A stretch of DNA of 64,000 nucleotides from contig NW_027183595.1 of the NCBI RefSeq assembly GCF_041296385.1, forward strand, positions 1 to 64,000, in the 5' to 3' direction. The position numbers were made by a program, and so were the translations under genes. This stretch comes from Aphelocoma coerulescens. Its lineage: Eukaryota; Chordata; Aves; Passeriformes; Corvidae. This document shows, one piece after another, positions 1-64,000 of this stretch; position 1 is the first letter of the stretch, and the number at the start of each line of letters is the position of its first letter. Under the pieces are notes generated by a model that did no database searches, was not told where the DNA came from, and saw nothing but the letters and a program-made list of their open reading frames with translations.

Positions 1-595
1 CCCCTTTTTCCCCCTTTTTCCCCTTTTTTTCCCGCGTTTTTTTCCCCATTTTTCCCCTTTTTTCCTCATTTTTCCCCATTTCCCCCCATTTTTCCCCTTT
101 TCCCCCCTTTTTTCTCCTTTTTCCCCCTTTTTCCCCCCATTTTTCCCCTTTTTTCCGCATTTTTCCCCTTTTTTCCCTTTTTTTCCCATTTTTCCCCCTT
201 TTTTCCCATTCCCCCTCATTTTCTCCCCCTTTCCCCCCATTTTTCCCTCTTTTCCCCATTTTCCCCCATTTCCCCCAAATTTCCCCAAATTTCCCCTATT
301 TTCCCCCAAATTTTCCCATTTTTCCCCCAAATTTCCCCAAAATTCCCCCTTTCCCTCCATTTTCTCCCCCTTTTCCCCCCAATTTCCCCCAAATTCCCCC
401 TTTTTTCCCCAAAATTCCCCCTTTGTTCCCCATTTTCTCCCCCTTTTTCCCCATTTCCCCCCGAATTTCCCCAAATTTTCCCGATTTTCCCCCAAATTCC
501 CCCAAATTTCCCCAAATTCCCCCTTTTCCCCCCAAATTTCCTTTTTTTTCCCCATTTTCTCCCCTTTTTCCCCCTTTCCCCCCAAATTTCTCCAA
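1..595. repeat. C/T-rich minisatellite upstream of LSR
   Basis: Short units of C-runs alternating with T-runs (CCCCATTTTTCCCC type) fill this stretch, becoming CCCCAAATTTCCCC towards the right. No gene is visible. The reading frames that cross it are glycine/lysine or proline/phenylalanine repeats with no domain. Confidence 0.85.
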
Positions 596-678
596 TTTAA
601 AATTAAAAATTAAATTTAATTAAGTAAATTTAATTAATTAAATAATAAATTAAAAGAATAATTAAAATAATAAAATTT
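596..678. other. AT-only island inside the C-rich array
   Basis: Apart from its edges this ~80-bp stretch is all A and T, in a region otherwise rich in C. It carries AATAAA at 644-649 and 669-674 and several TTAATTAA-like words. It could be an old poly(A) site of a gene to the left or simply a diverged insert. Nothing else supports either reading. Confidence 0.5.
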
Positions 679-1325
679 CCCCCAAATTTCTTGATTTTCC
701 CCCAAATTTCCCCAAATTTCCCCCAATTTTCCCCTTTTTTCCCCAAATTTCCCCCCAAATTTCCCGATTTTCCCCCAAATTTCCCCAAAATTCCCCATTT
801 TTCCCCATTTTCTCCCCCCTTTTCCCCATTTCCCCCCAAATTTCCCCAAATTTCCCCAAATTCCCCCTTTTTTCCCCAAATTCTCCCCCTTTTCCCCCCA
901 AATTTTCCCCAAAATTCCCCCTTTTTTCCCATCCCCCCAAATTTCCCCCATTTCCCCCCAAATTCCCCCAAATTTCCCCAAATTTCCCCAAATTTTCCCC
1001 ATTTTCCCCCAAATTTCCCCCCAAATTTTCCCGATTTTCCCCCAAATTTCCCCAAATTTCCCCAAATTTTCCCCATTTTCCCCCAAATTTCCCCCCAAAT
1101 TTTCCCGATTTTCCCCCAAATTTCCCCAAATTCCCCCAAATTTCCCCAAATTTTCCCCCATTTCCCCCCAAATTTTCCCGTTTTTCCCCCAAATTTCCCC
1201 CAAATTCCCCCTTTTTTCCCCATTTTCTCCCCCTTTTTCCCCATTTTCCCCCAAATTTCCCCAAATTCCCCCAAATTTTCCCGATTTTTCCCCAAATTCC
1301 CCCAAATTTTCCCCATTTTCCCTCC
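679..1325. repeat. CCCCAAATTTCCCC minisatellite
   Basis: Tandem units of C-runs and AAATTT fill the space between the AT island and the LSR promoter. No gene is visible. Confidence 0.85.
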
Positions 1326-1330
1326 CGAAC

Positions 1331-1500
1331 ACATCCGGGTGGGGAGGGGGGCGTGGCCTAACCCGGAAATGGGCGTGGCCTAACCCGGAACCGAGCGCGA
1401 CCTAACCCGGAAATGGGCGTGGCCTAACCCGGAAACGGGCGCGGTCCAGGTGCGCCGGCCCCGCCCCTTTTTGGCCCCGCCCCCACCTGGCCGGTCCAAG
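1331..1500 (+). promoter_or_regulatory. LSR: LSR promoter with 22-bp ETS-site repeat, GC boxes and YY1 site
   Basis: A 22-bp unit containing GGCCTAACCCGGAA is repeated so that the ETS core CCGGAA falls at 1363, 1385, 1407 and 1429, exactly 22 bp apart. Two GC boxes (CCCCGCCC type) follow at about 1460-1482. AAGATGGCGGC at 1498-1508 matches the YY1 motif found at many TATA-less promoters and overlaps the start codon. There is no TATA box. The arrangement fits a housekeeping-like epithelial promoter; the transcription start is not determined. Confidence 0.7.
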
Positions 1501-1537
1501 ATGGCGGCGGCGCTGGGGGCGCTGCTGGCGCTGCTCG
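1501..1537 (+). CDS. LSR: LSR exon 1: start codon and signal peptide
   Basis: It encodes [12 protein letters not shown] and ends in phase 1 at a GTGGGT donor. With exon 2 it completes a signal peptide ending near PVAALQ. Confidence 0.88.
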
Positions 1538-4500
1538 GTGGGTGCGGGGTAATTAACGCGCTAATTAACGCGGCCCGGGGTAATTAGGGGGCTGGAGGGG
1601 GGGTTAAGGGGGTAATTAAGGGGTTGGGGGTTAATTGGGGGGGGTTAATTAAGGGGGGCTGGGGTAATTAGGGGGCTGGGGGGGGTTAAGGGGGTAATTA
1701 AGGGGTTGGGGGTTAATTGGGGGGGGTAATTAAGGGGGGGGCTGGGGTAATTAGGGGGCTGGGGGGGGTAAGGGGGGAGTTAAGGGGGGGGCGGGGTAAT
1801 TAACGGGGTAATTAAGGGTGCCCGGGGTAATTAGGGGGCTGGAGGGGGGGCTAAGGGGGTAATTAAGGGGTTGGGGGTTAATTGGGGGGGGTTAATTAAG
1901 GGGGTCCGGGGTAATTAGGGGGCTGGGGGGGGCCCCCCAAGTGACCCCGGGTGTGCCCAGGTGACCCCAGGTGCCATCAGGTGCCCCCCAGCTGCCCCCC
2001 AGGTGTGCCCAGTTACCCCCCAGTTGCCCCCAGGTGCCCCCCAGGTGCCATTAGGTGCCATCAGGTGCCCCCAGGTGCCCCCAGGTGCGCCCAGGTCCCC
2101 CCCAGGTGCCCCCAGGTACCCCCCAGGTGCCATTAGGTGCCATCAGGTGCCCCCAGGTGCCCCCAGGTACCCCCAGGTACCCCCAGATCCCCTCCAGGTG
2201 CCCCCAGGTGCCCCCAGGTCCCCCCCAGGTGCCCCCAGTCCCCCCCAGGTGCCCCCAGGTGCCCCCTCTGACCCCTCTCTCCCCCCCAGTGCTGGTGGCC
2301 GCCCTGCAGGTACCCCCAGGTGTGCCCAGGTGCCCCCAGGTCCCCCCCACTTGCCCCCAGGTTCCCCCCAGTTGCCCCCAGGTGCCCCCAGGTGCCCCCA
2401 GTTGCCATCAGGTGCCATCAGGTGGCCCCAGGTGCCCCCAGGTGCCCCCAGCTGCCCCCTCTGACCCCCCCTCTCTCCCCCCCAATGCCGGTGGCCGCCC
2501 TCCAGGTGCCCCCAGTTGCCCCCAGGTACCCCCAGGTGCCCCCAGATCCCCTCCAGGTGCCCCCAGCTGCCCCCAGCTGCCCCCAGGTACCCCCAGGTGC
2601 CCCCTCTGACCCCCCTCTCTCCCCCCCAGCGCCGGTGGCCGCCCTGCAGGTGCCCCCAGCTGCCCCAGGTGCCCCCAGTTGCCCCCAGGTCCCCCCCAGG
2701 TCCCCCCCAGTTGCCCCCAGGTGTCCCCAGATCCCCCCCAGGTGCCATCAGGTGCCCCCAGGTACCCCCAGATCCCCTCCAGTTGCCCCCAGGTGCCCCC
2801 CAGGTGCCCCCAGGTGCCCCCAGGTCCCCCCCAGTTGCCCTCCAGGTGCCCCCAGGTGCCCCCAGGTGTGCCCAGGTCCCCTCCAGGTGCCCCCAGTTGC
2901 CATCAGGTGCCCCCAAAGTGACTCCAGGTGCCCCCCAGGTGCCCCCAGGTACCCCCCAGGTGCCATTAGGTGCCGTCAGGTCCCCTCCAGGTGCCCCCCA
3001 GGTGCCCCCAGGTGGCCCCAGTTGCCATCAGGTCCCCCTCCAGGTGCCCCCAGGTACCCCCAGGTACCCCCAGGTCCCCCCCAGGTGCCCCCAGCTGCCC
3101 CCAGCTGCCCCCAGCTGGCCCAGGTACCCCCAGGTCCCCCCAGGTCCCCCCCAGGTACCCCAGGTGCGCCCAGGTGACACCAAAGTGACCCCAGGTGCCC
3201 CCAGGTGCCCCCAGATCCCCCCCAGCTGCCCCCAGCTGCCCCCAGGTGCCCCCAGGTCCCCCCCAGTTGCCTCCAGGTGCCCCTCTGACCCCCCCCCTCT
3301 CTCCCCCCCCAGCGCCGGTGGCCGCCCTCCAGGTGCCCCCAGGTGCCCCCCAGCTGCCCCTAGTTGCCATTAGGTCCCCTCCAGGTGCCCCCAGGTGTCC
3401 CCAGATCCCCCCCAGGTGCCCCCAGGTGCCCCCAGCTGCCCCCAGGTGCCCTCAGGTCGCCCCCAGGTGCCCCCAGTCCCCCCCAGGTGCCCCCAGGTGC
3501 CCCCAGGTGCCCCCTCTGACCCCCCTCTCTCCCCCCCCAGCGCCGGTGGCCGCCCTGCAGGTGCCCCAGCTGCCCCCAGGTGCCCCCAGGTGTCCCCAGA
3601 TCCCCCCCAGGTGCCATCAGGTGCCCCCAGGTACCCCCAGATCCCCTCCAGTTGCCCCCAGGTGCCCCCAGGTGCCCCCAGGTGCCCCCCAGGTGCCCCC
3701 AGGTGCCCCCAGGTCCCCCCCAGGTGCCCCCAGGTCCCCCCCAGGTGCCCCCAGGTGCCCCCAGGTCCCCCCCAGTTGCCCTCCAGGTGCCCCCAGGTGC
3801 CCCCAGGTGTGCCCAGGTCCCCTCCAGGTGCCCCCAGTTGCCATCAGGTGCCCCCAAAGTGACTCCAGGTGCCCCCCAGGTGCCCCCAGGTACCCCCCAG
3901 GTGCCATTAGGTGCCGTCAGGTCCCCCCCAGGTACCCCCAGGTGCCCCCAGGTGCCCCCAGGTGCCCCCTCTGACCCCCCCCTCTCTCCCCCCCAGTGCC
4001 GGTGGCCGCCCTCCAGGTGCCCCCAGGTGCCATCAGGTGCCCCCAGGTGCCCCCAGGTCCCCCCCAGTCGCCCCCAGGTGCCCCCAGGTGCCCCAGTCCC
4101 CCCCAGGTACCCCCAGGTGCCCCCTCTGACCCCCCCCCCCTCTCTCCCCCCCCAGCGCCAGTGGCCGCCCTGCAGGTGGCCCCAGGTGTGCCCAGGTGCC
4201 CCCAGTGGCCCCCAGGTGCCCCCAGTCCCCCCAGGTACCCCCAGGTGCCCCCAGTTGCCCCCAGGTCCCCCCCAGTTGCCCCCAGGTGCCCCCAGATCCC
4301 TTCCAGGTGCCCCCAGGTGCCCCCAGTCCCCCCCAGTCCCCCCCAGGTGCCCCCAGTTGCCCCCAGGTCCCCCCAGTTGCCCCCAGGTGCCCCCAGATCC
4401 CTTCCAGGTGCCCCCAGGTGCCCCCAGGTCCCCCCCAGGTGCCCCCAGGTGCCCCCTCTGACCCCTCTCTCCCCCCCCAGCGCCGGTGGCCGCCCTGCAG

Positions 4501-7500
4501 GTGGCCGTGCCCTCGCCGCGGACGGTGGCCCTGCTGTTCCAGCCGGTGCTGCTGCGGTGCCAGTTCCAGGTGGGCACGGCGGGGCCGCCGCCCGTCGTCA
4601 CCTGGAAGTACAAATCCTTCTGCCCCTCGCCCGCCGCGGGCGCCGGCGACACCTGGGGGGCACCTGGGGGCACCTGGGCCACGCCCGAGGAGGCGGCCGG
4701 CGCCTGCCCCGACTCGGCTCGCACCGTGCGCATCGTGGCCACCAAGCAGGGCGACGCCGTGACCCTCGGGGACTTCTACAGGGGGCGGGCCGTGACCATC
4801 CAGGGAGGTGGGGCGCACCTGGGGGCACACCTGGGCACACCTGGGGATGGTTGGGACACACCTGGGGGCACCTGGGGGCATCTGGGGATGGTTGGGACAC
4901 ACCTGGGCACACCTGGGCACACCTGGGACACACCTGGGCACACCTGGGGTCACCTGGGGATGGGTGGGACACACCTGGGGGCACCTGGGGGCATCTGGGA
5001 CACACCTGGGGGCACCTGGGGGCATCTGGGGATGGGTGGGGGCACACCTGGGCACACCTGGGGGCACCTGAGCACACCTGGGGCACACCTGGGGGCACGT
5101 GGGGGCATCTGGGGGCACCTGGGGATGGGTGGGACACACCTGGGCACACCTGGGGCACCTGGGCACACCTGGGGGTATCTGGGGATACCTGGGGATGGGT
5201 GGGACACACCTTGGACACACCTGGGCACACCTGGGCACAGCTGGGTGGGGGGGACACTCACCTGGGCGACGCCGTGACCCTCGGGGACTTCTACAGGGGG
5301 CGGGCCGTGACCATCCAGGGAGGTGGGGGCACACCTGGGGGCACACCTGGGCACACCTGGGGCACCTGGGGCGCACCTGGGGGCACCTGGGCACACCTAG
5401 GGATGGCTGGGGGCACCTGGGCACACCTGGGCACAGCTGGGACACACCTGGGACACACCTGGGCACACCTGGGGCACACCTGGGGCACACCTGGGGGTAC
5501 CTCGGACACACCTGGGGGCACACCTGGGGGCACACTTTGGGCACACCTGGGGCACACCTGGGGGCACACACCTGGGCACACCTGGGCACAGCCGCCCCCC
5601 CCGTGCCCAGGTGCGGAGCTGAGCCTGGGCCCCGCGGCCTGGGGCGACAGCGGCCTCTACGTCTGCACCGTCACCTCCACCAGCGACCTGCAGGGCAACA
5701 ACGAGGCCGTGGCCGAACTGGTCGTACTGGGTGAGACTGGGAGCGACTGGGAGCGACTGGGAGGGGATTTGGGGGGCACTGGGAGGGGATTGGAGGGCAC
5801 TGGGAGGGACTGGGAGCGACTGGGAGGGACTGGGAGGGAGTGGAGGGGATTGGGGGGGCACTGGGAGGGGATTGGGAGGGGATTGGGAGCACTGGGAGGG
5901 GCTGGGTGGGGATTGGGAGGGACTGGGAGGGACTGGGAGGGGATTGGGGGGCACTGGGAGGGGATGGAGGGGGACTGGGAGGGACTGGGAGGGGATTGAG
6001 AGGGGATTGGGGGGCACTGGGAGGGAATTGGGAGGGACTGGGAGGGACTGGGAGGGGATTGGGGGGACTGGGAGGGGCTGGGTGGGGATTGGGAGGGACT
6101 GGGAGGGACTGGGAGGGGATTGGGGGGCACTGGGAGGGGATGGAGGGGGACTGGGAGGGACTGGGAGGGGATTGAGAGGGGATTGGGGGGCACTGGGAGG
6201 GAATTGGGAGGGACTGGGAGGGACTGGGAGGGGATTGGGGGGACTGGGAGGGGATTGAGAGGGACTGGGAGGGGATTGGGGGGGACTGGGAGGGGATTGG
6301 GGGGACTGGGAGGGGATGGAGGGGGGACTGGGAGGGACTGGGAGGGGATTGGGGGGCACTGGGAGGGGCTGGGAGTGACTGGGAGGGGATTGGGGAGGGG
6401 ATTGGGAGCACTGGGATGGACTGGGAGGGGATTTGGGGGGCACTGGGAGGGGATTGGGAGCACTGGGAGCGACTGGGAGGGGATTTGGGGGGCACTGGGA
6501 GGGGATTGGGAGGGGATTGGGAGCACTGGGAGGGGATTGGAGGGACTGGGAGGGGATTGGGGGGCACTGGGAGGGAATTGGGAGGGACTGGGAAGGGATT
6601 GGGAGGGACTGGGAGGGGATTGGGAGCAACTGGGAGGGGATTGGGAGGCACTGGGAGTGACTGGAGGGATTGGGGGGGACTGGGGAGGGGGATTGGGAGG
6701 GACTGGGAGGGGATTGGGAGGGACTGGGAGGGGATTGGGAGCACTGGGATGGACTGGGAGGGATTGAGAGGGGATTGGGGGGCACTGGGATGGACTGGGA
6801 GTGACTGGGAGCGACTGGGAGGGGATTTGGGGGGCACTGGGAGGGGATTGGAGGGCACTGGGATGGACTGGGAGGGACTGGGAGGGGATTGGGAGCACTG
6901 GGATGGACTGGAGGGGATTGAGAGGGGATTGGGGGGCACTGGGAGGGAATTGGGAGGGACTGGGAGGGACTGGGAGGGGATTGGGGGGCACTGGGAGGGG
7001 ATTGGGAGGGACTGGGAGGGGATTGGAGGGCACTGGGATGGACTGGGAGGGACTGGGAGGGGATTGGGAGCACTGGGATGGACTGGGAGTGACTGGGAGG
7101 GAACTGGGAGGGGATTGGGAGCACTGGGATGGATTGGGAGGGGATTGAGAGGGGATTTGGGGGGCACTGGGAGGGACTGGGATAGACTGGGAGGGGACTG
7201 GGATAGACTGGGAGGGGATTGGGAGGGACTGGGAGGGACTGGGAGGGGATTGGGAGGGGATTGGGAGCACTGGGTGGGGATTGGGGGAGACTGGGAGGGG
7301 ATTGGGGGAGACTGGGAGGGGATTGGGAGCACTGGGAGGGACTGGGAGGGGACTGGGAGGGGATTTGGGGGGCACTGGGATGGACTGGGAGTGAGTGGGA
7401 GGGGATTGGGAGGGGATTGGGAGGGGATTGGGGGGACTGGGAGTGACTGGGGCAAACTGGGAGAGCTCTGGGGTTCTACTGGGAGGGACTGGAATGAACT

Positions 7501-10500
7501 GGGAGGGACTGGGATGGACTGGAATGAACTGGGAGGGACTGGAATGAACTGGGATGAACTGGGAGGGACTGGGAGAGCTCCGGGGTTGTACTGGGAGGGA
7601 CTGGGATGGACTGGGATGAACTGCGAGGGCTCTGGGGTTGAACTGGGATGAACTGGGATGGACTGGTATGAACTGGGCTGGACTGGGAGAGGTCCGGGGT
7701 TGCACTAGGATGAACTGGGATGGATTGGGATGAACTGGGAGAGCTCTGGGGTTGAACTGGGCTGAACTGGGAGAGCTCCGGGGTTGCACTGGGATGGACT
7801 GGGATAAACTGGGAGAGCTCTGGGGTTGAACTGGGCTGAACTGGGAGAGCTCCGCGGTTGCACTGGGATGGACTGGGATGAACTGGGAGAGCTCCGGGGT
7901 TGTACTGGGATGAACTGGGAGAGCTCCGGGGCTGAACTGGGCTGAACTGGGCTGAACTGGGAAAGCTCCGGGGTTGAACTGGGATGGACTGGGATGGACT
8001 GGGCTGAACTGGGAGAGCTCCGGGGTTGAACTGGGATGAACTGGGCTGAACTGGGCTGAACTGGGAGAGCTCCGGGGTTGGACTGGATGAACTGGGATGG
8101 ACTGGGCTGAACTGGGAGAGCTCCGGGGTTGGACTGGGCTGAACTGGGATGGACTGGGCTGAACTGGGAGAGCTCCGGGGTTGGACTGGGCTGAACTGGG
8201 CTGAACTGGGAGAGCTCCGGGGTTGCACTGGGCTGAACTGGGCTGAACTGGGATGAACTGGGAGAGCTCCGGAGTTGGACTGGGCTGAACTGGGCTGAAC
8301 TGGGCTGAACTGGGATGAACTGGGAGAGCTCCGGGGTTGAACTGGGCTGAACTGGGCTGGGACTGGGCTGGACTGGGCTGAACTGGGAGAGCTCCGGGGT
8401 TGAACTGGGCTGAACTGGGATGAACTGGGAGAGCTCCGGGGATGGACTGGGCCGAACTGGGAGAGCTCCGGGGTTGAACTGGGATGGACTGGGCTGAACT
8501 GGGAGAGCTCCGGGGTTGAACTGGGCTGAACTGGGCTGGACTGGGAGAGCTCCGGGGTTGGACTGGGATGAACTGGGAGAGCTCCGGGGTTGAACTGGGC
8601 TGAACTGGGCTGGACTGGGAGAGCTCCGGGGTTGGACTGGGATGAACTGGGCTGAACTGGGAGAGCTCCGGGGTTGCACTGGGATGAACTGGGATGGACT
8701 GGGCTGAACTGGGAGAGCTCTGGGGTTGAACTGGGCTGAACTGGGATGGACTGGGCTGAACTGGGAGAGCTCCGGGGTTGAACTGGGATGGACTGGGCTG
8801 AACTGGGAGGTACTGGGATGAACTGGAATGAACTTGGGAGAGCTCTGGGGTTGAATTGGGATGGACTGGGCTGAACTGGGAGAGCTCCGGGGTTGAACTG
8901 GGATGAACTGGGATGGACTGGGAGAGCTCCGGGGTTGAACTGGGATGGACTGGGCTGAACTGGGGAGGTACTGGGATGAACTGGAATGAACTGGGAGAGC
9001 TCTGGGGTTGAATTGGGATGGACTGGGCTGAACTGGGAGAGCTCTGGGGTTGAACTGGGATGAACTGGGATGGACTGGAGAGCTCCGGGGTTGAACTGGG
9101 ATGAACTGGGATGGACTGGGCTGAACTGGGCGGTACTGGATGAACTGGAATGAACTGGGAGAGCTCCGGGGTTGAATTGGGATGGACTGGGCTGAACTGG
9201 GAGAGCTCCGGGGTTGAATTGGGATGGACTGGGCTGAACTGGGAGAGCTCCGGGGTTGGACTGGGCCCCTCCCCCCCCGTGTCCCCCCAGGGTCTCTGCC
9301 CGAGGGCTCCCGGCTCCTGCCCGAGGGGACCCTGCCAGGTACGGGGGGGGCACCTGGGGGCAACTGGGGGCAACTGGGGGGGACCTGGGGGCACCTGGAA
9401 GGGACTGGGGGGCACCTGGGGGGGACGTGGGGGCACCTGGAGGGCACCTGGGCACACCTGGGGGCACCTGGGGGCACCTGGGGGCACCTGGAGGGCACCT
9501 GGAGGGCACCTGGGGACACCTGGGGGCACCGGGAGGGCACCTGGGGGCACCTGGAGGGCACCTGGGCACACCTGGGGGCACCTGGGGGCACCTGGAGGGC
9601 ACCTGGAGGGCACCTGGGGACACCTGGGCACACCTGGGGGCACCTGGAGGGCACCTGGGGACACCTGGAGGGCACCTGGGGGGAGCTGGGGGGCACCTGG
9701 GGGCACCTGGAAGGGACCTGGGGGCACCTGGGGGTACCTGGGCACACCTGCAGGGGACGTGGGGGCACCTGGGCACACCTGGGGGCACCTGGAGGGCACC
9801 TGGGGGCATCTGGAAGGGACCTGGGGGCACCTGGGGGCACCTGGGGGGGACGTGGGGGCAGCTGGGCACACCTGGGGGGTACCTGGGGGCACCTGGAGGG
9901 GACATGGGGGCACCTGGGGGCACCTGGGGGCAACTGGGGGCACCTGGAAGGGACTGGAGGGCACCTGGGGGGGACGTGGGGGCACCTGGGGGGCACCTGG
10001 GTGTGGGGGAGGGGCCCAGGTGGGTGCGGGGGGCACCTGGGTGAGGTTTGGGATCATTTGGGGGCCGTTTTGGGCCATTCCGGGTGGTTTTGGGGCCATT
10101 TTGGGGCCGTTCCGGGTGGTTTTGGGGCTGTTTTGGGGCGATTTTGGGTCATTCCGGGTGGTTTTGGGGCCATTTTGGGTCATTCCGGGTGGTTTCGGGG
10201 CCATTTTGGGGCCATTTTGGGTCATTCCGGGTGGTTTTGGGGCCGTTTTGGGTCATTCCGGGTGGTTTTGGGGCCATTTTGGGGCCGTTTTGGGCCATTT
10301 TGGGTCATTCCGGGTGGTTTTGGGGCCATTTTGGGCCATTCCGGGTGGTTTCGGGGCCATTTTGGGGCCGTTTTGGGGCCGTTTTGGGCCATTCCGGGTG
10401 GTTTCGGGGCCGTTTTGGGGCGATTTTGGGCCATTCTGCGTGGTTTTGGGGCGATTTTGGGTCATTCCGGGTGGTTTTGGGGCCGTTTGGGCCATTCCGG

Positions 10501-13500
10501 GTGGTTTCGGGGCCGTTTTGGGGCCGTTTTGGGCCGTTCCGGGTGGTTTTGGAGCCTTTCTGGGTGGTTTCGGGGCCGTTCCGGGTGGTTTTGGGGCCAT
10601 TTTGGGGCCGTTTTGGGGCCGTTTTGGGCCATTCCGGGTGGTTTTGGGGCCATTTTGGGTCATTCCGGGTGGTTTTGGGGCCATTTTGGGGCCGTTTTGG
10701 GGCGATTTTGGGTCATTCCGGGTGGTTTTGGGTCCGTTCTGGGTGGTTTTGGGGCCATTTTGGGTCATTCCGGGTGGTTTTGGGTCCGTTCTGGGTGGTT
10801 TTGGGGCCATTTTGGGTCATTCCGGGTGGTTTTGGGGCCATTTCAGGGCAATTTTGTGTCATTCCGGGTGGTTTCGGGGTGATTTTGGGTCATTCCGGGT
10901 GGTTTTGGGGCCGTTTCGGGGCCGTTTTGGGTCATTCCGGGTGGTTTTGGGGCCATTTTGGGGCCCTTTTGAGTCATTCTGGGTGGTTTTGGGGCGATTT
11001 TGGGTCATTCCGGGTGGTTTTGGGGCCATTTTGGGCCGTTTTGGGGCGATTTTGGGTCCGTTCCGGGTGGTTTTGGGGCCGTTTCGGGGCCGTTTTGGGT
11101 CATTCCGGGTGGTTTTGGGCCATTTTGGGGCCCTTTTGAGTCATTCTGGGTGGTTTTGGGGCGATTTTGGGTCATTCCGGGTGGTTTTGGGGCCATTTTG
11201 GGGCCGTTTTGGGGCGATTTTGGGTCCGTTCCGGGTGGTTTTGGGCCGTTTTGGGTTATTCCGGGTGGTTTCGGGGCCGTTTTGGGACGTTTTGGGGCCA
11301 TTTTGGGTCATTCTGGGTGGTTTTGGGGCCGTTTTGGGCCATTCCGGGTGGTTTCGGGGCCGTTTTGGGGCCATTTTGGGCCGTTCCGGGTGGTTTTGGA
11401 GCCTTTCTGGGTGGTTTCGGGGCCGTTCCGGGTGGTTTTGGGGCCGTTTTGGGGCCGTTTTGGGGCCGTTTTGGGCCATTCCGGGTGGTTTTGGAGCCTT
11501 TCTGGGTGGTTTCGGGGCCGTTCCGGGTGGTTTTGGGGCCGTTTTGGGGCCGTTTTGGGGCCATTTTGGGCCGTTCCGGGTGGTTTTGGAGCCTTTCTGG
11601 GTGGTTTCGGGGCCGTTCCGGGTGATTTTGGGGCCGTTTTGGGCCGTTTTGGGCCATTCTGGGTGGTTTTGGGGCCATTTTGGGTCATTCCGGGTGGTTT
11701 TGGGGCCATTTTGGGGCCGTTTTGGGGCGATTTTGGGTCATTCCGGGTGGTTTTGGGTCCGTTCTGGGTGGTTTTGGGGCCATTTTGGGTCATTCCGGGT
11801 GGTTTTGGGGCCATTTCAGGGCAATTTTGTGTCATTCCGGGTGGTTTCGGGGTGATTTTGGGTCATTCCGGGTGGTTTTGGGTCCGTTCCGGGTGGTTTC
11901 GGGGCCCTTTTGAGTCATTCTGGGTGGTTTTGGGGCCATTTTGGGTCATTCCGGGTGGTTTTGGGTCCGTTCTGGGTGGTTTTGGGGCCATTTTGGGTCA
12001 TTCCGTGTGGTTTCGGGGCCATTTTGGGGCCATTTTGGGCCGTTCCGGGTGGTTTTGGAGCCTTTCTGGGTGGTTTCGGGGCCATTCCGGGTGGTTTTGG
12101 GGCCGTTTTGGGGCGATTTTGGGTTATTCCGGGTGGTTTCAGGGCCGTTTTGGGGCCATTTTGGGTCATTCCGGGTGGTTTTGGGGCCGTTTCGGGGCAA
12201 TTTTGTGTCATTCCGGGTGATTTTGGGGCCCTTTTGGGGCCCTTTTGGGTCATTCTGGGTGGTTTTGGGGCCATTTTGGGTCATTCTGGGTGGTTTCGGG
12301 GCCGTTTTGGGCCATTCTGGGTGGTTTTGGGGCCGTTTTGGGGCGATTTTGTGTCATTCCGGGTGGTTTTGGGGCCATTCTGGGTGGTTTCGGGGCCGTT
12401 TTGGGCCATTCCGGGTGGTTTTGGGGCCGTTTCGGGGCAATTTTGTGTCATTCCGGGTGATTTTGGGGCCATTTTGGGGCCCTTTTGGGTCATTCCGGGT
12501 GGTTTCGGGGCCATTTTGGGCCATTCCGGGTGGTTTCGGGGCCGTTTTGGGGCGATTTTGGGTTATTCCGGGTGGTTTCAGGGCCGTTTTGGGGCCATTT
12601 TGGGTCATTCCGGGTGGTTTCGGGGCCGTTTTGGGTTATTCCAGGTGGTTTTGGGGCCGTTCCGGGTGGTTTTGGGGCCATTTTGGGGCCATTTTGGGGC
12701 CGTTTTGGGCCATTCCGGGTGGTTTTGGGGCCATTTTGGGTCATTCCGGGTGGTTTTGGGGCCATTTTGGGGCCGTTTTGGGGCGATTTTGGGTCATTCC
12801 GGGTGGTTTTGGGGCCATTTTGGGTCATTCCGGGCGATTTTGGGCCATTCTGGGTGGTTTTGGGGCCGTTTTGGGTCATTCTGGGTGGTTTCGGGGCCGT
12901 TCCGGGTGGTTTTGGGGCCATTTTGGGGCTGTTTTGGGGCGATTTTGGGTCATTCCGGGTGGTTTTGGGGCCATTTTGGGGCCGTTTTGGGGCGATTTTG
13001 GGTCCGTTCCGGGTGGTTTTGGGGCGATTTTGGGTCATTCCAGGTGGTTTTGGGGCCATTTTGGGCCATTCCGGGTGGTTTTGGGGCCATTTTGGGTCAT
13101 TCCGGGTGATTTTGGGGCCGTTTTGGGCCATTCCGGGTGGTTTTGGGGCCATTTTGGGTCATTCCGGGTGATTTTGGGTCCGTTCCGGGTGGTTTTGGAG
13201 GCCATTTTGTGTCATTTCGGGTGGTTTCGGGGCCGTTTTGGGGCAATTTTGGGTCATTCTGGGTGGTTTTGGGGCCGTTCTGGGTCATTCCGGGTGGTTT
13301 TGGGGCCATTTTGGGGCGATTTTGGGTCATTGTGGGTGGTTTCGGGGCCATTTTGGGCCATTCCGGGTGGTTTCGGGGCCGTTCCGGGTGGTTTTGGAGC
13401 CTTTCTGGGTGGTTTCGGGGCCATTCCGGGTGGTTTTGGGGCCATTTTGGGGCCGTTTTGGGGCCATTTTGGGTCATTCCGGGTGGTTTCGGGGCCGTTC

Positions 13501-16500
13501 CGGGTGGTTTCGGGGCCGTTCCGGGTGGTTTCGGGGCCGTTTGGGTGCTTTTCGGGGCCGTTTGGGTGCTTTTCGGGGCCGCTCCACGGCTCTCTCGCCG
13601 TGCCCAGACTGGCTCTTCGTGGCGCTGGTGGCGCTGGGCGCGGCGCTGGTGGCGCTGGGGGCGGGGCTGTGCTGGTGCCAGTGCTGCCCCCACACCTGCT
13701 GCTGTTACCTGCGCTGCCCCTGCTGCCCCCGCACCTGCTGCTGCCCCGAGGCCCGTGAGTCACCTGGGGGGGCACCTGGGGGGCACCTGGGGGCACCTGG
13801 GGGTGTCTGGGCACACCTAGGGGGCATCTGGGGGCACCTGGGAGCACCTGGGGGTACCTGGGGGGCACATGGGGGGGACCTGAGGGTGCTGGGAGGGGGT
13901 TCTGGGCTCACCTGGGGGGCACCTGGGGGTATCTGGGCACACCTGGGAGCACCTGGGGGCATCTGGGGGCACCTGGGGGGGATCTGGGGGGGGTCTGGGG
14001 GTGTCTGGGCACACCTGGGGGCACCTGGGGGGGATCTGGGCTCACCTGGGGGCACTTGGGGGGACCTGGGGGTGCTGGGAGGGGGTTCTGGGCTCACCTG
14101 GGGGGCACCTGGGGGTGTCTGGGCACACCTGGGAGCACCTGGGGGCACCTGGGAGCACCTGGGGGCACCTGGGGGCACCTGGGGGCACCTGGGGGGCACC
14201 TGGGGGTGTCTGGGCACACCTGGGGGGCATCTGGGGGCACCTGGGGGCACCTGGGGGGCATCTGGGGGGGACCTGGTGGCACCTGGGGGTGCTGGGAGGG
14301 GGTTCTGGGCTCACCTGGGGGGCACCTGGGGGTGTCTGGGCACACCTGGGGGCACCTGGGGGCACCTGGGAGCACCTGGGGGCACCTGGGGGGCACCTGG
14401 GGGTGCTGGGAGGGGGTTCTGGGCACACCTGGGGGGCACCTGGGGGGCACCTGGGGGTGTCTGGGCACACCTGGGGAGATCTGGGCACACCTGGGGGGGT
14501 TCTGGGCACACCTGGGCACAGCTGGGGGTTACCTGGGGGGCACCTGGGGGGCATCTGGGGGGACCTGGGCACACCTGGAGGGGTTCTGGGCACACCTGGG
14601 CAGGTTCTGAGCTTACCTGGGCACACCTGGGGGGTACCTGGTGGGCACCTGGGGGGGTTCTGGGCACACCTGGGGGGTTTCTGGGCTCACCTGGGGGGCA
14701 CCTGGGCACACCGGGGGGGGTTCTGGGCACACCTGGGCACACCTGGGCACACCTGGGCACACTTGGGGGGGTTCTGGGCTCACCTGGGGGGGTATCTGGG
14801 CACACCTGGGGGGTACCTGGGCACACCTGGGCACACCTGGGGGGGTTCTGGGCACACCTGGGGGGGTTCTGGGCACACCTGGGGGGTACCTGGGCACACC
14901 TGGGAGGGTTCCTGGCCGAGCTGCGAACAGCCCTGGCCATGGCCGTGCCCACCTGTGCCCACCTGTGCCCACCTGTGCCCACCTGTGCCCCCCTCAGTGT
15001 ACCTGGCCGGGAAAGCGGCGACCTCGGGGGGCACCTTCGTCCCCTCCCCCCCCCCCGCGCTGGCGCTGCAGCTCCTCGGTGAGTGGGGGAGGGGCGGGGA
15101 GGGGGGAGGGGCCCAGGGGTGCCCAGGGGTGCCCAGGGGTGCCCAGGGGTGCCCAGGTGAGGCCTCACCTGTCCCCTCCCCCACCCCAGGGAGCAGCCAG
15201 AGCTCGCAGGTGCCGCTGCTGAGGGAGAGCAACAGCCCCGGTGAGGGACTGGGAGGGACTGGGAGGGACTGGGGGGGAACTGGGAGGGATTGGGGGGGAC
15301 TGGGGGGGAACTGGGAGGGACTGGGATGAACTGGGAGGGGATGGAGGAGAACTGGGAGGGACTGGGAGGGGATTGGGGGGAGCTGGGAGCGACTGGGAGA
15401 AACTGGGAGGGACTGGGAGATACTGGGAGGGGATTGGAGGGGACTGGGAGGGACTGGGAGATACTGGGAGGGACTGGGAGGGGATGGAGGAGAACTGGGA
15501 TGGACTGGGAGGAACTGGGAGGGGATTGGGGGGGACTGGGAGGGGATTGGGGGGGACTGGGAGGGACTGGGAGATACTGGGAGGCACTGGGAGGGGATGG
15601 AGGAGAACTGGGATGGACCGGGAGGGCACTGGGAGGGGATTGGGAGGGACTGGGAGGGACTGGGATCAAACTGGGAGGGACTGGGATGAACTGGGAGGGC
15701 ACTGGGAGATACTGGGAGGGTCTGGGATCAAACTGGGAGGGGATTGGGATGGGATGGGGTGAACTGGGAGGGCACTGGGAGATACTGGGAGGGACTGGGG
15801 GGGGATTGGGGGGGACTGGGAGGGCACTGGGAGGGACTGGGGGGGACTGGGATGAACTGGGAGGGCACTGGGACTCACCGCCCCTCCCCCCTCTCTCTCT
15901 CTCCCCGCCCCTCCCCCCCCCCCCAGCCCCCTCGGTGCCCCTCCCCCCCCCCAGCGTCCTGCGGTGCCTGGAGGAGCCCTGGGACCCCCCCGGGAGGGGC
16001 CGGGCCTGGGGGGCAGGTGGGGGTGGGGGAGGGGCGGGAGGACCCCTGGAGGTGGGGGAGGGGCTGGGACCACCTGAGGGGGGGGGAGGGGTCCCCTGGG
16101 TGTGGGGGGAGGGGCTGGGACCCCCTGGGGGTGGGGGAGGGGCGGGGGAAACCCCAGAGCGTGGGGGAGGGGCGGGGACCACCTGAGGGGGGGGAGGGGC
16201 CCTCTGGGGGTGGGGGAGGGGCGGGGGGACCACCTGAGAGGGGGGAGGGGTCCCCAGGGTGTGGGGGAGGGGCTGGGACCCTCTGGGGGTGGGGGGAGGG
16301 GCGGGGGAAACCCCAGAGCGTGGGGGAGGGGCGGGGACCACCTGAGGGGGGGGAGGGGTCCCCTGGGTGTGGGGGGAGGGGCTGGGGGTCCTCTGAGGGG
16401 GGGGAGGGGTCCCCAGGGTGTGGGGGGAGGGGCTGGGACCACCTGAGGGGGGGAAGGGGTCCTCTGGGGGTGGGGGGAGGGGCTGGGGGTCCTCTGAGGG

Positions 16501-19500
16501 GGGGGAGGGGTCCCCTGCATGTGGGGGGAGGGGCTGGGACCCTCTGGGGGTGGGGGGAGGGGTGGGAGGACCCCCAGGATGTGGGGGGAGGGGCTGGGAC
16601 CCTCTGGGGGTGGGGGAGGGGCGGGGGGACCCCCTGCGAGGGGGAGAGGGGTCCCCAGGGTGTGGGGGGAGGGGCGAGGAAACCCCTGGGGGTGGGGGAG
16701 GGGCGGGGACCACCTGAGGGGGGGGAGGGGCTGGGGGGGGGCCTGTGGGTGTGGGGGAGGGGCTGGGAGACCCCCAGGGTGTGGGGGAGGGGCAGGGACC
16801 CCCTGGGGGTGGGGGGAGGGTCTCTCTGGGGGTGGGGGAGGGGCGGGGGAAACCCCCAGGGTGTGGGGGGAGGGGCTGGGGCTCCCTCTCAGAATGGGGG
16901 GTTGGGCTCTCGCCCCTCCCCCACCCACTCCTCCCCTCCCTCTCAGAAGGGGGGGTGGGCTCTCGCCCCTCCCCCACCCCCACCCTGACCCCTCCCCCCC
17001 CCCCAGGACCCCCCCCGAGTGACGTCAGCTCCCTGCACGAGCCCCCCTGGACCCCTCCCCCCCCCCCGCGGCCGCTGGCGCTCGGCCGAGATTTTGGGGG
17101 GGGGAGGGGAAGGGTGGGGGTCGCCCCCTCCCCCCCCGCGGACCCCCCCCCGCTCCCGGTCCCGCGAGGAGTTGGGGAGGGGGAGGGGAAGGGAGACCCC
17201 ACCCCCACCTCGGAACCCCCCCGGACCCCCCCGGAGGCTCCGAAAGGTGGGGGGAGGGGGAGGGGGAGGGGATTTTGGGGGGGATTTGTGGGGGTCCTGA
17301 GGGGATTTGGGGGGATTTTGGGGGGATTTGGGGGGATTTTGGGGGGTCCTGAGGGGATTTGGGGGGATTTTGGGGGGATTTGGGGGGATTTGGGGGGGTC
17401 CTGAGGGGATTTGGGGGGATTTTGGGGGGATTTGGGGGGATTTGGGGGAGATTTTGGGGGTCCTGAGGGGATTGGGGGGGGATTTGGGGGGATTTTGGGG
17501 GGTCTGGGGGGGTTGGGGGGATTTAGAGGTTTTGGGGGGATTTTGGGAGGATTTTGGGGGTCCTGAGGGGATTTGGGGGGCTTTTGGGGGGATTTGGGGG
17601 ATTTTGGGGGATTTGGGGGGTCCTGGGGGAGTTTGGGGGGATTTGGGGGGGGATTTTGGGGGCCCTGGGGGGGATTTGGGGGCATTTTGGGGGGTCCTGG
17701 GGGGGATTTGGGGGGATTTTGGGAGTCCTGAGGGGATTTGGGGGGGATTTAGGGGGGATTTTGGGGGGATTTTGGGAGGATTTTGGGGGTCCTGAGGAGA
17801 TTTGGGGGGATTTTGGGGGGTCCTGAGGGGGATTTGGGTGAGATTTTGGGGGTCCTGAGGGGATTTGGGGGGGTTTTGGGGGGATTTTGGGGGGTCTTGG
17901 GGGGGTTTGGGGGCTCCTGGGGGGATTTTGGGGGGGATTTTGGGGGGATTTGGGCATCCTGGGAGGGATTTTGGGGGGATTTTGGGGGGTCCTGGGAGAG
18001 ATTTGGGGGTCCTGAGGGGGATTTGGGGGGTTCTGGGATAACTTGGGGGGGTCCTGGAGGGATTTGGGGGGATTTTGGGGGGTCCTGAGGGGATTTTGGG
18101 GGATTTTGGGAGTCCTGGAGGGGATTTGGGGGAGTCTGGGATAATTTGGGGGGTCCTGAGGGGATTTTGGGGGCATTTGGGGGGTCCTGGAGGAGATTTG
18201 GGGGGATTTTGGGGGTCCTGAGGGGATTTGGGGGGGATCCTGAGGGGATTTGGGGGGATTTTGGGGGAAATTTGGGGAGTCCTGGGGGGGATTTGGGGAG
18301 ATTTTGGGGGTCCTGAGGGGATTTGGGGGGGTTTTGGGGGGATTTGGGGGATTTTGGGGGATTTGGGGGGTCCTGGGGGAGTTTGGGGGGATTTTGGGGG
18401 TCCTGGGAGGGATTTTGGGGGAATTTGGGGGGTCCTGAGGGGATTTGGGGGGGATTTGGGGGGTCCTGAGGGGATTTGGGGGGGTTTTGGGGGGATTTGG
18501 GGGATTTTGGGGGATTTGGGGGGTCCTGGGGGAGTTTGGGGGGATTTTGGGGGGGATTTTGGGGGTCCTGGGAGGGATTTTGGGGGAATTTGGGGGGTCC
18601 TGAGGGGATTTGGGGGGGATTTGGGGGGTATTTGGGGGCATTTTGGGGGGTCCTGGAGGGATTTGGGGGAGATTTTGGGGGTCCTGAGGGGATTTGGGGG
18701 GGATTTGGGGGATTTGGGGGGTCCTGGGGGAGTTTGGGGGGATTTGGGGGGGGATTTTGGGGGTCCTGAGGGGATTTGGGGGGGATTTGGGGGGTCCTGA
18801 GGGGATTTGGGGGGGATTTGGGGGATTTAGGGGGGATTTTGGGGGTGTTTGGGGGGTCTTGGGGGGATTGGGGGGGTTCTGGGGGAGATTTTTGGGGGAT
18901 TTTGGGGGGTCCTGAGGGGATTTGGGGGTCCCAGGGTGGGATTTTGGGGGTCCTGGTTGGGATTTTTGGGGTCCTGGGTGGGATTTTGGGGGGATTTGGG
19001 GGGTCCTGGGTGGGATTTTTGGGATCCCCAGGCTGGAATTTTTGGGGGATCCCCTGGGATAATTTTTGGGGGGGTCCTGGGTGGGATTTGGGGGCATTTT
19101 GGGAGGGATTTTGGGGGGTCCTGGGTGGGATTTTGGGGGGATTTGCGGGGATTTGGGGGGTCCTGGAGGGATTTGGGGGGATTTGGGGGGAATTTGGGGG
19201 GATTTTGGGGGAGTCCTGAGGGGATTTTGGGGGATTTTGGGGGGATTTGGGGAATTTTGGGGGGATTTTGGGGGGTCCTGAGGGGATTTTTGAAGGGATT
19301 TTGGGGGGATTTTGGGGGGGATTTTTGGGATCCCCTGGGTGAGATTTTGGGGGGGATTTTGGGGGTCCTGAGGGGATTTTTGGGGGGAATTTGGGGGGAT
19401 TTTGGGGGGGAATTTGGGGGTCCTGGGTGGGATTTTGGGGATCCCCAGGGTGGGATTTTGGGGGGGATTTTGAGGGATTTGGGGGTCCTGAGGGGATTTT

Positions 19501-21455
19501 GGAGGATTTTGGGAGTATTTGGGGAATTTTGGGGGGATTTTGGGGGATCCTGAGGGGATTTTGGGGGGGAATTTGGGGGTCCTGGGTGGGATTTTGGGGA
19601 TCCCCAGGGTGGGATTTTGGGTGGGATTTTGGGGGGTCCTGGATGGAATTTGAGGGTCCCCAGGGTGGGATTTTGGGTGGGATTTTGGGGGGATTTGGGG
19701 GGATTTTGGGGGGTCCTGGGTGGGATTTTGGGGGGATTTGGGGAGTATTTGGGGAATTTTGGGGGGATTTTGGGGTCCCAGGGTGGGATTTTGGGGGGAT
19801 TTGTGGGGATTTTGGGGGGTCCTGGATGCAATTTGGGGGTCCCAGGGTGGGATTTTGGGGGGGATTTTGAGGGATTTTGGGGGGTCCTGGGTGGGATTTT
19901 GGGGGATTTTGGGAGTATTTGGGGAATTTTGGGGGGATTTTGGGGGATCCTGAGGGGATTTTTGGGGGGAATTTGGGGGTCCTGGGTGGGATTTTGGGGA
20001 TCCCCAGGGTGGGATTTTGGGTGGGATTTTGGGGGGTCCTGGATGGAATTTGAGGGTCCCCAGGGTGGGATTTTGGGTGGGATTTTGGGGGGATTTGGGG
20101 GGATTTTGGGGGGTCCTGGGTGGGATTTTGGGGGGATTTGGGGAGTATTTGGGGAATTTTGGGGTCCCAGGGTGGGATTTTGGGGGGATTTGTGGGGATT
20201 TTGGGGGGTCCTGGATGCAATTTGGGGGTCCCAGGGTGGGATTTTGGGGGGGATTTTGAGGGATTTTGGGGGGTCCTGGGTGGGATTTTGGGGGATTTTG
20301 GGAGTATTTGGGGAATTTTGGGGGGATTTTGGGGGATCCTGAGGGGATTTTTGGGGGGGGAATTTGGGGGTCCTGGGTGGGATTTTGGGGATCCCCAGGG
20401 TGGGATTTTGGGGGGATTTTGGGGGGTCCTGGATGGAATTTGGGGGTCCCCAGGGTGGGATTTTGGGTGGGATTTTGGGGGGATTTGGGGGGATTTTGGG
20501 GGGTCCTGGATGGAATTTGGGGGTCCCAGGGTGGGATTTTGGGGGGGATTTTGAGGGATTTTGGGGGGTCCTGGGTGGGATTTTGGGGGATTTTGGGAGT
20601 ATTTGGGGAATTTTGGGGGGATTTTGGGGGATCCTGAGGGGATTTTTGGGGGGGGAATTTGGGGGTCCTGGGTGGGATTTTGGGGATCCCCAGGGTGGGA
20701 TTTTGGGTGGGATTTTGGGGGGTCCTGGATGGAATTTGAGGGTCCCCAGGGTGGGATTTTGGGTGGGATTTTGGGGGGATTTGGGGGGATTTTGGGGGGT
20801 CCTGGGTGGGATTTTGGGGGGATTTTGGGGTCCCAGGGTGGGATTTTGGGGGGATTTTGGGGGGGATTTGGGGGTCCTGGGTGGGATTTTGGGGGGATTT
20901 GGGGGGATTTTGGGGGGTCCTGGATGGAATTTGGGGATCCCCAGGGTGGGATTTTGGGGGGGATTTTGAGGGATTTGGGGGTCCTGAGCGGATTTTGGGG
21001 GATTTGGGGGGGATTTGGGGAATTTTGGGGAATTTTGGGGGATCCTGAGGGGATTTTTGGGGGGGAATTTGGGGGTCCTGGGTGGGATTTTGGGGATCCC
21101 CAGGGTGGGATTTTGGGGGGGATTTTGGGGGGATTTTGGGGGGGAATTTGGGGGGATTTTGGGGGGGAATTTGGGGGTCCTGGATGGAATTTGGGGGTCC
21201 CAGAGTGGGATTTTGGGGGGGATTTTGAGGGATTTTGGGGGGTCCTGGGTGGGATTTTGGGGGGATTTTGGGGGTCCCAGGCTGGGATTTTGGGGGGATT
21301 TTGGGGGATTTTGGGGTCCCAGGCTGGGATTTTGGGGGATCCCCCCGGGATAATTTTGGGGAGGGGTCTCCGGGGGGGGGTCTCACCCCTCTTTTTTTCC
21401 TCCCCTCCCCCCCCCCCAGAACGACGCCTTGAGCCGCGAGAGCCTCGTGGTGTGA
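1501..21455 (+). CDS. LSR: LSR, lipolysis-stimulated lipoprotein receptor (angulin-1), ten coding exons
   Basis: This is a single-pass receptor that in mammals recruits tricellulin to tricellular tight junctions and takes up apoB/apoE lipoproteins. Exons are 1501-1537, 4481-4807, 5611-5730, 9291-9338, 13608-13754, 14998-15078, 15190-15240, 15927-16016, 17007-17246 and 21420-21455, all with AG/GT borders. The product has a signal peptide, a V-type Ig domain with the family-specific WKYKSFC and [16 protein letters not shown], then DSGLYVC and DLQGNNEA. A membrane segment follows, then a [13 protein letters not shown] palmitoylation-type cluster, and the family C-terminus SRESLVV. Exons 2 to 8 are all phase 1 and divisible by three. 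The 48- and 147-nt exons 4 and 5 match those skipped to make the short mammalian isoforms. At about 391 residues it is shorter than human LSR (649), mainly in the cytoplasmic tail. One extra base in exon 9 breaks the frame in this sequence. Confidence 0.95.
1544..1926 (+). repeat. LSR intron 1, TAATTA/G-run minisatellite
   Basis: Roughly 95-bp units combine GGGGTAATTAGGGGGCTGG with GGTAATTAAGGGGTTGG. The block fills the first 0.4 kb of intron 1. Confidence 0.8.
1927..4470 (+). repeat. LSR intron 1, CCCCCAGGTG minisatellite with copies of the exon 2 acceptor
   Basis: A ~10-13-bp unit CCCCCAGGTG (variants end in AGGTC, AGGTA, AGTTG) fills 2.5 kb. Each unit reads as a pyrimidine-rich 3' splice site joined to GT. 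Embedded in it at about 2262-2310, 2457-2506, 2603-2650, 3280-3333, 3504-3561, 3966-4016 and 4121-4175 are seven copies of the real exon 2 acceptor with the first 20 exon bases. Confidence 0.92.
4481..4807 (+). CDS. LSR: LSR exon 2: most of the Ig V domain
   Basis: It encodes [11 protein letters not shown], then WKYKSFC, then [18 protein letters not shown] and ends VTIQG. The cysteine of LLRC is the first Ig cysteine. The loop between KSFC and the next cysteine contains [10 protein letters not shown], which is encoded by the same CACCTGGGG repeat that fills the next intron. The exon ends in phase 1 at GTGGGG. Confidence 0.95.
4808..5598 (+). repeat. LSR intron 2, CACCTGGG minisatellite with a copy of the exon 2 end
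   Basis: GGCACACCTGGG-type units fill the intron. A 65-bp near-identical copy of the 3' end of exon 2 plus its donor sits at 5264-5328. The copy corresponds to 4748-4812. Confidence 0.92.
5611..5730 (+). CDS. LSR: LSR exon 3: end of the Ig domain
   Basis: It encodes [17 protein letters not shown], then [15 protein letters not shown], both nearly as in mammalian LSR. DSGLYVC supplies the second Ig cysteine. It ends in phase 1 at GTGAGA. Confidence 0.95.
5731..7450 (+). repeat. LSR intron 3 first half, GGGACTGGGAGGGGATTGGG minisatellite
   Basis: The units begin at the exon 3 donor. The exon end plus donor (ACTGGGTGAG) differs by only one or two bases from the repeat core ACTGGGAGGG, so the array may have grown from the splice site. 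Confidence 0.85.
7451..9265 (+). repeat. LSR intron 3 second half, GGGAGAGCTCCGGGGTTGAA minisatellite
   Basis: Units of about 40-60 bp combine GAACTGGGCTGAACTGGG with GAGAGCTCCGGGGTTG. It is a derived form of the preceding array. No exon is visible in it. Confidence 0.85.
9291..9338 (+). CDS. LSR: LSR exon 4: short stalk exon
   Basis: The 48-nt exon encodes [15 protein letters not shown] between the Ig domain and the membrane segment. It is flanked by a CCCCCCAG acceptor and a GTACGG donor, with phase 1 on both sides. The mammalian counterpart is 57 nt and alternatively skipped. Confidence 0.82.
9339..10040 (+). repeat. LSR intron 4 first part, CACCTGGGGG minisatellite
   Basis: GGCACCTGGGGG and GGCACCTGGAG units begin immediately after the exon 4 donor. 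Confidence 0.88.
10041..13560 (+). repeat. LSR intron 4 second part, TCATTCCGGGTGGTTTTGGGG minisatellite
   Basis: Units of about 30 bp pair GGGTCATTCCGGG with TGGTTTTGGGGCC and ATTTTGGGGCC. The array runs for 3.5 kb to just before exon 5. Confidence 0.9.
13608..13754 (+). CDS. LSR: LSR exon 5: transmembrane segment and cysteine cluster
   Basis: It encodes [17 protein letters not shown] followed by [14 protein letters not shown] and [13 protein letters not shown]. This is the family's membrane span and palmitoylation-type cysteine cluster. At 147 nt it has the length of the mammalian exon that is skipped in the soluble-type isoform. The donor is a full GTGAGT. Confidence 0.96.
13755..14930 (+). 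repeat. LSR intron 5, CACCTGGGGGTGTCTGGGCA minisatellite
   Basis: Units start right at the exon 5 donor (GTGAGTCACCTGGGG) and mix CACCTGGGGG with TGTCTGGGCACAC and GGGTTCTGGGCTCACC. Confidence 0.88.
14998..15078 (+). CDS. LSR: LSR exon 6: juxtamembrane tail
   Basis: It encodes [17 protein letters not shown], matching the mammalian [10 protein letters not shown] segment. It is phase 1 on both sides with a GTGAGT donor. Intron 6 (15079-15189) is only 111 bp. Confidence 0.92.
15190..15240 (+). CDS. LSR: LSR exon 7
   Basis: It encodes [16 protein letters not shown], aligning with the mammalian SYVPLLRDTDSS. It is phase 1 on both sides with a GTGAGG donor. Confidence 0.9.
15241..15880 (+). repeat. 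LSR intron 7, GGGACTGGGAGGGGATTG minisatellite
   Basis: This is the same family of units as in intron 3 and again begins at the donor (GTGAGGGACTGGGAGGG). Two introns of one gene therefore carry related arrays. Confidence 0.85.
15927..16016 (+). CDS. LSR: LSR exon 8
   Basis: It encodes [21 protein letters not shown] and then GRGRAWGA, roughly aligning with the mammalian MRVLYYMEKELANFDPS segment. It is phase 1 on both sides. The acceptor is a long C-run ending CCCCAG; another AG lies 28 bases into the exon. Confidence 0.75.
16017..16990 (+). repeat. LSR intron 8, GGGGTGGGGGAGGGGC minisatellite
   Basis: Units of about 55-65 bp combine TGGGGGAGGGGCTGGGACC with CCTGAGGGGGGGAGGGG. The non-template strand is extremely G-rich. 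Confidence 0.88.
17007..17246 (+). CDS. LSR: LSR exon 9: cytoplasmic tail, with a one-base frame break
   Basis: The exon enters in phase 1 reading [11 protein letters not shown], matching mammalian SEVTSLHEDDW. It must leave in phase 0, reading RSRSREEL and then RRLRK, to join the conserved end in exon 10. The two frames differ by one base, so the sequence has one base too many (or two too few) between about 17057 and 17165. Candidates are the 11-C run at 17057-17067, the 9-G run at 17096-17104 and C-runs beyond. A homopolymer sequencing error is the simplest cause. A real frameshift would lose the conserved C-terminus. Confidence 0.85.
17260..21360 (+). repeat. LSR intron 9, GGGGATTTTGGGGGG minisatellite with higher-order units
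   Basis: A 4.1-kb array of GGGGATTTGGGGGGATTTTGG separated by GGGTCCTGAGGG. From about 18920 it also contains GGTCCTGGGTGGGATTTTGG and GATCCCCAGGGTGGG. Several blocks of 300-400 bp between 19560 and 20760 are near-identical. No exon was found in it. Confidence 0.9.
21420..21455 (+). CDS. LSR: LSR exon 10: conserved C-terminus and stop
   Basis: It encodes [11 protein letters not shown] followed by TGA; mammalian LSR ends [10 protein letters not shown]. The acceptor is a long C-run ending CCCAG. It joins exon 9 in phase 0 to give [16 protein letters not shown]. Confidence 0.95.
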   Translation, partial: NDALSRESLVV

Positions 21456-21691
21456 CCGCGACCCCTCCCCCACCCCCCCAAAAAACACCAAATCCCGGGA
21501 TTTGCCCAAAATCCCCAAATTTTGGGATCCCCTCCCCCCTCCCGGACCCCGCCCCCCCCCTTCGATTTTTGGGGTCAATCCGGGCTTTTTTGGGTGCCTT
21601 ATTTTTTTACGAATTGGGGGGAGGGGTCGCTCCCCCTCCCCCCCCCGTCCGTCGTCCCCCCCCCCCCCCCCTTTTTGGAGATTTGGGGCCA

Positions 21692-21697
21692 AATAAA
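21692..21697 (+). terminator. LSR: LSR polyadenylation signal AATAAA
   Basis: The hexamer lies 237 bases after the LSR stop codon and is followed by TTTTAGAG and then GGGGTGCGTG, a plausible downstream GU-rich element. It defines a short 3' untranslated region. Confidence 0.8.
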
Positions 21698-21722
21698 CGA
21701 TTTTAGAGAAAATTGGGGTGCG

Positions 21723-21751
21723 TGACGTCATCGATCCGCCCAGTGACGTCA
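21723..21751. promoter_or_regulatory. Pair of CRE sites (TGACGTCA) just beyond LSR
   Basis: TGACGTCA occurs at 21723-21730 and again at 21744-21751. The second lies inside the 14-base palindrome CAGTGACGTCACTG. The pair sits between the end of LSR and the next minisatellite. Its function is unknown; CREB/ATF binding would be the expectation from the motif. Confidence 0.55.
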
Positions 21752-21759
21752 CTGGGGAG

Positions 21760-23640
21760 GGTCCTGGGTGGGGTTTGGGGGGGATTTTGGGGGGGATTTT
21801 GGGGGTCTTTGAGGGGATTTTGGGGTGATTTTGGGGGTCCTGGAGGGGATTTTGGGGTGATTTTGAGGGATTTTGGGGTTTTCGGAGGGGATTTTGGGGT
21901 GATTTTGAGGGGTTTTGGGGGTCTTGGAGGGGATTTTGGGGTCTTTGAGGGGATTTTGGGGGGGATTTTGGGGGTCTTTGAGGGGATTTTGGGGTGATTT
22001 TGAGGGATTTTGGGGTCTTTGAGGGGATTTTGGGGGGGGATTTGGGGGGGATTTTGGGGGTCTTTGAGGGGATTTTGGGGTGATTTTGGGGGGTCCTGGA
22101 GGGGATTTTGGGGTGATTTGGGGGAATTTTGGGGTCTCTGAGGGGATTTTGGGGTGATTTTGAGGGGTTTTGGGGGTCTTGGAGGGGATTTTGGGGGGTC
22201 CCGGAGGGGATTTTGGGGGGTCCTGGAGGGGATTTTGGGGTGATTTTGAGGGATTTTGGGGGTCTCGGAGGGGATTTTGGGGTGATTTTGAGGGATTTTG
22301 GGGGTCTTTGAGGGGATTTTGGGGTCTCTGAGGGGATTTTGGGGTGATTTTGAGGGGATTTTGGGGGTTCCTGGAGGGGATTTTGGGGTGATTTTGAGGG
22401 ATTTTGGGGGGTCCTGGAGGGGATTTTGGGGTGATTTTGAGGGGTTTTGGGGTCTCTGAGGGGATTTTGGGGTGATTTTGAGGGGTTTTGGGGGTCTTGG
22501 AGGGGATTTTTGGGTCTTTGAGGGGATTTTGAGGGATTTTGGGGGGTCCTGGAGGGGATTTTGGGGGGTCCTGGAGGGGATTTTGGGGTGATTTTGAGGG
22601 GTTTTGGGGTTCTCGAGGGGATTTTGGGGTAATTTTGAGGGATTTTGGGGGTCTTGGAGGGGATTTTGGGGTGATTTTGAGGGATTTGGGGGGGTCCTGG
22701 AGGGGATTTTGGGGTGAATTTGAGGGATTTTGGGGGTCTTGGAGGGGATTTTGGGGTGATTTTGAGGGGTTTTGGGGGTTTTCGGAGGGGATTTTGGGGC
22801 GATTTTGAGGGATTTTGGGGTCTTCGAGGGGATTTTGGGGTGATTTTGAGGGATTTTGGGGTCTTCGAGGGGATTTTGGGGTGATTTTGAGGGGTTTTGG
22901 GGGTCTTGGAGGGCATTTTGGGGTCTCTGAGGGGATTTTGGGGGGATTTTGAGGGGTTTGGGGGTCTTTGAGGGGATTTTGGGGGGTCCTGGATGGGATT
23001 TTGGGGTGATTTTGAGGGATTTTTGGGTCTTTGAGGGGATTTTGGGGGATTTTGGGGGTCTCTGAGGGGATTTTGGGGTGATTTTGAGGGGTTTTGGGGG
23101 TCTTGGAGGGGATTTTGGGGGGTCCCGGAGGGGATTTTGGGGTTTTCGAGGTGATTTTGGGGTGATTTTGAGGGGTTTTGGGGGTCCTGGAGGGGATTTT
23201 GAGGGATTTTGAGGGATTTTGGGGTTTTCGGAGGGGATTTTGGGGTGATTTTGAGGGATTTTGGGGGTCTTGGAGGGGATTTTGGGGTCTCTGAGGGGAT
23301 TTTGGGGGGATTTGGAGGAATTTTGGGGTCTTTGAGGGGATTTTGGGGTGATTTTGGGGGATTTTGGGGTCTTTGAGGGGATTTTGGGGGGGATTTTGGG
23401 GTCTTTGAGGGGATTTTGAGGGATTTTGGGGGTTCCTGGAGGGGATTTTGGGGTGATTTTGAGGGATTTTGGGGGGTCCTGGAGGGGATTTTGGGGTGAT
23501 TTTGAGGGGTTTTGGGGGTCCTGGAGGGGATTTTGGGGGGTCCTGGAGGGGATTTTGGGGTGATTTTGAGGGATTTTGGGTTTTTGAGGCGATTTTGGGG
23601 GTCCTGGACGGGATTTTGGGGCTCTTTTAGGGATTTTGGG
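21760..23640. repeat. Intergenic GGGGATTTTGGGGTGATTTTGAG minisatellite
   Basis: Units of about 45 bp (GATTTTGGGGTGATTTTGAGG plus GGTCTTGGAGG or GGTCCTGGAGG) lie downstream of LSR. The + strand is G/T-rich. Confidence 0.88.
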
Positions 23641-23689
23641 GGTCCCCTGGGTCCTTTTGGGGCACTTTTGGGGCCTCCTGAGCCCTTTT

Positions 23690-26600
23690 TAGGGACTCTC
23701 CCATCCTTTTTGGGGGACCCCAGACCCATTTGGGGACCTTCCCACCCCTTTTTGGGACCCCAGACCCCTTTTATGGGACCCCAGACCCATTTTTGAGACC
23801 CTCCCACCCCTTTTCCGGGTGCTTCCATCCCTTTTTAGGGACCCCAGACCCATTTTGGGGACCCCAGACCCATTTTTAGGACCCCAGACCCCTTTTAGGG
23901 ACCCCAGACCCCTTTTTAGGGACCCCAGACCCGTATTTAGGGTGCTCCGATCCCTTTTTGGGGACCCCAGACCCATTTTTGGGACCTTCCCACCCCTTTT
24001 TGGGACCCCAGACCCCTTTTTCGGGTGCTCCGATCCCTTTTTGGGACCCCAGACCCATTTTTGGGGACCCCAGACCCATTTTTAGGGACCCCAGACCCCT
24101 TTTATGGGACCCCAGACCCATTTTTAGGGACCCCAGACCCATTTTTAGGACCCCAGACCCCTTTTTGGGGACTCTCCCACCCCTTTTTGAGGACCCCAGA
24201 CCCCTTTTAGGGACCCCCAGACCCCTTTTTAGGGTGCTCCGATCCCTTTTTGGGACCCCAGACCCCTTTTATGGGACCCCAGACCCCTTTTTTGGGACCC
24301 CAGACCCCTTTTTGGGACCCTCCCACCCCTTTTCCGGGTGCTTCCATCCCTTTTTAGGGACCCCAGACCCATTTTTAGGACCCCAGACCCCTTTTTGGGG
24401 ATCTCCCACCCCTTTTTGAGGACCCCAGACCCCTTTTTAGGACCCTCCCACCCCTTTTTCGGGTGCTTCCATCCCTTTTTAGGGACCTCAGACCCATTTT
24501 TAGGACCCCAGACCCCTTTTTGGGGACTCTCCCACCCCTTTTTGAGGACCCCAGACCCATTTTTGAGACCCTCCCACCCCTTTTTAAGGCGCTCCCACCT
24601 CTTTTTGGGGACCCCAGACCCCTTTTTAGGACCCTCCCACCCCTTTTTGAGGCGCTCCCACCTCTTTTTGGGGACCCCAGACCCCTTTTTGTGACCCCAG
24701 ACCCCTTTTTGGGACCCCAGACCCATTTTTGGGGACCCCAGACCCATTTTTAGGGACCCCAGACCCCTTTTTTGGGACCCCAGACCCCTTTTTGGGACCC
24801 CCAGACCCCTTTTTCGGGTGCTTCCATCCCTTTTTAGGGACCCCAGACCCATTTTTAGGACCCCAGACCCCTTTCTGGGGACTCTCCCACCCCTTTTTGA
24901 GGACCCCAGACCCCTTTTAGGGACCCCCGAGCCCTTTTTGAGACCCTCGCACCCCTTTTTAAGGCGCTCCCACCCCTTTTAAGGACCCCAGACCCCTTTT
25001 AAAGACCCTCCCGCCCCTTTTTCGGGTGCTCCGATCCCTTTTTGGGACCCCAGACCCATTTTTAGGGACCCCAGACCCATTTTTAGGACCCCAGACCCCT
25101 TTTAGGGACCCCCAGACCCCTTTTTAGGGTGCTCCGATCCCTTTTTGAGGACCCCAGACCCCTTTTAAAGACCCTCCCGCCCCTTTTTCGGGTGCTCCGA
25201 TCCCTTTTTGGGGACCCCAGACCCATTTCTGAGGACCCCAGACCCCTTTCCAAGACCCCCCTGACCGCTTTTAGGGACCCCAGACCCCTTTTAGGCCCCC
25301 CCCAGACCGCTTTTAGGGACCCCAGAGCCCTTTTTAGGACCCCAGACCCATTTTTGGGACCCTCCGATCCCTTTTTGGGGACCCCAGACCCCTTTTTGGG
25401 GACCCCAGACCCCTTTTTGAGACCCTCCCACCCCTTTTTAAGGCCCTCCCACCCCTTTTTAGGACCCCAGACCCCATTTTGAGACCCTCCCATCCCTTTT
25501 TATGACCCCAGACCCCTTTTTGGCGACCCTCCCTCCCCTTTTTGAGGACCCCAGACCCCTTTTAGGACCCCCCTGACCCCTGTTAAGGACCCCAGACCCA
25601 TTTTTGGGACCCTCCCACCCGTTTTTTGGGACCCCAGACCCATTTTTAGGGACCCCAGACCCCTTTTATGGGACCCCAGACCCCTTTTTGGGACCCTCCC
25701 ACCCCTTTTTCGGGTGCTTCCATCCCTTTTTGAGGACCCCAGACCCATTTTTAGGACCCCAGACCCCTTTTTGGGGACTCTCCCACCCCTTTTTGAGGAC
25801 CCCAGACCCCTTTTAGGGACCCCAGACCCCTTTTTGGGGACCCCAGACCCCTTTTTAGGACCCCAGACCCCTTTTTGGGACCCTCCGATCCCTTTTAGGG
25901 ACCCCAGACCCCTTTTTGGGGACCCCAGACCCCTTTTTAGGACCCCAGACCCCTTTTTGGGACCCTCCGATCCCTTTTTGGGACCCCAGACCCCTTTTTG
26001 AGGACCCCAGACCCATTTTTAGGACCCCAGACCCCTTTTTGGGGACTCTCCCACCCCTTTTTGAGGACCCCAGACCCCTTTTAGGGACCCCAGACCCCTT
26101 TTTGGGGACCCCAGACCCCTTTTTAGGACCCCAGACCCCTTTTTGGGACCCTCCGATCCCTTTTTGGGACCCCAGACCCCTTTTAGGGACCCCAGACTCC
26201 TTTTTGGGGACCCCAGACCCCTTTTTAGGACCCCAGACCCCTTTTTGGGACCCTCCGATCCCTTTTTGGGACCCCAGACCCCTTTTTGAGGACCCCAGAC
26301 CCATTTTTAGGACCCCAGACCCCTTTTTGGGGACTCTCCCACCCCTTTTTGAGGACCCCAGACCCCTTTTAGGGACCCCAGACCCCTTTTTGGGGACCCC
26401 AGACCCCTTTTTAGGACCCCAGACCCCTTTTTGGGACCCTCCGATCCCTTTTTGGGACCCCAGACCCCTTTTTGAGGACCCCAGACCCATTTTTAGGACC
26501 CCAGACCCCTTTTTGGGGACTCTCCCACCCCTTTTTGAGGACCCCAGACCCCTTTTAGGGACCCCAGACCCCTTTTTGGGGACCCCAGACCCCTTTTTAG

Positions 26601-29090
26601 GACCCCAGACCCCTTTTTGGGACCCTCCGATCCCTTTTTGGGACCCCAGACCCCTTTTTGGGGACCCCAGACCCCTTTTTGAGACCCTCACACCCCTTTT
26701 TGCGACCCTCCGTTCACTTTTTAGGACCCCAGACCCCTTTTTAGACGCCCCCCGCCCCCTCCCCACAACCACCCCGCCGCTTTCCCATCACCGTTTATTG
26801 CCGCCCCGCCCCCTCCTCACTCCGGGGGGGGTCTCCCCTCAATCCTCCCCATCCCGGGGGGGCTCGGGGGGTGCCCAGAGGGCCCCGATGGCGGCGGCCC
26901 CCCCGTCCCAGCGCCGCCGCAGCTGCTGCGAGCTCCTCCCGGCCCTTTGGGGACCCCAGACCCATTTTTGGGGACCCCAGACCCCTTTTATGGGACCCCA
27001 GACCCATTTTTAGGGACCCCAGACCCCTTTTTGGGACCCCAGACCCCTTTTTGGGACCCTCCCACCCCTTTTTCGGGTGCTTCCATCCCTTTTTAGGGAC
27101 CCCAGACCCATTTTTAGGACCCCAGACCCCTTTTGGGGACCCCAGACCCCTTTTTGGGGACCCCAGACCCGTATTTAGGGTGCTCCGATCCCTTTTTGGG
27201 GACCCCAGACCCATTTTTGGGACCTTCCCACCCCTTTTTGGGACCCCAGACCCCTTTTTTGGGTGCTCCGATCCCTTTTTGGGACCCCAGACCCATTTTT
27301 GGGGACCCCAGACCCAATTTTAGGGACCCCAGACCACTTTTATGGGACCCCAGACCCATTTTTAGGACCCCAGACCCCTTTTTGGGGACTCTCCCACCCC
27401 TTTTTGAGGACCCCAGACCCCTTTTAGGGACCCCCAGACCCCTTTTTAGGGTGCTCCGATCCCTTTTTGGGACCCCAGACCCCTTTTATGGGACCCCAGA
27501 CCCCTTTTTTGGGACCCCAGACCCCTTTTTGGGACCCTCCCACCCCTTTTCCGGGTGCTTCCATCCCTTTTTAGGGACCCCAGACCCATTTTTAGGACCC
27601 CAGACCCCTTTTGGGGACCCCAGACCCCTTTTTGGGGACCCCAGACCCGTATTTAGGGTGCTCCGATCCCTTTTTGGGGACCCCAGACCCATTTTTGGGA
27701 CCTTCCCACCCCTTTTTGGGACCCCAGACCCCTTTTTTGGGTGCTCCGATCCCTTTTTGAGGACCCCAGACCCCTTTTAAAGACCCTCCCGCCCCTTTTT
27801 CGGGTGCTCCGATCCCTTTTTAGGGACCCCAGACCCATTTCTGAGGACCCCAGACCCCTTTCCAGGACCCCCCTGACCGCTTTTAGGGACCCCAGACCCC
27901 TTTTAGGCCCCCCCCAGACCGCTTTTAGGGACCCCAGAGCCCTTTTTAGGACCCCAGACCCATTTTTGGGACCCTCCGATCCCTTTTTGGGGACCCCAGA
28001 CCCCTTTTTGGGGACCCCAGACCCCTTTTTGAGACCCTCCCACCCCTTTTTAAGGCCCTCCCACCCCTTTTTAGGACCCCAGACCCCATTTTGAGACCCT
28101 CCCATCCCTTTTTATGACCCCAGACCCCTTTTTGGCGACCCTCCCTCCCCTTTTTGAGGACCCCAGACCCCTTTTAGGACCCCCCTGACCCCTGTTAAGG
28201 ACCCCAGACCCATTTTTGGGACCCTCCCACCCGTTTTTTGGGACCCCAGACCCATTTTTAGGGACCCCAGACCCCTTTTATGGGACCCCAGACCCCTTTT
28301 TGGGACCCTCCCACCCCTTTTTCGGGTGCTTCCATCCCTTTTTGAGGACCCCAGACCCATTTTTAGGACCCCAGACCCCTTTTTGGGGACTCTCCCACCC
28401 CTTTTTGAGGACCCCAGACCCCTTTTAGGGACCCCAGACCCCCTTTTTGGGGACCCCAGACCCCTTTTTAGGACCCCAGACCCCTTTTTGGGACCCTCCG
28501 ATCCCTTTTTGGGACCCCAGACCCCTTTTAGGGACCCCAGACCCCTTTTTGGGGACCCCAGACCCCTTTTTAGGACCCCAGACCCCTTTTTGGGACCCTC
28601 CGATCCCTTTTTGGGACCCCAGACCCCTTTTTGAGGACCCCAGACCCATTTTTAGGACCCCAGACCCCTTTTTGGGGACTCTCCCACCCCTTTTTGAGGA
28701 CCCCAGACCCCTTTTAGGGACCCCAGACCCCTTTTTGGGGACCCCAGACCCCTTTTTAGGACCCCAGATCCCTTTTTGGGACCCTCCGATCCCTTTTTGG
28801 GACCCCAGACCCATTTTTGGGGACCCCAGACCCCTTTTTGGGGACCCCAGTTCCCTTTTTGGGACCCTCCGATCCCTTTTTGGGACCCCAGACCCCTTTT
28901 TGAGACCCTCCCACCCCTTTTTCGGGTGCTTCCATCCCTTTTTAGGGACCCCAGACCCATTTTTAGGACCCCAGACCCCTTTTGGGGACCCCAGACCCCT
29001 TTTTAGGGACCCCAGACCCCATTTTAGGGTGCTCCGATCCCTTTTTAAGACCCCAGACCCATTTTTGGGACCTTCCCATCCCTTTTCCGG
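23690..29090. repeat. Intergenic ACCCCAGACCCCTTTTTGGGG minisatellite, partly duplicated
   Basis: A ~20-bp unit ACCCCAGACCCCTTTTTGGG with variants such as GGTGCTCCGATCCC and CTCCCACCCCTTTTTGAGG fills 5.4 kb downstream of the APOE-like gene. About 25100-25840 is near-identical to 27712-28452, an offset of 2612 bp. A block around 23925-24040 recurs near 27165 and 27645. Confidence 0.9.
26792..26935 (-). pseudogene. Truncated copy of the APOE-like last exon and 3' end
   Basis: The segment is nearly identical to 29095-29243. Read on the - strand it gives QQLRRRWDGGAAAIGALW, then APPEPPRDGED and a TGA stop at 26841-26839, and then AATAAA at 26799-26794. The receptor-binding helix and everything upstream are missing; minisatellite resumes directly. 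It has no acceptor or start, so it is a partial duplicate carried along with the array. Confidence 0.88.
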
Positions 29091-29096
29091 GACCCG

Positions 29097-29102
29097 TTTA
29101 TT
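29097..29102 (-). terminator. APOE: APOE-like gene polyadenylation signal AATAAA
   Basis: Read on the - strand the hexamer lies about 48 bases after the stop codon at 29152-29150. It gives a very short 3' untranslated region before the minisatellite. Confidence 0.8.
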
Positions 29103-29149
29103 GCCGCCCCGCCCCCTCCTCACTGCGGGGTGGGGGGGGGGGTCTCCCC

Positions 29150-29402
29150 TCAATCCTCCCCATCCCGGGGGGGCTCGGGGGGTGCCCAGAGGGCCCTGAT
29201 GGCGGCGGCCCCCCCGTCCCAGCGCCGCCGCAGCTCCTCCGAGTCGCGGTTCAGGCGCTTGCGGAGCTTCCGAGCGAAGGCGGCTCCGCGGGCGCGGAGA
29301 TCGGCCGCGCTCAGCTCCAGCAGCGCCCGCGCCTCCGCCCCGTACTCGGCCACGCGGCCCCGAGCCTCGTCCCGCAGCTCCCGCAGCTCCCGCAGCGCGT
29401 TC
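29150..29402 (-). CDS. APOE: APOE-like last exon: receptor-binding helix and stop
   Basis: After a CCCCAG acceptor it encodes NALRELRELRDEARG, then the helix with RKLRKRL at protein residues about 109-115, then AIRALWAPPEPPRDGED and TGA. The repeated REL triplets near its start are part of the segment copied into the intron. Confidence 0.93.
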
Positions 29403-32400
29403 CTGGGGGAAAAAACGGGATTTTGGGTCATTTTGGGGGTGCTTGAATCCCTCTGGTCGCTTTTTTCGGGGAAAAAAAACGGGATTTTGGGTCATTTTGG
29501 GGAGTTTAGAATCCCTATAGAGTCCCTATGGGTTCCTATAGAGTCCCTGAATCCCTAAGGTCGCGGTTTTGGGGGGAAAAAAACGGGATTTTGGGTCATT
29601 TTGGGGGTCCCTGAATCCCTATAGAGTCCCTATGGGTTCCTATAGAGTCCCTGTGGGATCCTATAGAAACCCGACGGGATCGTCCCGCAGCTCCCGCAGC
29701 TCCCGCAGCGCGTTCCTGGGGAAAAAAACGGGATTTTGGGTCATTTTGGGGGTGCTTGAATCCCTATTGTGTCCCTATGGGATCCAATAGAGTCCCTGTG
29801 GGTCCCTATAGAAACCCGACGGGATCGTCCCGCAGCTCCCGCAGCTCCCGCAGCGCGTTCCTGGGGAAAAAACTGGGATTTTGGGCCATTTTGGGGAGTT
29901 TAGAATCCCTATAGAGTCCCTGAATCTGTCTGGTCGCGTTTCTGGGGGAAAAAACCGGGATTTTGGGTCATTTTGGGGGTGCTTGAATCCCTATTGTGTC
30001 CCTATGGGTTCCTATAGACTCGCTATGGGTCCCTATAGAAACCCGACGGGATCGTCCCGCAGCTCCCGCAGCTCCTGCAGGGCGTTCCTGGGGGAAAAAA
30101 CCGGGATTTTGGGTCATTTTGGGGGTCCTTGAATCCCTCTAGTCGCGTTTTTTGGGGAAAAAAACGGGATTTTGGGTCATTTTGGGGGTGCTTGAATCCC
30201 TATAGAGTCCCTATGGGAGCTCCCGCAGCTCCCGCAGCTCCCGCAGGGCGTTCCTGGGGGAAAAAACCGGGATTTTGGGTCATTTGGGGGAGTTTAGAAT
30301 CCCTATTGTGTCCCTATGGGTTCCTATAGAGTCCCTATGGGAGCTCCCGCAGCTCCCGCAGCTCCCGCAGCGCGTTCCTGGGGGAAAAAACCGGGATTTT
30401 GGGTCATTTTGGGGGTGCTTGAATCCCTCTGGTCGCGTTTTTTGGGGAAAAAAACGGGATTTTGGATCATTTTGGGGGTCCTTGAATGCCTCTGGTCGCG
30501 TTTTTTGGGGAAAAAACCGGGATTTTGGGCCATTTTGGGGAGTTTAGAATCCCTATTGTGTCCCTATGGGTTCCTATAGAAACCCTATGGTAGCTCCCGC
30601 AGCTCCCGCAGCTCCCGCAGCGCGTTCCTGGGGAGAAAAAATGGGATTTTGGGCCATTTTGGGGAGTTTAGAATCCCTATAGAGTCCCTGAATCTGTCTG
30701 GTCGCGTTTCTGGGGGAAAAAAACGGGATTTTGGGTCATTTTGGGGGTGCTTGAATCCCTATTGTGTCCCTATGGGTTCCTATAGAGTCGCTATGGGTCC
30801 CTATAGAAACCCGACGGGATCGTCCCGCAGCTCCCGCAGCTCCTGCAGGGCGTTCCTGGGGGAAAAAACCGGGATTTTGGGTCATTTTGGGGGTCCTTGA
30901 ATCCCTCTAGTCGCGTTTTTTGGGGAAAAAACCGGGATTTTGGGTCATTTTGGGGGTCCTTGAATGCCTCTGGTCGCGTTTTTTGGGGAAAAAACGGGGA
31001 TTTTTGGTCATTTTGGGGAGTTTAGAATCCCTATAGAGTCCCTATGGGTTCCTATAGAAACCCTATGGTAGCTCCCGCAGCTCCCGCAGCTCCCGCAGAG
31101 CGTTCCTGGGGGGAAAAACCGGGATTTTGGGCCATTTTGGGGAGTTTAGAATCCCTATAGAGTCCCTGAATCTGTCTGGTCGCGTTTCTGGGGGAAAAAA
31201 ACGGGATTTTGGGTCATTTTGGGGGTGCTTGAATCCCTATTGTGTCCCTATGGGTTCCTATAGAGTCGCTATGGGTCCCTATAGAAACCCGACGGGATCG
31301 TCCCGCAGCTCCCACAGCTCCTGCAGGGCGTTCCTGGGGGAAAAAACCGGGATTTTGGGTCATTTTGGGGGTCCTTGAATCCCTCTAGTCGCGTTTTTTG
31401 GGGAAAAAACCGGGATTTTGGGTCATTTTGGGGGTGCTTGAATCCCTATAGAGTCCCTATGGGAGCTCCCGCAGCTCCCGCAGCTCCCGCAGCGCGTTCC
31501 TGGGGGAAAAAAACGGGATTTTGGGTCATTTTGGGGAGTTTAGAATCCCTATAGAGTCCCTATGGGTTCCTATAGAGTCGCTATGGGTCCCTATAGAAAC
31601 CCTATGGGTCCCTATGGGATCGTCCCGCAGCTCCCGCAGCTCCCGCAGGGCGTTCCTGGGTAAAAAAACCGGGATTTTGGGTCATTTTGGGGAGTTTAGA
31701 ATCCCTATAGAGTCCCTATGGGTCCCTACAGAGTCCCTGAATCCCTCTGGTCGCGTTTTTTGGGGGAAAAAAACGGGATTTTGGGTCATTTTGGGGTCCC
31801 TGAATCCCTCTAGGAGTCCTTAAATCCCTACAGAGTCCCTGAATCCCTCTGGTCGTGTTTTTGGGGGAAAAAATCGGGATTTTGGGTCATTTTGGGGGAG
31901 TTTAGAATCCCTACAGAGATCCCGAATCCCTCTGGGCGCGTTCCTGGGGGAAAAAACGGGATTTGGGGTCATTTTGGGGGAGTTTAGAATTTTTGGGGTT
32001 TTCCCCCCAATTTTTGGGGTTTCCTCCCCCAGTTTTTGGGGTTTTCTCCTCCAATTTTTGGGGTTTTCTCCTCCAGTTTTCCCCCCAAATTTTGGGGGCT
32101 TTCCCCCTCAATTTTTGGGGTTTCCTCCCGTCAATTTTTGGCGTTTTCTCCCCCAGTTTTTGGGGTTTTCACCCCTCAATTTTTGAGGATTTGTCCCCCA
32201 ATTTTTTGGGTTTTCTCCTCCAACTTTTTGGGGTTTTCTCCTCCAATTTTTGGGGTTTTCCCCCTCAATTTTTGGGGTTTTCTCCTCCAATTTTTGGGGT
32301 TTTCCCCATCAATTTTTGGGGGTTTTCCCCCTCAATTTTTGGGGTTTTCTCCTCCAATTTTTGGGGTTTTCCCCTCAATTTTTGGGGTTTCCTCCCCTCA

Positions 32401-34534
32401 ATTTTTGAGGATTTCTCCCCAAATTTTGGGGGGTTTCCCCTCTTATTTTTGGGGTTTCCTCCCCTCAATTTTTGAGGATTTCTCCACCAATTTTTGGGGG
32501 TTTTCCCCCTCAATTTTTGAGGTTTCCCCCCCCCCAATTTTTTTGTTTTTCCCGCCTCAATTTTTGGGTTTTCCCCCATCAATTTTTGGGGTTTCCCCCC
32601 ATCAATTTTTGGGGGTTTTCCCCCTCAATTTTTGGGGTTTTCTCCTCCAATTTTTGGGGTTTTCCCCTCAATTTTTGGGGTTTCCTCCCCTCAATTTTTG
32701 AGGATTTCTCCACCAATTTTTGGGGGTTTTCTCCCCCAATTTTTGGGGTTTCCTCCCCTCAATTTTTGAGGATTTCTCCCCCAATTTTTTGGGTTTTCTC
32801 CTCCAATTTTTGGGGTTTTCTCCCCCTCAATTTTTGGGGTTTTTCCCTCAATTTTTGGGGTTTCCTCCCCTCAATTTTTGACGATTTCTCCACCAATTTT
32901 TGGGGGTTTTCCCCCTCAATTTTCGGGGTTTCCCCCCCCAACTTTTTTGTTTTTCCCGCCTCAATTTTTGGGTTTTCCCCCATCAATTTTTGGGGTTTCC
33001 CCCCATCAATTTTTGCGGGTTCCTCCCCCAATTTTTTTGGGGTTTCTTCCTCCATTTTTGGGGTGTCCCCACCCCCCGATTTTTGGGGTCCCCGCACTCA
33101 CTGCAGCCGCTGGCCCAGGGGACTCTCCCGCAGCCTCTCGGTCGCGTTTTTGGCCACCTCCTCCAGGGCCCCCAGGAGCCCCCAGACCTTCGAGGGCAGC
33201 GCGGGGGGGGCGGGGGGCTTCGGCGTGGGGGAGGGGTCGTCAGCCCCGCAGCCTGGGGGAGGGGAAGGGGGAGGGGGAAAAAAAAAAAAAGGGGGAGATT
33301 CACCCCAAAAATCGCCCTCGAATTCCTTCAAAACCCACCCTGGATCCTTGAAAAAAATCCCCCGAAATGCCCCCAAAAATCCCTCAAGATTCCTCCCAAA
33401 ATCCCTCAAAATTCCTCCCAAAATCTCTCAAAAATCCCTCAAAATTCCTCCCAAAATCCCTCAAAATTCCTCCCAAAATCTCTCAAAAATCCCTCAAAAT
33501 TCCTCCCAAAGTCCCTCAAAATTCCTCCCAAAATCCCTCAAAAATCCCTCAAAATCCCCCCCAAAATCCCTCAAAAATCCGCCTCCAAACCCCTCAAAAA
33601 TCCGCCCCCAAATGCTTCCAAAAATCCCCCGAAATCCCTCAAAAATTCTCTCCAGAAATTCCCCCAAATTGCGCCAATTCCCCCTCAAAATTCCGTCCTC
33701 AAATCCCTCAAAAATCCCCCCTCCCGGATGGCCCCAAAATCCCTCAAAAATCCCTCAAAAAAATCCCTCAAAAATCCCCCCAAAATCCCCCCAAAATCCC
33801 TCCAAAAATCCCTCAAAATCCCTCAAAAAATTCCCCCAAACCCCCCCCAAAATCCTCAAAACTCCACCAAAAATTCCTCCAAAATTCGCCGCCAAATCCC
33901 TGAAAAAATCCCTGAAAAAATCCCTGAAAAAAATCCCTCAAAAATCCTCCCAAAATCCCCCCCAAAATCCCTCAAAATCCCTAAAAAAACCCCAAAAAAT
34001 CCCTAAAAATCCCTCAAAAATCCCTCAAAAATCCTCCCAAAACCCCCCCAAAATCCCTCAAAAAATCACTAAAAATCCCTCAAAAATCCTCCCAAAAATC
34101 CCTCCAAAACCCCTCCAAAATTCCTCAAAATTTCCCCCAAAAATCCCTCAAAAAAAACCCCCCAAAATCCCTCAAAATTCCCCCCCAAAATTCCTCAAAA
34201 ATCCCTCAAAATTCCGCAAAAAATCCCTCAAAAATCCCTTAAAATTCCTCCAAAATTCCCCCCAAAAATCCCTCAAAAAAAACCCCCAAAAATCCCTCAA
34301 AATTCCCCCCAAAATTCCTCAAAAATCCCTCAAAATCCCCCCAAAAATCCCTCAAAATTCCGCCAAAAATCCCTCAAAAAATCCCCCCCAAATCCCCCAA
34401 AAATCCCCTTGAAAAATCCCTCCCCAAATCCCCCCAAATTGCCCCAAATTCGCCCAAATTCCCCCAATTTGGGGCCGATGACGTCACTCACCTGCCAGCA
34501 GCGTCACCGCCACCAGCGCGACCCAGAACTTCAT
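29150..34534 (-). CDS. APOE: Short apolipoprotein E-like secreted protein (148 aa), three coding exons
   Basis: The coding parts are 34534-34492, 33252-33102 and 29402-29150, after a non-coding first exon, with phases 1 and 2 at the junctions as in mammalian APOE. The start MKFWVALVAVTLLAG resembles the mammalian apoE signal peptide. The middle exon gives a proline-rich start and an amphipathic stretch (KVWGLLGALEEVAKNATERL) with an NAT glycosylation sequon. The last exon aligns with human apoE around RGEVQAML through LRKLRKRLLRDADDL: here it has RGRVAEYGAEARALLEL and FARKLRKRLNRDSEELRRRW. The RKLRKRL core is the LDL-receptor and heparin-binding site in apoE. The protein then stops, lacking the hinge and C-terminal lipid-binding domain of the 317-residue human protein. 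TOMM40 lies upstream on the same strand. No frameshift or internal stop is present. Confidence 0.88.
29403..31970 (-). repeat. APOE-like intron array carrying eleven copies of the last exon's 5' edge
   Basis: Units of about 110-250 bp contain GGGATTTTGGGTCATTTTGG, GGTTCCTATAGAGTCCCTAT and, in many, the acceptor plus first ~33 bases of the last exon. Those copies lie near 29680-29722, 29821-29862, 30050-30090, 30215-30258, 30337-30380, 30590-30630, 30817-30860, 31067-31108, 31296-31340, 31462-31503 and 31620-31660. Read as an exon, many give NALRELRELRDDP, then VGFL and a stop. Confidence 0.92.
31971..33085. repeat. APOE-like intron, CAATTTTTGGGGTTTTCTCC minisatellite
   Basis: A ~30-bp unit (CAATTTTTGGGGTTTTCCCCC and variants) fills the rest of the intron up to the middle exon. 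Confidence 0.88.
33102..33252 (-). CDS. APOE: APOE-like middle exon: mature N-terminus
   Basis: It encodes CGADDPSPTPKPPAPPALPS, then KVWGLLGALEEVAKNATERL and RESPLGQRLQ. A CTCCCCCAG acceptor and a GTGAGT donor flank it; phase is 1 at the start and 2 at the end. It is shorter than the corresponding mammalian exon and only loosely similar to it, so identity rests mainly on the other exons and gene structure. Confidence 0.88.
33290..34450. repeat. APOE-like intron, CCCTCAAAATTCCTCCCAAAAT minisatellite
   Basis: Units of CCCTCAAAAATCC and CCCAAAATCC fill the intron between the signal-peptide exon and the middle exon. The - strand is G/T-rich. Confidence 0.88.
34479..34486. promoter_or_regulatory. 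CRE site TGACGTCA beside the signal-peptide exon donor
   Basis: A perfect palindromic CRE lies directly after the GTGAGT donor of the signal-peptide exon. Its role is unknown. Confidence 0.4.
34492..34534 (-). CDS. APOE: APOE-like signal-peptide exon
   Basis: It encodes MKFWVALVAVTLLA plus one base, 43 nt as in mammalian APOE. The start sits in a strong Kozak context (GCCACCATGA). The exon begins at 34542 after a CCCGCAG acceptor, leaving 8 bases of 5' untranslated sequence. The donor is GTGAGT. Confidence 0.93.
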
Positions 34535-34552
34535 GGTGGCACCTGCGGGGCC

Positions 34553-35900
34553 CCAAAATGTCCCAAAATGCCCCAAAATGCCCCAAAATATCCCAGAATG
34601 TCCCCAAAATGTCCCTAAAATGCCCCAAAATGCCCCAAAATGTCCCTAAAATGGCCCCAAATGGCCCCAAAATGTCCCAAAATGTCCCAAAATGTCCCCA
34701 AAATGCCCCAATTGTCCCCAAAATGTTCCCAAAATGCCCCAAAATGCCCCAAAATATCCCAGAATGTCCCCAAAATGTCCCTAAAATGCCCCAAAATGCC
34801 CCAAAATGTCCCTAAAATGGCCCCAAATGGCCCCAAAATGTCCCAAAATGTCCCAAAATGTCCCCAAAATGCCCCAATTGTCCCCAAAATGTTCCCAAAA
34901 TGCCCCAAAATGTCCCAAAATGTCCCAGAATGTCCCCAAAATGGCCCCAAAATGGCCCCAAAATGTCCCAAAATATCCCAGAATGTCCCCAAAATGGCCC
35001 CAAAATGTCTCAAAATGTCCCAAAAGGGCCCCAAAATGTCTCAAAATGGCCCCAAATGTCCCCAAAATGTCCCAAAATGGCCCCAAATGTCCCAAAATGC
35101 CCCAAAATGGCCCCAAAATGTCTCAAAATGTCCCAAAAGGGCCCCAAAATGTCTCAAAATATCCCAGAATGTCCCCAAAATGTCCCAAAATGGCCCCAAA
35201 TGTCCCAAAATGTCCCCAAAATGCCCCAATTGTCCCCAAAATGTTCCCAAAATGCCCCAAAATGTCCCAAAATGCCCCAAAATGTTCCCAAAATGCCCCA
35301 AAATGTCCCCAAAATGCCCCAATTGTCCCCAAAATGTTCCCAAAATGCCCCAAAATGTTCCCAAAATGCCCCAAATTGTCTCTAAAATGCCCCAAAATGT
35401 CCCTAAAAGGCCCCAAAATGTTCCCAAAATGCCCCAAAATGTCCCAAAACGTCTCCGATTGTCCCCAAAATGTCCCCAAAATGCCCCAAATTGTCTCTAA
35501 AATGCCCCACAATGTCTCAAAATGTCCCCAAAATGCCCCAATTGTCCCCAAAATGTTCCCAAAATGCCCCAAAATGTCCCAGATTGTTCCCAAAATGCCC
35601 CAAAATGTTCCCAAAATGCCCCAAATTGTCTCTAAAATGCCCCAAAATGTCCCCAAAATGTTCCCAAAATGCCCCAAAATGTCCCAAAACGTCTCCGATT
35701 GTCCCCAAAATGCCCCCAAAATGCCCCAAATTGTCTCTAAAATGCCCCAAAATGTCCTCAAAATGCCCCAAAATGTCCCTAAAAGGCCCCAAAATGCCCC
35801 AAAAATGTCCCGGATTGTCCCAGATTGTCCCCAAAATGTCCCAAAAATGTCCCCAAATTGTCCCCAACTCCCTGAATTGTCCCCAAAAGGCCCCGTCCCC
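34553..35900. repeat. APOE-like intron 1, CCCCAAAATGTCCC minisatellite
   Basis: Units of about 13 bp (CCCCAAAATG and TGTCCC variants) start immediately beside the acceptor and run for 1.3 kb. Confidence 0.88.
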
Positions 35901-36545
35901 CCAAAATCCCCCCCAAAAAACCCCAAATCCCCCCAAAATCCCCCCAAATCCCCCCAAATCCCCCAAATCCCCCCAAATCCCCCAAAAGCCCCAAAATTCC
36001 CCCTGAAAGTCCCCCAAATCCCCCCAAAAATCCCCCAAAATCCCCCCAAAAGCCCCCAAAATCCCCCCAAAATCCCCCCAAATCCCCAAAATCCCCCAAA
36101 ATCCCCAAAATCCCCCCAAAATCCCCCAAATCCCCCCAAATCCCCCAAAAGCCCCAAAATTTCCCCTAAAAGTCCCCCAAATCCCCTCAAAAATCCCCCA
36201 AAATCCCCCCAAAAGCCCCCAAAATCCCCCCAAAATCCCCCAAATCCCCCCAAATCCTCCCCAAAATCCCCAAAATCCCCCCAAATCCCCCCAAAATCCC
36301 CTCAAATCCCCCCAAAATCCCCCCAAAATCCCCCAAATCCCCCCCAAAATCCCCCCAAATCCCCCAAATCCCCCCAAAATCCCCCCAAATCCCCCAAAAT
36401 CCCCCCCAAAATCCCCCCAAATCCCCCAAAATCCCCCAAATCCCCCCAAATCCCCAAAATCCCCCCAAAATCCCCCCCAAAATCCCCCCAAATCCCCCAA
36501 AATCCCCCCAAAATCCCCCAAAATCCCCCCCAAAATCCCCCCCAA
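35901..36545. repeat. APOE-like intron 1, CCCCCCAAATCCCCC minisatellite
   Basis: CCCCCAAAATCC units without the TG of the preceding block. The - strand is G/T-rich. Confidence 0.88.
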
Positions 36546-36568
36546 TGTCCCCTCCCCCCCCCCCTCAC

Positions 36569-36590
36569 CCGTGGGGTCCCTCCGGCTCCC
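36569..36590 (-). other. APOE: Probable non-coding first exon of the APOE-like gene
   Basis: A donor CACGG|GTGAGG lies at 36569/36568, about 25-50 bases downstream of a TATA-like box on the - strand. Mammalian APOE also has a short non-coding first exon. The 5' end given here is an estimate from TATA spacing. Confidence 0.5.
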
Positions 36591-36599
36591 CCCTCCCCC

Positions 36600-36675
36600 C
36601 AAAGGGGGGGACCCCTAAATACCCCCGGGTGGGGGCGGGGCGGGGGGCGGGGCCCGCCTGACCTTTGAACCCCCC
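36600..36675 (-). promoter_or_regulatory. APOE: APOE-like promoter: DR1 nuclear-receptor site, GC boxes, TATTTA box
   Basis: Read on the - strand, GGTTCAAAGGTCA (36671-36659) is a near-consensus DR1 element of the kind bound by HNF4, PPAR/RXR or COUP-TF. It is followed by several CCCCGCCC boxes and TATTTA at 36621-36616. This is the typical layout of liver apolipoprotein promoters. Binding itself is an inference. Confidence 0.65.
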
Positions 36676-37075
36676 CCTCCCTTCCCCCCTCCCCTTCCCC
36701 CTCCCTCACCCCTCCCCCACCCCATGGAGGGGGGGTGGGGACCCCCCCAAAACCTCCCCTCCCCCCCCTCCCCCTTTTTTTTTTACCCAAAATTGGGGTG
36801 GGGGGTCCATGGGGTGGGGGGTGGGGGAGGGGCGGTGTCACCCCTCCCCCCTCTCCCCTCCCCTCCCCTCCCCCCCCAAATGGACCTTGCCCCTCCCCCC
36901 ACCCCCCCCTTCCCGCCCCTCCCCCCCCCCCCGGACTTGGGACCCGACGTGGCCGCGGGTGGGGGAGGGGCAAGGTCCAAAGGGGGTGGGGGAGGGGCGG
37001 GGGGGGGGGGAGGGGCGAGCCCGGAAAAGGGGGAGGGGGAGGGGGGAGGGGTTGGGAATTTGGGGGGGGATTTTG
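36672..37075. other. C- and G-run spacer, no gene seen
   Basis: It is made of CCCTCCCC and GGGGGAGGGG runs with little other sequence. No exon or regulatory motif can be supported. Confidence 0.6.
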
Positions 37076-37099
37076 GGTGGAATTTGGGGGAAATTGGGA

Positions 37100-38465
37100 G
37101 GAAATCGGGGGGGAAAAAGAACCCCAAAAATCGGGGGGAAATGCCCCAAAATCGGGGGGAAATCCCCCAAAATCGGGGGGAAATCCCCGAAATTGGTTTA
37201 AAGAACCCCGAAATTGGTGTGAAACCCCCAAAATCGGAGCGAAACCCCCCAAAAATCGGGGTGAAAACATAAAAAATTGAGTGAAAACCCCGAAATTGGT
37301 GTGAAACCCCGAAATCGGGGTGAAATCCCCAAAATCGGGGTGAAATCCCCCAAAAATTGGTGTGAAATCCCCGAAAATTGGTGTAAAAACCCCAAAAATT
37401 GGAGTGAAATCCCCAAAATCGGAGTGAAACCCCCAAAATCGGGGTGAAAACCCCAAAATCTGGGGGAAACCCCCCAAAAATTGGTGCAAAACCCCCAAAA
37501 TTGGTGTGAAGACCCCAAAATTGGAGCGAAATCCCCCAAAATTGGCGTGAAAACCCCGAAATCGGGGTGAAAACACCAAAATCGGAGTGAAACCCCCCAA
37601 AAATTGGAGTGAAATCCCCAAAATCGGGGTGAAATCTCCCCAAACTTGGTGTGAAAACCCCAAAAATTAGAGTGAAACCCCCCAAAATCTGAGTGGAACC
37701 CCCCAAAATCTGAAATCCCCAAAATCCGAGTGAAACTCCCCAAAATCTGAGTGGAACCCCCAAAATCTGAGTGGAACTCCCCAAAATCTGAGTGAAATCC
37801 CCAAAATCCAAGTGAAACCCCCAAAATCTGAGTGAAACCCCCCAAAATCTGAGTGAAATCCCCAAAATCTGAGTGGAACCCCCCAAAATCTGAGTGGAAA
37901 CCCCCAAAATCCGAGTGAAACCCCCAAAATCTGAGTGAAACCCCCAAAATCGGAGTGAAACCCCCCAAAATCGGAGTGGAACCCCAAAAATCTGAGTGAA
38001 ACCCCCCAAAATCTGAGTGAAACCCCCAAAATTGGAGTGAAACCCCAAAATCTGAGTGGAAACCCCCAAAATCTGAGTGGAAATCCCCAAAATCGGAGTG
38101 AAACCCCAAAATCTGAGTGAAACCCCCCCAAAATCTGAGTGAAACCCCCCAAAATCTGAGTGAAACCCCCAAAATCTGAGTGGAACCCCAAAAATCTGAG
38201 CGAAAACCCCAAAATCTGAGTGAAATCCCCAAAATCTGAGTGAAATCCCCAAAATCTGAGTGAAACCCCAAAAATCTGAGTGAAACCCCCAAAATCTGAG
38301 TGAAACCCCCAAAATCGGAGTGAAACCCCCCAAAATCTGAGTGGAACCCCCAAAATCTGAGTGAAACCCCCAAAATCTGAGTGGAACCCCAAAAATCTGA
38401 GTGAAAGCCCCCAAAATCTGAGTGAAACCCCCCAAAATCTGAGTGAAACCCCCCAAAATCCAACC
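37100..38465. repeat. Intergenic AAAATCTGAGTGAAACCCCC minisatellite
   Basis: A 20-bp unit (CCCCAAAATCTGAGTGAAAC, with CGGAG, GGGGT and TTGGTGT variants) is repeated about 65 times between the APOE-like promoter and the TOMM40 3' end. Confidence 0.9.
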
Positions 38466-38555
38466 CCCCACCCCCAAAATTCCCCCTGAACCCCAAATTT
38501 GGGGTTTCTCCCCCCAAAAAAAGAGCCGAGACCCCCAAATCCCGAGAGCCGTTCC

Positions 38556-38561
38556 TTTATT
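38556..38561 (-). terminator. TOMM40: Candidate TOMM40 polyadenylation signal AATAAA
   Basis: Read on the - strand, CAATAAAGG lies 2.4 kb after the TOMM40 stop, the first clear hexamer downstream. It would give a long repeat-filled 3' untranslated region. Confidence 0.55.
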
Positions 38562-38699
38562 GAGGGGAGGGACCCCCAAATTTCCCCAAATTTTGGCGTT
38601 TTTGGGGTTTTTTTGGGGGGGGTCCCTCCTGAATTGATCATTTTGGGGGGTGGGGGAGGGGCCCGGACTTCCCCTCCCCCCCCCCCGGAAATGGATCCA

Positions 38700-39415
38700 G
38701 TGTCTGTTGGGGGGGGGGAGGGGATTTTTGGGAATTTTTTGGGGATTTTTGGGAAATTTTTGGGGATTTTTGGGGAATTTTGGGGGTGATTTTTGGGGAA
38801 TTTTGGGGGTGATTTTTGGGGAATTTTTTGGGATTTTTTGGGATTTTTTGGGAATTTTGGGGGAATTTTTGGGGGGATTTGTGGGGATTTTTGGGGAATT
38901 TTTTGGGGATTTTTTTGGGATTTTTTGGGGATTTTGGGGGAATTTTTTGGGGAATTTTGGGGAAATTTTTGGGGATTTTTGGGGAAATTTTTGGGGGACT
39001 TTTTGAGGAATTTTTAATGGAATTTTTAATGGAATTTTTGGGGGATTTTTGGGAAATTTTTGGGTAATTTTGGGGGAATTTCTGGGAAATTTCTGGGGAA
39101 TTTTTGGGGGGATTTTTTTGGTATTTTTTGGGAAATTTTGGGGAATTTTTGGGGGGAATTTTGAGGTGGGGGGAGGGGGCGTCTCCCCCTCCCTTTTTTT
39201 GTGGGTGGGGGGGAGGGGAGGGGGAGACGCCCCGCCCCCAAAAAAAAATTCCCCAAAAAATTGCCAAAATTCCCCCAAAAAATTCCCCAAAATTCCCCAA
39301 AAAATTCCCCAAAATTCGCAAAAAATTCCCCAAAATTCCCCCCAAAAATTCCCCCAAAATTCCCCCAAAATTCCCCCAAAAAATTCCCCAAAATTCCCCA
39401 AAAAAGGTCCCAAAA
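38700..39415. repeat. Large imperfect inverted repeat centred near 39205
   Basis: The left side is GGGGAATTTTTGG units on the + strand and the right side is the complementary CCCCAAAAAATTCC. The centre is a near-perfect hairpin: GGGCGTCTCCCCCTCCC at about 39178-39195 pairs with GGGAGGGGGAGACGCC at about 39217-39233. It lies in the presumed TOMM40 3' untranslated region. Confidence 0.75.
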
Positions 39416-39449
39416 ATTGGGGCCTGGAGTGGGGGAGGGGCTGCCGGCA

Positions 39450-40985
39450 GCTGGGGGAGGAGGAGGAGGAGGAGGATGAAGGCTCCTCGCTTCACGGGGA
39501 GGATGAGGAAGGTGAGGGCGGTGAGGACGAGGAGGATGAAGGCCAGGATGAAGTTGATGAGGAAGATGAGGATGATGAAGGTCAGGAGGAGGAGGATGAA
39601 GGTCAGGACGATGAGGAGGATGAAGAAGATGAAGAAGATGAGGATGATGAAGGTCATGAGGAGGATGAGGATGATGAAGGTCACGAGGAGGATGAAGGTC
39701 AGGACGATGAGGAGGATGAGGAGGAAGATGAGGATGATGAAGGTCAGGACGATGAGGAGGATGAGGAGGAAGATGAGGATGATGAAGGTCAGGACGATGA
39801 GGAGGATGAAGAAGATGAAGAAGATGAGGATGATGAAGGTCATGAGGAGGATGAGGATGATGGAGGTCACGAGGAGGATGAAGGTCAGGACGATGAGGAG
39901 GATGAGGAAGATGAGGATGATGAAGGTCACGAGGAGGATGAAGGTCAGGACAATGAGGAGGATGAGGAAGATGAGGATGATGAAGGTCAGGATGAGGAGG
40001 ATGAAGGTCAGGACAATGAGGAGGATGAGGAAGATGAGGATGATGAAGGTCAGGACGAGGAAGATGAGGATGGTGAAGGTCACGAGGAGGATGAGGATGA
40101 TGAAGGTCACGAGGAGGATGAAGGTCAGGACGATGAGGAGGATGAGGAAGATGAGGATGATGAAGGTCAGGACGATGAGGAGGATGAGGAGGAAGATGAG
40201 GATGATGAAGGTCACGAGGAGGATGAGGATGATGAAGGTCACGAGGAGGATGAAGGTCAGGACGATGAGGAGGATGAGGATAAAAATCAGGACGGTGACG
40301 ATGACAGCGATGAGGACGACGATGACGAAGGTCAGGATGAGGAGGATGAAGGTCAGGATGAGGATGAGGAGGATGAAAATCAGGACGACGACGATGAGGA
40401 TGATGAAGGTCAGGACGACGACGATGAGAACGAAAATGATGATGAAGGTCAGGACAATGACAATGATGAGGATGATGATGATGAAGGTCAGGATGATAAC
40501 GATGATGATAACGATGATGAGGATGATGAGGATGACGAGGATGATGAGGATGAGGATGATGATGATGATGATGAGGATGATGATGAGGATGATGAAGGGC
40601 TCAGCCGATGGTGAGGCCGAAGCCGCAGTGGAACTTGTCCTTGCGGTGGTTCAGGGTGCTGATAACGATGATGATGATGAAGGTCAGGATGAAGATAACG
40701 ATGATGATAACGATGATGATAACGATGATAACGATGATGATGATGATGATGATGAGGATGATGATGATGATGAAGGTGAGGATGATGATAACGATGATGA
40801 TGATGAGGATGATGAGGATGATGAGGATGAGGAGGGGCTCAGCCGATGGTGAGGCCGAAGCCGCAGTGGAACTTGTCCTTGCGGTGGTTCAGGGTGATGA
40901 GGATGATGATGATGAAGGTCAGGATGATAACGATGATGATAACGATGATGAGGATGATGAGGATGATGAGGATGATGAGGAGGGG
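39450..40985 (-). repeat. GATGAGGATGATGAAGGTCA minisatellite in the TOMM40 3' region, with two copies of the exon end
   Basis: Units built of GATGAG, GATGATGAAGGTCAG and GAGGATGAG triplets run for 1.5 kb directly after the stop codon. Copies of the last ~58 bases of the coding exon lie at about 40598-40655 and 40837-40893. The long acidic frame on the + strand and the long hydrophobic frame on the - strand are products of the triplet repeat. Confidence 0.92.
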
Positions 40986-40986
40986 C

Positions 40987-41126
40987 TCAGCCGATGGTGA
41001 GGCCGAAGCCGCAGTGGAACTTGTCCTTGCGGTGGTTCAGGAAGGCCCCCAGCGCCAGCGTGAGGGGGAGGGGCGGCAGCTTCTTCTCCAGCACCGCCCC
41101 CACCTGCCAGGAGCTGTCCAGGGAGC
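40987..41126 (-). CDS. TOMM40: TOMM40 last coding exon
   Basis: It encodes [20 protein letters not shown], then [25 protein letters not shown] and TGA at 40989-40987. This is the conserved last barrel strand (beta signal). Its 3' end is copied twice downstream. Confidence 0.97.
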
Positions 41127-44100
41127 CTGGGGGGAGGGGCAGCGATGGGACCCCTCCCCCACCCTGAGACCCCTCCCCCACCCTGGGATCCCCTCCCCCA
41201 CCCTGAGACCCCTCCCCCACCTTGGGATCCCCTCCCCCACCTTGGGATCCCCTCCCCCACCCTGGGATCCCCTCCCCCACCTTGGGATCCCCTCCCCCAC
41301 CTTGAGATCCCCTCCCCCACCTTGGGATCCCCTCCCCCACCCTGGGATCCCCTCCCCCACCTTGGGATCCCCTCCCCCACCTTGAGATCCCCTCCCCCAC
41401 CTTGGGATCCCCTCCCCCACCTTGAGATCCCCTCCCCCACCCTGGGATCCCTCCCCCACCTTGAGATCCCCTCCCCCACCTTGGGATCCCCTCCCCCACC
41501 TTGAGATCCCCTCCCCCACCCTGGGATCCCCTCCCCCACCTTGGGATCCCCTCCCCCACCCCTGAACCCCTCCCCCACCCTGAGATCCCCTCCCCCACCC
41601 TGGGACCCTCCCCCACCCTGAGACCCCTCCCCCACCTTGGGATCCCCGCCCCCACCTTGAGACCCCTCCCCCACCCTGAGATCCCCTCCCCCACCCCTGA
41701 ACCCCTCCCCCACCCTGGGACCCCTCCCCCACCCCTGGACCCCTCCCCCATTTTTCCCCCCGAGTTTTTGGGATCTTTTTGGGGCTCCCCTCCCCCATTT
41801 TTCCATCTCCCCTCCCCCATTTCTGGGCCTCCCCTCCCCCATTTCCCCCCCATTTTTGGGGACTTTTTTGGGCTCCCCTCCCCCAATTTTTTCCCCATTT
41901 TTGGGGCTCCCCTCCCCCATTCCCCCCCCCCATTTTTCCGCCTCCCCTCCCCCATTTCCCCCCCCATTTTTGGGGCTCCCCTCCCCCATTTCCCCCCCCA
42001 TTTTTGGGGCTCCCCTCCCCCATTTCCCCCCCATTTTTGGGGCTCCCCTCCCCCATTTCCCCCCCATTTTTGGGGCTCCCCTCCCCCATTTTTTCCCCAT
42101 TTTTGGGGCTCCCCTCCCCCATTTCCCCCCCCCCCATTTTTGGGGCTCCCCTCCCCAATTTCCCCCCCATTTTTGGGGCTCCCCTCCCCCATTTTTTCCC
42201 CATTTTTGGGGCTCCCCTCCCCCATTTCCCCCCTCATTTTTCCGCCTCCCCTCCCCCATTTCCCCCCCCATTTTTTCATCTCCCCTCCCCCATTTCTGGG
42301 GCTCCCCTCCCCCATTTTCCCCCCCCATTTTTCCGCCTCCCCTCCCCCATTTCCCCCCCATTTTTGGGGCTCCCCTCCCCCATTTTCCCCCCCCCATTTT
42401 TGGGGCTCCCCTCCCCCATTTCCCCCCCCATTTTTTCATCTCCCCTCCCCCATTTTTGGGGCTCCCTTCCCCCATTTTTCCCCCATTTTTAGGGCTCCCC
42501 TCCCCCATTTTTCCCCCCCATTTTTGGGGACTTTTTTGGGCTCCCCTCCCCCATTTTTCTCCCCCATTTTTGGGGCTCCCCTCCCCCATTTTTTCCCCAT
42601 TTTTCCGCCTCCCCTCCCCCGTTTTCCCCCCATTTTTGGGGCTCCCCTCCCCCATTTTTTGGGACATTTTGGGGGCTCCCCTCCCCCATTTTTCCCCCCC
42701 CATTTTTGGGGCTCCCCTCCCCCATTTCCCCCCCCATTTTTTCATCTCCCCTCCCCCATTTTTGGGGCTCCCCTCCCCCATTTCCCCCCCATTTTTCCGC
42801 CTCCCCTCCCCCAATTTTTTCCCCATTTTTGGGCCTCCCCTCCCCCATTTCCCCCCCATTTTTGGGGACATTTTTGGGCTCCCCTCCCCCAATTTTTTCC
42901 CCATTTTTGGGGCTCCCCTCCCCCATTTTGGAGCCCCCACTTTGGGGGTCCCCCTCACCCCGGAACAGGAGGTTCCCGCGGGGCAGCTCCAGTTGGTAGC
43001 CAAAGGCCACGCTCGAGTCCTGCAGCCGCGTGCTGGCCTCGAACTCCACCCCCACCTGCAGCTGGGGGCACCTGGGGGTCACACCTGGGCGGGACCCCCT
43101 CCCCCACCCCGCCCCACCCCCACTTCGGGCCCTTGGCCCCAATTTTGGGGCTTTTTCCCCCAGTTTTTTGCGATTTTTCCCCATTTTTTACTGATTTTTC
43201 CCCATTTTTTAGTGATTTTCCCCCATTTTTTAGCCATTTTTTCCCATTTTTTAGCCATTTTCCCCCAATATTTTACCAATTTTTCCCCAATTTTTTAGCG
43301 ATTTCCCCCCATTTTTTACTGATTTTTCCCTATTTTTTAGCCATTTTTTCCCATTTTTTAGTGATTTTTCCCCAATATTTTACCAATTTTTCCCCAATTT
43401 TTTAGCGATTTCCCCCCATTTTTTACTGATTTTTCCCTATTTTTTACTGATTTTTCCCCATTTTTTAGTGATTTTCCCCCCATTTTTTAGCCATTTTTTC
43501 CCATTTTTTACTGATTTTCCCCCATTTTTTAGCCATTTTTTCCCATTTTTTAGCCATTTTTCCCCAATATTTTACCAATTTTTCCCCAATTTTTTACTGA
43601 TTTTTCCCTATTTTTACTGATTTTTCCCCATTTTTTGCGATTTTCCCCCCATTTTTTAGCCATTTTTTCCCATTTTTTACTGATTTTTCCCCATTTTTTA
43701 GCCATTTTTCCCCATTTTTTAGCCATTTTCCCCCATTTCTTAACCATTTCTTCCCCATTTTTTACCAATTTTCCCCATTTTTTACCAATTTTCCCCATTT
43801 TTTACCAATTTTCCCCATTTTTTACTGATTTTTCCCCATTTTTTACTGATTTTTCCCCATTTTTTACCGATTTTTCCACAATTTTTTAGCGATTATCCCC
43901 CATTTTTTTACCAATTTTCCCCCATTTTTATCGATTTTTCCCTATTTTTTACCAATTTCCCCCCATTTTACCAATTTTTCCCCATTTTTTGCTGTTATTT
44001 TTCCCCATTTTTTAGCGAATTTTCCATTTTTTAGCGATTTTTTCCCATTTTTTAGCGATTTTCCCCCAATTTTCCCCCATTTTTTACTGATTTTTCCCCA

Positions 44101-47100
44101 ATTTTTTACTGATTTTTCCCCATTTTTTACTGATTTTCCCCCATTTTTACTAATTTTTCCCCCATTTTTTAGCGATTTTTCCCCATTTTTTAGGGATTTT
44201 TCCCCAATTTCCCCCCATTTTTTAGCCATTTTCCCCCAATTTTTACTGATTTTCCCCAATTTTTTACTGATTTTTCCCCATTTTTCAGCCATTTTCCCCA
44301 TTTTTTAGCGATTTCCCCCAATTTTTAGCAATTTTTCCCCAATTTTTACTGATTTTCCCCAATTTTTTACTGATTTTCCCATTTTTTACTGATTTTTCCC
44401 TATTTTTCAGTGATTTTTCCCCATTTTTTAGAGATTTTTCCCCAACTTTTTAGTGATTTTTACCCAATTTTTAGTGATTTCCCCCCATTTTTTAGTGATC
44501 TTTTGCCATTTTTAGCCATTTTCCCCCAATTTTTAACTGATTTTTACCCAATTTTTTAGTGATTTTTCCCAATTTTTTAGGGATTTTTATCCATTTTTTA
44601 GACATTTTTACCCATTTTTTAGATTTTTATCCATTTTTTACTGATTTTCCCCCATTCTTTAGCGATTTTTCCCCATTTTTTAGCGATTTTTCCCCATTTT
44701 TTAGCCATTTCCCCCCATTTTTTACTGATTTTTCCTCATTTTTTAGCGATTTTTCCCCAATTTCCCCCCATTTTTTAGCGATTTTCCCCCATTTTTTACT
44801 GATTTTCCCCCATTTTTTACTGATTTTTCTCCATTTTTTAGAGATTTTTCTCCATTTTTTAGCCATTTTTCCCCAATTTTTTACTGATTTCCCCAATTTT
44901 TTACTGATTTTTCCCCATTTTTCAGCCATTTTCCCCATTTTTTAGCGATTTCCCCCAATTTTTAGCAATTTTTCCCCAATTTTTTACTGATTTTCCCCAA
45001 TTTTTTACTGATTTTCCCATTTTTTACTGATTTTTCCCTATCTTTCAGCGATTTTTCCCCATTTTTTAGAGATTTTTCCCCATTTTTTAGAGATTTTTCC
45101 CCAACTTTTTAGTGATTTTTACCCAATTTTTTAGTGATTTTTCCCAATTTTTTAGGGATTTTTATCCATTTTTTAGACATTTTTACCCATTTTTTAGATT
45201 TTTACCTATTTTTTACTGATTTTCCCCCATTCTTTAGCGATTTTTCCCCATTTTTTAGCGATTTTTCCCCATTTTTTAGCCATTTCCCCCCATTTTTTAC
45301 TGATTTTTCCCCATTTTTTAGCGATTTTTCCCCAATTTCCCCCCATTTTTTAGCGAATTTTCCCCATTTTTTACTGATTTTTCACCCATTTTTTACTGAT
45401 TTTTTCCCCATTTTTTAGAGATTTTTCCCCATTTTTTAGCCATTTCCCCCCAATTTTTTACTAACTTTTTACTCATTTTTTAGTGATTTTTACCCATTTT
45501 TTCCCGATTTCCCCCATTTTTAGCAATTTTTCCATTTTTTACCATTTCCCCCCATTTTTTACTGATTTCCCCCCATTTTTTACTGTTTTTTCCCTATTTT
45601 TTACTGTTTTCTCCCCATTTTTACCGATTTCTCCCCATTTTTTACCGATTTCCCCCCCATTTTTAGCAATTTTTCCATTTTTTACCACTTTCCCCGTTTT
45701 TTACCGTTGGTTTGGGGGTGTTTTTGGGGTGTTTTGGGGTGGTTTTTGGGGTCATTTTGGGTGGTTTTGGGTTCGTTTTTGGGGTAGTTTTGGGGTCATT
45801 TTTGGGGTGGTTTTGGGTTTTTTGGGGTGGTTTTTTGAGGTGGTTTTTGGGGTGTTTTGGGGTCATTTTTGGGGTAGTTTTGGGGTAGTTTTGGGGTGTT
45901 TTTGGGGTTGTTTTTGGGTGGTTTTTGGGGTGGTTTTTGGGGTGGTTTGGGGTCATTTTTGGGGTAGTTTTGGGTGTTTTTGGGGCGGTTTTTGGGGTCG
46001 TTTTTGGGTGGTTTTTGGGTGGTTTTTGGGGTGGTTTTTGGCGTGGTTTGGGGTCATTTTTGGGGTAGTTTTGGGTGTTTTTGGGGTGTTTTTGGGGTCG
46101 TTTTTGGGGCGGTTTTTGGGGTGGTTTGGGGTCATTTTTGGGGTAGTTTTGGGTGTTTTTGGGGTGGTTTTGGGGTCGTTTTTGGGACGTTTTGGGGTAG
46201 GTTTTGGGGTGTTTGTTTTTGGGGTCGTTTTTGGGGTGGTTTTAGGGGTGGTTTTTGGGGTGTTTTGGGGTCATTTTTGGGGTAGTTTTGGGGTAGTTTT
46301 GGGTGGTTTTGGGTGTTTTTGGGGTCGTTTTTGGGTGGTTTTTGGGGTGGTTTTTGGGGTCATTTTTGGGGTCATTTTTGGGGTAGTTTTGGGGTCGTTT
46401 TTGGGTGGTTTTGGGGTGGTTTTTGGGGTGGTTTTTGGGTTCGTTTTTGGGGTCGTTTTGGGTTGGTTTTGGGGTGTTTTGGGGTCATTTTTGGGGTGGT
46501 TTTGGTTTTTTTGGGGTGGTTTTAGGGGTGGTTTTTGGGGTGTTTTGGGGTAATTTTTGGGGTAATTTTTGGGGTAGGTTTGGGCGGTTTTTGGGGTAGT
46601 TTTGGGTGTTTTGGAGCAGTTTTGGGCTTTTTGGGGTGGTTTTTGGGGTGTTTTTGGGGTAGTTTTGGGTGGTTTGGGGTGGTTTTGGGGTGGTTTTTGG
46701 GGTGATTTTGGGGTGGTTTTGGGGCGGTTTTTGGGGTGGTTTTTGGGTAGTTTTGGGGTCTTTTTTGGGGTAGTTTTTGGGGTAATTTTTGGGGTGTTTT
46801 GGGGTAATTTTTGGGGTGTTCTTGGGTAGTTTTGGGTGGGTTTTGGGGTAGTTTTGGGGTGGTTTTTGGAGTGTTCTTGGGGTGTTTTTTTGGGGTCTTT
46901 TTGGGGTGTTCTTGGGTAGTTTTGGGGTGGATTTTGGGTGGTTTTTGGGGTGTTTCAGAGTCTGTTTTGGGGTGGTTTATGGGGTGGTTTTAGGGGTAGT
47001 TTTAAGGGTCTTTTGGGGTATTTCTGCGGTAGTTTTAAGGGTTGATTTTAGGGTGTTTTGGGGTGGTTTTTGGGGTAGATTTGGGGTGGTTTTTGGGGTG

Positions 47101-50100
47101 TTTTTGGAGTCATTTTTGGGGTAGTTTTGGGGTATTTTTTAGGGTGTTTTTGGGGTGTTTTTTGGGGTGTTTTTGGGGTAGTTTTTGGGTGTTTTGGGGC
47201 AGTTTTGGATGTTTTTGGGTGGTTTTTGGGGTGGTTTGGGGTGGTTTTTGGGATGTTTTGGGTGTTTTGGGGCAGTTTTGGATGTTTTGGGGCGGTTTTT
47301 GGGGTGGTTTTGGGGTGTTTTTGGGGTGTTTTTGGGTGGTTTTTGGGCTGTTCTTGGGGTGTTTTTTTGGGGTGTTTTTTGGGATGTTTTGGGTGCTTTT
47401 GGGGTGTTTTTGGGGTGTTTTTGGGGTACCTGCTCACTGGCCCGGTGGTAGTAGGTGACGTGAGCCCCGGCCTGTCCCAAAGTCACCGTCCCGATCCACG
47501 ACGGAGCTGCGGCGGGAATTTGGGGGGGATTTGGGGGCATTTTGGGGGATTTGGGGGCATTTTGGGGGATTTGGGGGAATTTTGGGGGATTTGGGGGCAT
47601 TTTGGGGTCACCTGAGCAGGTTTGGGGTCACCTGGGCAGAGGATTTGGGGGAATTTGGGGGCGTTTTGGGCTCACCTGAGGTTGGGGTCACCTGCACGGG
47701 GGATTTGGGGGGATTTTGGGCTCACCTGGGCAGAGGATTTGGGGTCCCCGGGGGCTTTTTTGGGGTCCCTGTGCAGAATTTTGAGGTCCCTGGGGTGGTT
47801 TTTGGGGTCCCCAGGGGGGTTTTTGGGGTCCCTGGGGGGGTTTTGGGGTTGCCAGGGGAGTTTTTGGGGTCCCCATGCACAATTTTTGGGTCCCTGGGGT
47901 GGTTTTTGGGGTCCCCAAGGAGGTTTTTGGGGTCCTCAGGGGGGTTTTCGGGGTCCCCGTGCAGAATTTTGGGGTTCCCAGGTGGTTTTTGGGGTCCCTG
48001 AGCACATTTTTGGGGTCCCAAGGGTGGTTTTTGGGGTCCCCGGGGAGGTTTTTGGGGTGCCCATGCACAATTTTAGTGTCTCTGGGGTGGTTTTTGGGGT
48101 CCCCATGCACAATTTTGGGGTCCCCGGGGGCGTTTTTGGGGTCCCCAGGGGGGTTTTTGGGGTCCCCAGGGTGTTTTTGGGCTCCCCAGGGGGCTTTTTG
48201 GGGTCTCCAGGGGGGTTTTGGGGGTCCCTGGTGTGGTTTTTGGGGTCCCGGAGCACGATTTTGGGGTCCCTGGGGGGGTTTTTGGGGTCCCCGGGGTGGT
48301 TTTTGGGGTCCCCAGGGGGGTTTTTGGGGTCCCCAGGGGGGTTTTTGGGGTCTCCAGGGTGGTTTTTGGGGTCCCCGTGCACAATTTTTGGGTCCCTGGG
48401 GGTGTTTTTGGGCTCCCCAGGGGGGTTTTTGGGGTCTCCGAGCAGGATTTTGGGGTCCCCGGGGGGGTTTTTGGGGTCCCCAGGGGGGTTTTTGGGGTCC
48501 CCGAGCACGATTTTGGGGTCCCCGAGCAGGATTTTGGGGTCCCCGGGGTGGTTTTTGGGGTCCCCGGGGTGGTTTTTGGGGTCCCCGAGCACGATTTTGG
48601 GGTCCCCGAGCAGGATTTTGGGGTCCCCGGGGTGGTTTTTGGGGTCCCCGAGGAGGTTTTTGGGGTCCCCATGCACAATTTTGGGGTCCCTGGGGGGGTT
48701 TTTGGGGTCCCCGAGCACAATTTTGGGGTCCCTGGGGGGGTTTTTGGGGTCCCTGAGCAGGATTTTGGGGTCCCTGGGGTGGTTTTTGGGGTCCCCGGGG
48801 GGGTTTTTGGGGTCCCCGAGCACAATTTTGGGGTCCCCGGGGTGGTTTTTGGGGTCCCCGGGGTGGTTTTTGGGGTCCCCAGGGGGGTTTTTGGGGTCCC
48901 CGAGCACAATTTTGGGGTCCCCGAGCACGATTTTGGGGTCCCCGGGGTGGTTTTTGGGGTCCCTGACCTGTGTAGCGGCCGGCCAGCGACAGCACGGCCC
49001 CTTCCTCGCCCGGGCGCCGGTGATAAACGAGCTCCCCCCCCAGGGCCAGGCTGGGCGTGACGCTCTGCAGGTAATGAGCCACCAGGATCCCTGGAAACGG
49101 GGGAAAATCCGGGAATTTCGGGAAAATCCGGGGATTTGGGAAGGTCCCAGAACCCCCCCGGCCACCAGGATCCCTGGAAATGGGGGAAATTTGGGAAAAA
49201 TCGGGAAAATTTGGGGATTTGGGAGGGTCCCAGAACCCCCTGGGCCACCAGGATCCCTGGAAATGGGGGAAATTTGGGAAAAATCGGGAAAATTTGGGGA
49301 TTTGGGAGGGTCCCAGAGCCCCCATGGCCACCAGGATCCCTGGAAATGGGGAAAAATCCGTGAATTTCGGGAAAATTTGGGGATTTGGGAAGGTCCCAGA
49401 ACCCCCCCGGCCACCAGGATCCCTGGAAATGGGGGAAATTTGGGAAAATTTGGGGAAAAATCAGGAAAATTTGGGAAAATTTAGGGATTTGGGAAGGTCC
49501 CAGAACCCCCCCGGCCACCAGGATCCCTGGAAATGGGGGAAATTTGGGAAAATTTGGGGAAAAATCAGGAAAATTTGGGAAAATTTAGGGATTTGGGAAG
49601 GTCCCAGAACCCTCCCGGCCACCAGGATCCCTGGAAATGGGGAAAAATCCCGGAATTTTGGGAAAAATCAAGAAAATTTGGGGATTTGGGAAGGTCCCAG
49701 AACTCCCCCGGCCACCAGGATCCCTGGAAATGGGGAAAAATCCGGGAATTTTGGGAAAAATCAAGAAAATTTGGGGATTTGGGAAGGTCTCAGAAGCACC
49801 CAAACCTTCCCATGGCCACCAGGATCCCTAGAAATGGGGAAAAATCTGGGAATTTTGGGAAAATTTGGGGATTTGGGAAGGTCCCAGAGCACCCTGGGCC
49901 ACCAGCATCCCTGGAAATGGGGGAAATTTGGGAAAAATCGGGAAAATTTGGGGATTTGGGAAGGTCCCAGAACCCCCTGGGCCACCAGGATCCCTGGAAA
50001 TGGGGGAAATTTGGGAAAAATCGGGAAAATTTGGGGATTTGGGAGGGTCCCAGAACCCCCTGGGCCACCAGGATCCCTGGAAATGGGGGAAATTTCGGAA

Positions 50101-53100
50101 ATTTTGGGAAAAATCAGGAAAATTTGGGGATTTGGGAGGGTCCCAGAACCCCCCCGGCCACCAGGATCCCTGGAAATGGGGAAAAATCCGGGAATTTTGG
50201 GAAAATTCAGGGATTTGGGAGGGTCCCAGAACCCCCTGGGCCACCAGGATCCCTGGAAATGGGGGAAATTTCGGAAATTTTGGGAAAAATCAGGAAAATT
50301 TGGGGATTTGGGAGGGTCCCAGAACCCCCTGGGCCACCAGGATCCCTGGAAATGGGGAAAAATCCGGGAATTTTGGGAAAAATCAAGAAAATTTGGGGAT
50401 TTGGGAAGGTCCCAGAACCCCCTGGCCAGCAGGATCCCTGGAAACGGGGAAAAATCCGGGAATTTTGGGAAAATTTGGGGATTTGGGAAGGTCCCAGAGC
50501 CCCCATGGGCCACCAGGACCTCTGGAAACGGGGAAAAATCCGAGAATTTTGGGAAATTTTGGGAAAATTTGGGGATTTGGGAAGGTCCCAGAAGCATCCA
50601 AACCTTCCCATGGCCACCAGGATCCCTGGAAATGGGGAAAAATCCGGGAATTTTGGGAAAATTTGGGGATTTGGGAAGGTCCCAGAACCCCCTGGGCCAC
50701 CAGGATCCCTGGAAACGGGGAAAAATCTGGGAATTTTGGGAAATTTTGGGAAAATTTGGGGATTTGGGAAGGTCCCAGAACCACCCAAACCTTCCCATGG
50801 CCACCAGGATCCCTGGAAATGGGGAAATTTGGGGATTTGGAAAAGATTTTGGGATTCCCAAGTGGATTTTGGGGCTCCCAAGGAGATTTTTGGGCTCCCA
50901 GGATGAATTTTGGGGTCCCCAGGGGGATTTTTGGGGTCCCTCACCCGATCCCAGCAGGATGTCGGGGTTCCCAAGGGTTTTTTGGGGCTCCCAGGTGGAT
51001 TTTGTGGTTCCAAAATGGATTTTTTGGGCTCCCCAGGTAAATTTTGGGGCTCCCAAAGGCTTTTTTGGGGCTCCCAAGGGGTTTTTTGGGCTCTCCAAAT
51101 GATTTTTGGGGTTCCCAGGATGATTTTTGGGGTCCCCAGGGGGATTTTTGGGGTTCCTCACCGGATCCCAGCAGGATGTCGGGGTTCCCAAGGGTTTTTT
51201 GGGGCTCCCATGAGGGTTTTTGGGATTCCTGGGGGATTTTGGGGCTCCCAGGGGAATTTCTGGGGTCCCAAGGAGATTTTTGGGGTCCCCAGGGGGAATT
51301 TTGGGGTCCCTCACCCGATCCCAGCAGGATGTCGGGGTTCCCAAGGGTTTTTTGGGGTTCCCATGAGGGTTTTTGGGATTCCTGGGGGATTTTGGGGTGT
51401 CCAGGGGGATTTTTGGGGTCCCAAGGAGATTTTTGGGGTCCCAAGGAGATTTCTGGGGTCCCCAGGATGATTTTTGGGGTCCCAAGAAGATTTTTGGGGT
51501 CCCCAAGATGATTTTTGGGGTCCCCAGGGGGATTTTTGGGGTCCCTCACCCGATCCCAGCACGATGTCGGGGTTCCCAAGGGTTTTTTGGGGCTCCCATG
51601 AGGGTTTTTGGGATTCCTGGGGGATTTTGGGGTGTCCAGGGGGATTTTTGGGGTCCCAAGGAGATTTTTTGGGGCTCCCAAAGGGTTTTATGGGGTCTCA
51701 AGGAGATTTTTGGGGTCCCAAAGAGATTTTTGGGGTCCCCAGGGGGATTTTTGGGGTCCCTCACCCGATCCCAGCAGGATGTCGGGGTTCCCAAGGGCTT
51801 TTTGGGGCTCCCAGGGGGATTTTTGGGGTCCCAAGGAGATTTTTGGGGCCCCAAGGAGATTTTTGGGGTCCCCAGGGGGATTTTTGGGGTCCCTCACCGG
51901 ATCCCAGCAGGATGTCAGGGCTCCCAAGAGCTTTTTGGGGTCCCCAGATGAATTTTGGGGCTCCCAAAGGATTTTTGGGGCTCCCAAGGGGTTTTTTGGG
52001 CTCTCCAAATGATTTTTGGGGTTCCCAGGATGATTTTTGGGGTCCCCAGGGGGATTTTTGGGGTCCCTCACCGGATCCCAGCAGGATGTCGGGGTTCCCA
52101 AGGGCTTTTTGGGACTCCCATGAGGGTTTTTGGGATTCCTGGGGGATTTTGGGGCTCCCAGGGGGATTTTTGGGGCTCCCAAGGAGATTTTTGGGGTCCC
52201 AGGATGATTTTTGGGGTCCCCAGGGGGGATTTTTGGGGTCCCTCACCCGATCCCAGCAAGATGTCGGGGTTCCCAAGGGCTTTTTAGGGGCTCCCAGGAT
52301 GATTTTAGGGGCTCCGAGGAGATTTTTCGGGGCTCCCAAAGGGTTTTTTGGGGCTCCCAAGAAGATTTTTGGGGTCCCAGGATGATTTTTGGGGTCCCCA
52401 GGAGGATTTTTGGGGTCCCTCACCCGATCCCAGCAGGATGTCGGGGTTCCCGAGCGTCAGCGCTGCCGTGAAGTCGCTGCCCCGGAATTCCCCGTCCAGC
52501 TGCCAATTCACGAACTTCGATTGCTGCGTCTGCGGGAGGAGCAAACCCCGAGGGTTTGGGGCAAAATCCCCAAATTTTGGGCAAAATCCTCATTTTGGGG
52601 AGGAGGAACGGCGATTTTTGGGGGAAAATCTGGGGTTTTTTGGGGGGGAAAACAGCAAATTTTACAGGAAAATGGGGATTTTTGGGGGATGAGGTTTTGG
52701 GAGGAAAAATGGACCCCAAAAATTTTTGGAGCATTCCCCAAAAAATTCCCCCAAAAATTCCCTAAAAAATTGCCAAAAAACTCATGGAAATCCTTAAAGA
52801 ATTTCCTAAAATCTCCTAAAAAATCCCTGAAAAAATTCCCAAAAAACTGCTGAAAAATTCCTGAAAACGCTCCAAAAATCCCCCCAAATCCCCAAAAACT
52901 TATTAAAACTCTTTAAGAAATTCCCTAACGTTTTCCAAAAATTCCTAAAAAATTCAAAAAAAATTCCAAAATAAAATCCCTGAAAAATTCCAAAAAAATC
53001 CCTAAAATGTTTTTAAAAATCCCAAAAAAATCCCCAAAAAACCATAAAAAAATCCTAAAAAATCCCCCCAAAAATTTTTAAAATCCTAAGAAACCCTAAA

Positions 53101-56100
53101 AAAATCTTTAAAGAACTTTTAAAAAGTCCCAAAAAATCCCTAAAAAAATTCCAAAAAAACTTCTAAAGAATCCCCAAAAAATCCCCCAAAATCCCCAAAA
53201 AATCAAAAGAAATGCCCAAAAATTCAAAAAAAAAATCCTAAAAAGCCCCAAAAAATCTCAAAAATATCCCCCCCCCCCAAAAAACCCCTAAAAAATCCTT
53301 AGGAGTCCCCAAAAATCCTGTAAAAAAATCCCTGAAAAACCTAAAAAGTCCCAAAAAATCCCAAAAAATCCCCCCCAAAACCTTTTTAAAACCCCAAAAA
53401 ACCCACCAAAAAACAATCCCAAAAAACGCTTTAAAAACCCCAAAAAATCCCAAAAAAACCCCCAAGAAATCCCCAAAAACTCCCCGAAAAATCCCCAAAA
53501 ACCCTCAAAAAACTCCCAAAAAAATCCCCCCAGTTTTTTTTTTTTAAAACCCCAAACAAAACCCCGAAAAACCATTAAAAAAATCCTAAAAAACCCCCCA
53601 AAACCCCCAATAAACTCCCCATGACCAAACCCGCCAGGAACAAACGCTCCGAAATTCCCGGACGAGACCCCCCAACATCGCGGAATTCCCGGACGAGACC
53701 CCCACAACATCGCGGAGTTCCCGGACGAGACCCCACATCGCGGAATTCCCGGACGAGACCCCACAACGCGGAGTTCCCAGACGAGACCCCCCAACATCGC
53801 GGAATTCCCGGACGAGACCCCCCACATCGCGGAGTTCCCGGACGAGACCCCACAACGCGGAATTCCCGGAAGACACCCCACATCGCGGAGTTCCCGGACG
53901 AAATCCCACATCGCGGAATTCCCGGAAGAGACCCCACATCGCGGAGTTCCCGGACGAAACCCCACATCGCGGAATTCCCGGACGAGACCCCACAACGCGG
54001 AATTTCCAGACGAGACCCCCACACCGCGGAGTTCCCGGACGAAACCCCACATCGCGGAATTCCCGGAAGAGACCCCACAACGCGGAATTCCCAGACGAGA
54101 CCCCACAACGCGGAATTCCCAGACGAGACCCCCAACATCGCAGAGTTCCCGGACGAGACCCCCCAACATCGCGGAATTCCCGGACGAGACCCCCCACATC
54201 GCGGAGTTCCCGGACGAGACCCCACAACGCGGAATTCCCGGAAGACACCCCACATCGCGGAGTTCCCGGACGAAATCCCACATCGCGGAATTCCCGGACG
54301 AGACCCCCAACATCGCGGAATTCCCGGACGAAACCCCAACATCGCAGAGTTCCCGGACGAGACCCCCCCCAACATCGCGGAATTCCCGGACGAGATCCCC
54401 CCACATCGCTGAGTTCCCGGACGAGACCCCACATCGCGGAATTCCCGGAAGAGACCCCCAACATCGCGGAATTCCCGGACGAGACCCCCCCCCACATCGC
54501 GGAGTTCCCGGACGAAATCCCACATCGCGGAATTCCCGGAAGAGACCCCACAACGCGGAATTCCCAGACGAGACCCCCAACACCGCGGAATTCCCGGAAG
54601 AGACCCCACATCGCGGAATTCCCGGACGAGACCCCCCCAACACCGCGGAGTTCCCAGACGAGACCCCACATCGCGGAGTTCCCGGACGAGACCCCACATC
54701 GCGGAATTCCCGGAAGAGACCCCACAACGCGGAATTCCCAGACGAGACCCCCAACACCGCAGAGTTCCCGGACGAGACCCCACAACGCGGAATTCCCGGA
54801 CGAGACCCCACAAAGCGGAATTCCCAGACGAGACCCCCAACATCGCGGAATTCCCGGACGAGACCCCCCACATCGCGGAGTTCCCGGACGAGACCCCACA
54901 TCGCGGAATTCCCAGACGAGACCCCCAAAACCGCGGAGTTCCCGGACGAGACCCCACAACGCGGAATTCCCGGAAGAGACCCCAGAACGCGGAATTCCCA
55001 GACGAGACCCCCAACATCGCGGAGTTCCCGGACGAGACCCCCCAACATCGCGGAATTCCCAGACGAGACCCCCAACACCGCGGAGTTCCCGGACGAGACC
55101 CCACAACGCGAATTCCCAGACGAGACCCCCCAACATCGCGGAATTCCCGGACGAAACCCCAACATCGCAGAGTTCCCGGACGAGATCCCCCCCAACACCG
55201 CGGAGTTCCCGGACGAGACCCCCCACATCGCGGAGTTCCCGGACGAGACCCCACATCGCGGAATTCCCGGACGAAATCCCACATCGCGGAATTCCCGGAA
55301 GAGACCCCACAACGCGGAATTCCCAGACGAGACCCCCAACACCGCGGAGTTCCCGGACGAGACCCCACAAAGCGGAATTCCCAGACGAGACCCCCAACAT
55401 CGCGGAATTCCCAGACGAGACCCCCCCAACATCGCGGAGTTCCCGGACGAGACCCCCCAACACCGCGGAGTTCCCGGACGAGACCCCACATGGCGGAGTT
55501 CCCGGACGAGACCCCACATCGCGGGGTTCCCGGACGAGACCCCCAAGGGGCGGCGCACCTGGAAGGCGACTTTGGAGCGCAGGCGGGCGCTGAGCTGGTG
55601 CACGACCTGGGCGTTGAGGCTGCCGCTGTTGTCCATGTCCCCCACCAGCACCGGGAAAGCCTGAAACGACCCCAAAATCCCCGGATTTGGGACCCCTCCC
55701 TTCCCCAAAAAAAACCCCCTCCCCATTCCCCCCCGAAAAATCCCCGAATCGCCGCGCCGTTCCCGCCGGAAATGGGGATTTCCGAAAGCTCCGAATTCCC
55801 AAAGATCGCTGGAATTGGGAATTACTCGAGGCAGCATAGAGCAATGAAAAGTCCAATTGTAAATTCTCGTAGTTTTCCCAAAATTCCCCAAAATTCCCCC
55901 AATTCCCCAAAATCCCAATTCCCAAAAGTCCCCAAAATCCCTGAAATCTCAATTCCCAAATTCCCCAAAATTCCCCCAAAATTTCCCCCAAATCCCAAAT
56001 TCCCCAAATCACCCAATCCCCAAAATTCCCTAAATTCCCCAAATTCCTACTCCTAAATTTCCCCAAAATCCCAAATTCCCCAAATCCCAAATCACCCAAT

Positions 56101-59100
56101 TCCCAAAATTCTCAAAAATCCCCAAATTCCCCGAATCACCCAATTCCCAAAATTCTCTCAGTTCCAATTCCCAAATCCCCAAATTCCCAAAAATCGCCGA
56201 AATCCCAAATTCCCCAAAATTTCCTCAAAATTTCCCCAAAATTCCCTAAATCCCAAATCCTCCAAAATTTCCCCAAATCCCCCAAAATCCCAAACCCCTC
56301 AAAATCCCCACAATTCCCAAAATCCCAAATTCCCAAAATTTCCCCAAAATTTCCCCAAAAGTCCCAAAATCCCAAATCCCCCAAAATTCCCAAAAATCCC
56401 CCAAAACCCCAAATCCCCCAAAATCCCGAATTCCCCAAATTCCCCAATTCCCTCAATTCCAATTCCCAAAATTCCAAAAAACCCCCAAAAGTCCCAAAAT
56501 CCCAAATCCCCCAAAACTCCCCCAAATTTCCCCAAAAGTCCCAAAATCCCAAATCCCCCAGAATTCCCCCAAGTCCCCCAAATTCCCAAAGATCCCAAAT
56601 TCCCAAAATTCCCCAATTCTCTCAATTCCAATTCCCAAAATTCCGAAAAATCCCCACAATCCCCAAAACCCCAAATTCCCCAAAATTTCCCCAAAATTTC
56701 CCCAAAATTCCCAAAGATCCCAAAATCCCAAAATTCCCCAATTCCAATTCCCAAAATTCAAAAAAATCCCCAAAAGTCCCAAAATCCCAAATCCCCCAAA
56801 ATTCCCAAAAATCCCCCAAAACCCCAAATCCCCCAAAATCCCGAATTCCCCAAATTCCCCAATTCCCTCAATTCCAATTCCCAAAATTCCAAAAAACCCC
56901 CAAAAGTCCCAAAATCCCAAATCCCCCAAAACTCCCCCAAATTTCCCCAAAAGTCCCAAAATCCCAAATCCCCCAGAATTCCCCCAAGTCCCCCAAATTC
57001 CCAAAGATCCCAAATTCCCAAAATTCCCCAATTCCCTCAATTCCAATTCCCAAAATTCCGAAAAATCCCCACAATCCCCAAAACCCCAAATTCCCCAAAA
57101 TTTCCCCAAAATTTCCCCAAAATTCCCAAAGATCCCAAAATCCCAAAATTCCCCAATTCCAATTCCCAAAATTCCAAAAAATCCCCAAAAGTCCCAAAAT
57201 CCCAAATTCCCCAAAATTCCCAAAACCCCAAATCCCCCAAAATTCCCAAAAATCCCCCAACCCCCCCCAAACCCCCTTTATCCCCACCCACCCCCCAAAT
57301 TCCCACCCCAAACCCCCAAATCCACCCCAAAATTCCCGAAAATCCCCCAAAATTCCCGAAATTCCGAGGATTTGGGGCGGCCTCACCTCGGTGGGGCTCA
57401 GGTGCTTCGTTCCCACGTAGGTGGCCCCAAAGTGATAATTGGACTCGCCCAAGGTGCTCAGGGCCACCGTGTGGTTCACCTGGAGGGCGGGAAGAGGGTC
57501 AAGAACATCCCAAAATTCCCAAAAAATCCCCAAAATTCCCGAAATTCCCGAAAAAATCCGGCTGGGAATGGGTAAAGAAAGCCTATCTCAAAAAAACCCC
57601 AAAAATGGCTCAAAATGGGTCAAAAATGGTCCAAAATGGCTCAAAAACTCACCTGGAGGACAGGAAGAGGGTCAAGAACATCCCAAAATTCCTAAAAATT
57701 CCCAAAATTCCCCAAAATTCCCGAAATTCCCGAAAAATCCGGCTGGGAATGGGTAAAGAAAGCCTATCTCAAAAAAACCCCAAAAATGGCTCAAAATGGG
57801 TCAAAAATGGTCCAAAATGGCTCAAAAACTCACCTGGAGGACAGGAAGAGGGTCAAGAACATCCCAAAATTCCTAAAAATTCCCAAAATTCCCCAAAATT
57901 CCCGAAATTCCCGAAAAATCCGGCTGGGAATGGGTAAAGCAAGCCTATCTCAAAAAAACCCCAAAAATGGCTCAAAATGGGTCAAAAATGGTCCAAAAAT
58001 GGCTCAAAAACTCACCTGGAGGACAGGAAGAGGGTCAAGAACATCCCAAAATTCCCAAAAATCCCCAAAATTCCCAAAACTCCCGAAAAAATCCGACTGG
58101 GAATGGGTAAAGAAACCCCATCCCAAAAAAAACCAAAAAAGGGCCCAAAATGGCTCAAAAATGGCTCAAAAACTCACCTGGAGGACAGGAAGAGGGTCAA
58201 GAACATCCCAAAATTCCCAAAAATTCCCCAAAATTCCCGAAATTCCCAAAAAATCCGGCTGGGAATGGGTAAAGAAAGCCCAACCCAAAAAAAACCCCAA
58301 AAAGGCCAAAAATGGCCCAAAAAGGGTTCAAAATGGCCCAAAAATGGCTCAAAAACTCACCTGGAGAACAGGAAGAGGGTCAAGAGCATCCCAAAATTCC
58401 TAAAAATTCCCAAAAATTCCCAAAAGTTCCCAAAATTCCCGAAAAAATCCAGCTGGGAATGGGGAAAGAAAGCCCATCCCAAAAAAACCCCAAAAAGGCC
58501 AAAAATGGCTCAAAAATGGGTCAAAAATGGCTCAAAAGCTCCCAAAAACTCACCTGGAGAAGGGGAAGAGGGTCAGGAGGTTTCCAAAATTCCCAAAAAT
58601 CCCAAAATTCCCGAAAAAATCCGGCTGGGAATGGGTAAAGAAACCCCATCCCAAAAAAACCCCAAAAAGGCCAAAAATGGCTCAAAAATGGCTCAAAAAT
58701 GGGTCAAAAAAGGCTCAAAAACTCACCTGGAGGACAGGAAGAGGATCAAGAACATCCCAAAATTCCTAAAAATTCCCAAAAATCCCCAAAATTCCCGAAA
58801 TTCCCAAAAAAATCCGGCTGGGAATGGGTAAAGAAAGCCCATCCCAAAAAAACCCCAAAAAGGCCAAAAATGGCTCAAAAATGGCCCAAAATGGCCCAAA
58901 AATGGCTCAAAAACTCACCTGGAGAAGGGGAAGAGGATCAAGAGCATCCCAAAAATCCCAAAATTCCCAAAATTCCCGAAAAAATCCTGCTGGGAATGGG
59001 GAAAGTCCCTCCCAAAAAAAACCAAAAAAGGGCCCAAAATGGCTCAAAAATGGCCCAAAAAGACCCAAAAATGGGTCAAAAACTCACCTGGAGAAGGGAA

Positions 59101-62100
59101 AAAAGGTCAGGAGGGTCCCAAAATTCCCCAAAATCCCAAAAAATCCCAAAATTCCCAAAAAAATCTGGCTGGGAATGGCCCCTGAACCCCCCCAGAACCC
59201 CAAAATCTCCAAAATTCCCCAAAATCCCCCCAATTCCCCCCAAAATCCCACCTGGAAATGGCTCCTGCCCCTCCCAAAAGTCCCAAAAACCCCCAAAATT
59301 GCCCCAAAATCCACCTGGAAATGGCTCCTGCCCCTCCCAAAATTCCCAAAATTGCCCAAAATTGCCCAAAAAACCCCAAATTTCCCCCAAAATCGCACCT
59401 GGAAATGGCTCCTGCCCCTCCCAAAATTCTCAAAATCCCCCAAAATTGCCCAAAATTCCCCCAAATCCCCCCAAAATCCACCTGGAAATGGCTCCTGCCC
59501 CTCCAAAAATTCCCCAAAATCCCCCAAATTCCCCCCAAAATCGCACCTGGAAATGGCTCCTGACCCTCCCAAAATTCCCAAAATCCCCCAAAATTGCCCA
59601 AATTCGCCCCAAAATCCCACCTGGAAGTGGTTGCTGAGCCCCCCAGACGCCCCAAAATCCCCCCAAAATTGCCCAAATTTCCCCAAATTCCCCCCAAAAT
59701 CGCACCTGGAAATGGCTCCTGCCCCTCCCCAAATTCCCCAAATCCCCCAAATTTGCCCAAAATCCCCCGAATTCACCCCAAAATCGCACCTGGAAGTGGT
59801 TGCTGAGCCCTTTGTTCACCGTCAGCTTCACCCCCTCCATCTGCACCGGGAACAGCTCTGGGGCCAAAAACGGGGAATTTGGGACATTTTGGGGAGAAAA
59901 CCCCAAATTTGGGGGGTTTTGGGAGAGTTTAGGGGGGATTTTGGGGCAAAACCCCCAAATTTGGGGGATTTTGGGGGAGAAAACCCCGAATTTTGGGGCA
60001 TTTTGGGGGGGATTTGGGGGGAAAAAAACCCAAATTTGGGGGATTTTGGGGGGATTTTGGGGGAATGTGGGGGGATTTTGGGGAGAAAACCCCAATTTTG
60101 GGGGATTTTGGGGGGAATTTGGGGGGATTTTGGGGGAGAAAACCCCAAATTTGGGGGGTTTTGGGGGGAATTTGGGGGGATTTGGGGTTTTTGGGGGGAT
60201 TTTGGGGAGAAAACCCTAAATTTGGGAGGTTTTGGGGGGATTTTGGGGGAATTTGGGGGGATTTTGGGGGAGAAAACCCCAAATTTGGGGGATTTTGGGG
60301 GGGACTTGGGGGAGAAAATCCCAATTTTGGGGGATTTGGGGGGGGATTTGGGCGGATTTTGGGGTTTTGGGGGGGATTTTGAGGGAGAAAACCCCAAATT
60401 TGGGGGGTTTTAGGAGGGATTTGGGGGAAATTTGGGGGGGTTTTGGGGAGAAAACCCCAAATTTGGGGGATTTTGGGGGGGATTTGGGGGGATTTTGGGG
60501 AGAAAACCCCAAATTTGGGGGATTTTGGGGGAGAAAACCCCAAATTTGGGAGTTTTGAGGGAATTTCGGGGAGTTTAGGGGGGATTTGGGGTCTTTGGGG
60601 GGGATTTTGGGGGAAAAACCCCAAATTTGAGGGATTTGGGGGAATTTGGGGGTCCCTGAAAGGATTTGGAGCAAAACCCCCAAATTTGGGGGGTTTGGGG
60701 TCTTTTTTGGGCGTTTTTTGGGGTCATTTTTGGGGTTTTTTGGGGTTTTTTTCAGGAGATTTTGGGCACTTTTGGGGATCATTTTTTGGGGCATTTTTGG
60801 GGTTTGTTGGGGTCATTTTTGAGGGTTTGGGGGGACCTTTTTGGGGCCATTTTTGGGGATTTTTGGGGTCATTTTGGGGGTTTTGGGGTGGTTTTGGGGG
60901 GTCTTTATGGGGTCATTTTTGGGCGTCAGTTTGAGGATTTTTGGGGTCATTTTTGGGGGATTTTTTGGGTCTTTTTGGGAGTTTTTGGGGGTCCCGTGGG
61001 GGGGTTGGTTTGGGGTCATTTTTGGGGGTTTTTGGGGGTCCCGTGGGGGGGTTGGTTTGGGGTCATTTTTGGGGGTTTTTGGGGTCATTTTTTGGGGGTT
61101 TTTTTGGGTCATTTTTGGGCGTAATTTTGAGGACTTTTGGGGTCATTTTTGGGGTTTTTTTGGGGTCATTTTTGAGGGTTTTTGGGGATCTTTTTGGGGT
61201 CATTTTTGGGCTCCCGTTGAGGATTTTTCAGGGTCATTTTTGGGGATTTTTTGGGTCTTCTGGGGAGTTTTTGGGGGTATTTTTGGGGCTTTTTTGGGCG
61301 TCATCTTGAGGATTTTTGGGGCCATTTTTGGGGGTTTTTGGGGGTCTTTTTTGGGGTCATTTTTGAGGCTTTTTTGGGCTTTTTGGAAGTTTTTGAGGTC
61401 ATTTTTGGGGTCATTTTTGCAGGTTTTTGGGGATCTTTTTGGGGTCATTTTTGGGGTCACCTCGAGAATTTTTCAGGGTCATTTTTGGGAGTTTTTTTGG
61501 GGTCTTTTTGGGAATTTTTGGGGGTCCCATGGGGGGGTTTTTGGAGTCATTTTTGGGGTCTTCACGGGAGTTTTTGGGGCTCCCGTGGGGTCATTTTTGG
61601 GGTCATTTGGGGTGGCTTTGGGGGTCATTTTTGGGGGTTTTTTGGGGTCATTTTTGGGGTTATTTTTGGGGTCATTTTTGGGCTCGTCGTGAGGATTTTT
61701 GGGGTCATTTTTGGGAGTGTTTTTGGGGTCTTTTCGGGAGTTTTTGGGGGTCATTTTGGGGGGGTTTTGAGGTCATTTTTGGGGTCATTTCTGCGGGTTT
61801 TCGGAGTCATTTTTGGGGCCATCTTGACGACTTTTGGGGTCATTGTTGAGGCTTTTTTGGGGTCTTTTTGGGGGGTTTTGAGGTCATTTTTTGGGATCAT
61901 TTTTGGGGTCATTTCTGCGGGTTTTGGGGACCTTTTGGGGTCATTTTTGGGCTGATTTTAGGGGGTTTTGGGGGTCATTTTGGGGTGATTTGGGGGTCAT
62001 TTTTTGGGGGGGAGGGGCGGGGGGGGTCTCACCTTTACAGCGCCTGTGACACTCCTCGAAGGCCCCCGGGTTGGGCAGGGGGTCCCCGCCGGGCTCGGGG

Positions 62101-62247
62101 GGTCGTGGGGGGAGGGGCGCCCCTCCCCCCCCCAAACCGCTGACGGGGGGGGGACCCCCAAAACCTGGGGGGGGCACCGGGAGCAGCGGGGGGGGGGGGC
62201 GCGGAAGGAGGGGGCGGGGGGGACCCGGCGGCCCAAACGTTGCCCAT
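40987..62247 (-). CDS. TOMM40: TOMM40, channel subunit of the mitochondrial outer-membrane TOM complex
   Basis: Tom40 is the beta-barrel pore through which nuclear-encoded proteins enter mitochondria. Nine coding exons are present: 62247-62033, 59857-59790, 57479-57387, 55660-55559, 52529-52424, 49090-48968, 47506-47430, 43061-42959 and 41126-40987. The Porin_3 barrel is nearly identical to the mammalian protein. Examples are [107 protein letters not shown] and the end [16 protein letters not shown]. The length is about 341 residues against 361 in human; the N-terminal proline-rich tail accounts for the difference. One extra base in the first coding exon breaks the frame in this sequence. Confidence 0.97.
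41140..41760 (-). repeat. TOMM40 last intron, CCCTCCCCCACCTTGGGATC minisatellite
   Basis: A regular 20-bp unit CCCTCCCCCACCTTGGGATC (variants TTGAG, CTGGG) is repeated about 30 times. Confidence 0.92.
41761..42945 (-). repeat. TOMM40 last intron, CATTTTTGGGGCTCCCCTCC minisatellite
   Basis: Units of about 37-40 bp contain TTTTTGGGGCTCCCCTCCCC and CCATTTCCCCCCC. The block reaches to the preceding exon. Confidence 0.92.
42959..43061 (-). CDS. TOMM40: TOMM40 coding exon 8
   Basis: It encodes [20 protein letters not shown] and then [22 protein letters not shown] acceptor and a GTGAGG donor flank it; it ends in phase 1. Confidence 0.97.
43090..45705. repeat. TOMM40 intron, CCCCATTTTTTACTGATTTT minisatellite
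   Basis: Units of about 20-27 bp are built of TTTTTTACTGATTTTTCCCC and TTTTTTAGCGATTTTTCCCC. On the + strand, antisense to the gene, each pair reads like a branch point, pyrimidine tract and AG. Confidence 0.9.
45706..47425. repeat. TOMM40 intron, GGGGTGGTTTTTGGGGT minisatellite
   Basis: G/T units (GGTTTTTGGGGTGGTTTT, GTCATTTTTGGGGTAG) follow with an abrupt composition change at about 45706 and run up to exon 7. Confidence 0.9.
47430..47506 (-). CDS. TOMM40: TOMM40 coding exon 7
   Basis: It encodes [20 protein letters not shown] and RASEQ, matching mammalian [27 protein letters not shown] acceptor and a GTACC donor flank it; it ends in phase 0. Confidence 0.96.
47515..48960. repeat. TOMM40 intron, GGTTTTTGGGGTCCCCGGGG minisatellite
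   Basis: Units of about 28-30 bp alternate TTTTTGGGGTCCCCGGGG with GGGTCCCCGAGCACGATTTT. The left ~200 bp are GGGGGATTTGGGGGCATTTT units. Confidence 0.9.
48968..49090 (-). CDS. TOMM40: TOMM40 coding exon 6
   Basis: It encodes [20 protein letters not shown], then [20 protein letters not shown]. It is phase 1 on both sides. Its acceptor and first ~14 bases seed the neighbouring array. Confidence 0.97.
49091..50835 (-). repeat. TOMM40 intron, array of nineteen copies of the exon 6 acceptor
   Basis: Units of about 75-105 bp each contain, on the - strand, CCATTTCCAG followed by GGATCCTGGTGG, which is the exon 6 acceptor and first exon bases. The rest is GGACCTTCCCAAATCCCC and AATTTTCC filler. 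I count 19 copies between 49160 and 50815, a few with one-base changes in the junction. Confidence 0.93.
50840..52420 (-). repeat. TOMM40 intron, array of eight copies of the exon 5 donor
   Basis: On the - strand, eight units contain GGGAACCCCGACATCCTGCT followed by GGGATCGGGTGAGG. That is the last ~28 bases of exon 5 and its donor. They lie near 50945, 51168, 51314, 51550, 51766, 51897, 52072 and 52248. Between them are GGGGACCCCAAAAATC units. Confidence 0.93.
52424..52529 (-). CDS. TOMM40: TOMM40 coding exon 5
   Basis: It encodes [20 protein letters not shown], then [22 protein letters not shown] acceptor and a GTGAGG donor flank it; it ends in phase 1. Confidence 0.97.
52545..53625. repeat. 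TOMM40 intron, A-rich CCCCAAAAAATCCC degenerate repeat
   Basis: A-runs alternate with CCC in loosely repeated 10-14-bp units, less regular than other arrays in the window. No exon is visible. Confidence 0.75.
53640..55550. repeat. TOMM40 intron, 28-31-bp GGAATTCCCGGACGAGACCC minisatellite
   Basis: About 64 head-to-tail units of CGCGGAATTCCCGGACGAGA plus CCCCACAT, with AA/AG and CATCG/CAACG variants. Some ten units carry TTCCCGGAA. There are no unique spacers between units. Confidence 0.95.
55559..55660 (-). CDS. TOMM40: TOMM40 coding exon 4
   Basis: It encodes [20 protein letters not shown] and [14 protein letters not shown]. It is phase 0 on both sides. The donor is GTGCGC. Confidence 0.97.
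55661..55850 (-). other. Non-repetitive part of the TOMM40 intron
   Basis: This 190-bp stretch beside exon 4 is largely free of tandem repeat. Nothing conserved was recognised in it. Confidence 0.5.
55851..57365. repeat. TOMM40 intron, CCCAAAATTCCCCAAATTCC repeat with a 560-bp duplication
   Basis: C/A units fill the intron. A larger block is duplicated: the sequence from about 56410 to 56760 recurs at about 56830 to 57180 with few changes. Confidence 0.85.
57387..57479 (-). CDS. TOMM40: TOMM40 coding exon 3
   Basis: It encodes [20 protein letters not shown] and [11 protein letters not shown]. It is phase 0 on both sides. The acceptor is CCTCCAG and the donor GTGAGG. Confidence 0.97.
57485..59130 (-). 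repeat. TOMM40 intron, nine tandem recursive-splice-like units
   Basis: Units of about 165-190 bp each contain, on the - strand, TTCTTGACCCTCTTCCTGTC followed by CTCCAG|GTGAGTTTTTG. This is a branch-point-like word and pyrimidine tract, then an acceptor joined directly to a consensus donor. The junctions lie near 57652, 57832, 58014, 58178, 58361, 58552, 58726, 58919 and 59089. The real exon 3 acceptor at 57480 has the same upstream sequence. The rest of each unit is GAGCCATTTTTGG and GGAATTTTGGG filler. Confidence 0.93.
59165..59789 (-). repeat. TOMM40 intron, array of seven copies of the exon 2 donor
   Basis: On the - strand, units of 60-90 bp contain CATTTCCAG|GTGCGATTTTGG or a variant, copies of the exon 2 end and donor (CACTTCCAG|GTGCG). 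The copy at about 59617-59645 still keeps GCTCAGCAACCACTTCCAG, the last 19 bases of the real exon. Confidence 0.9.
59790..59857 (-). CDS. TOMM40: TOMM40 coding exon 2
   Basis: It encodes [20 protein letters not shown] and FQ, joined to exon 1 across a split GAG codon. The donor is GTGCG. Confidence 0.97.
59875..60690. repeat. TOMM40 intron, AAAACCCCAAATTTGGGGGA minisatellite
   Basis: Units of about 45-70 bp contain GGGAGAAAACCCCAAATTTG and GGGGGATTTTGGG. Most units hold the palindrome CCCCAAATTTGGGG or a close form of it. Confidence 0.88.
60691..62010. repeat. TOMM40 intron, GGGGTCATTTTTGGGG minisatellite
   Basis: Units of TTTTTGGGGTCATTTTTGGG fill the intron up to the first coding exon. 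Confidence 0.9.
62033..62247 (-). CDS. TOMM40: TOMM40 first coding exon, with a one-base frame break
   Basis: The start [15 protein letters not shown] matches mammalian MGNVLAASSPP. The conserved end [16 protein letters not shown] is read one base out of step, so the exon carries one base too many (or two too few) between the two. The 12-G run at 62188-62199 (+ strand) is the likeliest place and points to a homopolymer error. The exon itself starts at 62260 after a T-run acceptor ending GCAG, which puts the ATG in exon 2 of the transcript. Confidence 0.9.
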
Positions 62248-62529
62248 GGTGGGGGAGGGGCTGCAAAAAAAAAAAAACAAAAAACCCCAGGGAGTCAGAC
62301 CCCAAAATCCCCTCAAATCCCCCCAAAATCCCCGCAGCGATTCCGCCGCCCCGAACCCCCCCGATTTCCCCCCCCCCCCCCCCCAAATCTTCCTCCCCGA
62401 ACGACCCCGCCCGGCTCACCCCGGGGTGAGCTCGACCTCCCCCCAAAACGCCCCGAAATGCCCCAAAATCGCCCCAAAATGCCCCAAAATCCGCCCCCGC
62501 CCCCCCCCCTCCCCTCACGCCGCACTCAC

Positions 62530-62620
62530 GCGGCCGCGGCCGGAGAGCGCCGAGCGCTGGCCACGCCCCCCCGCGCTCCCATTGGCCGCCGCCTCCCGCC
62601 CGCGCGCTGCCATTGGCTGA
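62530..62620 (-). other. TOMM40: Probable non-coding first exon of TOMM40
   Basis: A perfect donor CCGC|GTGAGT on the - strand at 62530/62529 lies upstream of the T-rich acceptor at 62261. The 5' end is not visible and the right boundary is an estimate. Confidence 0.5.
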
Positions 62621-62835
62621 GCCCACCTTGGTCCCGCCCCCGCGCTCTCCCCATTGGCTGCCGCCTCACGGCCTAGTTCCCGTCCCGCCTTCCGGGGTCA
62701 GGGGCGAGTGAAACCCCGCCTATCTCGTGACGTGTCGCTCTGTGATTGGATAATGTGCGCGATGGCGTCTCCCTCCGGGCGCTCCCATTGGCTGAGGCCG
62801 CGCGGGGGCCGCGCCACCATAGAGGCGCCAAGGGC
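62560..62835 (-). promoter_or_regulatory. TOMM40: TOMM40 CpG-island promoter with five inverted CCAAT boxes
   Basis: ATTGG (CCAAT on the - strand) occurs at 62581, 62612, 62653, 62745 and 62787. They sit in a CpG-rich, non-repetitive stretch with GC boxes and no TATA box. Multiple NF-Y sites are typical of housekeeping mitochondrial genes. Confidence 0.7.
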
Positions 62836-62860
62836 GCGCGGGGAGGAGCGGCCGCTCAGG

Positions 62861-62975
62861 GCGCCGCCATCTTGGGGCGGGCGGCGCTGGAGGACCGTCG
62901 CCATGGCAACGGCCGCGGTTGGGGGGGGGCCGAGCGCTTCTATCGCCGCTGTCGCCTCTATCGCGATAGGGGCGG
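62861..62975 (+). promoter_or_regulatory. YY1 site, RFX X-box and palindrome upstream of TOMM40
   Basis: GCCGCCATCTTGG at about 62862 is a YY1 motif. GTCGCCATGGCAAC at 62897-62910 is a perfect X-box (GTNRCC, two bases, RGYAAC) as bound by RFX factors. CTATCGCGATAG near 62959 is a 12-base palindrome. The block could belong to a divergent + strand promoter, but no + strand exon was identified. Confidence 0.5.
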
Positions 62976-63085
62976 GGCCATTTCCGCCCCTCCCGGACCC
63001 CCCGGGACCCCCCCCAGCCCCCGTTTGGTTTTTTTTTTCTTCCCGTCGAGCTTTGCGCTTTTCCCGTTTTATTTTATTGGGGGTG

Positions 63086-63112
63086 TGACGTCACGCGGCG
63101 CGGGTGACGTCA
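63086..63112. promoter_or_regulatory. Pair of CRE sites upstream of TOMM40
   Basis: TGACGTCA occurs at 63086-63093 and 63105-63112 in a CpG-rich stretch at the end of the non-repetitive promoter region. Confidence 0.6.
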
Positions 63113-63119
63113 TCGCGGC

Positions 63120-64000
63120 CGGGAGGGTTTGGGGGGGGCTTTTTTTTGGGGGGGGGGGTGGGGCTCCCTTAATTCCCAGGTGGAATTTTGGGGGAATTTG
63201 GGGAATTTTGGGACCTTCCCGCCCTTTTTCCCCCCCTTTCCCTGGGGGCTTTTGGAGCCGTTTCCGGGGGTTTTGGGGCGATTTTGGGGGATTTTGGGGT
63301 TCCTTCCCCCTTTCCAGGTGGATTTTGGGGGGATTTGGGGGGATTTTGGGGTTCCTTCCCCTTTTCCAGGTTCATTTTGGGGAGATTTGGGGGGATTTTG
63401 GGGGATTTTAGGGTTCCGTAACCCTTTCCAGGTGGATTTGGGGGGATTTAGGGGGGATTTTGAGGGGATTTGGGCGGGATTTTGGGGGATTTGGGGCAAT
63501 TTTGGGGGGATTTGGGCGGGATTTTGGGGAATTTGGGACAATTTTGGGCGGAATTTGGGGGATTTGGGGCCATTTGGGGGGAATTTGGGGGGATTTTGGG
63601 GGATTTGGGGCAATTTTGGGGTTCCTTTTGCCCTTTCCAGCTGCATTTTGCACAGATTTTGGGGGGTTTTGGGGGAATTTTGGGGTTCATCAACACCTTC
63701 CAGCTGCATTTTGGGGGGATTTGGGGGATTTTGGGCAATTTTGGGCGGATTTGGGGGGATTTTGGGGTTCCTTCCCCCTTTCCAGCTGCATTTTGGGGGG
63801 ATTTTTTGGGATTTTGGGGTTCCTTAACCCTTTCCAGGTGGATTTTAGGAGGATTTGCGGGGATTTTTGGGGATTTTGGGATCCATCAACCCTTTCCAGC
63901 TGCATTTTGGGCAGATTTTGGGGGTTTGGGGGGGAGTTGGGGGGATTTTGGGTGGATTTGGGGGGATTTTGGGGTTCCTTGACCCTTTCCAGCTGCATTT
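63120..64000 (+). repeat. Minisatellite with a repeated CCCTTTCCAG motif at the right edge
   Basis: Units of about 60-120 bp end in GGGGTTCCTTCCCCCTTTCC followed by AG|GTGGATTTTGG or AG|CTGCATTTTGG. I count about ten such junctions from 63178 to the end. On the + strand each is a good 3' splice site. By analogy with the other arrays this could precede a + strand exon beyond the window. Confidence 0.8.

Follow-up and report, generated by a model that had tools for sequence, protein, structure and literature searches.

In mammals, TOMM40 and APOE lie in that order, and the introns of human APOE are in phase 1 at the end of the signal peptide and in phase 2 before the last exon. The APOA genes share these phases, and therefore the pattern is not diagnostic for APOE. 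The isoforms of human apoE are defined at positions 112 and 158, apoE4 having Arg at both, and mammalian apoE needs lipid for strong LDLR binding. N-terminal fragments of apoE and receptor-mimetic peptides, which are cleavage or synthetic products, carry the receptor-binding helix without the C-terminal domain. To our knowledge, a shortening of APOE in Neoaves has not been described. Two papers describe birds as having no apoE, one tying this to hollow bones (PMC6854765) and the other calling it an avian-specific loss (PMC9509584). No report of an avian APOE was found in the literature searched (best matches among titles and abstract openings, with subscription journals and bioRxiv little covered), and term searches gave no occurrences in PMC4290089 and PMC9974502. 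A further system that bears on this locus is the exon stuttering described on chicken dot chromosomes by Hron et al. 2026 (PMC12954441); in the accessible part of that paper repeat blocks were not observed crossing into exons, and neither 'apolipoprotein' nor 'TOMM40' occurs.

The locus described here is from the Florida scrub-jay, Aphelocoma coerulescens (assembly 1.33 Gb). The window, by which we mean the whole stretch of DNA analysed, spans positions 1-64000 of C175, a contig of 193592 bases. On its minus strand, behind TOMM40, a coding span at 34534-29150 gives a 148-residue product after splicing, with one phase-1 and one phase-2 intron. A first-pass annotation had described this gene, and its coding exons, phases, RKLRKRL motif, stop and AATAAA were all confirmed. 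Exon 2 (34542-34492, minus strand) contains the Kozak context GCCACCATG, the start codon at 34534, a signal-peptide-like start and a phase-1 donor, and contributes 43 coding nucleotides (34534-34492). Exon 3 (33252-33102, minus strand, 151 nt) encodes a Pro-rich tail, the sequon NAT at residues 50-52 and the first helix, and closes with a phase-2 donor. Exon 4 (29402-29150, minus strand, 253 nt including the stop) encodes the receptor-binding helix with RKLRKRL, and a motif scan placed the polyadenylation signal AATAAA at 29102-29097 on the same strand. The GC3 of the coding sequence is 0.93.

A liver-type promoter had also been proposed, and this, the signal peptide (assigned by eye) and exon 1 are putative assignments. 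The candidate elements, all on the minus strand, are a DR1-like nuclear-receptor motif, GGTTCAAAGGTCA (36671-36659), which may act in the promoter and is the single match to a relaxed DR1 pattern in the 64 kb with both strands scanned; a TATA-like TATTTA (36621-36616), of which the window's minus strand has one other copy, at 644; and a predicted non-coding exon 1 (36591-36569) that would begin ~30 nt past TATTTA and end at the donor CACGG/GTGAGG.

The product is 100% identical to a database entry, 'apolipoprotein E-like [Aphelocoma coerulescens]', which also confirms that the genome is avian, and the same protein search returned 11 further bird entries; 11 of these 12 are named 'apolipoprotein E' or 'E-like'. 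The presence of APOE in birds is thus not new to databases, since NCBI-type annotation already names the genes. Together with these entries, the best PDB match of the jay sequence (apoE, 7.3e-9) and its match to Pfam PF01442 (E 3.6e-7, over 68 of 190 positions, at 30.5 bits and thus far under the gathering score of 90) indicate that the gene is more than a chance reading frame. All 12 bird entries match PF01442 at E <=0.1 (best 2e-13). A comparison with NCBIfam, a prokaryote library, gave nothing informative. In the PDB comparison apoE ranked first and apoA-IV was a close second. For the jay sequence alone apoA-IV reached 6.1e-7, and the separation was weak for a bird profile (apoE 5.4e-13, apoA-IV 3.5e-12) and for Rhea apoE (1.9e-24 versus 2.9e-24).

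Because the PDB searches separate apoE and apoA-IV poorly, trees were built with APOA outgroups. The apoE side comprised 8 of the 13 short bird entries together with 8 long apoEs, and the APOA side five rows, namely the last exons of three APOA-type genes of the jay itself (contig C25) and human apoA-I and apoA-IV. We take the three jay genes to be A1, A4 and A5, and the tree confirms A1. The split between the 16 apoE-type rows and the five APOA rows had a support of 100/100, or of 100/99 when exon-4 columns alone were used. Forcing the short bird forms together with apoA-IV cost 45 log-likelihood units (AU p 0.00018), and the same grouping was rejected with exon-4 columns alone (AU p 3.5e-5). 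When exon-4 columns were used and the outgroup was cut to the two apoA-IV rows, a placement of the short forms as the first apoE branch was not rejected (p 0.245). In these trees the software flagged long branches that meet between the A side and the E side. Over residues 66-126, jay apoE is identical to Rhea and emu at 37-38 of 61 positions and to five mammals and P0015, a long apoE that branches next to birds, at 23-26 of 61, and to the jay A1, A4 and A5 products at 12/61, 15/60 and 16/59.

An apoE-only tree, made with 24 of the 41 entries fetched and rooted on mammals, branched in the order P0015, Rhea with emu (95/76), and Neoaves (100/100). Within Neoaves, cuckoos, eagles, suboscines and oscines each grouped and the crane fell weakly with the eagles (80/74). 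The tree thus tracks species groups, some of them with weak support, and leaves the deeper neoavian order unresolved. The branch to Neoaves is long, at 1.04 changes per column. From the trees and the position beside TOMM40, the jay locus is almost certainly the bird orthologue of APOE, passed on by vertical inheritance, and the earlier proposal that APOE persists in this bird appears to be correct.

Compared with mammalian APOE, the jay gene has the same TOMM40 neighbour, a putative signal peptide with LAGC at the exon 2/3 border, and the basic receptor-binding cluster. In contrast, its product has 148 rather than ~300 residues, lacks the C-terminal lipid-binding domain and 37 residues before the core, and carries an N-glycosylation sequon and a Pro-rich N-tail. 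The first-pass annotation had called the gene intact, and this is accurate for the open reading frame but not for the protein, in which the C-terminal half of apoE is missing. The same reduction is seen in 13 entries from 12 neoavian species, which range from 137 to 173 residues, whereas the palaeognath entries are longer (Rhea pennata 248 aa; Dromaius novaehollandiae, the emu, 244 aa) and P0015 has ~271 residues from its likely start. P0015 bears the source name of a SWI/SNF-related protein, which looks like a mistake in naming or a gene-fusion error. Two differing zebra finch entries, P0003 and P0006, of 137 aa each, could be alleles, assemblies or tandem copies. The three protein searches had length limits of about 81-259, 186-592 and 136-434 residues; no neoavian-named entry >173 aa was among the matches listed in the latter two (best-sharing 7995 and 7991 candidates scored). 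Neither was a chicken or duck APOE among the matches listed in any of the three, which does not prove its absence.

The distance from the start of RK(L/F)RKRL to the C-terminal end is 29-59 residues in every one of the 13 short forms and 101-126 in Rhea, emu and P0015. Of 19 named mammal entries 18 were examined; the motif was found in 16 of them, and there the distance is 123-202. Jay and palaeognath apoE are the same gene by the tree, agree over the exon-4 part as given above and have the same sequon, but differ in this distance, which is 40 residues in the jay and 105 and 101 in Rhea and emu. When the gaps of five short rows were mapped against P0015, each row was missing either 26 or 37 residues ahead of the core. 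The jay lacked 37 there, a further 11 behind the core and the 84 at the end, and crane and sea eagle lacked 26 there, followed by gaps of 4 and 15 and the loss of the final 62. The gap before the core differs by 11 residues between crane and eagles on the one hand and passerines on the other. A crude helix-moment count found 1 lipid-binding-like window in the jay, 0 in the crane, 14 in Rhea and 16 in P0015; the measure is weak, given that tapir apoE has only 9. Exon 4 was the only PF01442 match listed on the jay contig in a profile search of contigs. A C-terminal domain elsewhere in the window was considered and rejected, as tblastn with the apoEs of Rhea, emu, P0015, echidna and tapir gave no match to it beyond exon 4 among the best 25 rows. 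The short bird apoE thus lacks the C-terminal lipid-binding domain, and is an orthologue by descent rather than a canonical two-domain apoE. Separately, the tails after the core look frame-shifted, compared with close relatives, in 2 of the 13 short entries, Morphnus (P0012) and Manacus isoform X2 (P0008); these odd tails may reflect a G-run sequencing error, an isoform or decay.

Conservation in what remains was scanned over 12 short forms, omitting P0003, the second zebra finch entry. Residues 100-126 ranked first among 122 contiguous 27-residue windows, with 14 of 27 positions invariant and a mean conservation of 0.85. The signal (residues 1-18) has an equal mean, 0.85, with 7 of 18 invariant, and the tail past residue 126 has 0 of 22. 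In PDB alignments all residues of the human basic cluster, R134, R136, R142, K143, R145, K146, R147 and R150 in mature numbering, are basic in the jay, where they align with R101, R103, R109, K110, R112, K113, R114 and R117. The jay residues R79 and R125 place Arg at the equivalents of human 112 and 158. A signal-peptide-like start is retained in all 13 short entries, and an N-glycosylation sequon is found in 13/13 of these and in the three long sauropsid-type entries (Rhea, emu, P0015), but in 0/18 mammal entries; in two cuckoos it is at a shifted alignment place.

The jay product thus consists of a signal-peptide-like start, a Pro-rich N-tail that is probably disordered, one sequon, a short helix, and a long helix ending in the receptor-binding cluster before the stop, with a mature length of ~130 residues. 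The AlphaFold model has a single helix at 59-136 (pLDDT mostly 88-97 from residue 61), a helix at 35-57 with pLDDT 67-74 and a low-confidence Pro-rich stretch; its mean pLDDT of 78 and pTM of 0.35 leave the whole fold uncertain. With regard to the N-terminal four-helix bundle, the model, at this pTM, shows two helices after the signal, and a Foldseek search with it returned no match. A model of Rhea apoE was of low confidence (mean pLDDT 60), and its weak best matches were apoE fragments (E 1.4e-3).

Tandem repeats make up 88% of the window, compared with 11% of exon 4, and the DNA of the 193.6 kb contig may be of the dot-chromosome type. It had been suggested that APOE was overlooked because it is buried in GC-rich minisatellites; the repeat load makes this a plausible reason, but the annotation did have the gene, under an apoE-type name in nearly all of the bird entries. 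In intron 3, a scan of the minus strand found an array (29680-31959) in which the exon-4 acceptor plus the first 36 exon nucleotides recurs 12 times; 11 of these copies have 45-51/52 matches (BLASTN bit scores 77.9-94.2) and one has 38/52. No such copies were found outside intron 3 on the window's minus strand at a threshold of at least 38/52. The end of exon 4 is partly duplicated, together with stop and AATAAA, inside the downstream minisatellite (26791-26949, minus strand), with 92% identity over 150 columns at 26791-26932. Intron 3 of the jay gene fits exon stuttering, in that several copies of the adjacent exon's edge with its splice site are present in the neighbouring intron. As in the chicken cases (PMC12954441), an exon border and its splice site are copied locally within an intron and the tandem-repeat load is heavy; the jay case differs from it in that the host is a songbird APOE and a copy of the gene's 3' end is also present downstream.

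The claim that the gene sits head-to-tail behind TOMM40 was upheld. TOMM40 exon pieces, in order on the same strand and upstream of APOE (40990-62294, minus strand), match Porin_3 when joined (4.3e-65, positions 1-271 of 271). Pieces of LSR, the lipolysis-stimulated receptor, run convergently with APOE on the plus strand (4462-13786; PF05624 6.9e-17, 61.7 bits against a cut-off of 25; an LSR piece gave nothing informative against the PDB). LSR is in mammals a receptor for apoE/apoB lipoproteins, located ~10 Mb from APOE on 19q; its position beside APOE here is curious and proves nothing. Upstream of TOMM40 exon 1, open frames occur on both strands at 62621-63090, the minus-strand one without a significant Pfam match, and further upstream on the contig is an FFAR2-like receptor frame (L009, C175:66342-66875, minus strand; PDB FFAR2 1.7e-40). 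At ~91-134 kb (L011-L016, minus strand) there are Kelch, attractin-type propeller, laminin-type EGF and EGF_CA pieces, which we presume to be MEGF8, and an apparently similar piece lies at 159.6-160.1 kb.

Elsewhere in the genome, the three APOA-type genes form a cluster at C25:1007791-1015115, with four rows over the PF01442 cut-off and what we take to be an APOC3-like frame on the strand opposite L023. Arrays of PF01442-like matches at C22:1329564-1332294 and C23:1429696-1431120, the latter containing stops, exceed the cut-off only with their neighbours in frame and are probably helical repeats or low complexity. No second full APOE was seen in the PF01442 profile search (139 of 267 candidates scored, 38 matches listed), a search that gave weak sub-cut-off signals in 6 of 14 control prokaryotes.

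The reading we favour, and consider probable, is that this is a bird APOE orthologue reduced in Neoaves to a mini-apoE and kept as a receptor or heparan ligand. An unlikely alternative is that it is a decaying relic, the role of APOE having been lost in Neoaves and the frame still looking conserved only because little time has passed and its codons are GC-rich. The long stem branch, the loss of the lipid domain, the two odd tails and the high GC3 would all fit such decay. However, open frames of similar length are present in crane, eagle, cuckoo, suboscine and oscine entries, all 13 of which retain the signal-peptide-like start and the sequon, and the invariant core residues include Lys, Asp and Glu besides those with GC-rich codons. 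These points are not decisive, as annotated sets favour intact frames.

It is also very improbable that the short protein is just one isoform, with a fuller apoE made by splicing to unrecognised exons. The acceptor copies in intron 3 might permit this and the repeats hinder gene prediction, but exon 4 closes with a stop and AATAAA, the crane, eagle and passerine entries stop at a similar place, and both the tblastn and the protein searches, within the scopes given above, returned neither a C-terminal-domain match nor a longer neoavian-named entry. That the locus is another apolipoprotein, apoA-IV-like, which came to adjoin TOMM40 is hardly credible and largely refuted: it accords with the close second place of apoA-IV in the PDB searches, but the clade with jay and human A4 is rejected by both AU tests, and the jay has its APOA-type genes on contig C25.

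A reduced APOE orthologue thus remains our preferred reading, and the jay mini-apoE is quite likely a translated, functional protein. It would be a small glycosylated protein secreted from liver or brain, whose long basic helix would dock on LDL-receptor-family receptors or heparan sulphate. It might act as a ligand that is poor in lipid or that associates weakly with it, bulk lipid carriage being left to apoA-I, apoA-IV and apoB; the lipid need of mammalian apoE counts against a wholly lipid-free ligand. We place the functional product no higher than this, and regard the receptor or heparan mechanism as tentative, with slightly less than an even chance, because of the long stem branch, the two odd tails among 13 and the annotation bias toward intact frames. 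The shortening may have been gradual, with an 11-codon unit among its steps. Its setting would be a dot-chromosome-type region, in which repeat instability perhaps also gave rise to the many copies of the exon-4 splice boundary within intron 3; the same instability may, although this is unproven, have played a part in deletions affecting the 11-codon repeats in exon 4.

The published absence of APOE in birds is at odds with the jay gene and with the entries annotated in 11 further neoavian species and 2 palaeognaths. As an orthologue in the form of a receptor-binding stub, the gene reveals the part of apoE that selection retains, and the bird mini-apoE offers a system, close to Alzheimer research, for asking what apoE does without its lipid-binding half. 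Like the apoE N-terminal fragments and mimetic peptides, the jay form has the receptor-binding helix without the C-terminal domain, but it is encoded as such in the genome. Perhaps, although we consider it rather doubtful, Neoaves made apoE a small dedicated receptor ligand and passed lipid carriage to other apolipoproteins, with palaeognaths keeping a longer form. If this is true, the mini-apoE of Neoaves would be a receptor-binding fragment that occurs naturally and is encoded in the genome, the jay form having Arg at both apoE4-defining positions, and birds would be a natural experiment that parts apoE receptor signalling from lipid transport.
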